Of a DNA stretch of 64,000 nucleotides, positions 1 through 64,000 are shown piece after piece. How positions within the stretch are numbered: position 1 is the first letter of the stretch; each line of letters opens with the position of its first letter. Source of the DNA: Magnetococcales bacterium (GTDB lineage: Bacteria > Pseudomonadota > Magnetococcia > Magnetococcales > Magnetaquicoccaceae); NCBI GenBank assembly GCA_015231755.1, contig JADGAZ010000019.1, positions 1 through 64,000 of the forward strand. Reading direction: 5' to 3'. The notes beneath the pieces were generated by a model. It was given only the letters and a program-made list of their open reading frames with translations, made no database searches and had not been told where the DNA came from. The position numbers were made by a program, and so were the translations under genes.

Positions 1-1036
1 TGGCTTGATCTTCGGTGCCCGAGGCATCGCTCAACACCAAGGTCGGGGCATCCGCCACGGCTTGAACTTCCACGTTCAAGGTCTGGGTCGTGGTGGAAGT
101 TTCCCCGGTGGACAGTTCCGTGGTGACCGTGCGCACAACCAGGGCGAAATCCACATCAGAGTCCGCCGCCGGGGTCAGAGTCAGGTCAACCAGATCCTCT
201 CCCCGAAGTGACCACACGCCATCGCCCAGATCTTCCCCGGCCGACAGCGTGGCACCTGTTGGAACCCCCTCGATGTAAACGGTCAAAGACTCATCCGCAT
301 CGGCCTGAACCACTTCAATCTGCAATGCAATCGGAGTATCTTCCCGACCAACCGCATCGGACGACGCAATCGTGGCGCCATCGGCTTCTTCGGGCACCGT
401 GACCTGAGGCGTTTGCACGACAGGATCCAGATCCGGTCCGGTCACCACATCATCCGGAATTGCTTCGGCGGGACTCTCCAGGGTCGGACTTTCAGGAGTG
501 GGTTCGGCGGTCGATTCGGTGGTGACGACAACCACAGGGGCAACCACGGCTGCCGGAAGCGCCGACTCGACCACTGCGGGGGTTTCGGGTCCGGCGACTG
601 ACGCAACCAGGTCCGGAGAGTCCGTCCCATCGACGATCGCGGCACGCACATCCCCACCCGCAACCGCAACCTGCGCCGTTTCGATGGGAACCACGGCGCT
701 GTCCGCCCCACTTGCGACCGCGGGTTCATTCCCCTGGAGGACATTTTCCGTTTTGGCGCTGGAATCGACCTTTTCGGTATCATCCGTCGTTTTTTCGGTC
801 TCCAAATCGATGGAAGTGGCAATGGAGTGGTCCACCTCCATCCGACTGCCCATCTGGACACTGCCCATCACCACCAATTGGTCGGTGACCTGGTTGGATT
901 CTGCATTGCGGTTTTCCTCGGCGGAAAGATCGACGCTCTTGACATCCTGAAGGACCGTCATGTCGTCCAAATTTTGACGATCTTCTTCGAATCCGCTCAA
1001 ATCCGTCCCACCACCGGTTTCTTGATTCTCAGACAT
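1..1036 (-). CDS. Large repeat adhesin, N-terminal part (probable type I secretion substrate), cut by left edge
   Basis: An uninterrupted reading frame runs from an ATG at 1036 leftward off the window (345 codons visible). It begins MSENQETGGGTDL and has no Sec signal peptide, as expected for type I secretion substrates. Residues 1-200 are acidic and rich in Ala, Val, Thr and Pro (low complexity). From about residue 215 a repeat domain of the VCBS/cadherin-like kind starts, with the pieces EDTPIALQIEV, DADESLTVYIEGVPTGATLS and GDGVWSL; a second unit begins at the edge (DAPTLVLSDASGTEDQA). This pattern is typical of giant RTX adhesins. It is divergent from, and 185 bp away from, a type I secretion operon, which supports its role as the cargo. 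The C-terminal secretion signal and any calcium-binding nonapeptides lie outside the window. Family assignment is confident; the substrate relationship is inference. Confidence 0.8.
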   Translation of the reverse strand, partial: MSENQETGGGTDLSGFEEDRQNLDDMTVLQDVKSVDLSAEENRNAESNQVTDQLVVMGSVQMGSRMEVDHSIATSIDLETEKTTDDTEKVDSSAKTENVLQGNEPAVASGADSAVVPIETAQVAVAGGDVRAAIVDGTDSPDLVASVAGPETPAVVESALPAAVVAPVVVVTTESTAEPTPESPTLESPAEAIPDDVVTGPDLDPVVQTPQVTVPEEADGATIASSDAVGREDTPIALQIEVVQADADESLTVYIEGVPTGATLSAGEDLGDGVWSLRGEDLVDLTLTPAADSDVDFALVVRTVTTELSTGETSTTTQTLNVEVQAVADAPTLVLSDASGTEDQA

Positions 1037-1111
1037 GGCTTCACCCGTCAGTTAACGCAACAAAGGAATTAAGAGAGTCTCCGCTCTGATGTAAATATAC
1101 ATTCATATTTC

Positions 1112-1140
1112 TTGAACTGGCTAGAAAAAAATGGTATCTA
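1112..1140 (+). promoter_or_regulatory. Candidate sigma-70 promoter of the type I secretion operon
   Basis: TTGAAC (1112-1117) and TATCTA (1135-1140) are 17 bp apart in an AT-rich divergent intergenic region. An AAATAT/ATATTT dyad at 1093-1110 lies just upstream and could serve either direction. This is a consensus match only; the -10 element matches weakly. Confidence 0.4.
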
Positions 1141-1221
1141 GACAGTAAGTGATACAAAAAAAGGCCCATCAGGAACATTCCAAATCGTGACATGGTTTTT
1201 TGTGCCCAATCATAAAAATCA

Positions 1222-3372
1222 ATGAAAAGAAATCACATTTTTTCAGGTGTTGGCTGGCCTCAAGCACTGCTTCCGTCGCGTCTGATCGGTCGCAACATGG
1301 TGGATCTGGTACTGACTTCCACGGTACTCAATCTGCTCTCGTTGGCGCTTCCCCTGACCATGTTGCAAATCTATGACCGCATTATTCTTTTCCAGGCGGT
1401 CACCACACTGGGACTGCTGACCACCGGTGTCATTGTCGCCATGCTCCTCGAAGCCATCTTGAAAATGGTCCGCTCCTACATCGGCAGTTGGCTGGGAGCG
1501 CGCTTCGAGCATTTGGCCGGCTGCACCGCCATTTTCCGGCTGCTGTCTTCCAGTCTGACCAATACCGAACAACAAGGTTCCGGCATTCATCTGGAACGCA
1601 TCAACGGCATCAACACCCTCAAGGACTTTTACGCCGGACAGGCGGTTCTCACCCTGTTGGATCTGCCTTTCGCCATTTTGTTTCTGGGATTGATTTATTA
1701 TCTGGCCGGGTGGCTGGTACTGATTCCGTTGACTATTTTCGGATTGTTCATCGGAGGCTCGGTTCTCATCAGTCGATGGCTCTACGACGCGGTGCAAAAA
1801 CGGACACTCTGGGAAGACCGACGCATCGACTTTCTCATCGAAGTACTCAACGGTGTGCATTCCATCAAGGCCATGGCCATGGAAGCGATGATGTTGCGCC
1901 GTTACGAACGACTCCAGGAGAGTTGTTCCAGCATCTCCCAACGGGTCGGACTGCTCGGGGTGACCTCGAACAATCTGGGGATGCTGTTTTCCCAACTCAA
2001 CATGGTGGCGGTGGTGGGTATGGGATGCATGATGGTGATTGACCACAAGCTTACCATCGGCGGACTGGCCGCATGCAGCATGCTTTCCGGGCAGGCGATC
2101 CAACCTTTGCAACGGGCGTTTGGCATTTGGGCCCGATTCCAGTCCATTCGGGTGACCCGGGACCGGCTCTCCTTGCTGTTCTCCCTGCCCCCGGAAGCCG
2201 AAGAAAACGTTCCGGAGTTGGATGGCCTGAACGGCGCTTTGGAAATGCGGGATGTCTCCTATCGTTTCTCTCCGGACAAGCCCCCGATCCTGGAAAACAT
2301 CAACCTTTCCGTGGCGCCGGGTGAAACCATCGCCATTTCCGGAGGCAACGGCAGTGGCAAAACCACGCTGCTGTGGTTGATGCAGGGATCGTTACGCGCC
2401 TCCTCGGGATTGGTATTGCTGGATGATCGGGACATTGCCACCTTCGATCCCGGCAGTGTCCGCTCGAAAATCGCCTATCTGCCCCAATCCGGCATTTTGT
2501 TCAAGGGCACCATCATGGACAATCTGACCATGTTTCGTCCCTGGAAGTCCCGGGAGGCCGAAGCCATCTCCCAACGGTTGGGATTGCGGGATTTCATCAC
2601 CAAAATGCCCAACGGCTTCGAGACCCTGGTGGATGACGGTGCCGCGGAGATTCTGCCCCAGGGAATCAAACAACGCATCGCCATCGCCCGTGCCCTGCTG
2701 GACAATCCCAAGGTGGTGCTTTTCGACGAGGCCAACACCTCCATCGACAGCCGGGGCGACGAGGAACTCAAGCAGGAGTTGATGCGTTTTCACGGCAAGG
2801 TGACTCTGATTCTGGTCAGCCATCGTCCATCGCTGGTGGCTTTGGCCGACCGGGTTTACAAGTTGCAGGATCACACCTTGATTCAACAGGAAAAAAGCCC
2901 ACACAAGCCCTTTCAACCCCCGGCGACGGCCCCTGTGACGACGGCACCGGTCCAGACCACTGTCTCCTCCACCCCCCCCAGGACCGTCACGCCAGCGGTC
3001 GCCATTTCCGCGCCTGCGCCAGTCCCCCCGATTCCAGCCCCGGATGCGACCCTCATGACCACCATGTCACCCAAACCGCTCCCCTTCACATTAACCAAAC
3101 CAGACAGCACTGCACCCGTCAGCATCACCTCGGTCAGCATCACCGGGATCAAGCCACCGGTTGCCTCCACCACGCCAAAAGCCGAAACCAAAACCCGAAC
3201 AATCCCGGCGACACCGGTGATCCCGCATATCCAGGATATCCCGACGATACCGGAGCCGATCCTGCCGCCACGACCCCTTCCGGCCACGCCACCGACCGCC
3301 ACTGGCAAGCAGGTCAACCTGCACCTGGAAATCGGCAAAACACCAGCGGCTTCGGAATCCCCAACACCATGA
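1222..3372 (+). CDS. Type I secretion ABC transporter (permease/ATPase) with Pro/Thr-rich C-terminal tail
   Basis: A 716-residue fused membrane/ATPase exporter of the type I secretion family that would sit in the inner membrane. Residues ~20-290 form the six-helix transmembrane domain, with no C39 peptidase domain in front. The ATPase domain has Walker A GGNGSGKTT (~374), Q-loop YLPQ, Walker B VVLFDEA (~498) and an H-loop in LVSHRPS. The signature motif is degenerate: LPQGIKQ where LSGGQ is expected. After ~residue 557 comes an unusual ~150-residue tail rich in Pro and Thr, absent from ordinary family members. The stop overlaps the next exporter's start by four bases (ATGA), so the two are co-translated and may form a heterodimer. 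No clear ribosome site precedes the ATG. Function is confident; the role of the tail is unknown. Confidence 0.85.
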   Translation: MKRNHIFSGVGWPQALLPSRLIGRNMVDLVLTSTVLNLLSLALPLTMLQIYDRIILFQAVTTLGLLTTGVIVAMLLEAILKMVRSYIGSWLGARFEHLAGCTAIFRLLSSSLTNTEQQGSGIHLERINGINTLKDFYAGQAVLTLLDLPFAILFLGLIYYLAGWLVLIPLTIFGLFIGGSVLISRWLYDAVQKRTLWEDRRIDFLIEVLNGVHSIKAMAMEAMMLRRYERLQESCSSISQRVGLLGVTSNNLGMLFSQLNMVAVVGMGCMMVIDHKLTIGGLAACSMLSGQAIQPLQRAFGIWARFQSIRVTRDRLSLLFSLPPEAEENVPELDGLNGALEMRDVSYRFSPDKPPILENINLSVAPGETIAISGGNGSGKTTLLWLMQGSLRASSGLVLLDDRDIATFDPGSVRSKIAYLPQSGILFKGTIMDNLTMFRPWKSREAEAISQRLGLRDFITKMPNGFETLVDDGAAEILPQGIKQRIAIARALLDNPKVVLFDEANTSIDSRGDEELKQELMRFHGKVTLILVSHRPSLVALADRVYKLQDHTLIQQEKSPHKPFQPPATAPVTTAPVQTTVSSTPPRTVTPAVAISAPAPVPPIPAPDATLMTTMSPKPLPFTLTKPDSTAPVSITSVSITGIKPPVASTTPKAETKTRTIPATPVIPHIQDIPTIPEPILPPRPLPATPPTATGKQVNLHLEIGKTPAASESPTP

Positions 3373-5513
3373 GCAAACGGCCCCAAGAATCCCTGATGGA
3401 CTATCCGAAAGCCACCGGCATCCTGGAAGACTTTGCCAGGCTTTCGGATTTCGGTGCCTGTCTGGTGCCTTTGCTGCATGCGGTGGGCTATCGGGGAGAT
3501 TTGCGGCATGTGGCCGAATCCCTGCCCCACTTCGCCGAGTCCCTGGATCTGACCGGATTGCGCAACGTCATGGCCAATCTCACCTTTCAAAGCCATGAAC
3601 TGCGCATCAATCAAAAACAGATCGATCCCCGTCTGATGCCCTGCCTGTTTGTTCCCGATCAGCAGGGAGCCATGGTACTCTACGAACAGACCGGCGACAT
3701 GCTGCTGATTTTCGACGGATCGACCGGAAAAGTCGGAAAGATCCCTCCCATGGATCTGGTGGGATCGGTTTTTTTCTTCAAGATATTCGATCATGAAATG
3801 ATGTCTCTGGAACAAAACCGCCTGGGTTGGTTGCGCATGATCACCAACCGCTTCCGGAGATATTTTTATTTCGTAGTCGCCCTCACCTGCGCCATTACCG
3901 TGCTTCAAGTGGCTCCGCCGCTTTATTCCATGGCGGTCTATGACCGGGTGATCGGTTCCCACTCCATGCAGACTCTGGCCTATCTGGTGATCGGGGTCTT
4001 GCTGGCGTTGGGCTTCGATTGGGTGTTGCGGGTCATGCGGGCCCGTATGCTGATGCATGTGGGCGCCCACATGGATAGCATCGTGAGCAGCGCCATTTTC
4101 CTGCGGATTCTCTCCCTGGTGCCCTCCTACACCGAACGGGCACCCATCGGTTCCCAGGTGGCCCGGGTGAAGGATTTCGACACGGTGCGGGAATTTTTCA
4201 CCGGCCCTTTGGCCTTGGTCTTTCTGGAGATGCCTTTCACGGTCATCTTTCTGGTGGTCATGGCGAGTCTGGCCGGCACTCTGGCCTTCATTCCCGGCAT
4301 CACCGCCTTGTTGTTTGTGGTACTGTGGTTCGTGATGAGTCCCCTGGTGGAAAACGAAGGGGCCAGAGCCAGACGCTCCCGGGCCAAACAACAGGAATTT
4401 ACCGTCGAAATCCTCAACAAAATCCGTGCCATCAAGTATCTGGGCGCCGAGGAGATGTGGTTCGACCGTTACCGGGAACTCTCTGCTGAAACCAGCATGC
4501 AAAACTTCCACTCCTCGTTGATCACCGCCGCGGTCAACACCGTGGCACAACTGCTGGTGGTGGGATCGGGACTGATCACCGTGAGCATTGGTGTGTTGCG
4601 GGTGCTGGCCGCCGAAATGACCGTCGGGGGACTGGTGGCCTCGATGATTCTGGTGTGGCGGATTCTGGCTCCGCTGCAAAGCATCTTCTTCGCCATGACC
4701 CGCATGGAACAGATCCGCTCCAGCATCAAGCAGATCGACGGTCTCATGAACGTCAAGCCCGAATTTGAAGCCTACGCCCCCATCGAACCGATCAAAAGCT
4801 TTGAAGGGGCCATCAGCTTTGTACGGGTGAGTCTGCGCTACACCAACGAAGCGGAACCGGCGCTGATGGGGGTGAGCTTCGAGGTCAAACCCGGTGAAGT
4901 GGTGGTGATCGTCGGCAGCAACGGTTCCGGCAAATCCACGATCATCAAGCTGATCGCCGGATTGTATCTGCCCCAGGCGGGCAGCATCCGCATCGACGGT
5001 CAGGACCTGCGCCAGATGAATCCCATCGAATTGCGTCACGCCGTAGCCTATGTGCCCCAAAAATGTGACCTGTACCACGGCACCATTGCCCAGAATCTGC
5101 GTCTGGCCCACGCCACCGCCACCATGGAAGAACTGGAAAACGCCTGTCGCATGTCCGGAGTCCTGGAGGATATACGCGCCCTGCCCCGAGGTTTCGATAC
5201 CCGCATCGGCGACAACGATGCCGGACAACTGGCCTCCAGCACCGTGCAGAAAATCTCCTTGGCCCGTGCCTATCTCAAGCCCTCGCAGATTCTGTTGTTC
5301 GACGAGCCCGCCAGCGCCCTGGACTGGGAAGGGGACCAGGCCTTCCAGAAAGCGGTGCAACAGTTGCGAGGCAAGTCGACGATTTTCATCGTCACCCATC
5401 GTCCCAGCCACATGCGCCTAGCCGATCAACTGTTCTTCTTCGATCAAGGCTATCTGAAGCTTTCCGGGCCACCGAACGAAGTCCTCCCCAAGATCCCGCA
5501 GAACCTGATCTAG
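3369..5513 (+). CDS. Second type I secretion ABC transporter (LapB-like layout)
   Basis: A 714-residue inner-membrane exporter. Residues 1-150 form an N-terminal domain placed like the C39-like domain of HlyB/LapB exporters; no catalytic Cys motif is visible, so it would be non-proteolytic and might bind cargo. Residues ~155-430 are the transmembrane domain. The ATPase has Walker A GSNGSGKST (~516), Q-loop YVPQ, Walker B ILLFDEP (~640) and an H-loop in IVTHRPS. The signature motif is degenerate (LASSTVQK in place of LSGGQ). Walker B Glu and the H-loop His are kept, so ATP hydrolysis is plausible. It overlaps the first exporter at the start and is followed 12 bp later by the HlyD adaptor. Together with the TolC-like channel this gives a full type I secretion machine. 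Confidence 0.88.
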   Translation: MSKRPQESLMDYPKATGILEDFARLSDFGACLVPLLHAVGYRGDLRHVAESLPHFAESLDLTGLRNVMANLTFQSHELRINQKQIDPRLMPCLFVPDQQGAMVLYEQTGDMLLIFDGSTGKVGKIPPMDLVGSVFFFKIFDHEMMSLEQNRLGWLRMITNRFRRYFYFVVALTCAITVLQVAPPLYSMAVYDRVIGSHSMQTLAYLVIGVLLALGFDWVLRVMRARMLMHVGAHMDSIVSSAIFLRILSLVPSYTERAPIGSQVARVKDFDTVREFFTGPLALVFLEMPFTVIFLVVMASLAGTLAFIPGITALLFVVLWFVMSPLVENEGARARRSRAKQQEFTVEILNKIRAIKYLGAEEMWFDRYRELSAETSMQNFHSSLITAAVNTVAQLLVVGSGLITVSIGVLRVLAAEMTVGGLVASMILVWRILAPLQSIFFAMTRMEQIRSSIKQIDGLMNVKPEFEAYAPIEPIKSFEGAISFVRVSLRYTNEAEPALMGVSFEVKPGEVVVIVGSNGSGKSTIIKLIAGLYLPQAGSIRIDGQDLRQMNPIELRHAVAYVPQKCDLYHGTIAQNLRLAHATATMEELENACRMSGVLEDIRALPRGFDTRIGDNDAGQLASSTVQKISLARAYLKPSQILLFDEPASALDWEGDQAFQKAVQQLRGKSTIFIVTHRPSHMRLADQLFFFDQGYLKLSGPPNEVLPKIPQNLI

Positions 5514-5525
5514 GAACCTTAAGCC

Positions 5526-6866
5526 ATGTCTGCCACCCCTGCAAAAACCATCCAATTGGGCAACCGCCAACAACGGTTTCTGGCCCAATCCATGATCCTG
5601 GAAGAAGGTGGACTGCCCCTGTTGATCCGCGCCACCGGCATGGCCGTATCGTTGGCTGTGGCGACCTTTCTGGTGTGGGCCTCCTTTTCGGTGCTGGAAG
5701 AGATGGCCCCGGCTTCCGGAGAGGTGGTCACGCAGCATCCGATACACAACGTACAACATCTGGAGGGGGGAATCGTTCAGCAAATTCTGGTCAAGGCGGG
5801 CAACATCGTTTCACAGGGGGAGACGCTGGTTCGCCTGGACCCGGCACCGATCCTGCCGGAATTGAAACAATATCAGGCCCGCCGTCAGGCTCTGGCCTTG
5901 ATGATCGAACGGCAACGGGCTTTTCTGGAAGGGCGTGAACCCCATTTCGCGCAGGTGGCCCCGGAATCCAGCCTGCTGGTCAAGGATCAGGACAACCTGC
6001 TCCACTCCCAGCGCACCCATCAGGCGAGCAGCGAAGAGGTGATTCGGCGTCAGGTGTCCCAGAAAGAGACCCAGGTGAAAGAATTGACCGGACAACTGGA
6101 GCCTTTATCCCGTCGGCAGAAACTGCTGGACGAGGAATTGGGTATTCAGGAAAAAGGGCTGGCCAAGGGATTGGTATCCCAGCTTTCGGTTCTGGCCACC
6201 AAACGAGAAAAAATTCGCGCCATCGAGGAGATGACCCGGATCCGGAGCAGTATCGCCCAGACCCGCATCGAGGTGGAGGAGTTGCGGAGCCGACTGCTGG
6301 AAAGCGATGAGCAACGGCGTCACGATGCGCAAAAAGAGTTGAACAGCGCCCTGGCCGATCAGTCCCAGTTGGATGAGCAGATTACCCGTTTGACGGATCG
6401 GGTGGCCCGACTGGACATCACCGCTCCGGTGCGGGGAGTGATTCAGGAGATGGGACCCAGCACCCTGAAAGGGGTGATTCCGCCGGGGGGACTGGTGGCC
6501 AAGATCGTGCCTTTGGGAGAGACGCTCCACGCGGAGATTCGCATCACCACCCGTGACATCGGTCATGTGAAGGTGGGTCAACCGGTGACCATCAAGGTCA
6601 TGACCTACGACTACGCCCGTTACGGCACCATTGCCGGCGAGTTGCAATCCATCTCCCCGGACGCCTTCATGGATGAAAAACAACAGCCCTATTTCAAAGG
6701 ACTGGTGCAGTTGTCCGCCACCCATCTGGGGTCACAGGCCGGGGTCAACGAAATCCTCCCCGGCATGACCGTTCAGGCCGACATCCACACGGGCAGTAAA
6801 ACCCTGATGGCCTATCTGCTCAAACCCATCTACGCCTCGATCAACGAAGCGTTCCGGGAACGCTGA
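5526..6866 (+). CDS. HlyD-family type I secretion periplasmic adaptor
   Basis: A 446-residue membrane-fusion protein that would bridge the ABC exporters and the TolC channel. A short cytoplasmic N-terminus is followed by one transmembrane helix (~residues 38-58). A first lipoyl/barrel half comes next (HLEGGIVQQILVKAG, ~75-90), then a long charged coiled-coil hairpin (~115-290, many Gln/Glu/Arg heptads). The second lipoyl half (LDITAPVRGVIQEMG, ~297) and a beta-barrel domain follow. The length matches HlyD/LapC adaptors. An AGGA ribosome site lies eight bases before the ATG. It is the last gene of the operon; the TolC-like gene comes toward it on the other strand, 57 bp away. Confidence 0.9.
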   Translation: MSATPAKTIQLGNRQQRFLAQSMILEEGGLPLLIRATGMAVSLAVATFLVWASFSVLEEMAPASGEVVTQHPIHNVQHLEGGIVQQILVKAGNIVSQGETLVRLDPAPILPELKQYQARRQALALMIERQRAFLEGREPHFAQVAPESSLLVKDQDNLLHSQRTHQASSEEVIRRQVSQKETQVKELTGQLEPLSRRQKLLDEELGIQEKGLAKGLVSQLSVLATKREKIRAIEEMTRIRSSIAQTRIEVEELRSRLLESDEQRRHDAQKELNSALADQSQLDEQITRLTDRVARLDITAPVRGVIQEMGPSTLKGVIPPGGLVAKIVPLGETLHAEIRITTRDIGHVKVGQPVTIKVMTYDYARYGTIAGELQSISPDAFMDEKQQPYFKGLVQLSATHLGSQAGVNEILPGMTVQADIHTGSKTLMAYLLKPIYASINEAFRER

Positions 6867-6923
6867 AACCCCACGCCGAACCAGCCAACGATCACCGCCA
6901 ACACCAATGGGATGTACCCATGA

Positions 6924-8444
6924 TTACGGCAACCCGGATCCGCCCACCATGGCGGAACTCTCCTGCCAAAGCAATTCGCTGGCCTGATCCAGGGTTTCGA
7001 CCGCCGGTGAAGCGTGCGACTCCGACACCTTGGGAGACTCGGAGACTTTGGGGGTGGCCCACTCCTCCACATCGGCTTTCACCTGGATGCTGACTGACGA
7101 CGGCATCTCCGCTGGTTTATCGATGGAAAAGGTCTGACGCAACAGCCCCACGGCCGCCAACAACCGATAACCGGCGGTTTGTTGTTCGTAGTTTTCGTTG
7201 ACGCGGGCATTTCTGGCGGTGGTCAATTCGTTTTCGGAGTTCAGCACGTCCAGCAGAGGGCGCAAGCCCATGCGGAACTGCTCGTGATAGGCGGTGGTGA
7301 CTTTCTGTTTGGATTCCAGATGTTCATCCAGACGGGTCAGCCGTTCCCGGGCGATCTGCATCCGGTCCCAGGCCACCCGGACATCCTCCAGCACCGTGGC
7401 CTGAGCCTCATCCAGCAACCCCTGGCTGCGTCCGACCTGTTCGGCGCTTTCCCGCACCGTGGCCAGATCCGAGCCGCCGTGAAACAGATTGACATTCAAA
7501 CGCACCATGGCCCGCACGTTTTCGCTGTATCCCCGCGTCCCGCTGACATTATCCGTGTTGGAATAGCCCACATCCAACCCCAGCTTGGGCCAATAGCGGG
7601 AATAATTGCCCGCATGGGTGGCCTTGGTCGAGGCCAGTTCCCCCTTGGAACGCATCAACGTGGCATTGAGGCGCAGAGCCTGATCCATGGCCACCTGCAA
7701 GGATCCGGGCAGAATGGCCGAAGACAGCACAGGCGGCTCCAGATGGCCTGGTTCCCGACCCACCAGTCGATGAAAACGGGTCGCGGCCTTGTGTACCGCT
7801 CCAGAGGCGGAAACCAGATCGGAAACAATCAATTTCAAACGACTGGCGGAGAGTTCCGCATCCACGGAGGTGGTGATGCCCAGACTGGCCATGTCCTGGA
7901 CCCGGGCCAGAATCTGACGGTGCAATTGTTCCTGATCCTGAAGCAATTGACGCAATTCCCGCTGCCTGAGCACCTCCAGATAGGCCAGAATGGTATCCAG
8001 AGCCACCTCATCGGCAGCGGTATCCAAGGCGGCCTGTTCGGTCCGCTCCCGGGCGTCGTTTTCCGCCACCTGATGCCAAGTGGAAAAACCATCGAACAGG
8101 GGTTGATTCAGATTGACCTGCAACTCCCCCCGACGCAGACGATTCTCCCCCTCGGTAAGCCGGGTGGACGTGGTATCGTTCCACTCCTCCCCGGTTCCCA
8201 GGCTCAGGTCCAAAGATGGCAGATAACCGGAAACCGCCCGGGCCTTGCGCTCTCGGATCGCCTGCAGGGAACGACGCGCCGCCTCGATGCGGGGCGTTTC
8301 CCGCAAGGCGCTCTGCACCGCTTCCGCGAGGGTCTCGGCGCGGGCATCGGCATGGGGCAGCCCGAGCCATAGCGATAACACACCCAGGCAACAGGGAAAA
8401 AATCGACGTTTTGGTTTTCCGGTACACCACGCGGCGCGGGCCAT
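6924..8444 (-). CDS. TolC-family outer-membrane efflux/secretion channel
   Basis: A 506-residue protein with an N-terminal signal peptide (Arg-rich start, hydrophobic LGVLSLWLGL, probable cleavage after ADA near residue 34). It shows the duplicated TolC helical pattern: ETLAEAVQSALRETPRIEAAR near the start of the mature protein, LNQPLFDG in the first half, and LNVNLFHGG with VRVAWDRMQ in the second. It would form the outer-membrane conduit of the adjacent type I secretion system. The ATG at 8444 has a GGGAGA ribosome site. It lies downstream of and on the same strand as the acetate-sensing operon, separated by 96 bp, and is convergent with the HlyD gene. The last ~60 residues (repeated KVSES, Ser/Glu-rich) are low complexity. 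Confidence 0.9.
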   Translation of the reverse strand: MARAAWCTGKPKRRFFPCCLGVLSLWLGLPHADARAETLAEAVQSALRETPRIEAARRSLQAIRERKARAVSGYLPSLDLSLGTGEEWNDTTSTRLTEGENRLRRGELQVNLNQPLFDGFSTWHQVAENDARERTEQAALDTAADEVALDTILAYLEVLRQRELRQLLQDQEQLHRQILARVQDMASLGITTSVDAELSASRLKLIVSDLVSASGAVHKAATRFHRLVGREPGHLEPPVLSSAILPGSLQVAMDQALRLNATLMRSKGELASTKATHAGNYSRYWPKLGLDVGYSNTDNVSGTRGYSENVRAMVRLNVNLFHGGSDLATVRESAEQVGRSQGLLDEAQATVLEDVRVAWDRMQIARERLTRLDEHLESKQKVTTAYHEQFRMGLRPLLDVLNSENELTTARNARVNENYEQQTAGYRLLAAVGLLRQTFSIDKPAEMPSSVSIQVKADVEEWATPKVSESPKVSESHASPAVETLDQASELLWQESSAMVGGSGLP

Positions 8445-8540
8445 CGTTCATCTCCCACCAAGTTAACAGGAGTTCACTCAACCCGATCCAAAGCAAATTA
8501 CGCGCCAAACAAACCATAACGCCGCGCCAACAAACAACGT

Positions 8541-11279
8541 TCAGATATCCTCCAGATCACGGGGCAACAGGAATTGAAACGCCGCCCCTTGACCCAACTG
8601 GCTCTCCACCCAGATCCGCCCCCGGTGACGATCGATGATCCGTTGGCAAATGGTCAAGCCCAACCCGGTACCCAGGGGAACATCCTTGGTTTCATCCCGC
8701 GCCTGATCCACCTGATGAAACTTCTCGAACACCTTTTCCAGGTCGTCCTTGGGGATGCCCGGTCCGTTGTCGGTCACGGTCACCCCGACGCCTTCCGGGC
8801 CTTCGTGGGTGCGAACCTGAACCATGCCGGTTCCGGAGACGCAGAATTTGACGGCATTGGACAACAGATTGATCACCACCTGAATGATCTTGTCCCGATC
8901 CGCCCGCAACAACACCGGATGGTCCGGAGCCTGGTGGATCATGCGCACGGATTTATTCTCGAACAGTTGATGGGTGGCGTCGATGGCGTCACGGGTGATC
9001 TCCACCAGATCCACCTGGGTCAAATGCCACTCCATCTTGCCCGATTCGATCCGGGCCAGATCGAGAATCTGGTTGACCAGACGGGTCAACCGTTCCGCCT
9101 CCTTGATGATGATTTCCGTAAACTTGTGACGATCTTCCGACTCCATCTCCTCGTTGTCCCGCAGAATTTCGGAGAAGGCACGAATCGAGGTCAAAGGGGT
9201 GCGCAGTTCATGACTGACGGTTGAAATGAACTCGTCTTTCAGCCGATCCAACTCCTGCAACCGTTCGTTGGCCTCTTGCAACTGACGGGTGGCCGCTTCC
9301 AACTGACGGGATTTCAACTCCAGCCGCTGGCTGTACTCGATCACCTGACTGGTTTCGTCCAGGATGCGCATCACCCCATGGAGATCCAGCTCCTCGCCCT
9401 TCACCACAGACGACACCATCACCCGGGCCGAGGCCGAACCAATAGCCCCGGTCAGCCGTTTCTCCGCGAACGCCACCAGATGGGCCGGCGCCTGGGACTG
9501 TTCGTCGAGCTTGAGAAGGCGGTGCTGAAGATAATTGGAGAAATCCAATTCAGCCTGGACTGGTCCGATAAAACGCGACACCAATTTTTTCAAATCCGCC
9601 ACCGAGACGAAACCGCTCCACAGGTATTCGTTGCCCCCCTTGGCTCCCTTCTCGAAGACATTGACAAAATTCAGAGCCTGAATCTGTTCCACGGCGGTCT
9701 GACGATCAAACAGGGAAATCACCACCAGAACCCCGACATTGGCCAGCAGGCTCCAAAAAACCGAATGGGTAATGGGATCAAAGACCGTCAGTCCAAACAA
9801 AGCCTGGGGTTTCAACCAGCCGATGCCCCAGGGACCATGGTGCAAAAAGCTCTCCGCGATCCAGCCGGATTTGGCGAACGAGGCGAACAGCAACGTATGG
9901 GACCAGACCACAAAACCAGCCACCAATCCCCCCAAAGCCCCGCGCCGACTCACTCCGGGCCAATAGATTCCGATGAGAATCGCCGGGGCGAACTGGGCCA
10001 CCGCCGCGAACGAAATGATGCCGATGCTCACCAGGGTATGGGATTCACCGATCAGCCGGAAATAAAGATACCCCAGAAACATCAAACCGATGATGATCCC
10101 GCGCCGGATGGTCAGGATCATGCCCGACAGATCCTCCCGGAACGCGGCGCGAAACCGCAGCAGCAACGGCAAAACCAGATCGTTGCTGACCATGGTGGAC
10201 ATGGCGATGGCCTCGACGATCACCATGCTGGTGGCCGCCGACAATCCCCCCAGATAGACGAACAGGGCCAACCACACCTGCCCTCCATGAATCGGCAGGG
10301 TCAACACATAGGTATCCGGATCCATGCCCTGGCCCGCGAAGATCAACCGTCCCGCCAGGGCGATGGGCAGCACAAACAGATTGAAGGCCAACAGATACAA
10401 AGGAAACAGCCAAGCGGCCTGACGGATGTGGGCCGGATTGACGTTTTCCACCACCAGCACCTGAAACTGGCGGGGCAGGAACAAAACCGCCATCATAGCC
10501 AGCAGGGTCATGGAAAACCAGGAGACATATCCCCCGGGCATGGCCTCGAAGGTCATCAGGCGCCGCACTCCCGGATCGGCCATGGCCTTGGTGAAAAGAT
10601 CCCCAAAACCATCGAACATTCCAAAAGTGACAAACAGCCCCACGAACAAAAAAGCCCCGAGTTTCACCATGGATTCAAACGCGATGGCGGTCACCATCCC
10701 TTCATGGCGTTCGCTGGCATCCAGATGACGGGTACCGAACAGAATGGAAAACAACGCCAGGATCATGGCCACATACAATGCGGTATCATCCCAGGGCGCG
10801 GATGGCCCCCGGATGGCCAGATCCGCATCCAGACGATGAACCAGCACATCCAGACTGACCGCCACCGCCTTCAACTGCAAAGCGATGTAAGGCATGATGC
10901 CGATCACCACGAACAAAGTCACCATGCCCCCGAGCAAAGGACTCTTGCCATAGCGGGAGGAGATGAAATCGGCGATGGAGGTGATGTGATTGACTTTGGA
11001 GATGGCGATGATCTTGCCCAGCAGAAAAATCCACAACGCGGCCATGATGGTGGGACCAAGAAAAATGGGCAGAAAACCGATGCCGGTTTCCGCCGCCCGT
11101 CCCACGCTGCCGTAATAGGTCCAGGAGGTGCAATAGACCGCGATGGAAAGCGTATAAATGGTGGGATTGTTGACCAGAGAGCGACCGTTGGCCGCGCGCC
11201 AGTCCGCATGATAGGCCACCGCGAACAACAGCCCCAGATACAACACCGAAACCAGAGGAACAATCCACTGCCAGGACAT
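8541..11279 (-). CDS. Sodium:solute symporter-histidine kinase fusion (CbrA/CrbS-like)
   Basis: A 912-residue membrane sensor kinase. Residues 1-~500 form a sodium:solute symporter domain of about 13 helices (for example SVLYLGLLFAVAYHADWR and VYCTSWTYYGSVG). A linker and a coiled coil (LELKSRQLEAATRQLQEANE, ~650) follow. HisKA has the phospho-acceptor His in STVSHELRTPL (~residue 689), and the HATPase has N, G1 and G2 boxes ([30 protein letters not shown]). CbrA and CrbS proteins of this architecture control carbon-source and acetate responses. Gene order here (acs, actP, DUF294, receiver, exonuclease fusion, CbrX-like, this gene) supports acetate or carbon-flux sensing. Whether the symporter half transports or only senses cannot be told. 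Confidence 0.88.
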   Translation of the reverse strand: MSWQWIVPLVSVLYLGLLFAVAYHADWRAANGRSLVNNPTIYTLSIAVYCTSWTYYGSVGRAAETGIGFLPIFLGPTIMAALWIFLLGKIIAISKVNHITSIADFISSRYGKSPLLGGMVTLFVVIGIMPYIALQLKAVAVSLDVLVHRLDADLAIRGPSAPWDDTALYVAMILALFSILFGTRHLDASERHEGMVTAIAFESMVKLGAFLFVGLFVTFGMFDGFGDLFTKAMADPGVRRLMTFEAMPGGYVSWFSMTLLAMMAVLFLPRQFQVLVVENVNPAHIRQAAWLFPLYLLAFNLFVLPIALAGRLIFAGQGMDPDTYVLTLPIHGGQVWLALFVYLGGLSAATSMVIVEAIAMSTMVSNDLVLPLLLRFRAAFREDLSGMILTIRRGIIIGLMFLGYLYFRLIGESHTLVSIGIISFAAVAQFAPAILIGIYWPGVSRRGALGGLVAGFVVWSHTLLFASFAKSGWIAESFLHHGPWGIGWLKPQALFGLTVFDPITHSVFWSLLANVGVLVVISLFDRQTAVEQIQALNFVNVFEKGAKGGNEYLWSGFVSVADLKKLVSRFIGPVQAELDFSNYLQHRLLKLDEQSQAPAHLVAFAEKRLTGAIGSASARVMVSSVVKGEELDLHGVMRILDETSQVIEYSQRLELKSRQLEAATRQLQEANERLQELDRLKDEFISTVSHELRTPLTSIRAFSEILRDNEEMESEDRHKFTEIIIKEAERLTRLVNQILDLARIESGKMEWHLTQVDLVEITRDAIDATHQLFENKSVRMIHQAPDHPVLLRADRDKIIQVVINLLSNAVKFCVSGTGMVQVRTHEGPEGVGVTVTDNGPGIPKDDLEKVFEKFHQVDQARDETKDVPLGTGLGLTICQRIIDRHRGRIWVESQLGQGAAFQFLLPRDLEDI

Positions 11280-11286
11280 GTTTTTC

Positions 11287-11496
11287 TTAGTTCTTTTCCA
11301 TGGGTCCGCGACGCATGGCCAGGGCGATCATGGCGACAAAGCCCAGCCAAAACACAAACAGGTACAGCCACAACACCGGCACGCCCCAGATCATCCGATC
11401 CAGGCTCACCAGGGACAATACCGGATAGTTGATGGCCAAAGCCCCCAACAGGGCCAACACCACCAGACGCTCCTTGCGACGTTTCATCATGGGCAT
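11287..11496 (-). CDS. Small two-helix membrane protein upstream of the symporter-kinase (CbrX-like)
   Basis: Encodes 69 residues (MPMMKRRKERLVVLALLG...). It has two hydrophobic segments (LVVLALLGALAINYPVLSLV and VPVLWLYLFVFWLGFVAMIAL) with a basic start and a charged end (RRGPMEKN). The ATG at 11496 lies one base after the stop of the exonuclease-fusion gene and the symporter-kinase starts 7 bp downstream, so all three are translationally coupled. A small hydrophobic protein in exactly this place, CbrX, is known upstream of cbrA in pseudomonads. Equivalence rests on position and topology, not a sequence match. A longer reading frame upstream overlaps the previous gene and was not used. Confidence 0.7.
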   Translation of the reverse strand: MPMMKRRKERLVVLALLGALAINYPVLSLVSLDRMIWGVPVLWLYLFVFWLGFVAMIALAMRRGPMEKN

Positions 11497-11497
11497 G

Positions 11498-13624
11498 TCA
11501 GTAGTTGGCCTCGGCTTGTTGACGACGGATCCGCACCATGCTGTCGGAAGCCCGCATGGCAAGTCCCAGGGTGGAAATGCCTTTGGCTTTCAGCAGTTCC
11601 AACAACCGCTGAAACACCTCCGCCGTGACCATGGCATCCCCCATGGCGGTATGGCGCAGATGGGTCTGCACATCGACCCCGAGACGCTCGGCGATGGCAT
11701 CCAGGGTATGATCCGTCACCTCGTCGTGGAGATAGACCGAAAGCAGCAGGGTATCGAGCACCGGATTGTCGAAACGTACCCGGCACGCCTCCTCCTTGAG
11801 CTGCAAAAAACGCATGTCGAAGGCGGCATTGTGAGCCACCAGCACCGAGTCGCCGACAAACGCCTTGAACTGGGGCAGCACCTCTTGAATGGTGGGTTTA
11901 TCCGCCACATCGGCGTTGGTGATGCCATGAATCCGGATCGACTCCTCGGGAATGGGACGACCGGGATTGATCAAGCGCTCGAAACGTTCTCCCAGCAGCA
12001 CACGACCATTCACGATGCGCACACCGGCCAAGGCGATGATCTCATCCCCCCTGGAAGGCTGCAACCCGGTGGTTTCGCTGTCGAAAACCACATAGCTCAA
12101 ACCGGAAAGGGACATGGCCAGCCGGGTGCCCAGGGAGTCGAAGGCATTCATCAACGAAAAATCATAAAATTCCGGACGCTCCGGAATCTCTTCGACCGGA
12201 AATTTCCACTGCCGGGGCGACGGGGCCACCGGCAGACGCAACATGGCATATCCGGGGCGCCGATGGGGTTGACTCCAGACCTCACAGCCGTGACGTTCCA
12301 GAATCTCCTCCAGACGGATCACCGCGCCACCGTCTTCCAGCTTGATGGCATGCCAGGATTCCACCTCCGAGGCGGAAATGGGAATGCCGGGCCAGATCAG
12401 ATCCAGATAGATCCGATGATTGCCCATCAAGGCCTCTACCTCGACGCCCACCGAACCCGCATGCTCCCGGATTTTTTGCATCATGCGTTCCAGCGCCAAC
12501 AACAAAGCCGGCGCATCGGCCTGAATCCACAAAGCCTCTCCCACCGGATGGACCGGCACCCCGCCCCGATATTTTTCCAGCCGTCTGGCCAGGGCGTCGA
12601 TCAGATCGGAGGTGAGCACGTCGTTCAAGATCCAGTGTTCGGAAGCCAACGTGTCGGCCTCGGTGGCAATGGAGTCCAGACGCACGGAGAGTTCCCCCAC
12701 CTCGTCATGCATCACCGCCACGAACCGTTCCCGGGCTTCGGGTTCCATGTCCCCATGGTCCATGAGGGTTTCGGCAGCGGCGCGCAAATTGGCCACCGGT
12801 CCCCGGATGTTCTCCAGGGCGTGACGGATCAGCCGGTCGCTGCGCCGCAAACCCGAGACCCGACGGGTCGCCTCCTCGAAGGTGATGAGATAAAAATTCT
12901 GCTCCGCCTCATGACACGGAAACAGACTCATGGCGCAATCCAGCATCACGTCTTCGTGTATGGCCGCGCAGAAAAAACGCGCATCCCCCTTGTCCGCACA
13001 GCCGTTTGGGGTGGCGTGACACCGGTTGAGAAACTCCATGGTGGTTTCCAGAGGAGTACGGGCGCACAGTTCGTACAAGGATCGGCCCAGTCCCAACGAG
13101 TCCTGACGGTTGCGGAACAGATTCTGGGCCGCCACGTTGTACAACACGATGCCCGCATCCGCATTGATGACGATCAACCCGACATTCAGGTGTTTGATCA
13201 CCTTTTCCAGACGTTCCATTCCCGCGATCTGATTGGCCAGCGCCTCATGGACCTCACGCCGGGCCTGCAACAGGGCGGTTCCCATCTGACGCGCCGAATC
13301 CGGCAACGCTCCCAACAGATGATCCGATTCCAAGATGATCTCATGGGTCGGGTCGGCATTGGCGATGATGGCAAGATCCCGACTGACATGGACCAGAGGT
13401 TTGAGCAAAACCTTGTCCAGCCAGGACCAGATCTGGACCAGCACACCGCCGAGCAGAAACAGTACCAGCAGCGACAAGGCCACATGGGTATGCAGCCAAC
13501 CCAGGGTTGTGCCATCCAGTTCGGGCAGATTGCGGTTCGCCTCCCAGGCCACTCCCGCCAGAGCACCCAGGGCAAGCAGCAAAAAAGCCCCCAGAATCCA
13601 CCAGAATTGATGACGACCGTTCAT
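11498..13624 (-). CDS. Membrane PAS/degenerate histidine kinase fused to a DnaQ-like 3'-5' exonuclease
   Basis: A 708-residue fusion. Two N-terminal transmembrane helices (~5-25 and ~43-65) precede a HAMP-like linker, a PAS domain (~155-275, [18 protein letters not shown]) and a region laid out like HisKA plus HATPase (~285-495). In the HisKA-like helix the phospho-acceptor is missing: [11 protein letters not shown] stands where SHELRTPLxxI is expected, and no G boxes are evident. Residues ~508-690 are a DEDDh exonuclease with motif I FDSETTG (~515), motif [12 protein letters not shown] and motif III HTAMGDA, so nuclease activity is plausible. The gene sits between a receiver protein and the CbrX-like/kinase pair. 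DnaQ-like proteins are known neighbours of DUF294 genes, but this membrane-kinase layout is unusual. Its target (DNA, RNA or a nucleotide) is unknown. Confidence 0.82.
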
Positions 13625-13632
13625 TCAGGGCA

Positions 13633-14010
13633 TCAATCGTTTTTCAGGCCGAGCATTTCCCGCACCTTGAGAACCAGTTCACGGGTGGCGAAAGGTTTGG
13701 TCACATAATCATCCGCCCCCAAGGCCAATCCCTTTTCCTGTTCCACCTCCCGCCCCTTGGCGGTGAGCATGATGATCCGTACCCCCTGATAACGGGAATC
13801 GGCACGAATCGCCTCGCACACCTCATAGCCGTTCTTTTTGGGAATCATGACATCCAGCAACACCAGATCGGGTTTCCTCTCCTCAACCGCCTGAAGCGCA
13901 GCATCGCCATCACCGACCGATCGGACCGAAAAGCCCTCCTTTTTCATGAGAAATTCCAAGGACAAAACGATGTTGGGCGCGTCGTCCACGATCAAGATTT
14001 CAATCGGCAT
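13633..14010 (-). CDS. Single-domain response regulator (CheY-like receiver)
   Basis: A 125-residue stand-alone receiver. It has the acidic pocket (LIVDDAP), phospho-acceptor Asp in LVLLDVMIPKKNG (~54), the conserved Thr/Ala switch (MLTAKG) and Lys in TKPF. No output domain is present. The ATG at 14010 was chosen because GGGAG lies just upstream; the longer open frame adds six residues. It sits between the DUF294 and exonuclease-fusion genes, so it is a likely phosphorylation partner of the symporter-kinase. How it passes the signal on is not evident, because no DNA-binding domain is fused. Confidence 0.88.
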   Translation of the reverse strand: MPIEILIVDDAPNIVLSLEFLMKKEGFSVRSVGDGDAALQAVEERKPDLVLLDVMIPKKNGYEVCEAIRADSRYQGVRIIMLTAKGREVEQEKGLALGADDYVTKPFATRELVLKVREMLGLKND

Positions 14011-14029
14011 CCCCCATCTCCCACACACT

Positions 14030-15484
14030 CTATTGTAGCTGTCTCAATCTGAAATGATGGCTGATCAATTGCTTGAATCCATCCACCACCCCCAGGGAAT
14101 CACGCAGATACTCCCGCTCCAACCGACCCAAATCATCGATCAATAGATAATCCCCATCTCCTCCGTGCCGCATCCGGGCATCCAGCTTCACCCGCACCCG
14201 CAGGCCAGAAAGAAAATCAAACGCATCGATCAAATCGTTGCCCAGCGATTGTTCCAGCACCCCCCGACGGACCAGAGCGCGCAACCGATGGACCGTATTG
14301 ACATTTTTGAGCTTATGTTCCAAGGCCAGACTGCGCACCCCATGGACAATCGGGAAGACGCCGCCCTTCTTGATATCAATTTGCCCCTGTTTGTTCCCTT
14401 TTTCCACGATAAAACGGTTGAAGAGTCCCAATGGGGTCTCGAAGGACAAAACCGGCATGGCAAAATGCGCGTAAAAAGTCGGATCGTTGGGAAGGTGATC
14501 CAGAAAAAAATCCCGTGCCCGGCGAAACAGACCGTAATGGCCCGCCACGGGGCGAGAGTCATAAAATATGGCCAACTGCATCAAGTTGGAAGGAGAAGGA
14601 TTGCGAATCCAGTTGAGAAACAGCCCCTCATACGCATCGACCCGACCGCCCCACTGGGGATTGGTCATCATGACGTTGCCGGGACACGGCGGATAACCCA
14701 ACTGGATCAAGGCCGTAGTAAAGGCGTGACAAAAGGCCTGATACGCGATGACGGAACATTGATCATCGGCGATGAGGGCGTTGTCCTGATCGCTTTTGAT
14801 GATCTGTTCTCCCCGACCTTCGCTGCCCATGACCACGATGCACACATGATCGAGCAGATCCGGGGGAGACAGGATGTTGGCCGTTTTTTCAAATACTTGA
14901 CGATCCAGTTCCCGCACCAGACGGCTGATGTAACGGGGCTTGACCCCCTTGGTGACCAAAGAATCCACCAGATGAGGCTGATGGCTGGTGGCATAGGCCA
15001 GTTCGGACAAGGTGGAGGCGCGTAGAATACGCTGAATGGTCAACGAGGCGTGATTGGTCAAAAAGGAGAGCAACTCGGTCAAACCCAGAATGCCGGTGAC
15101 CTGCCCGGCTGAACCCACCACCACCCGGCTCACCCCCCGCTTGGTCATGATGAGCAACGCCTTGAACAGCAATTCGTCCGGGGAGGCCATGATCAGTTTC
15201 CAGGTGGCGATCGGGCCTATGGGGGCATCCACCGGAAGTTCGGACAAGGCCAAGGCATCGCGGATGTCGGCACTGGTCAAGACCCCGTGTCGGGTCTCGT
15301 CCCGGACCAAAAGCGCGTCGATACGGCGCGCGCGCATTTTCGCGGCCGCATCACGAATGGAGGTACACGCATCCAGGATGACAGGCTTGGTCAAATCCAG
15401 ATCCCGGATGCGTGAGGTCAACAAAGGAACGTCGGAATTCTCGGAGTCCAATGCACGGATCCCAGGCCATGAAAGCCGGACCAT
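14030..15484 (-). CDS. CBS-pair / DUF294 nucleotidyltransferase-like protein
   Basis: Encodes about 484 residues. Two CBS repeats come first (~25-85, DACTSIRDAAAKM; ~95-150, MTKRGVSRVVVG). A GlnD/KNTase-type nucleotidyltransferase-like domain follows with GSEGRGEQ and SDQDNAL (~217-235), then the DUF294 C-terminal domain. The usual N-terminal cyclic-nucleotide-binding domain of this family (~600 residues) is absent, giving a short form. Members commonly lie next to acetate permease and DnaQ-like genes, as here, and are thought to be adenylate-responsive regulators; substrates are unproven. The ATG at 15484 has no ribosome site and lies in a perfect 15-bp hairpin. TTG at 15451, preceded by GGGAT, is an alternative start. 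Confidence 0.85.
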   Translation of the reverse strand: MVRLSWPGIRALDSENSDVPLLTSRIRDLDLTKPVILDACTSIRDAAAKMRARRIDALLVRDETRHGVLTSADIRDALALSELPVDAPIGPIATWKLIMASPDELLFKALLIMTKRGVSRVVVGSAGQVTGILGLTELLSFLTNHASLTIQRILRASTLSELAYATSHQPHLVDSLVTKGVKPRYISRLVRELDRQVFEKTANILSPPDLLDHVCIVVMGSEGRGEQIIKSDQDNALIADDQCSVIAYQAFCHAFTTALIQLGYPPCPGNVMMTNPQWGGRVDAYEGLFLNWIRNPSPSNLMQLAIFYDSRPVAGHYGLFRRARDFFLDHLPNDPTFYAHFAMPVLSFETPLGLFNRFIVEKGNKQGQIDIKKGGVFPIVHGVRSLALEHKLKNVNTVHRLRALVRRGVLEQSLGNDLIDAFDFLSGLRVRVKLDARMRHGGDGDYLLIDDLGRLEREYLRDSLGVVDGFKQLISHHFRLRQLQ

Positions 15485-15503
15485 GCGCCATGGTCCGGCT
15501 TTC
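15471..15503 (-). repeat. Perfect 15-bp hairpin between actP and the DUF294 gene
   Basis: Arm 15471-15485 and arm 15489-15503 are exact reverse complements with a three-base loop. The dyad begins 17 bp after the actP stop and contains the annotated ATG of the DUF294 gene. No T-run follows on either strand, so a simple Rho-independent terminator is unlikely. It could block initiation of the downstream gene or protect the 3' end of the actP message. Confidence 0.8.
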
Positions 15504-15519
15504 GGGCTTTAGTCAAATG

Positions 15520-17214
15520 TCAGTGATTGGAGGCTCCAGACGCACCGATGCCGGTTTCGCAGCGAACGGCCTGCGCATCGAAGAGATTACGCTCGGCCTG
15601 AGCCTGTTGGCTGCCATCGAGCTTGGAGAAGAGCCAGCAACCGACAAACGCCAACGTCATGGAGAAGATGGCCGGATCCTTGTAGGGGAACAAGGGGGCT
15701 TTGTTGGCCAGCACATCCACCCAGACGGTTTTCGACAACACCACCATGGTCACGGTGGAGATGAGACCCAAGGATCCACCGATCATGGCGCCACGGGTGG
15801 TAAGATTCTTCCAGTAGATGGAGAGAATCAGGATCGGGAAGTTGGCCGAGGCGGCAATGGCGAAGGCCAGACCCACCATGAAGGCCACATTCTGCTTCTC
15901 GAACTGAATCCCGAGGAAGATGGCAATGACGCCGATGACCAAAGCGGAGAATTTGGAGATGCGAATCTCCTTGCGCTCGTCCACTTTCCCACCACAAATG
16001 GCGTTGGCATAGATATCGTGGGAGACGGCGGAAGCACCCGCGAGGGTCAAGCCGGAGACCACGGCCAGGATGGTGGCGAAAGCCACGGCGGAAACGAAGC
16101 CGAGGAACAGATCACCGCCGGTGGCATGAGCCATATGGATGGCGGCCATGTTGTTGCCACCATTCAAGGTACCCTTGATCGCATCCACATACTGGGGATT
16201 CGGAGCGACCATCACCACGGCACCAAAGCCGATGATGAAGGTAAGGATGTAGAAATAACCGATGAAGCCAGTGGCATAAAAGACCGATTTGCGGGCCTCT
16301 TTGGCGTTGGCCACGGTGAAGAAGCGCATGAGGATGTGGGGCAGTCCGGCGGTTCCGAACATCAGGGCCATGCCCAGAGAGATGGCCGATACCGGATCCG
16401 AAACCAGACCACCGGGTGCGAAGATATCCTTGTTGCCGGAGACCACCGCCTTGTGATCCGCCAGACCACTGGCTTTGACCCCTTCCATGGCGCTGCGGAA
16501 GAAGGCTTCCAGGTTGAAGCCCACATGATTGAGGGCACCGAAGGCAATGAAGGTGGCGCCCGTCAGCAGCAGAACGGCCTTGATGATCTGCACCCAGGTG
16601 GTGGCGATCATGCCACCGAAGGCCACGTACAGGATCATCAACACGCCGACGATCACCACCGCGGACTCATAAGGCAGCCCGAACAGGGTGCGAATGAGCT
16701 GACCTGCGCCCACCATCTGGGCAATCAGGTAGAGGATCACGGTAAACAGGGTTCCCAAAGCCGACAGAGTCCGAATGGGCACCCGGGACAGGCGGAAAGA
16801 AACGATGTCGGCGAAGGTATAACGGCCCAGGTTGCGCAATTGTTCGGCCATCAGGAAGAGAATGACCGGCCAACCCACCAGAAAGCCGATGGAGTAGATC
16901 AGTCCATCGTATCCCTTGGCGAACACCATGGCGGAGATACCCAGGAACGAGGCCGCCGACATGTAGTCACCGGCGATGGCCAGACCATTCTGGAAGCCGG
17001 TGATCCCGCCACCCGCCGCATAGAAGTCTTTGGTCGACTTGGTACGCGAGGCGGCCCAATAGGTGATGGCCAGGGTCACCGCCACGAAGATGAAAAACAT
17101 GACGATAGCGGTGATGTTCATTTTGCTCTCCGGTTTGGCCGCGTCAGCCGCCCAGAGCATCGAAGACCAGGATCCGGCGACGAGCGCGGATGCGAGAGCC
17201 GTCAACTGTTTCAT
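15520..17214 (-). CDS. actP: Cation/acetate symporter ActP
   Basis: A 564-residue sodium:solute symporter of the acetate permease branch, in the inner membrane. It starts with a cleavable-looking signal sequence ([20 protein letters not shown]), as in E. coli ActP, followed by about 13 transmembrane helices. Family segments include [33 protein letters not shown] and [18 protein letters not shown]. It takes up acetate, and probably other short carboxylates, for Acs. The ATG has a strong AAGGAGGAG site and overlaps the stop of the DUF485 gene by four bases. A hairpin just after its stop separates it from the regulatory genes. The Acs-DUF485-ActP set is the classical acetate scavenging module. 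Confidence 0.95.
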
Positions 17215-17534
17215 TTCGTCTCCTCCTTGATCTGACGGGTCAATTCATCGAATTCGCCATTGGCCCGACGTACATAAATTCCGGTCAGGAGGAAAGCCGA
17301 GACGATAATGCCAGCCCCGATGGGAATGCCAATCGAAATGACGCTCCCTTCAGAAATTTTCGTGCCCAGAGATTTGGGCGCGAAGGCGACCACCAGAATG
17401 AAGGCATAATAGATGATCAGCATCAGCCAGCTGAGTTTCCAGGCAAAGCTGGAGCGTTTGGTCACCAGCTCCGTGTATTTGGGATTCTTTTGAATCCGCG
17501 CGATGAGTTGTCCGTCTTGTGGATCATTATTCAT
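17211..17534 (-). CDS. yjcH: DUF485 inner-membrane protein (YjcH-like)
   Basis: A 107-residue protein with two transmembrane helices (~35-57 [19 protein letters not shown] and ~70-92 [20 protein letters not shown]) and a charged C-terminus. It matches the DUF485 proteins encoded between acs and actP in many bacteria, which are presumed to help the permease. The start was set at 17534 because AAAGGAGA precedes that ATG; the longer open frame would extend into the acs-side spacer. Its TGA overlaps the ATG of actP. Confidence 0.92.
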
Positions 17535-17670
17535 GGGCAATCTCCTTTGATGGTTGTCGGCTGGATCATGGTTTCCCCCCCCCTCAATCCGCTGATCAAA
17601 ACGAGGGATGGCACGCCACAAACTCAAGCCCTGGTGTGAAGCCCGGGAACCGCGGCATCCGGACGCATAG

Positions 17671-17692
17671 GCCGGGGGGGGATCCCCCCGGC
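17671..17692. repeat. GC-only hairpin in the acs-yjcH spacer
   Basis: GCCGGGGGG and CCCCCCGGC form a 9-bp stem around a four-base loop. No T-run follows on either strand. It lies in the 200-bp gap between acs and the yjcH-actP genes and could be a processing or stability element. Nothing else in this gap looks coding. Confidence 0.6.
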
Positions 17693-17698
17693 GATGGT

Positions 17699-17717
17699 AA
17701 AACCGGAAACAATCCGG
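17699..17717 (-). terminator. Weak Rho-independent terminator after acs
   Basis: On the minus strand CCGGA and TCCGG form a 5-bp stem with a TTGTT loop, followed by TTTT, 17 bp after the acs stop. The stem is short, so read-through into yjcH-actP is likely. Confidence 0.4.
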
Positions 17718-17733
17718 CGTAAACAGCTTGAAA

Positions 17734-19674
17734 TCAGGCGGTGGGCTGACGTTCGTCAATGAGCTTCTGCACCACACCCGGATCCGCCAAAGTGGTGGTA
17801 TCGCCCATGTTTTCGAGTTCGTTGGCCGCGATCTTGCGCAGAATGCGACGCATGATCTTGCCGGAACGGGTCTTGGGCAGACCGGGAGCCCATTGCATCA
17901 CGTCGATATGGGCGATGGGACCGATCTCCTTGCGGACCAGGGCACCCAGCTCCTTGCGCAGGGCGTCCGACGGCTCCTCGCCGACCATCAACGTCACGAA
18001 GGCATAGATGCCCTGCCCCTTGATGGCGTGGGGATAACCGACCACAGCGGCCTCGGCGACCTTTTCGTGCAGCACGAGGGCGGATTCAATCTCCGCCGTA
18101 CCCAGATTGTGGCCGGAGACGATGATGATGTCATCGACGCGACCGGTGATCCAGTGATAGCCATCCTCGTCGCGACGGCAGCCGTCGCCGGGGAAGTAAC
18201 GTCCCGGATAGGCGGCGAAATAGGTGTTGAAGAAACGCTGATGATCACCGTAGACCGTGCGCATCATGCCCGGCCAGGGACGGGCGATGGTGAGAATGCC
18301 GGTGGTGGCTCCTTCCTGCAACACACCTTTTTCGTCCACGATCTCCGGAATGATGCCGAAGAAGGGCAGCGTGGCCGAACCGGGTTTGGTGGGGGTGGCA
18401 CCAGGCAACGGGGTGATGAGAATACCACCGGTTTCGGTTTGCCACCAGGTATCCACGATGGGGCAACGGCCCTGACCCACGGTGTGATAATACCACTCCC
18501 AGGCTTCGGGATTGATGGGTTCACCCACGGAACCCAACAGACGCAGGGAGGAACGGCTGGTGCTGTTGACAAAGGCATCGCCCTGGGCCATCAGAGAACG
18601 GATGGCGGTGGGGGCGGTATAGAAAATATTGACCTGATGCTTGTCGATCACCTGCCAGAAGCGGGAAGCGTCCGGATAGGTGGGAATGCCCTCGAACATC
18701 AAGGTGATACCGCCATTGGACAAAGGCCCATAGACGATGTAGCTGTGACCGGTGATCCAGCCCACATCGGCGGTACACCAATAAACATCCCCTTCGTGAT
18801 AGTCGAAGATGTAACGATGGGTGATGGAGGCGTAGAGAATATAACCACCCGTGGTGTGCAGCACCCCTTTGGGCTTGCCGGTGGAACCGGAGGTGTAGAG
18901 GATGAACAACGGATCCTCGGCTTCCATGGGTTCAGCCGGGCAGACCGGATCGGCGGCGGCGATGGCGTCGTGATACCAGACATCCCGGGTCGGATCCATG
19001 GGAACATTGCCACCGGTCAGACGGACCGTGAAAACGGTGTGAACCGACGGGCATACCTTGACCGCCTCATCCACATTGACCCGCAACGGAATTTTCTTGG
19101 CACCGCGCACCCCTTCGTCGGCGGTGACCACCGCGCAACTGGTGGCATCCTGGATACGATCCTTGAGGGACTCCGGGGAAAAGCCGCCAAATACCACCGA
19201 ATGGACCGCGCCGATGCGGGTACAAGCCAGCATGGCCACGGCGGCTTCGGGGATCATCGGCATATAAATGCAGACCCGATCACCCCTTTTGATATTGCGC
19301 GCCTTCATGGCGTTGGCGAAACGGCACACCTCTTCGTGCAACTGACGATAGGTGATTTTTTTTGAATTGTTGGGATCATCTCCTTCCCAGATGATGGCGG
19401 TCTGATCGCCCCGGGTCTCCAGGTGGCGATCCAGACAGTTGTAGGAGACATTGAGTTGGGCGCCATCGAACCAGCGGATATGGGCTTTGTTGAAATCCCA
19501 ATCCATTACCGTGTCCCACTTCTTGAACCAGTGAATGAACTGATCCGCCTGCTCGGCCCAGAAACCTTCAGGATCCTGAATCGAACGGGCATACATAGCA
19601 TCGTATTGTTCCCGGTTGATCAGTGCGTTGGAAGCGATCTGGGGGGGAACGGAATAGATTTTGTCACTGCTCAT
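17734..19674 (-). CDS. acs: Acetyl-CoA synthetase (AMP-forming)
   Basis: A 646-residue cytosolic enzyme that makes acetyl-CoA from acetate, ATP and CoA. It is full length. The adenylate-forming motifs are present: [11 protein letters not shown] (~265), WWQTETG (~415), the [11 protein letters not shown] region (~500) and the acetylatable Lys in [11 protein letters not shown] (~610). One oddity is that the motif normally reading GHR(L/M)GTAEIE is [10 protein letters not shown], with Asn in place of the conserved Arg near the nucleotide. AAGGAG precedes the ATG. Upstream are paired direct repeats. It heads the acetate operon that continues through yjcH, actP and the sensing genes. Confidence 0.96.
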
Positions 19675-19754
19675 ACCATTGTCTCCTTGTAACGTGCTTT
19701 GCTCGGATGGTGATTGTTGGAAGTTTCATTTCCTCGGTTACAACCGGCAGTGCA

Positions 19755-19760
19755 ATTATG
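19755..19760 (-). promoter_or_regulatory. Candidate -10 element of the acs promoter
   Basis: CATAAT on the minus strand (five of six consensus bases) lies about 80 bp before the acs start. No good -35 hexamer is correctly spaced. One of the direct repeats lies where the -35 should be, which suggests activator dependence. Confidence 0.35.
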
Positions 19761-19771
19761 GAAAGATTATC

Positions 19772-19833
19772 ATGATGCAATGCAACATAACCCTGTGGAA
19801 AAATATGATGCAATGCAACACAACCCCCTGGAA
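19772..19833 (-). repeat. Two direct repeats upstream of acs (possible activator sites)
   Basis: The 16-base sequence ATGATGCAATGCAACA (plus strand) occurs exactly at 19772-19787 and 19805-19820. The following 13 bases are also similar, so the full unit is about 29 bp (26 of 29 identical). The 33-bp period equals about three helical turns, so both copies face the same side of the DNA, just upstream of the candidate -10. This fits a pair of regulator sites for acs. Confidence 0.6.
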
Positions 19834-20394
19834 TCCCCCGGGATCTCTAGGCTTTCCGTCTTGAATCCGCCAAGAAATGCACTCGTTCTGACCGCACAAC
19901 GAGTATCCCGCCCTCACGGGACGAATTAATACGGGAAGATTATTGGCTTGTCAAAGTCAAATCGCGCACCCTCCTTTTCCTCCAATATAGAATATCACTT
20001 CTCAGGTTGGTAGAGACCGTCCATGGAACCACCATCAGGGAGCGCAACAGTCACTTCCCTTAATCAAGATTCCAAAAAAATTTCATGTTATTTCAAGGCA
20101 AGGTCGCAATCAGCGGCGCAGGCGACAAGGGAGTTCAGACGGAATTAATACATATTCTAAATGTAAAATACGGAAATAATGCAAAATTGGCAAACCATTC
20201 AGCATCCCCCCCTGGGATCGTCCGAACGGGTCATGAAGAAGACGGATGTGTCAACCACACCTGGAAGATGAAAAGCAGACAGGCGCTGTCGATCGACAGG
20301 CCCGGATCCCACGTACCGGCTCATTTCCACGGACTCCCCCTTTCCACGGAAAAAACATCATGAAAGCTGTAACCTACTCAAGACTCCATCAATG
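19834..20394. other. Intergenic region upstream of acs, no convincing gene
   Basis: About 560 bp between the acs repeats and the DUF3592 gene. A 92-codon plus-strand open frame (20085-20363) has no ribosome site and unconvincing composition, so it is not called. The DNA is more AT-rich than its surroundings. No RNA gene or terminator with a T-run was recognised. Confidence 0.5.
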
Positions 20395-21033
20395 TCACGA
20401 TCTCGACTGGATAGGCCCCTCTTCTTGCAGGCCCAGAAAATAATGCACGGCCAGACAGAGCATGCCCATTACCATAAAAATCAAACTGCCCCCAGCCGAG
20501 GGAGTCGTCTCCAGCACCGACTCATCCGGTTGGTCCGGATTGAAAGCGACCAGCACCTGTTTGCCCTCCGGATAGCGTTGCACCACCCGTTGGGCGAAAT
20601 CCCGAAACAAAAACAGTTGATCACCGAGACCAAATTCGACACGATCGCTACGATAATTTTTCTTGTCAAAGGTGTAGCCGTACTCCACACGTGTCACATA
20701 AAAAAAACGCTCAAAACGCCCCGACAGCTTGCTTTTATCGACAACCAAGGCAGACTGGACGATGGTACCCTCGACGATCGGCCAGGATTTGCTCTCCAGG
20801 GAGCGATGCCAGGGATAATAACCACTGGTGATCAGAAAGCCCCCCATGACCAACAACAAAAAACGCAACAACATGATGATCCTGTTTTCCCGAACGGGTG
20901 GTGGAGCGAGGGGAGTGCGCTTTTGAAAGGAGTGTCCGGGAGGTGCTCCCGAAGGTCCATCATGGTCGTCGCCCATGAGAACCAGGGAGCGCCAGTCAAC
21001 CAGATCGGTTCCACGAAATTGCTGCATGATCAT
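20395..21033 (-). CDS. DUF3592 domain membrane protein
   Basis: A 212-residue protein. A polar ~50-residue start precedes a transmembrane helix (~53-72, IIMLLRFLLLVMGGFLITSG). A periplasmic-type domain follows with the DUF3592 pattern: WPIVEGTIVQS, a Tyr-rich strand with VEYGYTFDKKNYRSDRV, then YPEGKQVLVAFNPDQPDESVLE. It ends in a second helix (~185-203). The function of the family is unknown. AAGGAG lies seven bases before the ATG. It follows citrate synthase on the same strand by 60 bp and is probably co-transcribed with it. Confidence 0.8.
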   Translation of the reverse strand: MIMQQFRGTDLVDWRSLVLMGDDHDGPSGAPPGHSFQKRTPLAPPPVRENRIIMLLRFLLLVMGGFLITSGYYPWHRSLESKSWPIVEGTIVQSALVVDKSKLSGRFERFFYVTRVEYGYTFDKKNYRSDRVEFGLGDQLFLFRDFAQRVVQRYPEGKQVLVAFNPDQPDESVLETTPSAGGSLIFMVMGMLCLAVHYFLGLQEEGPIQSRS

Positions 21034-21092
21034 GGGATGACTCCTTGGAAAAAAACGGCACGATCCACCACCCGTCCGGGATCCCGGCTAGG

Positions 21093-22388
21093 TCACGACG
21101 CTTTGTAGTCACTCCCGACATCGCGACGCTTGTGACCCGTATACAACTGTCTGGGACGACCGATGCCTTCGTCCGTACCGATCATTTCGTTCCACTGAGC
21201 GATCCAGCCCACGCAACGGGAGACCGCAAAAATCACGGTGAACATGTTGGTGGGAATGCCCATGGCGGAAAGAATCACACCCGAATAAAAGTCCACATTG
21301 GGATAAAGCTTCTTGCGGACAAAATACTCGTCTTCCAGGGCGATCTTTTCCAGTTCCAACGCGACATGGAACAACGGATCATCCCCATGACCCAATTCTT
21401 CGAGCACTTCCCTGGCCGTCTTGCGCAAGATGATCGCGCGGGGATCGTAATGCTTGTAAACCCGATGACCGAATCCCATCAACCGGAAGGGGTCATTGGG
21501 ATCCTTGGCCCGTTTGATGAACTCGGGGATGCGCTCCACGCTGCCGATTTCGTTCAACATCTTCAGGACCGCCTCGTTGGCGCCACCGTGGGCCGGACCC
21601 CAAAGAGAACCGACACCCGCCGAAATCGCGGCAAAGGGATTGGCCTGGGAAGAACCGGCCAGTCTCACGGTGGAAGTGGAGGCGTTCTGCTCATGATCGG
21701 CGTGCAGGATCATGATCTGTTCCATGGCGCGGGCCAGGGTCGGGGAGACCTTGTATTCACCGCAGGGTGTGGCCAACATCATGTGCAGGAAGTTTTCGGC
21801 GTAACCCAGATCGTTGCGGGGATAGATGAATGGCTGCCCCATATAATACTTATAAGCCGCCGCCGCGATGGTCGGCATCTTGGCGATGATCCGGAAGGCC
21901 GAAACCAGACGATGACGGGGATTACGGATGTCCAGGGAGTCATGATAGAAGGCGGACAGGGCACCCACCACACCCACCACGATGGCCATGGGATGGGCGT
22001 CACGACGGAAACCACGATACATTTGCAGCAATTGTTCATGCATCATGGTATGGTTGAGAACAATCTTCCGGAATTCGGTACTTTCCTGGAGGGTAGGCAA
22101 TTCGCCGTTGAGCAGCAGGTAACACACCTCCAGATGATCACATTTTTCCACCAACTGCTCCACCGGATAACCCCGATAAAGCAGAATGCCCTCTTCACCA
22201 TCAATGAACGTAATCCGACTGCTGCATGACGCCGTGGAACGGAAACCGGGATCCAAGGTAAACAGACCCAATTCCTGGTACAAGCGGGAGATATCGAAGA
22301 CATCCGGTCCCTCGGTGCCGTGCAGGATGGGAAATTCGGCTTCGCGATTGGTACGATTGTCACGAATGGTGATGGTATTTCTGGACAT
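21093..22388 (-). CDS. gltA: Citrate synthase (type II)
   Basis: A 431-residue cytosolic enzyme condensing acetyl-CoA and oxaloacetate. The catalytic motifs are present: GPAHGGANE (His ~268), [13 protein letters not shown] (His ~309) and the Asp in YPNVDFYSG (~365). The N-terminal beta domain and length match hexameric type II enzymes such as E. coli GltA. The start at 22388 has AAGGAG; the longer open frame adds 23 residues without a site. In a genome that also encodes KorAB and a fumarate reductase-like complex, this enzyme could run forward in an oxidative cycle or in reverse as the citrate-cleaving step. Sequence cannot decide. Confidence 0.95.
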
Positions 22389-22476
22389 CAAGTCTCTCCT
22401 TCGTGGTGCCTTGGCGATCAAAATGGATGGAAGTTGGGCTTGATCCGGTTCCTTCATGAACCGGGAAAAAAAGAAA

Positions 22477-23613
22477 TCATTCCGGACACTCTCCCAGACG
22501 GCTCAGTTCATGCACCCGGGAGACCAGACGCCTCCAGGCAAACGACGCCGGACCATCCGGACAGGCTTCATCAAGGGCCACGTGACCATGGACCCGGATC
22601 GGGATGCGGTGTTCATAGAGCAGATCCACCAGCACCACAAAACGCATGGCGGCATCGGCATCATCGGCGGTGAGTCCCGGCAGACCGGAGATGATGACCG
22701 CTTTCGCCTGGGAACAGAGATTCATGTATTCGGCCCGCCCCAGCATGGCGTTGCACAACGCCTCGAAGCCGAACCAGAACACGCCGTTTTCCAACCCCCG
22801 GACCGGCACCGTGGTGTGACGCAGCACAATGGACGACGGATGCGGCGCGGTACCGGTCATCTGGGCAAAACACGCCTCGGCGGAATGGGTCATGCCCTGA
22901 CCCGCCTTTCCCGGAACCCGACGTCTCCAATCCACGCCATGAGCCAGTTCGCACACCTGGATGCGACTTTTCAGCCGTTCGATAAAGGGCAGCACGCTGG
23001 CACGATTGAAGCCATCCTGAAACAGATGATCCGGCGCCCAGTTGCTGGTGGCGCACAAGGTGACTCCACAATGGTGCAGAGCGGAAAGCAGACGCCCCAA
23101 CAGCACCCCATCGGCGATGGTGGTGATATAAAACTCGTCGAAACACAACAGACGGGCCTCAGCCGAGATCAGGCTGGCCACGTACAGCACCAGATCGACG
23201 CGGCCCGGAGGCTTGGCCTGATGCAACCGATGGTGCAACTCTTCCATGAAAGGATGGAAATGGACCCGACGTTTTTCCGTGATCGGCACGCTGTCGAAGA
23301 GCCATTGCATCAACAAGGATTTGCCCCGTCCTACATCTCCGTGCAGATAGACCCCGCGTATATCCGGCAAATCCCCATCCACGCCGCGCCACACCTCCAC
23401 GCCGCGCCAAACGACCCGCCGCACCGGCAACGCCACGGCCTGGGCCACCTGATCCATCAAAGGCAGGACCGCTTCTTGTACGGAATCCCTTTGAATCGAT
23501 CCGCTTGCCAGCGCACGCTGCCAATGACGACTCGGCATGTCGCAGCCATTCCCGGCATCCAGATCGGTCGGTTTCTCTTCCCACGAAGACAACGCACGGG
23601 AAAATCCGGACAT
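22477..23613 (-). CDS. zapE: AFG1/ZapE-family ATPase
   Basis: About 378 residues from the ATG at 23613. Family similarity starts at [15 protein letters not shown], so ATG 23538 is an alternative start; neither has a strong ribosome site. Walker A is in [16 protein letters not shown] (~107), the family motif [14 protein letters not shown] follows, and Walker B is in [15 protein letters not shown] (~163). A sensor-like stretch ([15 protein letters not shown]) comes after. ZapE acts at the division ring in E. coli, and AFG1 is a mitochondrial quality-control ATPase. It lies 88 bp upstream of citrate synthase on the same strand. Confidence 0.88.
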
Positions 23614-24016
23614 GTTGGCCACCCCCAGAGTTGACAATCCACACCGACAATCAAAAGATCGATCAAAAAAGGTCATTGACGGGAATCGGTACCCTTGTCG
23701 TGCAGGGTCACGGGAATTACAGCAACCCATCAAGCATCAGACACTGCTAATATCAAAAGAATCGAATATTAGAACAATCTGATAAATACTTTCTCAGAAT
23801 CAGGATGCAATCGATGCTGGACTTCACCCAATCGCGGAGAGATGATACACGAAAGCCGTGGCGATCAGAAGCAGTTTATTGCGACGCAGCAATTTTTTTT
23901 CCCACTATCTCCGATACGGTTGGCATGATGATGACGCGCTCCATTATCGGAAATGAACCACCGGAACTCGCTGTGTTATAGAGTGAAAAAATTTTTGCGG
24001 TGCATCATAGTTCCTC
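23614..24016. other. Divergent intergenic region, no gene seen
   Basis: About 400 bp between zapE and the reductive-carbon operon, more AT-rich than the genes on either side. It should hold the zapE-gltA promoter (minus) and the operon promoter (plus). No convincing open frame, RNA gene or repeat was found. Confidence 0.5.
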
Positions 24017-24046
24017 TTGACTTTGTTCTCGCACCACTGCTAGGCT
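24017..24046 (+). promoter_or_regulatory. Candidate promoter of the Kor/fumarate-reductase operon
   Basis: TTGACT (24017-24022) and an extended -10, TGC TAGGCT (24041-24046), are separated by 18 bp. They lie about 65 bp before the first start codon. The -10 hexamer is weak but preceded by TGn. Confidence 0.45.
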
Positions 24047-24111
24047 CAACACCCATCCAGACTTGATTGGATGCAAGATATCCCGTCCCTATTGTTCGTT
24101 GGATGGTGTCC

Positions 24112-25923
24112 ATGCGCGGCGATCACGTAAGCAATGAAAAGACCGATCCTTCCCCAGATGAAAATGGGCAAGGAACCATTCACTATTCTGACGATCCACG
24201 GGATGCAGGTTGGGTCCGTCAGAACATTCCCTGTCAAACCGCGTGTCCGGCGGGCACCAATGTTCCGGCTTACATCCGGGCCATCGCGGACGGTCGGCAC
24301 GGCGAGGCCTACGAGATCAACCGGGAGGCCAATGTACTACCCGGCGTCCTCGGACGGATCTGTTCGCGTCCTTGCGAGTCAGCCTGTCGCCATGGTTGGG
24401 CGGGCAACGGCGATCCGGTCGGAATCTGCAATCTCAAGCGTTCCGCCGCCGACATGAAGGATGCGCGTCATCGCATCACCGAACGGCTCTACGCCCCGAC
24501 CGGCAAACGGGTCGCGGTGGTGGGTGCCGGTCCCGCCGGTGTGGCGGCGGCCTACGATCTCTCCCTGCTCGGCCACGATGTGGTGATCTTCGAGCGGGAA
24601 GAAAAACCGGGTGGCATGCTGCGCTATGGCATTCCGGAATTTCGTCTGCCCCGTCCACTGCTGGAAATCGAACTGCACAACGCCTTGCGCCTCGGGGTGC
24701 AACTGCGCACCGGGGTGACGGTGGGCGCGGGCAAAGGAGCGACACGGGTTTCGACCCTGCTGTCGGACTTCGACGCCGTGCTGCTGGCCACCGGATGCAT
24801 GGCACCGGTCCATCTGCCGCTGCGGGGTCTGCCGGATGGCACCGACCTCTCCCAGCACTGCCAGGACGTGGAATACGGTCTGGGCTTTCTGGTGGATCTG
24901 CATCGGGGTCAAAACAAACGGGTGGGACGGCGGGTAGCCGTGGTCGGGGCCGGATTCACCGCCCTGGACTGCGCCCGGGTGGCCAAACGCCTCGGGGGGC
25001 AGGAGGTGACCATCCACCTGCGCACCAGTGAAGAATACATCCCGGTCACCAGCGAAGAACTGTTCGAGACCAAACGGGAAGGAATCCGCATCAAGGGTCT
25101 GCGCACGCCGGTGGCGTTGCGTACCGATGAAAACGGCCGACTGATCGGTGTGGAATTCGTTCAGAACCGTCTGGGTGGCTGGCGCGACAACGGTCGTCGT
25201 CTGGCCGCTCCCATCGAAGGATCCGAGTTCGTCGAAGACTGCGATACCCTGATCATCGCCATCGGTCAACGCACCGTGAACGATTTTCTGGACATGCGCG
25301 TGGAAGTGGGCCGCTCCGGCAATGTGCGGATCGCGGAAAACGGCATGACTTCGGTCCATGGACTGTTCGCCGCCGGGGATTATGTCCGGGGAGCGTCCAC
25401 CGCCATCGAAGCCATTGGTCACGCCCGCCAGATGGCCGACAAGATCGACACTTGGCTGGTAGGACGGAAACGGCGTCGGGTGGTCAGCATGGAACCGGTC
25501 GCCGCACCCTTGAGACAGCCGGCCCATGATTTCATTCCCCGGCAGCACATGCCGACCATCCCCCTGCCCGAACGTCAACAACTGAACCGGGAAGTGGAGT
25601 GCGGCTACAACCAGAATCTGGCCTCCGAGGAGGCCAAACGGTGTTATCTGTGTGATCTGCGCTATCAGATCAATGTGGATCGCTGCATCTATTGCCGGGC
25701 CTGCATCGAAGTGGCGCCCCGCAACTGCATCAAACTGGTCCACAATGTGGAAATCCGCGAAGATGGCACCCATGGCCAACTCCAGGAAACCAAGGAGTGG
25801 CAAAAAGTGGCCGCCATCTGGATCGACAACAATGAATGCATCCGGTGCGGTGCCTGCTTCAAGGTCTGCCCCGTGGCCTGCATCTCCATAACCCGCAACC
25901 ATTTCGTCACCGTGGATGGATGA
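24112..25923 (+). CDS. GltD-like FAD/NAD(P) oxidoreductase with C-terminal ferredoxin domain
   Basis: A 603-residue soluble Fe-S flavoprotein. Residues ~35-120 are the GltD-type N-terminal Fe-S domain (IPCQTACPAGTNVPAYI and GRICSRPCESACRHG). The FAD-binding motif VAVVGAGPAGVAAAYDL (~138) and NAD(P)-binding motif VAVVGAGFTALDCARVA (~280) follow; the FAD domain ends with FAAGDY (~420). The last ~75 residues hold a two-cluster ferredoxin. Motif 1 is CIYCRACIEVAP, with Ala in place of the fourth Cys; motif 2 is the normal CIRCGACFKVCP. ATG 24112 follows GGATGG. It heads the operon and probably moves electrons between NAD(P)H and ferredoxin or the Kor/fumarate-reductase enzymes. It is not next to a GltA/GltB large glutamate synthase subunit. 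Confidence 0.85.
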   Translation: MRGDHVSNEKTDPSPDENGQGTIHYSDDPRDAGWVRQNIPCQTACPAGTNVPAYIRAIADGRHGEAYEINREANVLPGVLGRICSRPCESACRHGWAGNGDPVGICNLKRSAADMKDARHRITERLYAPTGKRVAVVGAGPAGVAAAYDLSLLGHDVVIFEREEKPGGMLRYGIPEFRLPRPLLEIELHNALRLGVQLRTGVTVGAGKGATRVSTLLSDFDAVLLATGCMAPVHLPLRGLPDGTDLSQHCQDVEYGLGFLVDLHRGQNKRVGRRVAVVGAGFTALDCARVAKRLGGQEVTIHLRTSEEYIPVTSEELFETKREGIRIKGLRTPVALRTDENGRLIGVEFVQNRLGGWRDNGRRLAAPIEGSEFVEDCDTLIIAIGQRTVNDFLDMRVEVGRSGNVRIAENGMTSVHGLFAAGDYVRGASTAIEAIGHARQMADKIDTWLVGRKRRRVVSMEPVAAPLRQPAHDFIPRQHMPTIPLPERQQLNREVECGYNQNLASEEAKRCYLCDLRYQINVDRCIYCRACIEVAPRNCIKLVHNVEIREDGTHGQLQETKEWQKVAAIWIDNNECIRCGACFKVCPVACISITRNHFVTVDG

Positions 25924-25927
25924 TGCC

Positions 25928-26989
25928 ATGAACGCTTCCGCCTCCTTAGCAACGGCACCCCGCCGCTATGTGATCATCGGCAATGGCGTGGCCGGGAATC
26001 AGGCCGCCGAACTGCTCCGGGAACGGGACCCGGAGTGCCAGGTGACCATCATCACCAACAGTCGGTTGCTCTTTTACAACCGGTATCTGCTGCCCCAACT
26101 GTTCAAGGGCCACCAGAGTTGGCATGCCTTTCTGGCCAATCCGCCGGAATACTATGTCAAAAACCGCATCAAGGTGCTGCGGGACTGTCGTGTGGTCAGC
26201 GTGGACACCCGCAACAAACAGGTCAAACTGGCCCACAACGAGCCGGTCTCCTACGATGCCCTGCTGGTGGCCACCGGTGGACGGGGTCACCTGCCGGAAG
26301 AACTGGTGGAATGCCGCCATCTTTTCCACCACTTCGGCACCTACGAGGCGGCCCTGGCCACGCGCAAGGCCCTGCCCGAAAAGGGTACGGTGGTGATGCT
26401 CGGCGGTGACATGATCGGGCTGGATCTGGCCCGGACCCTGTTGTCCATCGAATGCCGGGTGATTCTCGTCACCCACGAATCCACCTTCTGGCCCCATCAG
26501 CTTTCCGCCAACGAGCGGAGCGATGCCCTGGCCACACTGGAAAAAATGGGCATCGAGCTGATCGATGGTGATGCCCGAGGCGGTGTCACCTCCGTCGAGG
26601 CGGGCGCGCCGGGACTGCCCAGCCGTCGGGTGATCTTCCGTCAAGGTGGCGATGTCTACGGTGATGTGGTGATGCCCTTTTATGGCCTGACTCCCTTGGT
26701 AGAGTTCATGGTGGGATCGGGTACGGATATCGAACGGGGCCTGCTGGTCAACACCGGTCTGCGCACCAGCGATCCCCATGTCTACGCCGCCGGAGACGTG
26801 TGCCAGATCTGGTCGGAACAAGACCACGCCTATCGTTTCTATTATGGTTACAAGAATGTCCGTGCCATGGGCGCGGTCGCCGCGATCAATATGACGGGGG
26901 GCCATGAACACTTTGCAACCACCCAGGAAGAGACGCTTGGCCGGGACGGCCAGGGCCACATCGACTCGCCCTTCTGGGCCTACGAGTGA
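25928..26989 (+). CDS. FAD-dependent NAD(P)H oxidoreductase (rubredoxin/nitrite-reductase type)
   Basis: A 353-residue soluble flavoprotein of the pyridine-nucleotide disulfide family without a redox disulfide. The FAD site is YVIIGNGVAGNQAAELL (~15), the FAD-linked VATGG is at ~110, the NAD-binding fold has VVMLGGDMIGLDLARTL (~155), and the end of the FAD domain is VYAAGDVCQIW (~280). A conserved-looking YYGYKN follows. The ATG at 25928 was preferred over 25916 because GGATGG is correctly spaced. It starts 4 bp after the GltD-like gene, so the two are coupled and may form one electron-input unit for KorAB or FrdAB. Confidence 0.83.
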   Translation: MNASASLATAPRRYVIIGNGVAGNQAAELLRERDPECQVTIITNSRLLFYNRYLLPQLFKGHQSWHAFLANPPEYYVKNRIKVLRDCRVVSVDTRNKQVKLAHNEPVSYDALLVATGGRGHLPEELVECRHLFHHFGTYEAALATRKALPEKGTVVMLGGDMIGLDLARTLLSIECRVILVTHESTFWPHQLSANERSDALATLEKMGIELIDGDARGGVTSVEAGAPGLPSRRVIFRQGGDVYGDVVMPFYGLTPLVEFMVGSGTDIERGLLVNTGLRTSDPHVYAAGDVCQIWSEQDHAYRFYYGYKNVRAMGAVAAINMTGGHEHFATTQEETLGRDGQGHIDSPFWAYE

Positions 26990-27038
26990 GACCGCTTCCA
27001 TGGACGCCCCCATCAACGCTCCCAGCGGGAGACCGGTC

Positions 27039-28820
27039 ATGAACGCCACCGACATCCAAATCGCCATCTGCGGCTCTGCGGGCGACGGCACCATTGCCGC
27101 CGGCGACATTCTGCGCAATGCCGTAGCCGCAGCCGGCTACCGGGTGATCTGTTTTGATGTCTATCCTCCGGAGATCCGTGGTTTTGGCAAGTGTATCTCC
27201 CGGTTGCGCATCACCACGGAGCAATCCTACTCTCTCAAACGCCAATCCGATGTCCTGGTTTCCCTGGACGACAGCCATGCCATTCCCCACGCGGGAGAGG
27301 TACGGGACAATGGCGCGGTGATCTTTGAATCCCAATCCATCGCCCAGTGCGGCGAAGGGGAACACATGAGTGGTCATGTGTTGCCGGGACAGATCCCCTA
27401 CGGCTTCCCCCTGCGCGAACTGGCTCAAAAGGCCACCGGCGGCGCCCGCTCCCGCAATTTGGTGGTGCTGGGTTACATCGCCGGTCTGCTGGGTCTGGCT
27501 CCGACCAGTTTTCAGCGCATCATCGAAAAGAAGTTCGCCAAGCAGGGTCCTGCCGTGGTGTCCCGCAATCAGGCGGGTTTCCAGGCGGGTTTCGACGCCG
27601 GCGCCGGCACCTTCAAGCTCGACGACGTGGCCTTCGGACCCTTTGAAAAACCGGCCTCCGCCGGCAAAGTGATCATGTTGAGCGGCAATGCCGCCGTGGT
27701 CCAAGGGTGTCTGGACGCGGAACTGGATACCTTCTTCGGTTATCCCATCACCCCGGCCACCACCATCATGGAACGGCTCGCCTCCGAACTGCCCAAGCGT
27801 GGTCGTCGTCTGTTGCAAACGGAATGCGAGATTTCAGCCATCGCCGCCACCATCGGCGCCGGATTCGCCGGATCCCGCACCGCCACCGCCACCTCGGGAC
27901 CGGGTCTGGCCCTGATGGCCGAAATGCTGGGTCTGGCCACCATTACCGAAACCCCCTGCGTGGTATTCGTGTCGCAACGCGGTGGTCCGTCCACCGGCAT
28001 GCCCACCAAAACCGAACAGTCGGACCTGAACGCCGCCCTTTACGGCTCCCCCGGGGATGCCCAACGCATCGTCATCGCCCCGACCAATGTCGAGGGGTGT
28101 TACCGCTGCGCCGGCAAAGCCTTTGAAATGGCGGAACGCTATCAAACCCCGGTGATCGTGCTGTTGGATCTGTATCTGTCCAACCGTTACGAAACCGTCA
28201 CCTTGTCGGAATCCGGTTCTCCGTTCGTGCTGGACGCCAACAAGCCGTTGCGTCGTCTGGAACCGGGTGAGGCCTATCAACGCTACGCCCTCACCCCGGA
28301 CGGGATCAGTCCCCGCGCCGTTCCCGGGGATGCCAACTGCATGCACGTGATCACCGGCCTGGAACACAACGAACTGGGCAGACCCAACGACAGCGCGGAA
28401 ATGCACACGGCCATGAGCCGCAAGCGTCACGACAAGCTCCTCGGCGCCCTGGCACATCCGGATTTCACGGTGACCAAACGGTTCGGCGACACGGGCAAGG
28501 TCAAAGTCGGCATTCTGGCGTGGGGTTCCACCTTCGGCGAATGCCTGGAAGCCATGTTCATGGCTCAGGCCGAAGGAATCCGCTGCGCGGCCATGAAGGT
28601 GGTGATGCTCTCCCCCTTCCCGGAAAAGGCCATCTCTGCATTCATGGATGATTGCGACGCCGTGCTGGTTCCGGAGGTCAACTACGAAGGACAATTCGCC
28701 CAATTGGTGCAAGGTGTGCTCGCCCGACCCGTGGTTCGTTTGAGTCGGGTACCCAGCTCCCCCATGCCTGTGGAGTTGATCCTTGGAGAGATCCGGCGAC
28801 TGTCTGGCGTCAACGCCTAG
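27039..28820 (+). CDS. korA: 2-Oxoglutarate:ferredoxin oxidoreductase, alpha subunit fused to gamma
   Basis: A 593-residue subunit. Residues ~1-195 are the gamma domain (QIAICGSAGDGTIAAGDIL). After a short linker comes the alpha pyrimidine-binding domain (~205 onward, DTFFGYPITPATTIME, TATATSGPGLALMAEMLG, SQRGGPSTGMPTKTEQSDL), then domain II. This gamma-alpha order is that of two-subunit KorAB. With KorB it interconverts succinyl-CoA plus CO2 and 2-oxoglutarate using ferredoxin; the reductive direction is a key step of the reverse TCA cycle. ATG 27039 has GGGAG seven bases upstream; ATG 27000 is an alternative. Substrate is inferred from its TCA-type neighbours; a broader 2-oxoacid specificity is possible. 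Confidence 0.9.
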   Translation: MNATDIQIAICGSAGDGTIAAGDILRNAVAAAGYRVICFDVYPPEIRGFGKCISRLRITTEQSYSLKRQSDVLVSLDDSHAIPHAGEVRDNGAVIFESQSIAQCGEGEHMSGHVLPGQIPYGFPLRELAQKATGGARSRNLVVLGYIAGLLGLAPTSFQRIIEKKFAKQGPAVVSRNQAGFQAGFDAGAGTFKLDDVAFGPFEKPASAGKVIMLSGNAAVVQGCLDAELDTFFGYPITPATTIMERLASELPKRGRRLLQTECEISAIAATIGAGFAGSRTATATSGPGLALMAEMLGLATITETPCVVFVSQRGGPSTGMPTKTEQSDLNAALYGSPGDAQRIVIAPTNVEGCYRCAGKAFEMAERYQTPVIVLLDLYLSNRYETVTLSESGSPFVLDANKPLRRLEPGEAYQRYALTPDGISPRAVPGDANCMHVITGLEHNELGRPNDSAEMHTAMSRKRHDKLLGALAHPDFTVTKRFGDTGKVKVGILAWGSTFGECLEAMFMAQAEGIRCAAMKVVMLSPFPEKAISAFMDDCDAVLVPEVNYEGQFAQLVQGVLARPVVRLSRVPSSPMPVELILGEIRRLSGVNA

Positions 28821-28862
28821 CCTCTCGCCCTTTAAGAACATTACGTGTCTGGAGATCTTGTC

Positions 28863-29729
28863 ATGTCCATTCCCGCCATGCCGGTATTCGTTGATGTCAA
28901 GCTGCGCGAGGTGCAAGAGAGCGGACGGCTGGAGTATCGCTCCCGCTCTCTGCCCACCTGGTGTCCCGGATGCGGCTACTTCTCCATCGTGGAAGGGGTG
29001 ACCCATGCCTGCAATGAAATGGGCATCTCTCGTGATCAATCCGTGGTGGTTTCGGGCATCGGTTGCGCCTCCCGGTTCCCGTTTTTCGTCAACCTCTATG
29101 GATTCCACACCCTGCACGGCCGGGTTCTGCCGGTGGCCACCGGCATCAAGACCGCCAACGACCGTCTGACCGTCATCGGCATCGGCGGCGACGGCGACGG
29201 CTTCGCCATCGGCGGGGGACACATCTCCCACGCGGCCAAGCGCAATGTGGATATCACCTATCTGCTGTTCGACAACGGCATCTATGGATTGACCAAGGGA
29301 CAAACCTCGCCTCTTTCGGCGGTAGGTCTGCGCACCACCACCACCCCCTTTGAAAATCCCGAGCGCCCCTTGAACCCCCTGATGATGCTGCTTTCCTATG
29401 GAGCGAGCTGGGTGGGTCAGGCCTACGCGGGCCATCCGGACCACCTGCGGGAGATGATCACCCAGGCCGTCGCCCATCGAGGTTTCTCCTATCTCCACAT
29501 CTTAAGCCCCTGCGTCACCTTTGACAAAACCAGCAAAACCTATGTCAATCTTGGACTCCAGGTGCGCAAACTGCCGGAAAATCACGATCCTTCCAACCTG
29601 ATGGCCGCCATGCATCAGGCCCAGGATATGGATCATCCCGCATTGGGCCTGTATTATCAGCAATTCCGGCCCACCCTCGGGGATACGTTTGAACAGGTGA
29701 GCGCCAAGGCTGGCGGCCACAACACCTGA
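28863..29729 (+). CDS. korB: 2-Oxoglutarate:ferredoxin oxidoreductase, beta subunit
   Basis: A 288-residue thiamine-diphosphate subunit. Features are WCPGCGYFSI (~33, CxxC cluster ligands), GIGCASRFPFF, the TPP/Mg motif GDGDGFAIGGGH (~115) with NVDITYLLFDNGIYGLTKGQ, and a third cluster Cys in ILSPCVTF (~217). This matches short KorB proteins that carry one [4Fe-4S] cluster. ATG 28863 has GGAG upstream. It follows korA by 42 bp, and the two form the minimal heterodimeric enzyme. Confidence 0.93.
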   Translation: MSIPAMPVFVDVKLREVQESGRLEYRSRSLPTWCPGCGYFSIVEGVTHACNEMGISRDQSVVVSGIGCASRFPFFVNLYGFHTLHGRVLPVATGIKTANDRLTVIGIGGDGDGFAIGGGHISHAAKRNVDITYLLFDNGIYGLTKGQTSPLSAVGLRTTTTPFENPERPLNPLMMLLSYGASWVGQAYAGHPDHLREMITQAVAHRGFSYLHILSPCVTFDKTSKTYVNLGLQVRKLPENHDPSNLMAAMHQAQDMDHPALGLYYQQFRPTLGDTFEQVSAKAGGHNT

Positions 29730-29816
29730 TCAAAACCCGCCGCTTCGCGCCATGTCCCGTTCTGACGCGCAATGATTTAAGTATTTGATTTTCACCAACA
29801 GTGGAGAAAAATATTC

Positions 29817-31508
29817 ATGAAAAGCCACGATCTGATTATCGTCGGTGCCGGGCTCTCCGGGATGCGTGCGGCCTTGGAAGGAGCCAAGGCGGGTCTTGAT
29901 GTCGCGGTGGTGAGCAAAGTCCATCCCCTGCGCAGCCACTCCTGCGCCGCCCAGGGCGGCATCAACGCCGCCATCAATCCCAATGACAAATGGGAAGTTC
30001 ACGCCTACGATACGGTCAAAGGATCGGATTTCATCGGTGACGAAGACGCCATCGATCTGATGTGCCGGGAAGCGCCGGGCATCATCCACGAAATGGACCG
30101 GATGGGCACCCCGTTTTCCCGCAACGACGACGGCGTCATCGCGCAACGTCCCTTTGGTGGTGCCAGCTTCGACCGCACCTGTTACGCCGCCGACCGCACC
30201 GGACAGGTGTTGCTGCACACCTTGTGGGAGCGTCTGGTCCATTCCGGCATTCATGTCTATGAAGAGTGCCACGTTTTCCGTCTGGTCCTGGCCTCCGACG
30301 GTCATGTGGCGGGACTGGTGGTGTACGACATCAAGACCGGTGAAATCTTCGGACTGCGGGGCAAGGGCATTCTGCTGGCCACCGGCGGTTATGGCCGGGT
30401 GTTTCTCTCTTCCACCAACGCCACCACCAATACCGGCGACGGCATGGCCTACGCCATGCGGGCCGGAGCGCCCTTGGCGGACCTGGAATTCGTCCAGTTC
30501 CACCCTACGGGCCTGAGAACTTCGGGCATTCTGATCACCGAAGGAGCCCGGGGCGAAGGCGGTTATCTGATCAATGCCGAAGGCGAACGGTTCATGGGTC
30601 GCTACGCGCCGAAAAAGTGGGAACTGGCCTCCCGAGACGTGGTTTCCCGGGCCGAACAGACCGAAATCCTCGAAGGACGCGGCACCAATGGGGCGATCTT
30701 CCTGGATCTGCGCCATCTGGGACGAGACAAGATCATCGACAAGCTGCCCCAGATCCGCCATCTGGCCCTGGACCTGGAAGGGGTGGATCCCATCGACGCC
30801 CCCATCCCGGTGCGTCCCACGGTCCACTACTCCATGGGCGGCATCCGCACCGACAAGTTCGGCGAGACTCCGGTCCCGGGTCTGTTCGCCGCGGGTGAGG
30901 CGGCCTGTGTTTCGGTTCACGGTGCCAACCGTCTGGGTGGCAACTCCCTGCTGGACACCATCGTCTTTGGCAAGATCACCGGTGAGCATGCCTGCAAATA
31001 TGTGAAAAGCGCGCAATTGCGGGACTTCCCCACCAACGCCATCGCCGAAGAAAAAGATCGTATCCAGGAACTCAAAAGCCGTCCGAATCGGGGTCTGCGT
31101 CCCGCCATGCTCCATCACCAGATGGCCGAAGCCATGAACACCTATTGTGGTGTTTATCGGGAACCGGTCGGCATGACCACGCTGGCCGAGAAATTCCCCG
31201 GCTGGCGCCTGGATTACGAACGGATCCACCTGGATGACAAGTCCACCGTGTTCAACGTGGACCTGTTGCGTGCCGTGGAGTTGCGCAACCTGCTGGATCT
31301 GGGAGAAAGCATCGTCAAAGGCGCCCTGGCTCGTGAAGAGTCCCGGGGTGCCCACTTCCGCATCGACTTTCCCAACCGCGATGATGTCAATTGGCGCAAG
31401 CACACCCTCGCTTTCTGGGATGAAGGGGCCCAGGCGGTCCGGCTCGACCAGGAAGCGGTGCGCACGGTGGGCAATCCCGAATACGCCCCCATGGTGCGAA
31501 CCTATTAA
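29817..31508 (+). CDS. sdhA: Fumarate reductase / succinate dehydrogenase flavoprotein subunit
   Basis: A 563-residue flavoprotein. The FAD fold is [15 protein letters not shown] (~6). The covalent-flavin His lies in [15 protein letters not shown] (~43). Substrate motifs are [23 protein letters not shown] (split around ~225-245), the active-site Arg in ASRDVVSRA (~278), [10 protein letters not shown] (~338) and [14 protein letters not shown] (~372). No Tat signal is present, so it is cytoplasmic, unlike the periplasmic methylmenaquinol:fumarate reductases. GGAGA precedes the ATG. It is 87 bp after korB and followed by the Fe-S and CCG subunits, a type-E-like complex. The context favours fumarate reduction, but direction cannot be read from sequence. 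Confidence 0.92.
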
Positions 31509-31544
31509 TTTCATGCCATACGCGGGCATCCAAGGGAGACCATC

Positions 31545-32528
31545 ATGACTTCACAGACCTATACCTTTCGCATCCAGCGCAACATGCCGGGCCAGGTGGG
31601 CACGGTGCAGTCCCACTGGCAGGAATACAAGGTGGAGGCGGAACCCAATACCACCATCCTGACCCTGTTGGAGACCATCAAGGGCGGCCAGGATGGCACC
31701 CTCACCTTTCGTCAATCCTGTCGTTCGGCCATTTGCGGCTCTTGCGCCATCAACATCGGCGGACGCACCCGTCTGGCCTGCAAAACCCATGTGGGCGCCG
31801 TGGCCAAAGACGGCGTGGTGGAAATTTCTCCCCAGAAGAATCAACCGGTTCTCCGGGATCTGGCCATCGATATCCGTCCGTTCTTCTCCCGCGTTCATGG
31901 CATCAAGCCCTATCTTCAGGATGGGCCGGAACGTGCCGGAAAAGTGACCAGCACTGCCTATGATCAGGTCAATCATGTCACCCAGTGCATCATGTGCGGT
32001 TGTTGTTATTCCGAATGCACCATGGCGGAAGTCAATCCGAAATTCATTGGTCCGGCGGCATTGGCCAAAGCATTCCGTTTTGTCTCCGATCCCCGGGAAG
32101 GACTCAAGACCGAACGGCTCCAGGATCTGGCCAGCCCCAACGGCATCTGGAGTTGCACCCGCTGCACCCTGTGCGTGGATGTCTGCCCCAAGGAGGTGGC
32201 CCCCATGGAGGCCATCGTCAAGCTGCGCACCCGGGGTCTGAACAAAGGCATCAACACGTCCGCCGGCGCCAAACATGCGCTGGCCTTCCACACGGATATC
32301 AAACAAACCGGGCAGCTCAACGAATTCACCCTGATGATGCGTACCTTGGGCATTGTCGGCTCCCTGATGGAGACCGGCATGGCGATCCATCTGGCCAAAA
32401 AAGGCAAAATCCCCTCTCCGTTCCCGCACAGCGTGACCGGAGTTGATGAACTGCGCCGCATGTACGAATCCCTGGAGCGCTCCCCCATCGACGTGGAAAC
32501 CAAGGCCAAGGAAGCCGTGCCCGAATGA
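31545..32528 (+). CDS. sdhB: Fumarate reductase / succinate dehydrogenase iron-sulfur subunit
   Basis: A 327-residue subunit, longer than the ~240 of classical SdhB. The [2Fe-2S] ligands are CRSAICGSCAI and LAC (~65-85). The second domain has CIMCGCCYSEC (~148) and CTRCTLCVDVCP (~205) for the remaining clusters. The extra ~80 residues at the C-terminus contain an amphipathic, Met-rich stretch (LMMRTLGIVGSLMETGMA) that may touch the membrane or the next subunit. AGGGAGA precedes the ATG. It transfers electrons between the flavoprotein and the CCG-domain subunit encoded next. Confidence 0.92.
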   Translation: MTSQTYTFRIQRNMPGQVGTVQSHWQEYKVEAEPNTTILTLLETIKGGQDGTLTFRQSCRSAICGSCAINIGGRTRLACKTHVGAVAKDGVVEISPQKNQPVLRDLAIDIRPFFSRVHGIKPYLQDGPERAGKVTSTAYDQVNHVTQCIMCGCCYSECTMAEVNPKFIGPAALAKAFRFVSDPREGLKTERLQDLASPNGIWSCTRCTLCVDVCPKEVAPMEAIVKLRTRGLNKGINTSAGAKHALAFHTDIKQTGQLNEFTLMMRTLGIVGSLMETGMAIHLAKKGKIPSPFPHSVTGVDELRRMYESLERSPIDVETKAKEAVPE

Positions 32529-32565
32529 ACACAAGCCGTCACATCCGTCCAATGAGGAGATTGTC

Positions 32566-33456
32566 ATGACTTTGGAGTATGCCTACTATCCCGGTTGCGC
32601 GGCCAAACAGATTCAACGCGAGGCCGATTGGGCGGCCCGTGCGGTGTGTCAGGAGCTGGGCATCGGGTTGCTTGCCATGCCACGGGCTTCGTGCTGCGGT
32701 GCCGTCAGCCTGCGTGAGACCAAACCCGCGTTCGCCCTGGCGGTCGCGGCGCGCATCCTTTCCGAGGCCGAAGCCATGGGCAAGGATCTGGTCACGATTT
32801 GCAACACCTGCCTGCAAACCCTGACCCATGCCAACTATCGCCTGAGCAACGAGCCGGAACTGCTGGAAAAAATCAATGCCGTGCTCGCGGAATCCGGTGT
32901 ACGTCCCTATGGTGGCACCATCAAGGTGCGTCACCTGCTGTGGGTGGTGACCGATCTGGTGGACAGCCGTACCCTGAAAGCCAAAATCACCCATCCTCTG
33001 AAAGGACTGCGTGTGGCCGCTTTTCTGGGTTGCCACTCCATCCGTCCCGAAGAGATCTTCAACCATGCATCCAACACCAACGAAGGCCCCCATCTGGAAC
33101 GGCTGATCCAGCTCATGGGCGGTGTGGCGGTGGATTATGTGGGCAAGGATCGCTGCTGCGGTTTTCACGTCATGCTGTCGGACAAGCATGAAGTCCATAC
33201 CATGGCGGCCAAAAACTGTCTCAGCGCCAAGGATGCCGGCGCCCAGGTGATGATCACCCCCTGCACCCTGTGCGACATGATCATGGGTTCGGTCCAACCC
33301 ATCGCGGAAAAAACCGTGCAGCGCACCATCAATCTGCCGGAGATGAACTTTGCCCAGCTGCTGGGCCTGACCATGGGCATCTCCAAGGAGCGGCTCGGCA
33401 TTTCCCGTCTGCATATCGATCCCGTGCCTGTGTTGTCTTCAATCGGTTTGGCATGA
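32566..33456 (+). CDS. CCG-domain subunit (SdhE / HdrB-like) of the fumarate reductase complex
   Basis: A 296-residue protein with two CCG (DUF224) cysteine modules. The first has YYPGCAAK, SCCGAVSL and CNTCLQT (~8, 43, 83); the second has FLGCHS, DRCCGFH and TPCTLCDM (~152, 203, 239). Such modules bind non-cubane [4Fe-4S] clusters in heterodisulfide reductase HdrB and form SdhE in type-E complex II. GAGGAGA precedes ATG 32566. No SdhC/D or SdhF membrane anchor follows, so the trio may be soluble or membrane-peripheral. With the upstream flavoproteins it recalls the soluble NADH-linked fumarate reductase of Hydrogenobacter; that link is inference. Confidence 0.88.
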   Translation: MTLEYAYYPGCAAKQIQREADWAARAVCQELGIGLLAMPRASCCGAVSLRETKPAFALAVAARILSEAEAMGKDLVTICNTCLQTLTHANYRLSNEPELLEKINAVLAESGVRPYGGTIKVRHLLWVVTDLVDSRTLKAKITHPLKGLRVAAFLGCHSIRPEEIFNHASNTNEGPHLERLIQLMGGVAVDYVGKDRCCGFHVMLSDKHEVHTMAAKNCLSAKDAGAQVMITPCTLCDMIMGSVQPIAEKTVQRTINLPEMNFAQLLGLTMGISKERLGISRLHIDPVPVLSSIGLA

Positions 33457-33468
33457 ATCTTTCATAAG

Positions 33469-33510
33469 TCGTGGTCAAGGGCCAACGTTCCACCCGGTCC
33501 TTGACCACGA
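33469..33510 (+). repeat. 12-bp perfect inverted repeat between the CCG subunit and acyl-CoA synthetase genes
   Basis: TCGTGGTCAAGG (33469-33480) pairs exactly with CCTTGACCACGA (33499-33510) around an 18-base loop. There is no T-run, so it is more likely a processing or stability hairpin, or partial attenuator, than a full terminator. It covers an upstream GTG that would otherwise extend the next gene. Confidence 0.65.
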
Positions 33511-33536
33511 TTGCCACCGATGGAGTATTCACCCCC

Positions 33537-35660
33537 GTGAGCTACAATCCAACCCACTTCACCCATCTGCTTTCCCCCCGTTCCATGGCCATCGTCGGCG
33601 CCTCGCGCCACGCGGAAAAACTGGGCCATACCATTCTGAGCAATGCCCTTTCCGGCGGATTTCCCGGTCCGATCCACATCGTCAATCCCCACGGAGGGGA
33701 ACTGCTGGGTCGCCCGGTGACCACCTCTCTTTCCGCCTGCCCCCGGGGGGTGGAACTGGTAATTCTGGCGATTCCGGCGCTGGTCCTGGTGGAACAGGCC
33801 AGAATCGCCCTGGCACGGGGATGTCAGGCGCTGGTGGTGCTGTCGGACGGTTTTGGCGATCTGGACGCGGAAGGCGCCAAGCGGGAAGACACTCTGGCCA
33901 AGCTGTGCCGGGAACGGGATGTCCCGCTGTTGGGGCCCAACTCCCTGGGCTTGATCAATCGCCACCATGGTTTGAATGCCTCCTTGACCGTGGCCTATCC
34001 CCCGGTAGGCGGCATTGCCCTGCTGACCCAATCCGGCGCCATCGCCGCGGCCGCCATGGACTGGATGGCCGCCCACAATCTCGGGTTGTCCAAGATGATC
34101 AGTCCGGGCAACGAGGCCGGCGTGACCATGGCGCAATGCATGTCCCATCTGGCCCATGATCCCGACACCTCGGTGATCGCCTGCCATCTGGAACGGATCA
34201 CGGACGGAGCCGGTTTCCTGCGGGCCGCCACCGAGGCTTCCCGGGGCAAACCCGTGGTGCTGCTGCTGGGAGGCAGCAGCGAATGGCGCAACCATGCCCC
34301 CCACGACCCGGAAGAAAGCCTGCCGGATGGCCCGGCGATCTTCGGCGCGGCTTGTGATCGCACCGGTATCATTCAGGCTCATGATTTCCAGGGATGGCTC
34401 GACGCCCTGATGGCCTTGAGTCTGGCCCCGGTTCCCCAGGGGGAACGGGTGGCCGTGATCACCAACGGGGTGGGACCGGGATTGCTGACCGCCGATCTGC
34501 TGGCGCGCCAAGGGTTTCACTCTGTCGGACTGGCGACGGCCCTGGCCGCTCCCCTCAAGCCCATGCTGCCCAATTGCGCCAATTTGCGCGGACCGTTGGA
34601 TCTGTGTGGTGTGGCCCAGCCCCATCACTACCAAGCCACCTTGCAAGCCATCGAACAAGACGACCAGATTCACGCCACCATCGCGGCCATCACCCCCCAA
34701 CCGCTGACCCGACCGGTGGCCATCGCCCAGGCCTTGCTGGCGGATGGTCCCCCGAAAAAAACCCTGCTCACGGTCATCATGGGGGGTGCCCGCGCCCGTC
34801 CCGGCCGGGAAGAGCTGGAAAACATGAATGCCCCCTGCTATCCCACCCCGGAACGGGCCGCGGCGGCCCTGGGAGCTTTGTATCAGTACGGCCAGTGGCG
34901 ACGACGGGGACCACGCATTCTCGGACAGTTCACGGTCAACCGCAGCCGGGTACGCCGTTTGATCCAGCGTCATCACGTTCTGGGCACGGCGCGACTTTCG
35001 GATCTGGCGGCCAAGGAGATTCTGTTTCCCTACGGCATCGTCATCCCCGAAGGCGAAATCGCCACCACCCTCAACGAAACGCTGGAAATTGCCGAACGGC
35101 TGGGCTATCCAGTGGCGCTGCATTTGATTTCTCCGGAAATTCATCTGGCGGGCGGCATGGAGACCCGACATGTGGATCTGCCCGATCCCCGTGCCTTGCG
35201 GGATGGCTTTGACCTGCTCACCCTGCGTTTTGCCAGACAGGTGCCGGAAGGCCGCATGGAAGGGGTGTTCGTGGAAAAAACCATGGCCCATGGGCGTCCG
35301 GTCCGCATGGGCATGATACGCGATCCCCAATTCGGTCCTTTGCTCCACGTCGGCGGCACGGAACCCACCTCCCAGGAAGAGACGGTCTGTCAACTGGCCC
35401 CCGTCACCGCCGACGAGGCCATGGCCATGCTGCGGGCCGGATGCCGTCAACAAAAGATTCACAATCTCTGCGCCGAAATGAACGAAAATGAACTGCTCGG
35501 CGTGGGAGAGGTGCTGCAACGTATCAGTCAACTGGCCACCGACTTCCCGGAGATCCGCCGCATCGACATCAATCCCTTGATCATCCGCCGGGCCGGATTG
35601 CCTCCGGTGGCCACCGAATGCGCCTTGCATCTGAAACCCGAGGATTCATCCACGCCATGA
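33537..35660 (+). CDS. Divergent ADP-forming acyl-CoA synthetase (CoA-binding, ligase and ATP-grasp domains)
   Basis: About 707 residues from GTG 33537 (GGAG is 11 bases upstream; the start is uncertain). Domains run CoA-binding (SPRSMAIVGASRHAEKLGH, ~12), succinyl-CoA-ligase-like (LLTQSGAIAAAAMDWM and SPGNEAGVTMAQ, ~160-195; second ligase domain ~300-450) and C-terminal ATP-grasp (~480-700, NPLI near the end). It belongs with acetate-CoA ligase (ADP-forming) and Pat/acyl-CoA synthetase proteins. Family motifs have drifted: the phospho-His loop usually SHTG reads PHDP, and the ATP-grasp Lys of YPVxLK is His (YPVALHL). It overlaps the CoA-transferase gene by ATGA. It could convert acyl-CoA to acid plus ATP, or be regulatory if inactive. 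Confidence 0.78.
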   Translation: MSYNPTHFTHLLSPRSMAIVGASRHAEKLGHTILSNALSGGFPGPIHIVNPHGGELLGRPVTTSLSACPRGVELVILAIPALVLVEQARIALARGCQALVVLSDGFGDLDAEGAKREDTLAKLCRERDVPLLGPNSLGLINRHHGLNASLTVAYPPVGGIALLTQSGAIAAAAMDWMAAHNLGLSKMISPGNEAGVTMAQCMSHLAHDPDTSVIACHLERITDGAGFLRAATEASRGKPVVLLLGGSSEWRNHAPHDPEESLPDGPAIFGAACDRTGIIQAHDFQGWLDALMALSLAPVPQGERVAVITNGVGPGLLTADLLARQGFHSVGLATALAAPLKPMLPNCANLRGPLDLCGVAQPHHYQATLQAIEQDDQIHATIAAITPQPLTRPVAIAQALLADGPPKKTLLTVIMGGARARPGREELENMNAPCYPTPERAAAALGALYQYGQWRRRGPRILGQFTVNRSRVRRLIQRHHVLGTARLSDLAAKEILFPYGIVIPEGEIATTLNETLEIAERLGYPVALHLISPEIHLAGGMETRHVDLPDPRALRDGFDLLTLRFARQVPEGRMEGVFVEKTMAHGRPVRMGMIRDPQFGPLLHVGGTEPTSQEETVCQLAPVTADEAMAMLRAGCRQQKIHNLCAEMNENELLGVGEVLQRISQLATDFPEIRRIDINPLIIRRAGLPPVATECALHLKPEDSSTP

Positions 35661-37534
35661 ACCATCCCGTGTCCACCCAGGATTCCCAATGGACCACGCA
35701 CTACGCCAAGATGGTCACCAGCGCCACCGAGGCGGTACGCCGGATCAAACCAGGCCAACGGGTCTTTCTGGCCACCGGCGCCGGAATACCCCGGGCCTTG
35801 GTGCGCGCCATGATCCTGGAACAGTCCAGACTCGCCGACATCGAGATTGTCCTGGTGTTCGTGGCCGGTGAAGCCCCCTTCGCGGTCAAGGAGCTGGCCG
35901 ACACCTTCACCCTGAACACCTTCTTTGTCGCCGACAATGTGCGGGGCATGGTGCAATCCGGACTGGCGGACTACACCCCGATTCTCATGTCGGACATTCC
36001 CCGGCTTTTTTCCAGCGGACAGATGCCCCTGGACGTAGCCATGATCCAGGTCACCCCCCCGGATATGGAAGGGGAGGTCAATCTGGGAATCGCCGTGGAT
36101 GTGATCCGTTGTGCCACGGAAAACGCCGGACTGGTCATGGCCCAGGTCAATCCATCCATGCCCAGAACCTTGGGGGATTCCAACCTGTCGATTTGGGATC
36201 TGGATCTGCTGATCCCGGAAGAAGAACCCCTGCACGAACTCATTCTCCCTGCCCCGGACGAAACCATCGAACGTATTGGCCGTCACATCGCCGCATTGGT
36301 CCCGGATGGGGCCACCATCCAGATGGGACTTGGCCGGGTGGCCCAGTTGACGATCAAATATCTGACCGGGAAAAAGAATCTTTATATTCACACCGAAATG
36401 ATCTCCGATACGGTCCTGGATCTGATCGCCGCCGGCGCCATCACTCCCCAGGACAAAACCACCGACGCCGGCCCGGTGGTCACCAGTTTCGCCATGGGCA
36501 GTCGCAAACTCTACGACGCGGTGCATGACTCACCCCTCTTTTCATTTCGCCGCACCGAATATGTCAACGATGTGCGCACCATCGCCCGGCAACAACGGAT
36601 GGTGGCCATCAATGGCGCGCTTCAGGTGGATCTCACCGGTCAGGTGTGCGTGGACTCCCTGGGATCGCAATTTTATTCCGGCATGGGGGGAATTCTCGAT
36701 TTCAACAGCGGCGCCTCCACGGCGGCGGAAGGACGTTCCATCATCGCGCTGCCCTCCACGGCCCGCAAAGGCAAACAGACCCGCATCGTCTCCCGTTTGA
36801 CTCCAGGCGCCGGGGTGGCCTTGAACCGGGGTGTGGTTCACTACGTAGTGAGCGAATATGGCGTGGCCTATCTGTTCGGCAAGACCATTCAGGAGCGGGC
36901 CCTGGCCCTGATCGGCATCGCCCATCCGGACTACCGGTTGCGACTGCTCAAACGGGCGGTCAAACTGGGTTACGTGCGCCCGGAAATCGGCGACGTGGAT
37001 GGCCAAACCCTGGTGGGTGGACGGGAACTGCGTACCTCGATGCTGTTGGACAATGGCCAGTTGATCACCTTCCGCTCCTCCCGTCCCACGGACTGGAAAG
37101 CGGTGAAGAAAATGCTCTATTCCCTGTCCGAAGGCACGGTCTATCGCCGCTTCATGAGCCATGTCAAACGGTTTCCCTTCAACCGTCTGAAAAATTTCAC
37201 CTTCATCGACCAGCGCCGGGACGTGGTGGTGGTGGGAGTGATCGCCGACGGCCAGGATGAATGGGTGGTGGCCATTGGCGGCTACAATGTCGAGAACGGC
37301 GCCGCCAACCGGGCCGAAGCGGCCTTTTTGGTACGGGACGAATGGCAAGGACAGGGCATTGGCACCTTCATGATGCGCCATCTGGCCAACATGGCCCGCA
37401 ATGTCGGTCTGGCCGGACTCACCGCCGAAACCCTCATGGACAACCGCCCCATGCAGGCCGTCCTGGAAAAGTGCGGATTCGCAATCCACACCCGCATCGA
37501 TGGTCAAACGGTCCATTTCGACATCGACTTCTGA
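35657..37534 (+). CDS. Acetyl-CoA hydrolase/CoA-transferase fused to a GNAT acetyltransferase
   Basis: A 625-residue fusion. Residues ~10-430 match the acetyl-CoA hydrolase / 4-hydroxybutyrate CoA-transferase family (GAGIPRALVRAMI; probable catalytic Glu in FRRTEYVNDV, ~298; SGMGGILDFNSGAS, ~340; HYVVSEYGVAYLFGKT, ~398). Residues ~465-620 are a GNAT domain with the acetyl-CoA loop DEWQGQGIGTFMMRHL (~565). Such fusions occur in several bacteria. The start overlaps the synthetase stop by four bases, so the two proteins are made together and may handle the same CoA ester, for example succinyl-CoA/acetate exchange. The GNAT part could acetylate a partner. A strong terminator follows 22 bp after the stop. 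Confidence 0.83.
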   Translation: MNHPVSTQDSQWTTHYAKMVTSATEAVRRIKPGQRVFLATGAGIPRALVRAMILEQSRLADIEIVLVFVAGEAPFAVKELADTFTLNTFFVADNVRGMVQSGLADYTPILMSDIPRLFSSGQMPLDVAMIQVTPPDMEGEVNLGIAVDVIRCATENAGLVMAQVNPSMPRTLGDSNLSIWDLDLLIPEEEPLHELILPAPDETIERIGRHIAALVPDGATIQMGLGRVAQLTIKYLTGKKNLYIHTEMISDTVLDLIAAGAITPQDKTTDAGPVVTSFAMGSRKLYDAVHDSPLFSFRRTEYVNDVRTIARQQRMVAINGALQVDLTGQVCVDSLGSQFYSGMGGILDFNSGASTAAEGRSIIALPSTARKGKQTRIVSRLTPGAGVALNRGVVHYVVSEYGVAYLFGKTIQERALALIGIAHPDYRLRLLKRAVKLGYVRPEIGDVDGQTLVGGRELRTSMLLDNGQLITFRSSRPTDWKAVKKMLYSLSEGTVYRRFMSHVKRFPFNRLKNFTFIDQRRDVVVVGVIADGQDEWVVAIGGYNVENGAANRAEAAFLVRDEWQGQGIGTFMMRHLANMARNVGLAGLTAETLMDNRPMQAVLEKCGFAIHTRIDGQTVHFDIDF

Positions 37535-37556
37535 TTTGCAAACGCTCACTCCCGTG

Positions 37557-37582
37557 AAAATGGATGGCGAATCCATTTTTTT
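37557..37582 (+). terminator. Rho-independent terminator of the reductive-carbon operon
   Basis: AAAATGGAT (37557-37565) pairs with ATCCATTTT (37571-37579) over a five-base loop, and the T-run continues to 37582. It lies 22 bp after the CoA-transferase stop. Confidence 0.85.
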
Positions 37583-37675
37583 GTTGCGCAACCGTTCCCT
37601 TGTTGTGGAATTCGGCTATGCTGTTAAAGGGATTCAGTGCGAAAAACGGGCACCCGTGTCGCGCAACAAAAAAAT
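37575..37675. repeat. 15-bp perfect inverted repeat flanking the chemoreceptor leader
   Basis: ATTTTTTTGTTGCGC (37575-37589) and GCGCAACAAAAAAAT (37661-37675) are exact reverse complements, 71 bp apart. The left arm overlaps the T-run of the preceding terminator; the right arm ends 22 bp before the chemoreceptor ATG. It could be a regulator-binding pair or an RNA structure holding the leader closed. Confidence 0.65.
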
Positions 37676-37697
37676 ACCAGATCAGTCATAGCGAACC

Positions 37698-40472
37698 ATG
37701 AACATCACCCAAAGAATCTTCCTCGGTTTTCTCGTTCCCCTGCTCATGCTGCTGATTCTGGGCGTGTGGGGAATCGTGGTCAGTGGACAGGTGATCCACC
37801 AAACCAGACAGGCCCATGAAATCGGTTTCAATCTGGCGATGCAAGCCAAAGAAATGGAACTGCATGTGGTCCAGGTGCAACAATGGCTCACCGACATTTC
37901 GGCGACCCGGGGCAAGCCCGGCTTTGACGACGGCTTCACCAAGGCCGAAGAGCATGCCCGCGGTTTCATGGAAAGTCGGGATATTTTCATGCGCCATGCC
38001 CGCCAGTCGGAAAACACCGCGCAGATCCAGGAACTGGAAACCCTCGCCCAACGGTTCCAGAATTTTTACGCCATGGGCCGCAAAATGGCCCAGGCCTATA
38101 TCGATGGCGGTCCGGACAAGGGCAACGCCATGATGAAGGATTTCGACGAACAGGCCGAAGCCTTCACGACCGTACTGGAACCCTTCCTGGCCAAACAGAT
38201 CGGCGTCGCGGAAGAAAATCTCTCTTCGGTGCGGGAAAGGCTCGCCTTTCTGCGTGGCGGGATCCTGATCCTGCTGCTGATTGCCATGGCCACGGTGGGG
38301 GTGCTTGGTTGGAAAATTGGCCGCTTCCTGACCCAACCGATCCACGAAATGGTCAACGTCATGGAGCAGGTGGGCAACGGGGATCTGACCATCCAGGCCT
38401 GCCAGGATAAGCGCAAAGACGAACTGGGTCTGATCAATGGCCACATCAACCGACTGGTGCGCATTTTCAGCGACAACATCCGTCAGATCAACCTGCAAGC
38501 CGCCAACATCACCGCATTCGTGTCGGAAATTCTGACCCTGCGCCGCAGCATCAGCAGCAGCAGCCAGGATCTGGATACCATCGCCCGGGCGGTGGTCTCT
38601 CAAAACCACGAACTGCGGGGTGAAATCGTCCAGATCAAAGAGAACGTGGACCAATCGGTGGTCAATCTGGGAGCCTTGCACGACGCCGCCTGCCATGTCA
38701 CGGAAGGGATCAACACCATTGCCAGCGCCACGGAACAGGCCAATGCCAGTGTCTCCTCCATGGCCAACTCGGCGCAACGGATGCTAGGCAACATCGAAAC
38801 CGTACACGATCAACTCACCGAGGTCCACGACGCCATCGCCAGTGTGGCCAATTCCGCCGAACAGATGAAACTCTCCCTGGATGAAGTGAGAAGCCGGTGT
38901 CTGGCGGCGGTCCAGGAGTCGGAAACCGCCCGGGACCGGGCCAGCGAAGCCGAAGAGGTGATGGAAAAACTCTCCCACTCGGCCCACGAGATCGGCGCGG
39001 TGGTGGAGATCATCAACCACATCACCGAACAGACCTTCATGCTGGCCCTCAACGCGGCCATCGAGGCGGCGGGGGCCGGGGATGCGGGCAAGGGATTTGC
39101 CGTGGTGGCCAATGAAGTCAAGGAACTGGCCCGTCAAACCGCCGAAGCCACCTTGCTGATCCAGGGACAAATCGAGGCCATCCGGGACCAAACCCAGGAA
39201 GCCAAAGAAAAAACCGACATCATCCACGACGCCGTGGAGCGCATCAGCAACGCCAACGCGGCCATCAACCATTCGGTCACCGCCCAGAGTCAGGCCACGG
39301 ATCAAATCGTGCTGGCCACCGGCAAAGTGGCTCAGGCCACCGCCGAGGTGAACAACGGCGCCGAAGAGTTGCAAATGTCGGCCACCGACGTGGTGCGGGC
39401 CGCCGAACAGGCGGCTCTGGGCAGTCAGGAGATCGCCTCCTCCGCCGAACGGATCGCGCTTTCCGCCCAGGAGATGGAAGATCGCACCCGTTCCACGGTG
39501 GAATCAGCCCAGGCGATCCAGCAGGCCGCCGAACGCACCGATCGACTCGCCGACCAAGTGCGGGAAAAGGCCGATAACTCCTTGCGGGTGGTGGAGACCA
39601 TGCACGGCATCGTCACCCATTTCCAGGCCATGGGAGATGTGGTCGGCGGCATCAGCGAAGAGCTTTATTCGGCCCAGGCGCGCATGGATGTGGGACCGGA
39701 ACCCTTCAACATCCGCCGCATCAAGGAAGCGGTCCTGCAACTCATGTATCGCCTCAACCTAGCCATCTCCACCCATGACGCCACCCAGGCCGAAGAGATC
39801 GCCGATCCGGCTCAATGCCCGGTGGATCAATGGTTGCATGACCAGGTCAAGGGCCTCTACGGGGATTTGCCTTTGTACGCCAAGATGGAGGCGTCCCACA
39901 AACAATTACATGACACTTCCCTCGAAATTCTGCGTCTGATCCGCGAAAATCAAACCGTGGCCATCCACGATGCCATGGTATTCTTCCATGAATTGCGTCA
40001 GGTGTTCTTCGAGCAGTTGAACCAGCTCTATCTGGGCGGAACCGATGACCAGAACTCGAAAATCCCCCTGATTCAATGGAGAAAGAGTCTTTCCGTGGGG
40101 GTATCCGCCTTTGATATGGATCACCGCAAGTTGATCGAGTTAATCAACCAACTCCACTCCGCCATGGAACAGAAACAAGGCAGTCAGGCGCTGAACCACA
40201 TTCTGGACGAGTTGATCAACTACGCCACCACCCACTTCACCCGCGAAGAACGACTGCTGGCCGAACACGGTTACGGCGGCCTGGAGGCCCAACGCCAACA
40301 GCATACCAAATTCCTCCAATATATCCGGGAACAACACAGCGCCCTCACTGGCGGCGACTCCTTCGCCCTGGCGGCGGAACTGCTGAAATTCCTCAAGGAT
40401 TGGCTGTTGCAACACATCCTCAAACACGACATGGGCTACAAAGCCTTCCTGCAAGACAAGGGCGTGCAATGA
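37698..40472 (+). CDS. Methyl-accepting chemotaxis protein with CZB and bacteriohemerythrin domains
   Basis: A 924-residue chemoreceptor. TM1 is at ~8-30 and TM2 at ~190-212, with a helical periplasmic domain between. HAMP (~213-265) and a long signalling domain follow, whose tip is [25 protein letters not shown] (~448, written here in two parts: [16 protein letters not shown] and AAIEAAGAG). Residues ~690-780 are a CZB zinc-binding domain (CPVDQWLHD ~707, SHKQLHD ~734). Residues ~793-920 are a bacteriohemerythrin with the diiron ligands in [28 protein letters not shown] and HILKHDMGY. Hemerythrin receptors (DcrH type) sense oxygen, and CZB domains sense zinc or oxidants. Carrying both suggests redox taxis. 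Confidence 0.92.
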
Positions 40473-40564
40473 ATCCGGATTCGCAACAGGGGGGAACGGA
40501 ACAGGCCGGACGCCGCATGACGTTTCGCTTCCCCCTGGATGTGGCGTGCGACCCGACCCTATGA
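40469..40564 (+). CDS. Possible 31-residue micropeptide overlapping the chemoreceptor stop
   Basis: An ATG at 40469 overlaps the chemoreceptor TGA (ATGA) and has AAGGG six bases upstream. The frame encodes [16 protein letters not shown] followed by 15 residues (MTFRFPLDV near the middle) and stops at 40564. Signals for translation are good, but the peptide resembles nothing recognised and chance is likely. The rest of the ~160-bp gap to the kinase shows nothing else. Confidence 0.2.
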
Positions 40565-40633
40565 CCCAAGCCTTGCTTTGGACCAGGACGACAGATTTTC
40601 CATCCGGGTCGGCATTCGCGGTGCAATCGATCC

Positions 40634-43285
40634 ATGAAGAAGAACTTCCATTATTCACACCTTTCCAGTCGAGTGCCAATCCATCCCAAAGGTCAATGGT
40701 TGGACAGCATCCATGACTATCTGGCCGTTTGGATCTACGGAACCATCGGGATGATTCTGATACTGGCATTGTTTGTCATCATCAGGCAACAACTGATCAG
40801 CAACAAGGAAATCGAGATCCATTGGATCTCACAAAACCGCCAACGCACGTTGAACATGGTGATTGAAAACCACCTGCAAACCATTACCGACATCGGCGGA
40901 TTGCTGAATCTGGTCGAGGATGTCAACGCAGAAACCCTGTCACGCCTCGCACGTCCCCTGCTGCAAAAGCATCCTGGTATTCGTGCGCTCCATTGGGTTC
41001 CCCTGGTATTGGACGCAGAGCGAAACCAGTGGGAAGAGACGTGGCGCCACACCAATCCGGCCATGGAAATCAAGGAACGCACACCGGATGGCAATTTCAT
41101 CCGGGCCAAACAACGCGACCGCTACTATCCCATCGCCCAGACTTTCCCGAGCGACGCGGAAGTCAACAATCCGGGAATGGATCTCTTCACCGACAGGAAA
41201 CTCTCCGAAACCTTTCAACGGGCCGAAAGCAACAATCGAATCGCCATCAGCGACCGTCTGCCATTCTTGCACACACAGACCGACCAGCAATCGGAAATTG
41301 CGGTCATTCTGCCACTGGACCCGCACAAAGAGAGTGTACGCACCAGAAAAACCGCCAAGAAACAACAACCGACCAGCTTTCTTGTGGCCATCTTGCGCAT
41401 CGACATCCTGACAAATACCGCCACCGACCTGCTGGAACCCCGAGGCATCGAGTTCCTGATTCAAGACGAATCCGCCAGGACAGAAGACAAATTTCTAGCC
41501 TTTTATACCAGTCGTTTGAACCAGCATCTTCCGTTTTCCCCGGAAACGAGAACTCAATGGAACAATCCCGCACTGTCACGAATCGTGTTCACGTTCCCTG
41601 TAGCGGACCGCCTATGGTCCATGACCTGCGCTGCCACAAACCAGTTCCGCAGCACGGAAGCCTTTCAGAACGCCCACTGGTTCACCTTGATGGGAGGATT
41701 GGTCTTCATCCTGCTGACCACTTACCATCTCAGTCAAACCAAACGACAAATCCTGCAACGGATCCAGATCGAACAGACCCTGCGTGAACGCGAGGAACTC
41801 TTCCGACAGATGACCGAAACCGTGGACGAGGTGTTCTGGGCCATGGATCCCAAAGGGATCAGATTCACCTACATCAGCCCGACTCTCACCCGCATCAGTT
41901 CACCCTACGAAAAAAAAAGCCATCAATTTCTTTCCGAATTCATCCAGCTTATTCATCCGGAAGATCAACATCTGTTTCTGGATGCATTTCATTCCTCGCG
42001 CATGACCAAGAACAATTTTTCCGTGATTATGCGTATAAAGCTCGACACTCGCCATTATGGTTGGATACGCAGTTGCGGTTTTCCGGTCCTGGATAACGTC
42101 GGTCAGATCATCCGCATTGTCGGCTATTATGAGGACATCACCGACCGGAAACTGGCCGAGGATGCCCTGCGCGCCTCGGAAGAGAAACTGCGCACCCTAT
42201 TCAAACACTCACCGGATATCATTCTCATTGTGGACCGCACCGGACAGATCTTGTTGGGAAACCGTTCCATGCCCAGCATCACGAGCGGATACATCTGCGA
42301 TGTGCTTTCCGAAATGCAAGTACCCGCATCCATCCAGGAAAAATACCGTCAAGCCATGGGGGATGTGTTTGGCACCGGAAACATCCAAAGTTTCCAGTTG
42401 GTCACCCATCTCGCCCAATGGTGGGAAATCCGCATGGCACCAATCCTTTCTAATGGACAAACGGTGGCGGTGATGACTATCATCACCGACATCACGGAAA
42501 ATCGTAAACTGCAACACAGCGCCATAGAAAACGCCCGACTGGCCTCCATTGGTGTCTTGGCCGCCGGAGTCGCTCATGAGATCAACAATCCCAATCAGGC
42601 CATTCTGAGCAACGCCTCCCTGTTCAAGCGCATCTGGCAGGATGCGGATCTGATTCTCCAGGATTATTGCGAAGAAAACGGTGACTTTTCTCTTGGCGGC
42701 CTCTCGTTTGCAAATTCGCGGCAATCGATTGCCCAGGGATTGTCGGATACGATCCAAAATGCCAGAAGAATCAAAAATATGGTTGACAATCTGAAATTTT
42801 TCAGCAAAAGAGATTCCGGACAACTTGACGACATCATCGACATCCACAAACTCTTTCAAGCGATTCGCTCCATTCTGGATGTCAAGATCCGGCACTACAC
42901 CCATCATTTCAACTGCGACATTCCCGAGAATCTTCCCAGAATCAAAGGAAATTTTCAACAACTGGAACAGGTATTCGTCAATATCATCATGAATGCTCTC
43001 GAATCCCTGCCCACCCAGGATCAAAAGGTTCACATCTCTGCCACTCAGAATCTCCAGAAGAATTGTCTGGAAATCAGAATTATGGATCAAGGAAAAGGGA
43101 TATCAGCCGAGGATTCAGAGCACATACTGGAACCGTTCTTCACGACAAAGGAGAAATCCGGTGGTACCGGACTTGGTCTTTCGATTTCTCATTCCATCAT
43201 AGAACACCACCATGGAGAATTGACCATTGTTTCGCATCCAGAAGAAGGAACAACCGTGACGGTCTCCATTCCAGTTTTATCCTGA
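40634..43285 (+). CDS. Membrane sensor histidine kinase (CHASE, two PAS, NtrB-like kinase)
   Basis: An 883-residue kinase. TM1 (~34-52) and TM2 (~350-368) enclose a CHASE sensor domain (PGIRALHWVPLVLDAERNQW, ~115). PAS-1 with its PAC region (~380-512) and PAS-2 (~518-625) follow. HisKA carries His ~648 in AAGVAHEINNPNQAIL, the form seen in NtrB and DctB-type kinases that pair with sigma-54 activators. The HATPase has FVNIIMNALES, IMDQGKGIS and GGTGLGLSIS. The NtrC-type regulator starts 20 bp downstream, so they form one two-component system. The ligand is unknown; the CHASE domain implies a periplasmic small molecule. GC content looks lower than upstream genes. Confidence 0.88.
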   Translation: MKKNFHYSHLSSRVPIHPKGQWLDSIHDYLAVWIYGTIGMILILALFVIIRQQLISNKEIEIHWISQNRQRTLNMVIENHLQTITDIGGLLNLVEDVNAETLSRLARPLLQKHPGIRALHWVPLVLDAERNQWEETWRHTNPAMEIKERTPDGNFIRAKQRDRYYPIAQTFPSDAEVNNPGMDLFTDRKLSETFQRAESNNRIAISDRLPFLHTQTDQQSEIAVILPLDPHKESVRTRKTAKKQQPTSFLVAILRIDILTNTATDLLEPRGIEFLIQDESARTEDKFLAFYTSRLNQHLPFSPETRTQWNNPALSRIVFTFPVADRLWSMTCAATNQFRSTEAFQNAHWFTLMGGLVFILLTTYHLSQTKRQILQRIQIEQTLREREELFRQMTETVDEVFWAMDPKGIRFTYISPTLTRISSPYEKKSHQFLSEFIQLIHPEDQHLFLDAFHSSRMTKNNFSVIMRIKLDTRHYGWIRSCGFPVLDNVGQIIRIVGYYEDITDRKLAEDALRASEEKLRTLFKHSPDIILIVDRTGQILLGNRSMPSITSGYICDVLSEMQVPASIQEKYRQAMGDVFGTGNIQSFQLVTHLAQWWEIRMAPILSNGQTVAVMTIITDITENRKLQHSAIENARLASIGVLAAGVAHEINNPNQAILSNASLFKRIWQDADLILQDYCEENGDFSLGGLSFANSRQSIAQGLSDTIQNARRIKNMVDNLKFFSKRDSGQLDDIIDIHKLFQAIRSILDVKIRHYTHHFNCDIPENLPRIKGNFQQLEQVFVNIIMNALESLPTQDQKVHISATQNLQKNCLEIRIMDQGKGISAEDSEHILEPFFTTKEKSGGTGLGLSISHSIIEHHHGELTIVSHPEEGTTVTVSIPVLS

Positions 43286-43305
43286 CCCTGCACAAAGGCA
43301 TACGC

Positions 43306-44754
43306 ATGAAAAAAGCACCCACATTCTCTCAACTTCCTGTCGTCGTTGTCGATGATGAAATCTCCGTGCTGCACAGCACCCAGATCATCTTATCCAGCGC
43401 GGGAATCAAGCACATCGAAATACTGGATAACAGCCAGGAAGTCATGCCTTTTCTGGCGGCGAACCCGGCAAGCGTCATCATTCTCGACTTGTTCATGCCC
43501 TATATTTCCGGCTCACAACTTCTCACGGAAATCACCCATACCTATCCCGGGCTGCCAGTCCTGGTCATGACATGTGCCCAGGATGTGGATACCGCTGTCA
43601 ACAGCATGAGGGAAGGCGCCTTCGATTATCTCGTCAAGCCTGTGGAAGAGAGCCGTTTGATTTCCAGTGTCAAACGGGCACGCGAACTCTGTTCTTTGCG
43701 TTGGCAACTGGGAACGCTCAAGCACTGCCTGCTCCACGACGACCTCCCCCATGGAGAGGTTTTTTCTTCCATCATTACCCGGAGTCGCCGATTCCGCTCC
43801 ATATTCCAATACGTCGAGGCCATAGCCCCCTCTCCGGAACCGGTGCTGATCTACGGGGAAACAGGTGCAGGAAAAGAAAAGTTTGCCCAAATCATCCATG
43901 CGTTAAGCGGATTGTCCGGAGAATTTGTTCAAGTCAACGTGGCCGGACTCGACGACACGCTGTTCTCGGATACCCTATTTGGCCACAAAAAGGGCGCTTT
44001 TACTGGCGCGGACAGAAACCGGGAGGGTCTGGTCACCAAAGCGGTCGGCGGAACCTTATTCCTGGATGAAATCGGCGATATGAGCATGGCCTCTCAGATC
44101 AAATTGCTCCGACTGCTCCAGGAACGCAAATATTATCCCCTGGGGTCTGATATCGCCAAAAACAGCGATGTTCGTATCCTGTGCGCCACCAATCGTCCCC
44201 TCGAACAGATCATGAACAAGCAACTCTTCCGCAGTGATCTGTATTTCCGACTCTCGGTGCATCGCATCGAGATTCCGCCATTGCGCCATCACAAAGAAGA
44301 TATTCCGGATCTGGTCAACCATTTCATTGAAGAGGCCTCCCGCTCCATGGACCGATCCACGACGCCCACGCCACCCCAGGAACTCTTTACCCTGCTTGCC
44401 AATTACTCTTTTCCCGGAAACGTTCGCGAACTGCGCGCCATGGTCTATGATGCAGTCACTCTGCATCGCGGAGGCGCCGTGCTTTCCATGGACAGTTTCA
44501 AACAGACCATCTCCAAACGCATGGCCGGACCCAATCTGAACGACGACAGCCCGCCGGACGGCAACATCCCGGAACCGCTGATCCAGATTCCAGGACGCTT
44601 TCCTTCCCTGAAGGAAGCAGAACGTGTCCTGGTGGACGAAGCGCTGCACCGTTCCCAGGGCAATCAGGGCATTGCCGCCACCCTGTTGGGCATTTCCCGC
44701 CCGGCCTTGAATCGACGGATCAATCATCCGGGCGAAACGGAGGCCGCCGGGTGA
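43306..44754 (+). CDS. NtrC-type sigma-54-dependent response regulator
   Basis: A 482-residue regulator. The receiver domain (~10-125) has the phospho-Asp in [13 protein letters not shown] (~61) and the switch region through DYLVKP. The AAA+ domain (~155-385) has Walker A GETGAGKE, the sigma-54 contact loop GAFTGA intact (~228), Walker [12 protein letters not shown] and the arginine-finger region [24 protein letters not shown]-type helix-turn-helix ends the protein ([20 protein letters not shown], ~452). ATG 43306 has AAAGG upstream. It pairs with the preceding kinase. No clear -24/-12 promoter was found nearby, so its targets probably lie elsewhere. Confidence 0.92.
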
Positions 44755-45475
44755 GATCGATTCCCTGGAAAATCGGGGCACCATCAATGGAAACCCACAG
44801 ACCGGATCCGTGTCCGATAACAAACAGTGACCGAATTCGGACACTATAGACAACATCATGTTATATATAGAATTTTTCAGTTAAATGCGGGCAAATCCCG
44901 TCATATGCGTTCGTTTTGTTACACCCTTATATCCACCATGAGCCATCCGTATCCACCTTGTAACATTCTGTCACAAAAGACATTTCCTCTAAAGAATCCA
45001 TTGGTATGTCAATTGCGCTTTTCAGGACTAAGGCGCCCAGATGGCGCGACGCTTGGAACTGGCTAGTGAAATACTAACGTATTCAAGAGGATCAAAAGAA
45101 TGAATCCATCGATTTTCCTGTTCCACCACAACCAGTCGAACGTTTCCCACGGCCCCGCATCTTTTAATCCGAGAAATCAACGCCACGATTTCACCAACCG
45201 GATTGCTGACTTCACACACAAGCCCCGTCAGATCCCAGCCCGGTTGACCGCCACTTTTCTTCAACATTCCTATTAGAAAAACCTGCCCCAGGAACTCTGA
45301 GCGATCACGCTGCCATTCGCCACAAAAAATCGCTCTAGCCTGTTTTATCCTTCAGGTCAACAAACACGAAACCCGAACGGCTGGGACCATCTATAGGAAA
45401 ACCAGTCAATCAATCTTTGTTGCGTCCTAAAACCACGCAATCCACCAACTATTGAAACCGTGAGCAACCAATACT
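44755..45475. other. 720-bp intergenic region with an 8-bp dyad
   Basis: An AT-richer region between the sigma-54 regulator and the DUF4010 gene. GTGTCCGA (44810-44817) and TCGGACAC (44837-44844) form an inverted repeat just before an AT-rich stretch (TTATATATAG, ~44862) that could be promoter-like. No good sigma-54 promoter was found. A 58-codon plus-strand frame at 45101 has AGAGGA upstream but unconvincing composition. See the minus-strand candidate at 45028-45267. Confidence 0.4.
45028..45267 (-). CDS. Possible small protein or gene remnant
   Basis: A 79-codon frame whose middle looks protein-like (VGEIVALISRIKRC, VRLVVVEQENRWIHSFDP, YVSISLAS), with alternating hydrophobic residues. Spacing from the only AGGA is too short to be a normal ribosome site. 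It may be a small uncharacterised protein, a decayed fragment or chance. No family recognised. Confidence 0.22.
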   Translation of the reverse strand: MLKKSGGQPGWDLTGLVCEVSNPVGEIVALISRIKRCGAVGNVRLVVVEQENRWIHSFDPLEYVSISLASSKRRAIWAP

Positions 45476-46828
45476 ATGGCCAATATTTCATCACTGACCC
45501 TCGCCATAAACTTCGCCCTAGCCGTCGCTTCCGGATTGGCTATCGGCGTGGAAAGACAAATCAGCAACCTGAACAAAGATAAACGCTTTGGTCTGCGTGA
45601 CTATGTTCTGGTTGCGGTGCTGGCATTCATTTCGAGCCTTTTCTATGAAGCCACCCCGCTGGCCTGGATTGTCGCCTTCTTCGCCGTCGTTCTCTACTCC
45701 TTGATTCCTTTCATCTTCGAGAATATCGGAGCCACGGCGGGAACCCATGGCATGACCAGCATGTTGGCCATGCCCGTCACCTTTGCCATCGCCAGTCTTC
45801 CCAACCTCAACGCCCAGTTCTGGATCATCGCGACGATCATCTTCGTGGTGCTGCTCATTCTAAACCTCAAGGAAAAATTCCACACCTTCGGCTACTCGAT
45901 CACCCATCGGGAAATCAGTGACTTTGCCATTCTCATCGGTCTGGCCATCACCATCACGCCCTTCATTCCCACGGATGCCCGCATCCCGATCCCCATCGTC
46001 AGCCTGATCAACGACAGCTACAAAGTTCACTACAACTACATCAATGTGAACATGCTGTGGAAAGTGGTCATCATGGTCAGCCTGATGAGCTTCGTGGCCC
46101 ACTTCATCACCAAATACATCAAGGGACGTAACGCCCTGGTGCTGGCCACCTTCTTCGGCGGTCTGGTCTCCTCTCTCGCCACCATTGTCCTGCTGTTGAG
46201 AGACCGGCAAGAAGGCGCGGAAGGTAGTGAAGCGCCTCCCCTCACCAGCCAGGAAATCTTTCTGGGCTTTGTGGCGGCCAACACTGGATCCATCGTCAAG
46301 GATGTGGTCGTGTTGAGAATGGTCGTGGGAGAGGTGCTTTTCTCTCAATTCGTGTTGCCGGTGGTTTCAGCACTGGTGATGTTCTTCTCCATCAGCGCCT
46401 ACTCCTTTTCTTCCCAAAGCATGTCCAGCGGTGAAAGTCAGGAGATCAAAATTACAGACCGTCCCCTGCCGCTGAACTTTGTGTTCAAGTTTTCGAGCAT
46501 CTTTGCCATCCTCATCATTATCATGAACATGGTGACCTATTATCTTGGCAATGGCGCCACGGTCGTTGCCTCGTTCATGTCCGGCATCATCAGCTCGGCA
46601 GCGGCCATCGGTTCTGTGGGAACCTCCATGTTGCAAGAAGGTGGCATCTCCGGATGGGTGGCGGGTCTGAGCATCCTGGCGGCACTGCTTGGCAGCATCT
46701 GCGCCAAATATGTGGTCATCGCCAAAAAACTGGGCCTCAAGAACAGCCTCCACTTTATGCTCCCCATCCTGGCCTTGACCGTGGTCGGCTTGAGCACCAC
46801 CTGGATTGCCTTTCACAGCTCTCCGTAA
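45476..46828 (+). CDS. MgtC/SapB-type DUF4010 membrane protein
   Basis: A 450-residue inner-membrane protein with about 12 helices. The N-terminus has the MgtC-like segment FALAVASGLAIGVERQ, followed by GLRDYVLVAVLAFISS and TAGTHGMTSMLAM. The C-terminal half is DUF4010-like (ALVLATFFGGLVSSLATIVLLL and AAAIGSVGTSMLQEGG). Its transport or regulatory role is unknown. It stands alone: a 720-bp gap before it and a long hairpin after it. The ATG at 45476 lacks a clear ribosome site. Confidence 0.8.
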   Translation: MANISSLTLAINFALAVASGLAIGVERQISNLNKDKRFGLRDYVLVAVLAFISSLFYEATPLAWIVAFFAVVLYSLIPFIFENIGATAGTHGMTSMLAMPVTFAIASLPNLNAQFWIIATIIFVVLLILNLKEKFHTFGYSITHREISDFAILIGLAITITPFIPTDARIPIPIVSLINDSYKVHYNYINVNMLWKVVIMVSLMSFVAHFITKYIKGRNALVLATFFGGLVSSLATIVLLLRDRQEGAEGSEAPPLTSQEIFLGFVAANTGSIVKDVVVLRMVVGEVLFSQFVLPVVSALVMFFSISAYSFSSQSMSSGESQEIKITDRPLPLNFVFKFSSIFAILIIIMNMVTYYLGNGATVVASFMSGIISSAAAIGSVGTSMLQEGGISGWVAGLSILAALLGSICAKYVVIAKKLGLKNSLHFMLPILALTVVGLSTTWIAFHSSP

Positions 46829-46862
46829 CCTGTCACCCTGACCGCACGCACAAAAACCACAC

Positions 46863-46912
46863 GGGCAAATGGCGCTTCAGCCATCATCGCAGATTTCAAG
46901 CGCCATTTGCCC
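46863..46912. repeat. 15-bp perfect hairpin after the DUF4010 gene
   Basis: GGGCAAATGGCGCTT (46863-46877) and AAGCGCCATTTGCCC (46898-46912) are exact reverse complements around a 20-base loop, 34 bp after the DUF4010 stop and ~130 bp before the RND adaptor gene. No T-run follows. It may insulate the two units or be an operator. Confidence 0.75.
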
Positions 46913-47039
46913 CGGTTCACCCCCTTCCGCATTCGGGATGATCCTGGAGCAATCACCACCACAAGACTGGTCAAGCCTCCCGGTGTGGACTATACTGGAA
47001 CGATCGGTCCAAAATCTCTTCGCTCAAGGTTATCCCGCC

Positions 47040-48182
47040 ATGCAACCGGCCCCATTCCGATCCGTGCCGTTGTGGATCCCGCTCGTCGCGCTGACCGTTT
47101 TTTCCGCCTGCTCCCCGGAAAAAACCGAAACCAAAGGAACCCAGGCCCCCCCGCCGGTTCCGGTCGTGGTGGCACCGGTAACGCAAAAAAATGTACCTCT
47201 GACCCTTCAGGCCATGGGCAGCGCGGAAACCTGTCACGCGGTGGCGATCAAGGCCAGAGTGGATGGAGAACTGCTCAAATCCCATATCACCGATGGTCAG
47301 GAGGTACAACAGGGTCAACTCCTCTTCGACCTTGACGATCGCCCCTACCAGTACCGCCTGAAACAACTCAAAGCCAACCTGGATCGGGATCTCGCCCTGC
47401 TGGAAAACGCCCGTACCAAAGAACAGCGTCAGGTGGTACTCAACAAGCAAAACATCGCTTCGGAAGAGACTCTCTCCGCGCTGGTTTCCAGCCGTCAGGC
47501 CGCCGAGGCCACGGTGGCCTCCGATCGCGCCGCCCTGGCCGAAGGGGAGATGCAATTGGGTTTTACCCACATTTTCTCCCCGATCACCGGCATGGCGGGA
47601 CGAATCCTGATCCAGACCGGCAACCTGATCAAAGCCAACGACGCCAATCCTCTGGTGACCCTGCATCAGATGGATCCCATATGCATCACCTTCACCGTGG
47701 CCGAACCCCATCTGAGCGCCATTCGCGCCAACCACGCCAAGAAACCCCTCACCCTGGACATTTTCCCCAACCGGGAAAACGACTCCCCCATTCCGGGAAC
47801 CCTGCTCTCCCTGGACAACGCGGTGGATCGGCAAACCGGCACCATCCGTCTCAAGGCCCAGGCCCAAAATGGAGACCGTCGCCTGTGGCCGGGTCTGTTC
47901 GTCACCCTGTCTCTCAAACTCATCGACCGTCCCGACGCCCTGGTGATCCCCACCCGTGCGGTACTCACCGGCTCGGCGGGTCCATTTGTTTATGTGGTCA
48001 AAGAGGACAAAAGCGTGGAAACCCGCCCCCTGACCATTGCCAAGGAAGACAAGGAAGAGACCGTCATCACCTCGGGACTCGCTGCGGGGGATACGGTGGT
48101 CACCATAGGTCAATGGCGTCTGAAACCGGGAGCCAAGGTGGAACTGCCCAAAGCGGACAACGAAAACACCAACAAAAAGTGA
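47040..48182 (+). CDS. RND efflux periplasmic adaptor (MdtA/AcrA family lipoprotein)
   Basis: A 380-residue membrane-fusion protein. The signal peptide ends in a lipobox-like VFSAC (Cys ~24), so it is probably a lipoprotein. A Pro-rich linker precedes the first lipoyl half (AIKARVDGELLKSHITDGQ, ~70), a helical hairpin (~105-165), the second lipoyl half (FTHIFSPITGMAGRI, ~180), a beta-barrel and a membrane-proximal domain (VIPTRAVLTGSAGPFVYVV, ~305). ATG 47040 was chosen because the signal peptide starts there. The RND pump gene follows after 7 bp. No outer-membrane partner is adjacent; the TolC-like channel at 6924-8444 might be shared. Confidence 0.9.
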   Translation: MQPAPFRSVPLWIPLVALTVFSACSPEKTETKGTQAPPPVPVVVAPVTQKNVPLTLQAMGSAETCHAVAIKARVDGELLKSHITDGQEVQQGQLLFDLDDRPYQYRLKQLKANLDRDLALLENARTKEQRQVVLNKQNIASEETLSALVSSRQAAEATVASDRAALAEGEMQLGFTHIFSPITGMAGRILIQTGNLIKANDANPLVTLHQMDPICITFTVAEPHLSAIRANHAKKPLTLDIFPNRENDSPIPGTLLSLDNAVDRQTGTIRLKAQAQNGDRRLWPGLFVTLSLKLIDRPDALVIPTRAVLTGSAGPFVYVVKEDKSVETRPLTIAKEDKEETVITSGLAAGDTVVTIGQWRLKPGAKVELPKADNENTNKK

Positions 48183-48189
48183 TCCTTCC

Positions 48190-51100
48190 ATGAACATCAC
48201 CGGTTTTTTCGTCCATCGCCCGGTCACCACGGTTTTGACCATGCTTGGGCTGTTTTTGTTCGGCATTCTGTCTTATCAACAACTGCCGGTATCCGCCCTG
48301 CCCACGGTGGACTATCCCACGCTTCAGGTTTCCGCGACCCTGACCGGGGCCTCCCCGGATACCATGGCCAACTCCGTGGCGCTCCCGCTGGAAAAAGAGT
48401 TCTCCACCATCGCCGGTCTGGACTCCATGACCTCCAGCAGCGGTCTGGGCACCACCCAGATATCCCTGCAGTTCGCCCTGGATCGGGATATCGACGCCGT
48501 GGCCCAGGACGTGCAGGCCGCCATCTCCTCGGCCCAGCGGCGCCTGCCCAACAACATGACCATCCCCCCCTACTACCGAAAGGTCAATCCGGCGGATTTA
48601 CCGATTTTCTATCTGGCCCTCACCTCCGAGACCCTGCCCCTGACGGAAATCTCCGAATTTGCCGATACCACCTTATCGCAACGCATCTCCACCCTGCCGG
48701 GTGTGGCCCAGGTGAGCATTTATGGTCGTCAGAGTCCCTCGGTGCGGGTCAAGGTCAATCCCCATGCCCTGGCCGTCAACGGCCTCTCCCTGGAAGATGT
48801 GGAACTGGCCATTCAACAAAACAATCCCAATCTACCCACCGGATACCTGCTGAGTCCCAACCGTCTGCTCTCCCTGGAGACCCCGGAACGTCTGCCTTCG
48901 GCCAAAAGCTACCGTTCCATCGTCATCGCCCAGAAAAATGGCGCGCCGTTGCGCCTGGATGACATCGCCAACGTGGTGGATGGCCCGGAAAACAATCTGG
49001 TGGCCGCTTGGTTCAACGCTACCCGCGGCGTGGTCATGGCCATTCAGCGGCAACCCGGCTCCAATACCATCGCCGTCGCCGACGCCATTCGCAACGTGGT
49101 GCCCAATCTGCGCCAACAACTCCCGGCGGCCACCACTCTGGACGTACTCTACGACCGCTCGTTGAGCATCCGGGAATCGGTCCACGATGTGCAGCTTACC
49201 CTGCTGTTCTCCCTGCTGCTGGTCATTCTGGTGATCTATCTCTTTTTGGGCAACGCCTCGGCCACCCTGATCCCGAGTCTCGCCCTGCCCATCTCCTTGG
49301 TGGGGGTGTTCCCCATCATGCTGGAGATGAACATGAGCATCAACATCATCTCCTTGATGGCCCTCACCCTGTCCGTGGGCTTTGTGGTGGATGATGCCAT
49401 CGTCATGCTGGAAAACATCTCCCGACACATGGAGGAAAAAGGTCTTTCCCCCTGGCAGGCCACCCTGATCGGCGGTCGCCAGATCGCCTTCACCATTCTT
49501 TCCATGACCCTCTCCTTGGCGGCGGTCTTCATTCCGGTGCTGTTCATGGGGGGCATCCTGGGACGACTGCTGCACGAATTCGCCGTGGCCATCATGGCGG
49601 CGGTGATCCTTTCCGGGGTGGTCTCCCTCTCCCTCACCCCCATGCTCTGCTCCCGCCTGCTCAAACCCCATACCCCAGGCAAGGCCAACTGGCTGATCCG
49701 GGGCAGCGAGGCGCTGTTCATGGCCTTACGTCGTGGGTACGCCACCACCCTGGACTGGACCCTCGCCCATCGCCGTCTGGTGCTGGTGCTGTTCCTGCTG
49801 ATGGGGGGATGGTCGGTCCAGGTGGGACGGGAGATGCCCAAAGGATTCATGCCCAGCGAAGATACCGGGCAATTGCTCTGCTTCACCGAAACCGAACAGG
49901 ATATCGGCTTCGACGCCATGTCCGAACGTCAACGCCAGGTGGCGGAGATCATCGGCGCCGACCCGGGGGTAAGCGCCACCATGTCGTTCATCGGGGGCGG
50001 TTCGGGTCAATCGGCCCTGAACAATGGTCGGGTCTTCGTGCGTCTGAAACCCATGGACGAACGCCCCCACGCGGATGAAATCGTCAAACGTCTGCGTCCC
50101 AAACTCGCCCAGATTCCCGGCATCAAGGCCTTCATCCAGAATCTGCCCGTGATCCGCATCGGCACCCAACTGACCAAAAGTCAATATCAGTTCACCCTTC
50201 AGGGCACCGACACCAGCGAACTCTTCCCCTGGGCCGAAAAGGTGGAAAAGACCCTGCGGGAACTGCCAGGATTCCTGAACGTCACCTCCGACATGCAGTT
50301 GGCCAAACCCCAGGCTTTGGTCGAAATCGATCGGGACAAGGCCGCCACGTTGGGCATCTCCCCGGAACGGCTGGAAAAAACCCTCTACGCCGCCTTCGGC
50401 CCCAAACAGATCTCCACCATCTACGCCCCCTCCAACCAATACGCCTTGCTGCTGGAAGTGGATGACCCCTTCAAGACCGATCCCTCGATGCTCTCCCTGT
50501 TGCATGTGCGGGGAGCCAACAACACCTTGATCCCCCTGGACTCCGTGGCCCGCATTTCCCGTTCCGTGGGACCCGCCACCATTTCCCATCAGGGACAATT
50601 GCCCGCGGTCACCCTCTCCTTCGACCTGGCCCCCGGACTCTCCTTGAGCCAAGCCATCGAGGCCATCGATCAGGCGCGGAGCCAGATGGGCATGCCCGCC
50701 ACCATCGCCGCCAGTTTCCAGGGGTCGGCCCAGGTGTTTCAATCATCTCTGGCGGGCATGGGGTGGTTGCTGGGACTGGCGGTGCTGGTGATCTATCTGG
50801 TGCTGGGCATGCTTTACGAAAGCTATATCCATCCCCTGACCATCCTCTCCGGTCTGCCGGCGGCAGGGCTGGGGGCGCTGTTGACCCTGAAGCTGTTCGG
50901 ACTGGAGTTGAATCTTTACGGCTTTGTGGGCTTGATCATGCTGATCGGCATCGTCAAGAAAAACGCCATCATGATGATCGACTTCGCCATCGAAGCCAGA
51001 CGCGATGGCCAATACACGGCCCTGGAAGCGATCCGGGAAGCCGGTCTGGTCCGTTTCCGGCCCATCATGATGACCACCATGGCCGCCCTGGTGGGCACCC

Positions 51101-51288
51101 TGCCCATCGCCCTGGGCATGGGAGCCGGTGGCGAGGCGCGCCAGCCTTTGGGTCTGGCGGTGGTGGGAGGATTGATCCTTTCCCAATGGCTAACCCTGTA
51201 CATCACGCCGGTGATCTATCTGTATCTGGAAAAAATTCGAGGCTATATCGATCCGGAGCTTCACCCGGAGGAGTCCCACGAGGGATAA
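48190..51288 (+). CDS. RND multidrug efflux pump (HAE1 / MdtB-MdtC type)
   Basis: A 1032-residue, 12-helix inner-membrane proton antiporter. Family features are FVHRPVTTVLTMLGLFLFG (TM1), the LPVSALPTVDYPTLQVSA entrance segment, the TM4 Asp pair in VGFVVDDAIVMLENI (~405), the second-half landmark GLIMLIGIVKKNAIMMIDFA (~915) and RFRPIMMTTMAALVGTLPIA. The length is typical. It exports drugs, bile-like compounds or other hydrophobic substrates together with the adaptor before it. Substrate cannot be told. Confidence 0.93.
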   Translation: MNITGFFVHRPVTTVLTMLGLFLFGILSYQQLPVSALPTVDYPTLQVSATLTGASPDTMANSVALPLEKEFSTIAGLDSMTSSSGLGTTQISLQFALDRDIDAVAQDVQAAISSAQRRLPNNMTIPPYYRKVNPADLPIFYLALTSETLPLTEISEFADTTLSQRISTLPGVAQVSIYGRQSPSVRVKVNPHALAVNGLSLEDVELAIQQNNPNLPTGYLLSPNRLLSLETPERLPSAKSYRSIVIAQKNGAPLRLDDIANVVDGPENNLVAAWFNATRGVVMAIQRQPGSNTIAVADAIRNVVPNLRQQLPAATTLDVLYDRSLSIRESVHDVQLTLLFSLLLVILVIYLFLGNASATLIPSLALPISLVGVFPIMLEMNMSINIISLMALTLSVGFVVDDAIVMLENISRHMEEKGLSPWQATLIGGRQIAFTILSMTLSLAAVFIPVLFMGGILGRLLHEFAVAIMAAVILSGVVSLSLTPMLCSRLLKPHTPGKANWLIRGSEALFMALRRGYATTLDWTLAHRRLVLVLFLLMGGWSVQVGREMPKGFMPSEDTGQLLCFTETEQDIGFDAMSERQRQVAEIIGADPGVSATMSFIGGGSGQSALNNGRVFVRLKPMDERPHADEIVKRLRPKLAQIPGIKAFIQNLPVIRIGTQLTKSQYQFTLQGTDTSELFPWAEKVEKTLRELPGFLNVTSDMQLAKPQALVEIDRDKAATLGISPERLEKTLYAAFGPKQISTIYAPSNQYALLLEVDDPFKTDPSMLSLLHVRGANNTLIPLDSVARISRSVGPATISHQGQLPAVTLSFDLAPGLSLSQAIEAIDQARSQMGMPATIAASFQGSAQVFQSSLAGMGWLLGLAVLVIYLVLGMLYESYIHPLTILSGLPAAGLGALLTLKLFGLELNLYGFVGLIMLIGIVKKNAIMMIDFAIEARRDGQYTALEAIREAGLVRFRPIMMTTMAALVGTLPIALGMGAGGEARQPLGLAVVGGLILSQWLTLYITPVIYLYLEKIRGYIDPELHPEESHEG

Positions 51289-51350
51289 TCACCAGTCCGG
51301 AAAAAATCCACCCGGATGGGGACCACGGGGCGTAATCCAACTCGACAAAC

Positions 51351-51395
51351 AAAAAAGCGATCCGAAAAAGGGCCAATCTCCTTTCCGGATCGCTC
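51351..51395 (-). terminator. Rho-independent terminator after fabD
   Basis: On the minus strand AGCGATCCG pairs with CGGATCGCT (9 bp). The loop can extend the stem (GAAAGG with CCTTTT), and six Ts follow at 51356-51351. It lies just after the fabD stop and closes the long minus-strand gene chain. Confidence 0.88.
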
Positions 51396-51417
51396 CACGC
51401 CTTCCACGCATCGGGGA

Positions 51418-52353
51418 TCACGCCAGGGCGGACAACTTCTCCAGATCGGCGGGACCATTGATCGTGACGATTCTGACGCTCTTGTCGATCCGTTTCATCA
51501 TGCCCGCCAGCACCTGACCGCTACCCAGTTCCACGAAGGTATCCACCCCCAACGCCAGCAGACGCCGCATGGAGTCCTCCCAACGGACCGGGGCGATGAT
51601 CTGTTCCACCAGACTTTGACGAATGGCGTCACCGGAACGCAGCTCATCGGCGGTGACATTGGCGATCAAAGGACAATCGAGATCCCGGATCGGCTGTTGC
51701 GCGAGTACCGCGGCCATGGTTTCGGCGGCCTTGGACATGAGGGCGCAATGGAAAGGGGCGGAGACCGGCAAGGCGATGCACTTGGCCTTGACCGTCTTGG
51801 CCAGGGCTATGGCCCGCTCCACGGCAGTCAGATGGCCGGAGATGACCAGTTGGGACGCGGTGTTGTAATTGGCCGGAGCGCAGATGCCACCGGTCTCTTC
51901 CGCCGCCTCCCGGCACACCCGCTCCACCTCCGCAGGTTCCAGATTGAGGACCGCCGCCATACCCCCCACTCCCGGAGGCACGGCGCTACGCATGGCCTCG
52001 CCCCGTTGTCGCACCAGACGGATCGCGTCCATGGCGGAAAAACCACCCGCCGCCGCGATGGCAGCATACTCCCCCAGGGAGTGACCCGCCACATAATCGG
52101 GTTTCAAGCCCGTGCGTTGACTCACCAGATGAAACGCCGCCAGACCGGTCAGCACCAAGGCGGGCTGGGCATTTTCCGTGAGACGCAATTGCTCCTCCGG
52201 CCCCTCGAACATCAAAGCCCGCAACGGAAAGCCCACTACCCCGTCCGCCTCGTCGAACAAGGCGGCCAGGGCGACATCGGCGTCATGCAGTTCCCGTCCC
52301 ATACCCACGGACTGGGAACCTTGTCCCGGAAACAAAAAGGCAATTTTTCCCAT
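51418..52353 (-). CDS. fabD: Malonyl-CoA:ACP transacylase
   Basis: A 311-residue cytosolic enzyme that loads malonyl groups onto acyl carrier protein for fatty-acid synthesis. FPGQGSQSVGMG (~8), the catalytic Ser in AGHSLGEYAA (~92), His in PVSAPFHCALM (~201) and the GQVLAGMMKRI ending are all present. ATG 52353 follows GGAGAA. It is unusual in standing apart from fabH, fabG and acpP; instead it follows an NYN-domain gene and ends at a strong terminator. Confidence 0.95.
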   Translation of the reverse strand: MGKIAFLFPGQGSQSVGMGRELHDADVALAALFDEADGVVGFPLRALMFEGPEEQLRLTENAQPALVLTGLAAFHLVSQRTGLKPDYVAGHSLGEYAAIAAAGGFSAMDAIRLVRQRGEAMRSAVPPGVGGMAAVLNLEPAEVERVCREAAEETGGICAPANYNTASQLVISGHLTAVERAIALAKTVKAKCIALPVSAPFHCALMSKAAETMAAVLAQQPIRDLDCPLIANVTADELRSGDAIRQSLVEQIIAPVRWEDSMRRLLALGVDTFVELGSGQVLAGMMKRIDKSVRIVTINGPADLEKLSALA

Positions 52354-52403
52354 GCCGGAATTCTCCAGATCGCAAGAAAGGCGCTTGGGGTCAGCTTGTT
52401 GAA

Positions 52404-53018
52404 TCAAAATGAGTTGGACGATTCGGCAGCATGGGCCTGGGCAGGGGGGATCACCGAAGGGCAGGTGTTCTGCGAGGCATGGGGATTGCGCATCAGTTCG
52501 GATTTCAGGGTGTTCAATTCGATGAACTCGTCAGCCTGACGGCGCAATTCATCGGCGATCATCGGGGGCTGGGTGAGCAAGGAGCTGACCACGGAGACAA
52601 ATTTGCCCTGATCCTGAATCGCCTGCACCACACTGCGGAAATCCCCGTCTCCTGAAAACAGCACCGCATGATCATAATGCGGCGCCATTTGCAGCATGCC
52701 GACAGCGATTTCGATATCCATGTTGCCCTTGATCCGTTTGTGACCGGTGACCGGATCGATGTATTCCTTAATGGGCTTGGTGATCACCGCATAGCCGTTA
52801 TAGGCCAACCAGTCCACCAGGGGACGAATCGGGGAGTAGTCCTGATCGTCGCCCAGGGCGGTGTAGTAATAGGCCCGCAGCAAACGGCTGTGATTCTGGA
52901 AGTGGAGCAGGAGTTTTTTGTAGTCGAAATCAAAACCCAAAGAGCGAATGGCGGCGTAGAGATTGGAGCCGTCGATAAAAATAACTGTTCGTTCATTGGG
53001 ATGGAAAGTGATGGGCAT
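52404..53018 (-). CDS. NYN-domain (LabA-like) putative ribonuclease
   Basis: A 204-residue protein of the PIN-like NYN family (LabA/DUF88). The acidic active-site residues are in VIFIDGSNLYAAI (~14), IKGNMDIEIAVGML (~97) and HAVLFSGDGDFRSVV (~117), so metal-dependent RNase activity is plausible. The last ~40 residues are Pro/Ala/Ser-rich and probably disordered. ATG 53018 has AGGA. It lies directly downstream of three tRNA genes on the same strand, so a tRNA-related role is possible, but this is inference. Confidence 0.85.
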   Translation of the reverse strand: MPITFHPNERTVIFIDGSNLYAAIRSLGFDFDYKKLLLHFQNHSRLLRAYYYTALGDDQDYSPIRPLVDWLAYNGYAVITKPIKEYIDPVTGHKRIKGNMDIEIAVGMLQMAPHYDHAVLFSGDGDFRSVVQAIQDQGKFVSVVSSLLTQPPMIADELRRQADEFIELNTLKSELMRNPHASQNTCPSVIPPAQAHAAESSNSF

Positions 53019-53109
53019 GTCGGATCCTAATAAAAAATTCAAGGGAGAAAATGAAGGATTCGTAGGGATCCAGAGGCGGGGGGGAAGCGAGCATTGTAAA
53101 ATGAAATCT

Positions 53110-53184
<75 letters not shown>

Positions 53185-53282
53185 ATTGAAAGGCCTTTTT
53201 TACGCTCGTTTATCCTCAAAAAACCACGAATCTGAAAGAAATAAAATAAAATACAAATCAGGCGTTGACTTCAAACAGTCAC

Positions 53283-53359
53283 TGGAGGCCGGGGTGGGAT
53301 TTGAACCCACGAATGAAGGTTTTGCAGACCTCTGCGTTAGGCCACTTCGCCACCCGGCC
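53283..53359 (-). tRNA. tRNA-Cys (GCA)
   Basis: A 77-nt cloverleaf. Acceptor GGCCGGG pairs with CCCGGCC, with discriminator T and encoded CCA. The anticodon loop CTGCAAA reads GCA and the T-arm has GGTTCAAATCC. It lies between the two Gly tRNAs, matching the pgsA-glyW-cysT order of many proteobacteria. Confidence 0.96.
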
Positions 53360-53382
53360 GGAGACATCCGGCGAAAAAATGT

Positions 53383-53457
<75 letters not shown>

Positions 53458-53522
53458 GTTCCTTGTCCCCTTTTATAGCGAATATGGCCGGGACAAGTCA
53501 AGCCCAAGCGTTAGGGGAAGGA

Positions 53523-54071
53523 TCAAATTTTTGGATGAATCCACGGCCAAGCCGAAAGCAGGTAGACATACCCAGACCAGAGGGAAAAAACCATCGCCAC
53601 GCCCAGGAAGAAAACCCCCGGCCAGTGAAACGAAATCCCGAAGAGGCTGTCTTGCACCAGCAGCATGATGATGGCGGTCATCTGGAAGCCGGTTTTCCAC
53701 TTGGCCAACGCCGACACGGGCACCGACCTCCCCAAACCGGCCATGCGTTCCCGCAAGGCCATGATGGTGATCTCCCTGGCCAGGATGATCAACACCAGAG
53801 TCAAAGGGGCGCGCCCCAGGGAAAGCAACAGCACAATGGCCGAAATCACCAACAACTTGTCGGCCACCGGATCGAAAAAACGACCAAAATCCGTCAGCAT
53901 GCCGGATCGTCGGGCAATATAGCCATCGGCCCAATCGGTGAGGGCCGCCAGACTGAAACACATGGCCGACAGGATCAAGCCCAGTGGATCGGGAAGAAAG
54001 GCAAACCCGATAAAAAAGGGGATCAGGGCAATACGGGTCGCCGTCAATATATTGGGTAAATTCCAAGCCAT
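53523..54071 (-). CDS. pgsA: CDP-diacylglycerol-glycerol-3-phosphate phosphatidyltransferase
   Basis: A 182-residue inner-membrane enzyme making phosphatidylglycerophosphate. The CDP-alcohol phosphatidyltransferase motif (DG..AR..G...D...D) is in TDWADGYIARRSGMLTDFGR followed by FFDPVAD (~46-72). Four or more membrane helices are evident. ATG 54071 was chosen; a TTG one codon earlier is possible. It starts 10 bp after uvrC, and the tRNA cluster follows, a conserved proteobacterial order. Confidence 0.95.
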   Translation of the reverse strand: MAWNLPNILTATRIALIPFFIGFAFLPDPLGLILSAMCFSLAALTDWADGYIARRSGMLTDFGRFFDPVADKLLVISAIVLLLSLGRAPLTLVLIILAREITIMALRERMAGLGRSVPVSALAKWKTGFQMTAIIMLLVQDSLFGISFHWPGVFFLGVAMVFSLWSGYVYLLSAWPWIHPKI

Positions 54072-54081
54072 CAATCGAATC

Positions 54082-55956
54082 TCAAAGGACTTCCCGGCAA
54101 TCTTGAAGGTGCTGGACTATGGCTTCGGCCAAGGACATGGAAATGCCCGGCAGTGCCGCCAACTCCTCGACACGCGCCTCACGAATCGCGCGAACCGATC
54201 CAAAGTGACGCAGCAGCTCTTTTTTTCTTCCCGGTCCCACACCGGGAATCTGGTCCAGCACGGAACGCACCTGACTCCGCTCCCGACTGCTGCGGTGATA
54301 GGTCACGGCGAAGCGATGAGCCTCATCCCGTATATTCTGAAGCAAAAACAGAACCGGGGATCGTTCGGGCAGTATAACCGGTTCCCGCCGTCCCGGCAAG
54401 AAAAGGCTTTCTTTTCCCGCATCGCGCTCCGGCCCCTTGGCCATGGCGAAAAACGAGACTCCGGTGATCCCCTGATCTTCGACCACCTCCATGGCGGCGT
54501 TCAACTGTCCCTTGCCCCCGTCGAGCAGCACCAGATCCGGCCAATCGCTGCCTCCGGCGGCATCGGAGGAACGAAAACGGCGCGCGATCACCTCGGCCAT
54601 GCGTGACGTATCGTCCACGGAACCGGGATCCTTGATGGAAAAACGCCGATAGGCCCGCTTCATCATCCCCTCGGGGCCGAAAACCGCCATCGACGCCACC
54701 ACATGCCGATCCTGCAAATGGGAAATGTCGAAGGCTTCGATCCGTTCCGGAACACGGGGCAGTTCCAGAATGGCAGCCAGTTCCGCCAACAGTTGGCGAT
54801 TGGCCTGCTTGCCGCTCATGCGTCTGACCTTGGCGGTTTCGGCGTTGGACAGGGCCAACTCCACCAGTCGCCGCTTCTCGCCACGCTCCGGCACCCGAAT
54901 CCGTACCGCTCCCCCCCGCAACCGACTCAAGGCGGAAGACAACCATTCATGCTCGGGCAAGGGAAGATTGACCAGAATTTCCGCAGGCGGCAAGGGGGTT
55001 TCTGTGGAAACGCCTTCGCCCATGCCCTCGGCAGGCGCGTAGAACTGAGCCATGAAGGCTTCCAGAGCCTCGGCGGGTTCCAGATCTTCGGTATTTTCCG
55101 GAAAGTGGGCCTGATTGCCCAGATTGATCCCGTCCCGCACAAAAAAAAGCTGAATCGAGGCCGGTCCACTGCTGGTGGTGATACAGATGATATCCAGGTC
55201 GGTCCCTTCCTTGAGATTGCCCCGACGTTGATTCTGCACCTGGGTGATCGCCTTGACCCGATCCCGCAAACGCGCCGCCTCCTCGAAACGCCGTTGTTCC
55301 GATGCCTCCCACATGGCCCGGGTCAAGCCTTCGGTCAACTGCCGGTCCCGCCCCTCCAGGAACAGCACCGCCTCCCGCACCCAATGGGCGTAACTCTCCT
55401 GATCGATCAATCCCATGCACGGCGCGTGACACCGCTTGATCTGGTATTGCAGACAGGGACGCTTGCGACTGTTGAACTGCCGATCCTCGCACTGACGCAA
55501 GGGAAACACCCCTTGCAGCCATTTCAGGGTCTCCCGCAGGGCGTGAACACTGGGATAGGGACCAAAATAACGCTCTTTGGGCCGACGCGGCCCCCGATGC
55601 AACGTCAAGCGGGGGAAAGGCTGATCGATGGTCAGACGCAACCAGGGGTGGGACTTGTCATCTTTGAGCAAGACATTGTAAGGCGGCTGCAACCGACGGA
55701 TGAGATTGGCTTCCAGGATCAAGGCATCCTGCTCCGTGGCGGTCACCACGATGGCCAGATCCCGCGCCTTGTTCAGCATGGCCAGAATGCGGGCCGAAAC
55801 CGAACCATGAAAATAAGAACCGACCCTTTTTTTCAGTGACTTGGCTTTGCCCACATACAGCACCTTGCCTTCGGCGTCCAGAAAACGATACACGCCTGGA
55901 CTTTCCGGCAAGGATTCCACCACCTCCCGGGGCACCCATGGAACGGGTTCACTCAC
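54082..55956 (-). CDS. uvrC: Excinuclease ABC subunit C
   Basis: A 624-residue nucleotide-excision repair endonuclease that makes both incisions with UvrB. It has an N-terminal GIY-YIG domain (SPGVYRFLDAEGKVLYVGKA, ~15-35), a UvrB-binding UVR motif (~205-240), an RNase-H-like domain (IEAFDISHLQDRHVVASMAV, ~385; LVLLDGGKGQL, ~463) and a tandem helix-hairpin-helix (IPGVGPGRKKELLRHFGS, ~572). The GTG at 55956 was chosen because it overlaps the lgt stop (GTGA) and gives the normal length; an open frame continues further upstream into lgt. Confidence 0.94.
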   Translation of the reverse strand: MSEPVPWVPREVVESLPESPGVYRFLDAEGKVLYVGKAKSLKKRVGSYFHGSVSARILAMLNKARDLAIVVTATEQDALILEANLIRRLQPPYNVLLKDDKSHPWLRLTIDQPFPRLTLHRGPRRPKERYFGPYPSVHALRETLKWLQGVFPLRQCEDRQFNSRKRPCLQYQIKRCHAPCMGLIDQESYAHWVREAVLFLEGRDRQLTEGLTRAMWEASEQRRFEEAARLRDRVKAITQVQNQRRGNLKEGTDLDIICITTSSGPASIQLFFVRDGINLGNQAHFPENTEDLEPAEALEAFMAQFYAPAEGMGEGVSTETPLPPAEILVNLPLPEHEWLSSALSRLRGGAVRIRVPERGEKRRLVELALSNAETAKVRRMSGKQANRQLLAELAAILELPRVPERIEAFDISHLQDRHVVASMAVFGPEGMMKRAYRRFSIKDPGSVDDTSRMAEVIARRFRSSDAAGGSDWPDLVLLDGGKGQLNAAMEVVEDQGITGVSFFAMAKGPERDAGKESLFLPGRREPVILPERSPVLFLLQNIRDEAHRFAVTYHRSSRERSQVRSVLDQIPGVGPGRKKELLRHFGSVRAIREARVEELAALPGISMSLAEAIVQHLQDCREVL

Positions 55957-56744
55957 CGTGGCCTGGCATCCGTTCGATGGCGGGAATGGATGACAAGTCC
56001 CAGTCCAATGAAAAGCATGGGAAAGGTAAGCCATTGCCCCATGGTGAGTCCGCCGGCCAGCAGACCCAGATGGGCATCGGGTTCCCGCACCATCTCCACC
56101 AACAGACGGGAGACCGCATAACCGGTGAGAAACACCCCACCCAGAAATCCGGGAGAACGTCGTTTTCTGCCCAGCCACAGCATCAGCAGCAGCAGCATCA
56201 CCCCTTCCAGTCCCGCCTCATACAGTTGACTGGGATGACGGGGTTCCGGACCGGCGCCGGGAAACAGCACGCCCCAGGGCAGATCCGTGGGACGGCCCCA
56301 CAACTCCCCATTGATGAAATTGCCGATCCGCCCCAGCAACAGACCCAGAGGCGTGACCACGGCCATCAGGTCACCCAGCACCAGAAAGGACAACCCATGC
56401 TTGCGGGCAAACAGAAAACCGGCCAGCAACACCCCCAACAAGCCACCGTGAAACGACATGCCCCCTTCCCACACCCGGAAAACGGCGAGGGGATTGGCTA
56501 GGTAATAGCTGAAATGGTAAAAAAGAATATAACCAAACCGTCCGCCCAGGATCACCCCGAGCAGTATGCCCATCACCAGATCCGCCAGCACCTCGGGAGA
56601 CAACCCCAAAGACTGCCGTCGCGCCTGCCATTTCAACAGGGGCCAGCCCAGCAGAAAGGTCAAGGTGTACATTAGGCCATACCAGCGTATGGCCAAAGGA
56701 CCGATGTGGATCAATACCGGATCGATTTGAGGAAAAGGGATCAT
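55953..56744 (-). CDS. lgt: Prolipoprotein diacylglyceryl transferase
   Basis: A 263-residue inner-membrane enzyme with about seven helices that attaches diacylglycerol to lipobox Cys. Conserved parts are IRWYGLMYTLTFLLGW (~19), WEGGMSFHGGLLG (~94), the Lgt signature GRIGNFINGELWGRPTD (~135-151) and RHPSQLYEAGLEG (~165). The start overlaps the pheA stop by ATGA, and its own stop overlaps uvrC. Confidence 0.96.
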   Translation of the reverse strand: MIPFPQIDPVLIHIGPLAIRWYGLMYTLTFLLGWPLLKWQARRQSLGLSPEVLADLVMGILLGVILGGRFGYILFYHFSYYLANPLAVFRVWEGGMSFHGGLLGVLLAGFLFARKHGLSFLVLGDLMAVVTPLGLLLGRIGNFINGELWGRPTDLPWGVLFPGAGPEPRHPSQLYEAGLEGVMLLLLMLWLGRKRRSPGFLGGVFLTGYAVSRLLVEMVREPDAHLGLLAGGLTMGQWLTFPMLFIGLGLVIHSRHRTDARPR

Positions 56745-57586
56745 CGGTTCGCTTGCCAGTTGGAGGCTTCGGGATAACTGCCCAGGATTTTCAGGCTGCT
56801 GGTGAAAAAGTCCAACTCCTCCAGGGCCAGCTTGCAGGGCCGCTCTTCGGGTCTGCCTTGAAAATCCAGATAAAAATGATACGACCACGGGGTACCCGGC
56901 ACCGGTCGGGACTCCAGACGGGTGAGATTGACCCCGTTGGTGGCGAACCCGCCCAGACATTTGTACAAAGCCGCCGGAATGTTGCGCACCTCAAAGACCA
57001 GACTGGTTTTGCAATCCACATCCTTGGGCGGAACCGCCCGATCCTTGACGATCTTCAGGAAGCGCGTGGTATTCAAGTGGCTGTCTTGAATATCCCGTGC
57101 CAAAATCGACAGGCCATACAATTCCGCGCACAATTCGGCGGCGATGGCCGCCTCGAACGGATTGGCCCGCACCGCCAGATCGGCGGCGGCCCCGGCGGTG
57201 TCATAGACCGCATTGCAGGCCCAGCCCTGTCTGCGGATGAACGAACGGCATTGGGCCAAAGCCTGGGGATGGGAATAGACAGTACGCAGATCCTCCATGC
57301 GGGCGTCGTGGGTACCCAGCAGGCAATGGCGCACCCGCAGATAATACTCCCCCTGGATGTGCAACTGGAACACGGCCAACAGGTCATAGCTGTCGCTGAC
57401 CACTCCGGCGATGCTGTTTTCCACCGGAATCATCCCCACGCCGGCCTCCCGCTCATCCACGGCCTGAAACACCTCCTCGAAGGTGCGACAGGGAATGGTG
57501 CGATAATCCGGCAGACACTCCCGGCAGGCCTGCTCGCTGTAGGCGCCCCGCTCCCCCTGAAAGGCCACGGTCTTGGGTGTATTCAT
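56741..57586 (-). CDS. pheA: Prephenate dehydratase
   Basis: A 281-residue cytosolic enzyme converting prephenate to phenylpyruvate for phenylalanine synthesis. [14 protein letters not shown] (~8), [12 protein letters not shown] (~52), the catalytic NTTRFLKI (~172) and a C-terminal ACT domain with the Phe-sensing ESRP (~227) are present. There is no chorismate mutase domain, so it is the monofunctional form. GGAGAT precedes the ATG. Overlaps: ATGA with the hybrid kinase upstream and with lgt downstream. Confidence 0.96.
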
Positions 57587-59301
57587 GACGGATCTCCAGG
57601 GCTGCGATGGTTTCCGGAAGGGACGACCCCACGACGTTGTTCCAGACGCTGTATTTTCGCCTCACCGGCGCGGGCCACCATGTCCAACAGATCCTGAGCA
57701 CGATACGGCTTGGTGAGAAATGCATCCATTCCGGCCTCCAGACAGTGGTCGCGCAGTTGTTCCCGGACATGGGCGCTGACACCGATGATCGGCATGTCCG
57801 GATCCGCTTTTTCCTTGCCGGCGCGAATCCGCCGGGTGGTTTCGATTCCATTCAGACGAGGCATCTGGATATCCATGAAGACCAGATCATACCCATCGTT
57901 CAGACATCGCAAAGCCTCTTCCCCATCTCCCGCCGTAGTGACAGAGTAACCGGCGGATGTCAAGACGTGCTGACCAAGCAACCGGTTGTCCGGATCGTCT
58001 TCCACCAGCAGAATCCGCGTCAGTCCACCGGCCAAAGCCAGGGTCCACTGGGGTCCGGAAAACGGTGATCCGGTAGCCTGCCCCAGTTCTTCCCGGATGG
58101 GGATCTCCCAGGGCACCTGAACGGTAAACACACTCCCTTCGCCCACTTGGCTGGTGGCATGAATTTCTCCTCCCATCCGCTCCACCAGCTTGCGGCAAAT
58201 GGCCAACCCCAGCCCCAGCCCCCCAAAACGTCGGGTCGTACTGACATCCACCTGGGAAAAACTGTTGAAGATCATTTCCAAACGATCTTCCGGAATACCG
58301 ATGCCACTGTCGCGCACCAAAAAGACCAACCAGTGTCGCCGCGCCGAATCGTTGGCGAGAAAAACCCGTAAAGCCACCCAGCCCCGGGGCGTGAACTTGA
58401 CCGCATTGCTCAACAAATGGATCAACACCTGCCGCAACCGCACCGGATCCCCCATCACCCACTCCGGAAGCCCGGGATCCATCTCCCAACGCAACGACAA
58501 CCCCTTCAATCCCGCCTCGACGGCCAAGGTGGTCACCGCATGTTCCACCACCTTGCGCAACTGACATGGAATGCGATCCAAATGCAGGGCATCGGTCTCG
58601 ATCCTGGAGAAGTCCAGAATGTCATTGAGAATATCCAGCAACGACTCCGACGAGTGCAACACCACTTCCAGCATTTTGCGCTGTTCCGGCTCCAGGCGGG
58701 AGGAGAGCATCAGATCCGTCATGCCGATGATGGCATTCATGGGGGTACGAATTTCATGCCCCATATTGTCCAAAAAATGGTTTTTGGCCCGGATGGCCGC
58801 CTCTGCCTGAATTCTGGCCTCTTCCAAAGCCCTGCCCTGGGCTTCCAACTCCCCGGACTGACGACGAATCACCCGGTTGCGGCGATCCAGTTCCAGACAA
58901 AACCGCGCCTTGCCCCGCAAGACCTCCGCCGGAAACGGCTTGAGCAGATCATCCACCCCGCCCAACGCATACCCCTGCTGGATGCGCGACGAATCCTCAC
59001 CCGACTCGACAAGCAGGATCACCGGCGGGCGATGGGAGCCCTCCCTTTCCGAAAAACGACGCAACACCTCGCAACCATCAATGTCGGGCAAACGCACCGC
59101 CAGAATCACCAGGGCGAACTCCTGTTGCGCCAGACAAGCCAACGCCTCGACGCCATTCCGGGCCATCACCATTCCGGCACCGCAATCCGCCAACTGCTCA
59201 CCCATCCAACTCAGATGCCCGGGCTGCGCATCCACCAGAAGTATGGACGCCCGCCCGCAAGGATCGCCCCCGGCAGACTTGACGGTCAGGTGTTCAGACA
59301 T
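57583..59301 (-). CDS. Hybrid histidine kinase with pseudo-receiver, kinase and receiver domains
   Basis: A 572-residue soluble hybrid kinase. An N-terminal receiver-like domain (~18-135) has the acidic pocket (ILLVDAQ), but the phospho-acceptor is Ala ([13 protein letters not shown]) where Asp is expected, so it cannot be phosphorylated there. A coiled coil (~140-175) leads to HisKA with His ~182 in [17 protein letters not shown] and an HATPase ([30 protein letters not shown]). The C-terminal receiver (~425-545) is intact, with Asp in [13 protein letters not shown]. It is wedged between pheA (ATGA overlap) and a zinc-transport gene (16-bp overlap); partners are unknown. Confidence 0.9.
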
Positions 59302-60254
59302 TGGATCAAGGCGCCTGACAGACCTTGCATCAATTCAAAATAAAGCTCCGGCCCCTCTTTCATCGCCGCCCCCAAAGGATCCAGCACACCGATGCGCACC
59401 GGATGGCTGGCCGCCACGGTTTCGGCCAAACGGGGGGAGTATTGGGGTTCGGTGAACAGACAAACCGCCCGGGTCTCGGCGATCCGTTTGGCAATTTCCT
59501 GGACTCGGCGCGCCCCCGGTGGACGCTCGGGATGCACCATGATGGAGCCTACCGTGCCCAGGGCATACCGGTGTTCAAAGTATTGATACGCATCGTGGAA
59601 TACGATATAAGGCCGCTGGCGCACCGGAGCCAGATCCCGTTCCAACTGCCGATCCAACGCCTCCAGCCGTTGGGTCAAACCGGTCGCGTTGGCCTGATAA
59701 CGGGCCCCATGGGCCGGATCCACAGCCGCCAATGCCCCGGCGATGGCCTTACCCATGGCCATGGCATTGCGGGGATCCAACCAAGCGTGGGGATCGGTGG
59801 GACCGTGGGCCTCCCCGTGTTCCGATTTGCCGCCATGGTCGTGATCGTGGTCATGGCCATGATCGTGCCCCTCTTCCTCCCAGGCTCCTCCGGCGCGGAC
59901 CGGCAGACGGCTCACCCCGGAAGCCTCCAGCAATGCCACCTTGACCGCCTTGGGAGCCAGATTTTCCAAGGGACGCACCAAGAAACCCTCCAGCCCGACC
60001 CCGCCCCAAAAAATCAGCTCCGCCTTGGAGAGCAGACGGGCATCCGAAGGTCGCAGCGCATAGGTGTGTTCGGAGACATGTCCCTGAATCAACAACCGGG
60101 GTGCACCCTCCCCCTCCATCACCGCCGCCACCAGCGCATGCAACGGTTTGATGGAGACCACCACCTCCACCGCCCCGACCGGCACCGGAATCCCCCACAA
60201 CAAAGCGGCCAGACACATGCCGCGACCCCATGCGGTCCACCCGGAATGTTTCAT
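59286..60254 (-). CDS. znuA: Zinc ABC transporter substrate-binding protein
   Basis: A 322-residue periplasmic protein. The signal peptide ends near [10 protein letters not shown] (~28). Zinc ligands are the His in [10 protein letters not shown] (~38), the His in DPHAWLDP (~157) and YIVFHDAY (~220); the acidic ligand region is near the C-terminus. A His-rich mobile loop ([17 protein letters not shown], ~127-145) is characteristic of ZnuA. The ZnuB permease and ZnuC ATPase are not in the window. The start overlaps the stop of the secreted unknown protein by four bases. Confidence 0.9.
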
Positions 60255-61261
60255 GGTTTCACCAAAGTTCTCAACGGCAAGTTGATCTTGAAACGCTTTT
60301 CCTTGCCCGCGGGGGTTCTGGCCACGAGATCGAGCCGCAAACGTTGCGCCTCTTCTTTGCCCTGGGTTTCCAGGATCCCTTCTCCGCGCAATCGCACCCA
60401 GGGGGCCTCGACCCGCACATTCTGGATCAGAAATCTTCCCTGTCCATCGGATTCCACCCGCATCGAAAGCTTGCCCAGATCCACCGACTCCCGGGAAAAC
60501 GGATCCCGACCCGCGAAACGCAGCATCTCCGCCAATTCCGGCACCCGTTTGGCGGCCCCCTGCAATCCGGGGGCATAAGTTCCGGAGGTATTCCAGGTGA
60601 ATACCCCTTTCAGCGGACGCCCCTGGCTATCCCGACTGGTGACCTCTCCCTCCCCCTCCACCCGGGCGATGCGCCACCCCTGGGCAAACACCCCGTTGGC
60701 CCAACCACGGCCTTTCTCCCGATCACCCGCAGCCTCCAGACGTGCGAAACCCACAGCGCCGGCAGACAACGGCAACAGGCCCGGGTTCAATCCCGCCGGA
60801 AGCCGGTCCAGATTCAAAGCCCCGGTCTCCACCCGCCATACCCCGCCGTCACCCTGCTGATAGTCCACCTGTTCCACCCGGCCTTCGGGAATGGCCGCCC
60901 GGGCGAGTTTCAGAACGATTTTCGACCCATCCAGCAACAAATCCGCATCCGCCAGGGTCACCTCCTGAATTTTCATCTCCCCGAGGATGCGAGCCAACGC
61001 CGGATTCCAAGGAGAGATGGTCTTGAGAATCCAATCCGGATCCCCCCGGGCCTCGGAGAGGGTCAATTGACCGGCCAACGGTTGCAACCGATGCAAGGCG
61101 ACCTTGCCCTTGGCCTTGAAATCGTTTCGGTCGATGTTCACGATTTGCCCGAGCAACTCCCTCGGGGGAGGAGACGCGGGAGAGGAGGAGGAGGGCGCAT
61201 CCCCGGCCCAGGCCAGGGGAAACGGCATCACCAACACGGCGCAGCACAACAAATTTCGCAT
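60251..61261 (-). CDS. Secreted protein of unknown function
   Basis: A 336-residue protein with a clear signal peptide (MRNLLCCAVLVMPFPLAWAG) and a Ser/Pro linker. The rest alternates beta-strand-like segments (LHRLQPLAGQLTLSEARG, MKIQEVTLADADLLLDGSKI, VWRVETGALNLDRLPAG), giving a repetitive amphipathic pattern like AsmA/DUF748 lipid-transfer or outer-membrane biogenesis proteins, but no defining motif was seen. ATG 61261 was set by the signal peptide. It overlaps znuA, and the Do-like protease gene ends 54 bp upstream, so an envelope role is likely. Confidence 0.7.
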   Translation of the reverse strand: MRNLLCCAVLVMPFPLAWAGDAPSSSSPASPPPRELLGQIVNIDRNDFKAKGKVALHRLQPLAGQLTLSEARGDPDWILKTISPWNPALARILGEMKIQEVTLADADLLLDGSKIVLKLARAAIPEGRVEQVDYQQGDGGVWRVETGALNLDRLPAGLNPGLLPLSAGAVGFARLEAAGDREKGRGWANGVFAQGWRIARVEGEGEVTSRDSQGRPLKGVFTWNTSGTYAPGLQGAAKRVPELAEMLRFAGRDPFSRESVDLGKLSMRVESDGQGRFLIQNVRVEAPWVRLRGEGILETQGKEEAQRLRLDLVARTPAGKEKRFKINLPLRTLVKP

Positions 61262-61315
61262 GATTTTCAACGGTTCAAATCCCCGCACAGCCCAAGAGTC
61301 CACCGGTTCCCGCCG

Positions 61316-62689
61316 TCACCGCACCAACACGAAAAACTTCTCCTCGCCACGCTCGATATTAAGCAGCATCTGCCGTTCATCGGCCCGCACCGCCTTGAGC
61401 AACGCGGCAAAATCCGGCACCAGCAGACGATTCACCGACAACAAACGGTCCTCGTCGCGCAATCCGGCATTCCAGGCGGCACTTCCAGGCGCCACTTTCA
61501 CCACCTTGACCAGAGTTTTCTCCCCTTCGTCGGCGTCGATGCCAAAAACCGCCCCCTTCAGGCGGGGATCAATCTTTTCTCCCGCAATCCGTTCCGCTTC
61601 CGGATTGGCCAGCACCACGTTGACCGTCTGCTCCCGATTTTCCCGGATCAATTTCATGGTGATCTTCTCACCGACCCTGGCCAGACCGATCACATTATGC
61701 AAATCCGAAGCCCCCCGCACCGGATGGCCATTGGCTTCGGTCACCACATCACCCGGTCGCAATCCCGCCTGATAGGCCGAGGATCCCACCACCACCCGGG
61801 TCACCGCCGCCCCTCCGGCTCCAACCTGCATGCCAAAGGCCTTGGCCAACTCCGGGGTCAGATCCTGGGCCTGGGCGCCGAGCAGTCCCCGGCGCACCTC
61901 GCCATGCTCCACCAGTTGGCTCATCACTTGACGGGCCATGTTAATAGGAATGGCAAACCCGATCCCCACATTGCCCTTGCCGCCACCCGGCGACAAAATG
62001 GCGGTATTGATCCCCACCAGCTTGCCGGACAGATCCACCAACGCCCCGCCGGAGTTGCCGGGATTGATGGAGGCATCAGTCTGGATAAAATCTTCGTAGC
62101 CCTTGATCCCCAACCCTTTGCGTCCCAAGGCACTGACGATTCCCGAGGTCACGGTCTGCCCCAATCCAAACGGATTTCCCATGGCCACCACGAAATCCCC
62201 CACCCGCAACGCCCCGGAATCCCCCATGGGGACCGCCTGCAACCCCTTGTCTTGCACCTGGATCACCGCCACATCGGTCTCTTTGTCCACTCCCACCAGT
62301 TTGGCATTCAGGGAGCGACCATCCCGCAAGGTGACGCTGATGGCATCGGCCTTGTCGATCACATGCTGATTGGTCAGCACATAACCCTGTTTGGCATCCA
62401 CCACCACACCGGATCCGAGGCTTTTGCTCTCCCGTTGCCGTTTGCCCTGGGCGGGCAACTCAAAAAAACGCCGGAAAAACGGATCGTTCAACAACGGATG
62501 ATCCGGTACGTTCACATGGCTGGTGGTGGCGATGTTCACCACCCCGGGGATCACCCGTTCCACCATGTCGGCCAGACTCGGCAATTTTTGTCCATCCACC
62601 GCAAAAGGCAGACCCGCCCAAACCGGTTCCGCCGTCATCATGCCCGCCACCAACAGACCCGCCATCCACACGCCCACGCCGGTTTTCAT
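61316..62689 (-). CDS. Do-like periplasmic serine protease (DegP/DegQ family)
   Basis: A 457-residue envelope quality-control protease. The signal peptide ends near AEPVWAG (~26). The catalytic triad is His in VLTNQHVIDKA (~107), Asp in KETDVAVIQV (~137) and Ser in NPGNSGGALVD (~211). Two PDZ domains follow (~270-350, GLRPGDVVTEANGHPV; ~370-455, GLRDEDRLLSVNRL). It lies between a Nudix gene (ATGA overlap) and the secreted unknown. GGAGAT precedes the ATG. DegP and DegQ cannot be told apart here. Confidence 0.94.
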   Translation of the reverse strand: MKTGVGVWMAGLLVAGMMTAEPVWAGLPFAVDGQKLPSLADMVERVIPGVVNIATTSHVNVPDHPLLNDPFFRRFFELPAQGKRQRESKSLGSGVVVDAKQGYVLTNQHVIDKADAISVTLRDGRSLNAKLVGVDKETDVAVIQVQDKGLQAVPMGDSGALRVGDFVVAMGNPFGLGQTVTSGIVSALGRKGLGIKGYEDFIQTDASINPGNSGGALVDLSGKLVGINTAILSPGGGKGNVGIGFAIPINMARQVMSQLVEHGEVRRGLLGAQAQDLTPELAKAFGMQVGAGGAAVTRVVVGSSAYQAGLRPGDVVTEANGHPVRGASDLHNVIGLARVGEKITMKLIRENREQTVNVVLANPEAERIAGEKIDPRLKGAVFGIDADEGEKTLVKVVKVAPGSAAWNAGLRDEDRLLSVNRLLVPDFAALLKAVRADERQMLLNIERGEEKFFVLVR

Positions 62690-63138
62690 TCGGGGATCTC
62701 CCGCAAGGGGGCTACGCGCCCGGTGGCGCGAAACACCCGATAGTCGTCCAATACCAGATTATGATCAAAAGCCAGATTTCCGGGGATCGCCTCCACCGGC
62801 ACCACATGCACCCCTTTGGCGTCATCGGCGGCCCGCGGCGTGCCGTGGGCCTCCCCCACGTAAATCGCCGTGGCGGTGTGCAAACGGGAATCCCGCGCCG
62901 GGTTGGAATAGATTCCCAACAAGGCGATCAACCGCACCTCCAGGCTGGTCTCCTCCAACGCCTCGCGCACGGCGGCCCGCTCGACGCTCTCCACCCCCCG
63001 ATCGACGAATCCCCCCGGAATGGCCCATCCATAGGGAGGATTGAGCCGATCGATCAACACGATGGGACGGCCCGGATGATCGATCAATTCGATGATCACG
63101 TCAGCGGCCAGAAAAGGGGTCGTCAGTTCTCTTGCCAT
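62686..63138 (-). CDS. Nudix hydrolase
   Basis: A 150-residue phosphohydrolase. The Nudix box is complete: GFVDRGVESVERAAVREA followed by LEETSLEV (~43-68). The context around it (WAIPGGFVD, GIYSNPARDSR) resembles ADP-ribose pyrophosphatase-type and NUDT-type enzymes, but the substrate is not certain. It overlaps lipB by 16 bp and the protease by four. Confidence 0.9.
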   Translation of the reverse strand: MARELTTPFLAADVIIELIDHPGRPIVLIDRLNPPYGWAIPGGFVDRGVESVERAAVREALEETSLEVRLIALLGIYSNPARDSRLHTATAIYVGEAHGTPRAADDAKGVHVVPVEAIPGNLAFDHNLVLDDYRVFRATGRVAPLREIPE

Positions 63139-63791
63139 GGTTCATCCACCCATTCCACCTGAAAAACCTCCTGGAAAACCCCCAGCAGACGGGTCTCCAA
63201 GGCCACACGGGTCACCTCGATTCCCAGCTTGGCCAGGGAGGTGACACCCCGTCCGGACAGTCCGCAGGGAACGATCCCCCCATAAGCCCGCAAATCCGGG
63301 GCGCGATTGATCGCGAAACCATGATACGCCACCCCGTGACGAATGCGAACCCCCAACGCGGCGATTTTTTCCCCGCCCACCCATACGCCGGGATTTTTCG
63401 CCTCCCGTTCCGCGACCACCCCCCATCCCGCCAGGGTGCGGATGACCGTCTCTTCCAGTTTGTCCACATGGGCGCGCACGGCGTGGATGTCGGGACGCAA
63501 ATCCCGGATCACATAACCCACCGTCTGCCCCGGCCCATGCCAAGTGACCCGCCCGCCCCGGTCCGTCTCCACCACGGGAATCGATGCGTCCAGGATCTCC
63601 CCCCGCTGCCCGGAACGCCCCACCGTGTAGACCGGATCATGTTCCAGCAGCCAAAACACCCCCGGCGCCCCCCCGGCCACAATCGCCTCCACCCGCTGCC
63701 GCTGTCGGTCCCAAGCGGTCTGGTAGTCAAGGCGCTCGTGGCGCCAGAGGGCGCAGGGGGTGACAGACGAATGACAACCGGATGAATTCAA
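63123..63791 (-). CDS. lipB: Lipoyl(octanoyl) transferase
   Basis: A 222-residue enzyme transferring octanoate from acyl carrier protein to lipoyl domains. LLEHDPVYTVGRSG (~48), DRGGRVTWHGPGQTVGY (~77), the catalytic Lys in GGEKIAALGVRI (~139) and Cys in VPCGLSGRGVTSL (~176) are present. The start codon is TTG at 63791; no ATG gives a full N-terminus. It overlaps the upstream membrane protein's stop (TTGA). Confidence 0.92.
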   Translation of the reverse strand: MNSSGCHSSVTPCALWRHERLDYQTAWDRQRQRVEAIVAGGAPGVFWLLEHDPVYTVGRSGQRGEILDASIPVVETDRGGRVTWHGPGQTVGYVIRDLRPDIHAVRAHVDKLEETVIRTLAGWGVVAEREAKNPGVWVGGEKIAALGVRIRHGVAYHGFAINRAPDLRAYGGIVPCGLSGRGVTSLAKLGIEVTRVALETRLLGVFQEVFQVEWVDEPWQEN

Positions 63792-64000
63792 GAGAGGATC
63801 CGATTCATGCCAAACAGCGCATACGGCCTGAAGCTATCCGACAACCATCCAAACCATTGACGCAAAGAAGACAAAACAGAACGAACCAATCGTGCCTCAA
63901 TGATCGCCCAAAAAAGATAACTGAGAAAAAAGGTTACCGGAAGCGTTACTCCTATCGTGGTCATTGCCGCCATGACTGGATCTTCAAACCAGGGAGCAAT
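63788..64000 (-). CDS. C-terminal end of a membrane protein, cut by right edge
   Basis: Seventy codons of a frame entering from the right edge. Visible parts are APWFEDPVMAAMTTIGVT, a hydrophobic helix LPVTFFLSYLFWAIIEAR and a basic, aromatic tail ending FGMNRILS. The frame has no stop up to the edge, so this is the 3' end of a longer gene coupled to lipB by a four-base overlap. Family not recognisable from this piece. Confidence 0.6.
   Translation of the reverse strand: MAPWFEDPVMAAMTTIGVTLPVTFFLSYLFWAIIEARLVRSVLSSLRQWFGWLSDSFRPYALFGMNRILS

Follow-up and report, generated by a model that had tools for sequence, protein, structure and literature searches.

The window, meaning the whole 64,000-nucleotide stretch that was analysed, encodes on its minus strand a single open frame of 708 aa (11498..13624), in which a membrane hairpin, a HAMP-like coil, a PAS domain and a pseudo-histidine-kinase core (DHp and CA) are fused to a DEDDh exonuclease. 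We propose that this fusion would supply the exonuclease of a conserved pair, the other member being a nucleotidyltransferase, and that it has been put under two-component control.

A dead kinase core fused to a DEDDh exonuclease

The membrane hairpin (residues 1–60, 13445..13624) consists of two predicted long hydrophobic helices, and the structure model of the full fusion (pLDDT 88.4, pTM 0.55) places helices at residues 2–31 and 40–89. The PAS domain (residues 137–251, 12872..13216) gave a weak match at residues 137–204 that lies below the Pfam cut-off (E=0.0022); PF00989 was matched by 45 of 61 members of the fusion family. It is followed by a pseudo-DHp helical hairpin, the proposed receiver docking site (residues 253–330, 12635..12868), a pseudo-CA domain (residues 331–478, 12191..12634), the linker RPEFYDF between pseudo-CA and exonuclease (residues 483–489, 12158..12178), and the DEDDh 3′–5′ exonuclease domain assigned by motif (residues 510–705, 11510..12097), all on the minus strand. 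Pfam recognized RNase_T at residues 512–671 (E=1.9e-40) and neither HisKA nor HATPase_c in the fusion. Domain search and structure prediction together, as the sequence-only reading had proposed, recovered RNase_T, a kinase-like core and an exonuclease fold.

A genome scan confirmed at least 581 candidate stretches, of which the 80 that were kept span Proteobacteria, Nitrospirota, and Chloroflexota. Among the matches listed, the closest named relatives of the protein, whose source genome comprises 3.84 Mb in 44 contigs, are Magnetococcales MAGs with 58–62% identity. Most close relatives carry full-length matches to the fusion, and full-length relatives retain the same key residues at identities of about 32–96%, which puts the observation far beyond chance. 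Across 100 aligned near-full-length proteins, which include some near-duplicates, Arg274 was conserved in 98%, Trp411 in 100%, Trp450 in 97%, and Arg463 in 99%; the linker residues R483, P484, E485, Y487, D488 and F489 were conserved in 97–100%, with residue 486 outside the 95% list. Judged from these alignments, the fusion is an old, conserved family and no local accident.

Hhalign matched the core of the fusion to that of the operon's sensor kinase (probability 99%, E=2.9e-18), and the motif ENIRGP, beginning at residue 271, is aligned with HELRTP of that kinase, so that Glu271 stands for the phospho-acceptor His. Among the 100 homologues, position 271 is Glu in 67, Asp in 13 and His in none. 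The ATP site has fared similarly: the G1 motif DNGPG of the operon kinase corresponds to L-I-W-P-G in the hhalign alignment, the G1 Asp is replaced by L/I/F/V/M in the family, the first G1 Gly is Trp in 100/100 homologues, and the N-box Asn and G2-like glycines are each retained in only 2. A substitute phospho-acceptor or G boxes at other positions of the fusion were looked for, and none were found. The fusion therefore lacks what defines an active histidine kinase (acceptor His, N-box Asn, G1 DxGxG, and G2 glycines), yet it has the DHp hairpin and Bergerat-type CA fold of a pseudokinase. Compared with solved structures, the fusion profile matched VicK (4i5s, residues 46–468, E=2.4e-19) and the pseudokinase DivL (4q20, E=1.7e-7). 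A separate model of residues 253–478 (pLDDT 91.7) matched histidine kinases with a best Z of 14.7 and DivL with a Z of 12.7. The large rmsd across both domains is presumably due to how they are placed relative to each other; matches of the CA domain only gave an rmsd of about 3. Read from its motifs, the core is a dead kinase that has lost both the acceptor His and the ATP site, and the pseudokinase assignment that the sequence-only reading had based on ENIRGP in place of HELRTP stands.

The exonuclease ligands D515, E517, D603, H658 and D663 lie in the ExoI–III motifs of a DEDDh (RNase_T/DnaQ) enzyme and occur in 100/100 homologues, in agreement with the earlier claim of intact DnaQ motifs. 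The exonuclease part of the full model resembled the PolC exonuclease (Z 24) and E. coli DnaQ epsilon (Z 21–22), and the domain looks like an intact 3′–5′ exonuclease. NF006602/PRK09146, the family of stand-alone DUF294-adjacent exonucleases, has a curated cut-off of 266 bits; the fusion scored below it at 71.4 bits and the protein of locus L170 scored 353.8. The fusion shares the DUF294 linkage of that family, the two genes lying in the same operon with the receiver gene between them. A search for anti-phage defence with PADLOC gave merely generic matches, of DEDDh type or to the receiver, and this candidate was rejected.

A carbon operon and the DUF294 partner

The operon reads, on the minus strand, acs, a DUF485 gene, actP, a CBS-DUF294 gene, the receiver, the fusion, a 69-aa membrane ORF and a CbrA/CrbS-type kinase, just as the neighbourhood had been described before. 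The acetyl-CoA synthetase gene acs (17734..19674) is followed by the DUF485 protein (17211..17534, start inferred from relatives), an actP-like SSF transporter (15520..17214, SSF E=1.8e-114), and a CBS-CBS-DUF294-DUF294_C nucleotidyltransferase-like protein (14030..15484). The stand-alone receiver of 125 aa (13633..14010, ATG at 14010, Response_reg E=8.5e-30) is phosphorylatable by motif. The position of CbrX, between the fusion and the kinase, is taken by the 69-aa two-helix membrane ORF (11287..11496), which matched no Pfam family and is CbrX-like in size and place only. The SLC5-type transporter-histidine kinase (8541..11279) has intact HisKA and HATPase domains and keeps H, N, DxGxG and GxGLG. 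Its N terminus matched MctP (E=1.2e-8) and the structure 10ed, a 'histidine kinase' (residues 9–467, E=5.5e-67), with no match to Pfam SSF; an SLC5-like N terminus together with an intact kinase core makes it a probable SLC5-STAC kinase, with the STAC part putative.

Several further genes of the window were recorded. Upstream of acs, also on the minus strand, is a citrate synthase gene (21093–22457), separated from it by a DUF3592 membrane protein (20395–21033), and thus the carbon gene cluster may reach beyond acs. On the other side, a type I secretion set adjoins the operon at 1222–8444, with two ABC transporters, an HlyD-type fusion protein and an opposite-strand OEP/TolC-type protein. A chemoreceptor whose C terminus carries a hemerythrin domain and which weakly matches CZB is encoded at 37698–40472 on the plus strand. 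Also on the plus strand, an open frame of 837 aa at 60230–62743 had no Pfam match at 1e-5 and overlaps long opposite-strand frames, so it may be no gene.

The partnership with DUF294 was examined in the DUF294_C genes of 299 evenly sampled genomes of the phylum. A DEDDh exonuclease gene adjoined DUF294 in 29 of the 30 best-scoring loci and in 37 of 39 further loci, the latter being our own non-random choice from the list with L323 left out, and nearly always lay directly downstream on the same strand; both sets together give 66/69. Thus, a DEDDh exonuclease is a near-obligate neighbour of the DUF294 nucleotidyltransferase. Furthermore, locus L276 (5500–7617, minus strand) encodes exonuclease-CBS-CBS-DUF294-DUF294_C as a single natural protein of 705 aa, adjoining an SSF gene, and the DUF294 catalytic residues (GS..DxD and the third Asp) are invariant in 132/132 proteins, including that of the operon. 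This partnership is the strongest functional clue, and that the two enzymes act together is strongly supported by genomics.

A nuclease had been regarded by the sequence-only reading as an unusual output for a carbon sensor. This view did not hold, since the nuclease is rather the standard partner of DUF294 and a stand-alone exonuclease/DUF294 pair already belongs to the MxtR/ErdR (= CrbS/CrbR) acetate-pyruvate regulon (PMC9927547). In Pseudomonas putida this pair is the operon PP_0353/PP_0354, which encodes a stand-alone RNase_T exonuclease and a CBS protein (PMC9927547). On pyruvate, deletion of pp_0353 slowed growth and deletion of pp_0354 had no such effect, so the two genes differ in phenotype (PMC9927547). 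Work on this system in P. fluorescens included the homologue of the DUF294 protein, whose mutant had no phenotype; the homologue of the CBS partner PP_0354 is annotated as a cAMP-binding, CBS and nucleotidyltransferase protein (PMC5715377). The open-access literature yielded no paper that combines DUF294 and an exonuclease, and a pseudokinase, a histidine kinase and an exonuclease appear together there only in a general review. The stand-alone pair is an already known MxtR/ErdR target, and no publication on the fused form was found in that literature.

Receiver, pseudo-DHp hairpin and SLC5-type kinase

The receiver conserves its phospho-Asp in 114/115 and its Lys in 115/115 proteins of the aligned set. 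Among 183 loci, 116 had both the DHp and the receiver, 52 had neither, 11 had a DHp with no adjacent receiver, one had only the receiver (L213, a threshold case), and 3 were undecidable. The presence of the receiver follows that of the hairpin, and each lineage without the hairpin was without the receiver too. This supports the earlier suggestion that the receiver could be the trigger and makes it the likely one.

Losses of the hairpin have taken different forms. In the Magnetococcales locus L057, a single MAG without independent confirmation, residues ~262–329, essentially the hairpin, were excised in frame and the receiver gene is absent, with DUF294 and the exonuclease retained. One Rhodobacterales clade has the hairpin tip deleted, the pseudo-CA kept and the receiver gone; another has a shortened but complete hairpin and has kept the receiver. 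The largest Rhodobacterales clade has lost the entire core as well as the receiver, which leaves a TM-HAMP-PAS-exonuclease of ~470 aa, and this form with no kinase relic was found in 42 Rhodobacterales loci. Co-loss of DHp and receiver amounts to about 3–4 events. In an independent-pairs test, 2 pairs were supported and the direction was mostly as expected; this is not significant, and the events are too few for a sign test. Covariation between receiver and fusion (108 pairs, Neff 78) gave no enrichment at the DHp, the top pairs being spread across all domains.

Two side observations concern these reduced forms. In L057 (10001–11908), the conserved pseudo-CA residues Trp424 and Trp450 were lost along with the hairpin while the exonuclease motifs show no change, which gives the impression that selection on the entire relay had ceased. 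The short form (L132–L136, L237–L274) is still near DUF294 and often near an SSF gene.

A profile restricted to the family's DHp was run against 16 genomes. Besides the fusion, its sole match in the source genome was the DHp of the SLC5-type kinase (E=7e-13). This kinase was also the best non-self match in most genomes that hold one, and in several of them its DHp scored above the fusion itself. By profile similarity, no DHp of the source genome is closer to that of the SLC5-type kinase than the pseudo-DHp. Because related DHp surfaces usually share one receiver, the simplest wiring would run from the kinase through the receiver to the pseudo-DHp. The conserved input thus looks like the SLC5-type kinase acting via the receiver, rather than a purely membrane signal.

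A proposed switch, its alternatives and known relatives

In the mechanism that we propose, the SLC5-type kinase would sense a small carboxylate, which the analogy to CrbS/MxtR suggests is acetate or pyruvate, and phosphorylate the stand-alone receiver. The phosphorylated receiver may then dock on the pseudo-DHp hairpin, itself predicted to be unable to take or relay phosphate. Docking, together with membrane and PAS input, would alter the pseudo-CA/RPEFYDF linker and switch the DEDDh exonuclease on or off. The exonuclease could trim 3′-terminal nucleotides put on by the CBS-DUF294 protein, the substrate common to both being probably a nucleotidylated molecule or the 3′ end of an RNA. We consider it somewhat probable that the kinase, through receiver docking on the pseudo-DHp, gates an exonuclease that opposes the nucleotidyltransferase. 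A more specific version, in which the two-component output is a reversible nucleotidyl tag that DUF294 adds and the exonuclease removes, with the kinase setting the balance via receiver-pseudokinase docking, is put forward only tentatively.

Among the alternatives, a membrane- and PAS-sensing exonuclease that degrades mRNA (e.g., of acs/actP or TCA genes), with the kinase relic and the receiver as minor modulators, appears unlikely. It would suit the relic-free form, which is stable in its 42 Rhodobacterales loci, and mRNA decay was speculated on by the authors of the PP_0353 study (PMC9927547). Nevertheless, it leaves unexplained the near-obligate linkage to DUF294 (66/69), the natural exonuclease-DUF294 fusion, and the fact that most lineages conserve both the pseudo-CA and the receiver.

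Somewhat less plausible still is a heterodimer of the pseudo-DHp with the SLC5-type kinase, in which the kinase conformation gates the exonuclease and the receiver forms a feedback element or an output of its own. In favour of this, the DHp of that kinase has the pseudo-DHp as its closest paralogue, and ChrS-HrrS is a known pseudokinase/kinase heterodimer (PMC9491836). Such pairing does not directly predict the joint loss of receiver and DHp, however, and Rhodobacterales genomes retain the SLC5 kinase at another locus whether or not they have the pseudo-DHp. Moreover, heterodimers of differently anchored membrane proteins are uncommon.

The tree placed the fused exonuclease domain near the PolC/DnaQ type and apart from the main stand-alone DUF294-linked clade, a topology that fits one origin or several. 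An ordinary DnaQ-type enzyme of DNA proofreading or repair with an incidental sensor-like N terminus would agree with the closeness of the domain to PolC/DnaQ exonucleases, but it is very improbable, given a separate DnaQ-like gene of the genome in the clade of E. coli DnaQ (L002), the carbon operon as locus, and a membrane anchor to which proofreading is ill suited. Least credible is a kinase core that retains catalysis by way of Glu/Asp271 as a non-His acceptor or of an atypical ATP site: position 271 is indeed acidic in 80/100 homologues, but the family as a whole has lost the Asn, the Asp, the first Gly and G2 of the ATP site.

Known systems resemble parts of the proposed switch. PP_0353/PP_0354 shares with the fusion locus a DEDDh exonuclease gene in an operon with a CBS-domain partner, the tie to an SLC5-STAC kinase regulon and, in some strains, a position beside actP. 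PP_0353, however, is reported as RNase_T only, with no membrane, PAS or kinase part, and control in P. putida is transcriptional via ErdR, whereas the fusion operon holds a stand-alone receiver and a pseudokinase. In the Caulobacter protein DivL, a core resembling that of histidine kinases functions without kinase activity and is linked to the receiver-only DivK (PMC9491836). The fusion likewise has a kinase-like core beside a receiver-only protein and matches DivL in profile and structure; in contrast, DivL acts on another kinase, CckA, and has no enzyme output. The acceptor position is Tyr in DivL and Glu or Asp in the fusion. The neighbouring kinase is of the CbrA/CrbS SLC5-STAC type, preceded by a small membrane ORF as CbrA is by CbrX (PMC13022988, PMC5715377). 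CbrA uses the sigma-54-type regulator CbrB and CrbS/RpuS use LuxR-type regulators, and a nuclease association is not described for CbrA, CrbS or RpuS (PMC13022988, PMC5715377). Finally, DUF294 and GlnD are pol-beta-type transferases of the same clan (PMC3710099). GlnD-type systems resemble the DUF294 pair in that a transferase is paired with a removing activity. In GlnD this activity is an HD domain of the same protein, whereas DUF294 would rely on a DEDDh exonuclease, which in most cases is a protein of its own.

Two-component outputs are mostly transcriptional, and the pathway of the fusion seems to end on an exonuclease, with a kinase relic seemingly kept as a receiver-binding switch. The natural series of full, hairpin-deleted and relic-free forms provides ready-made comparisons of how this switch works. 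The fusion offers a direct entry to the long-unknown pair of DUF294 and DEDDh exonuclease, which is widespread in Proteobacteria, including model pseudomonads.
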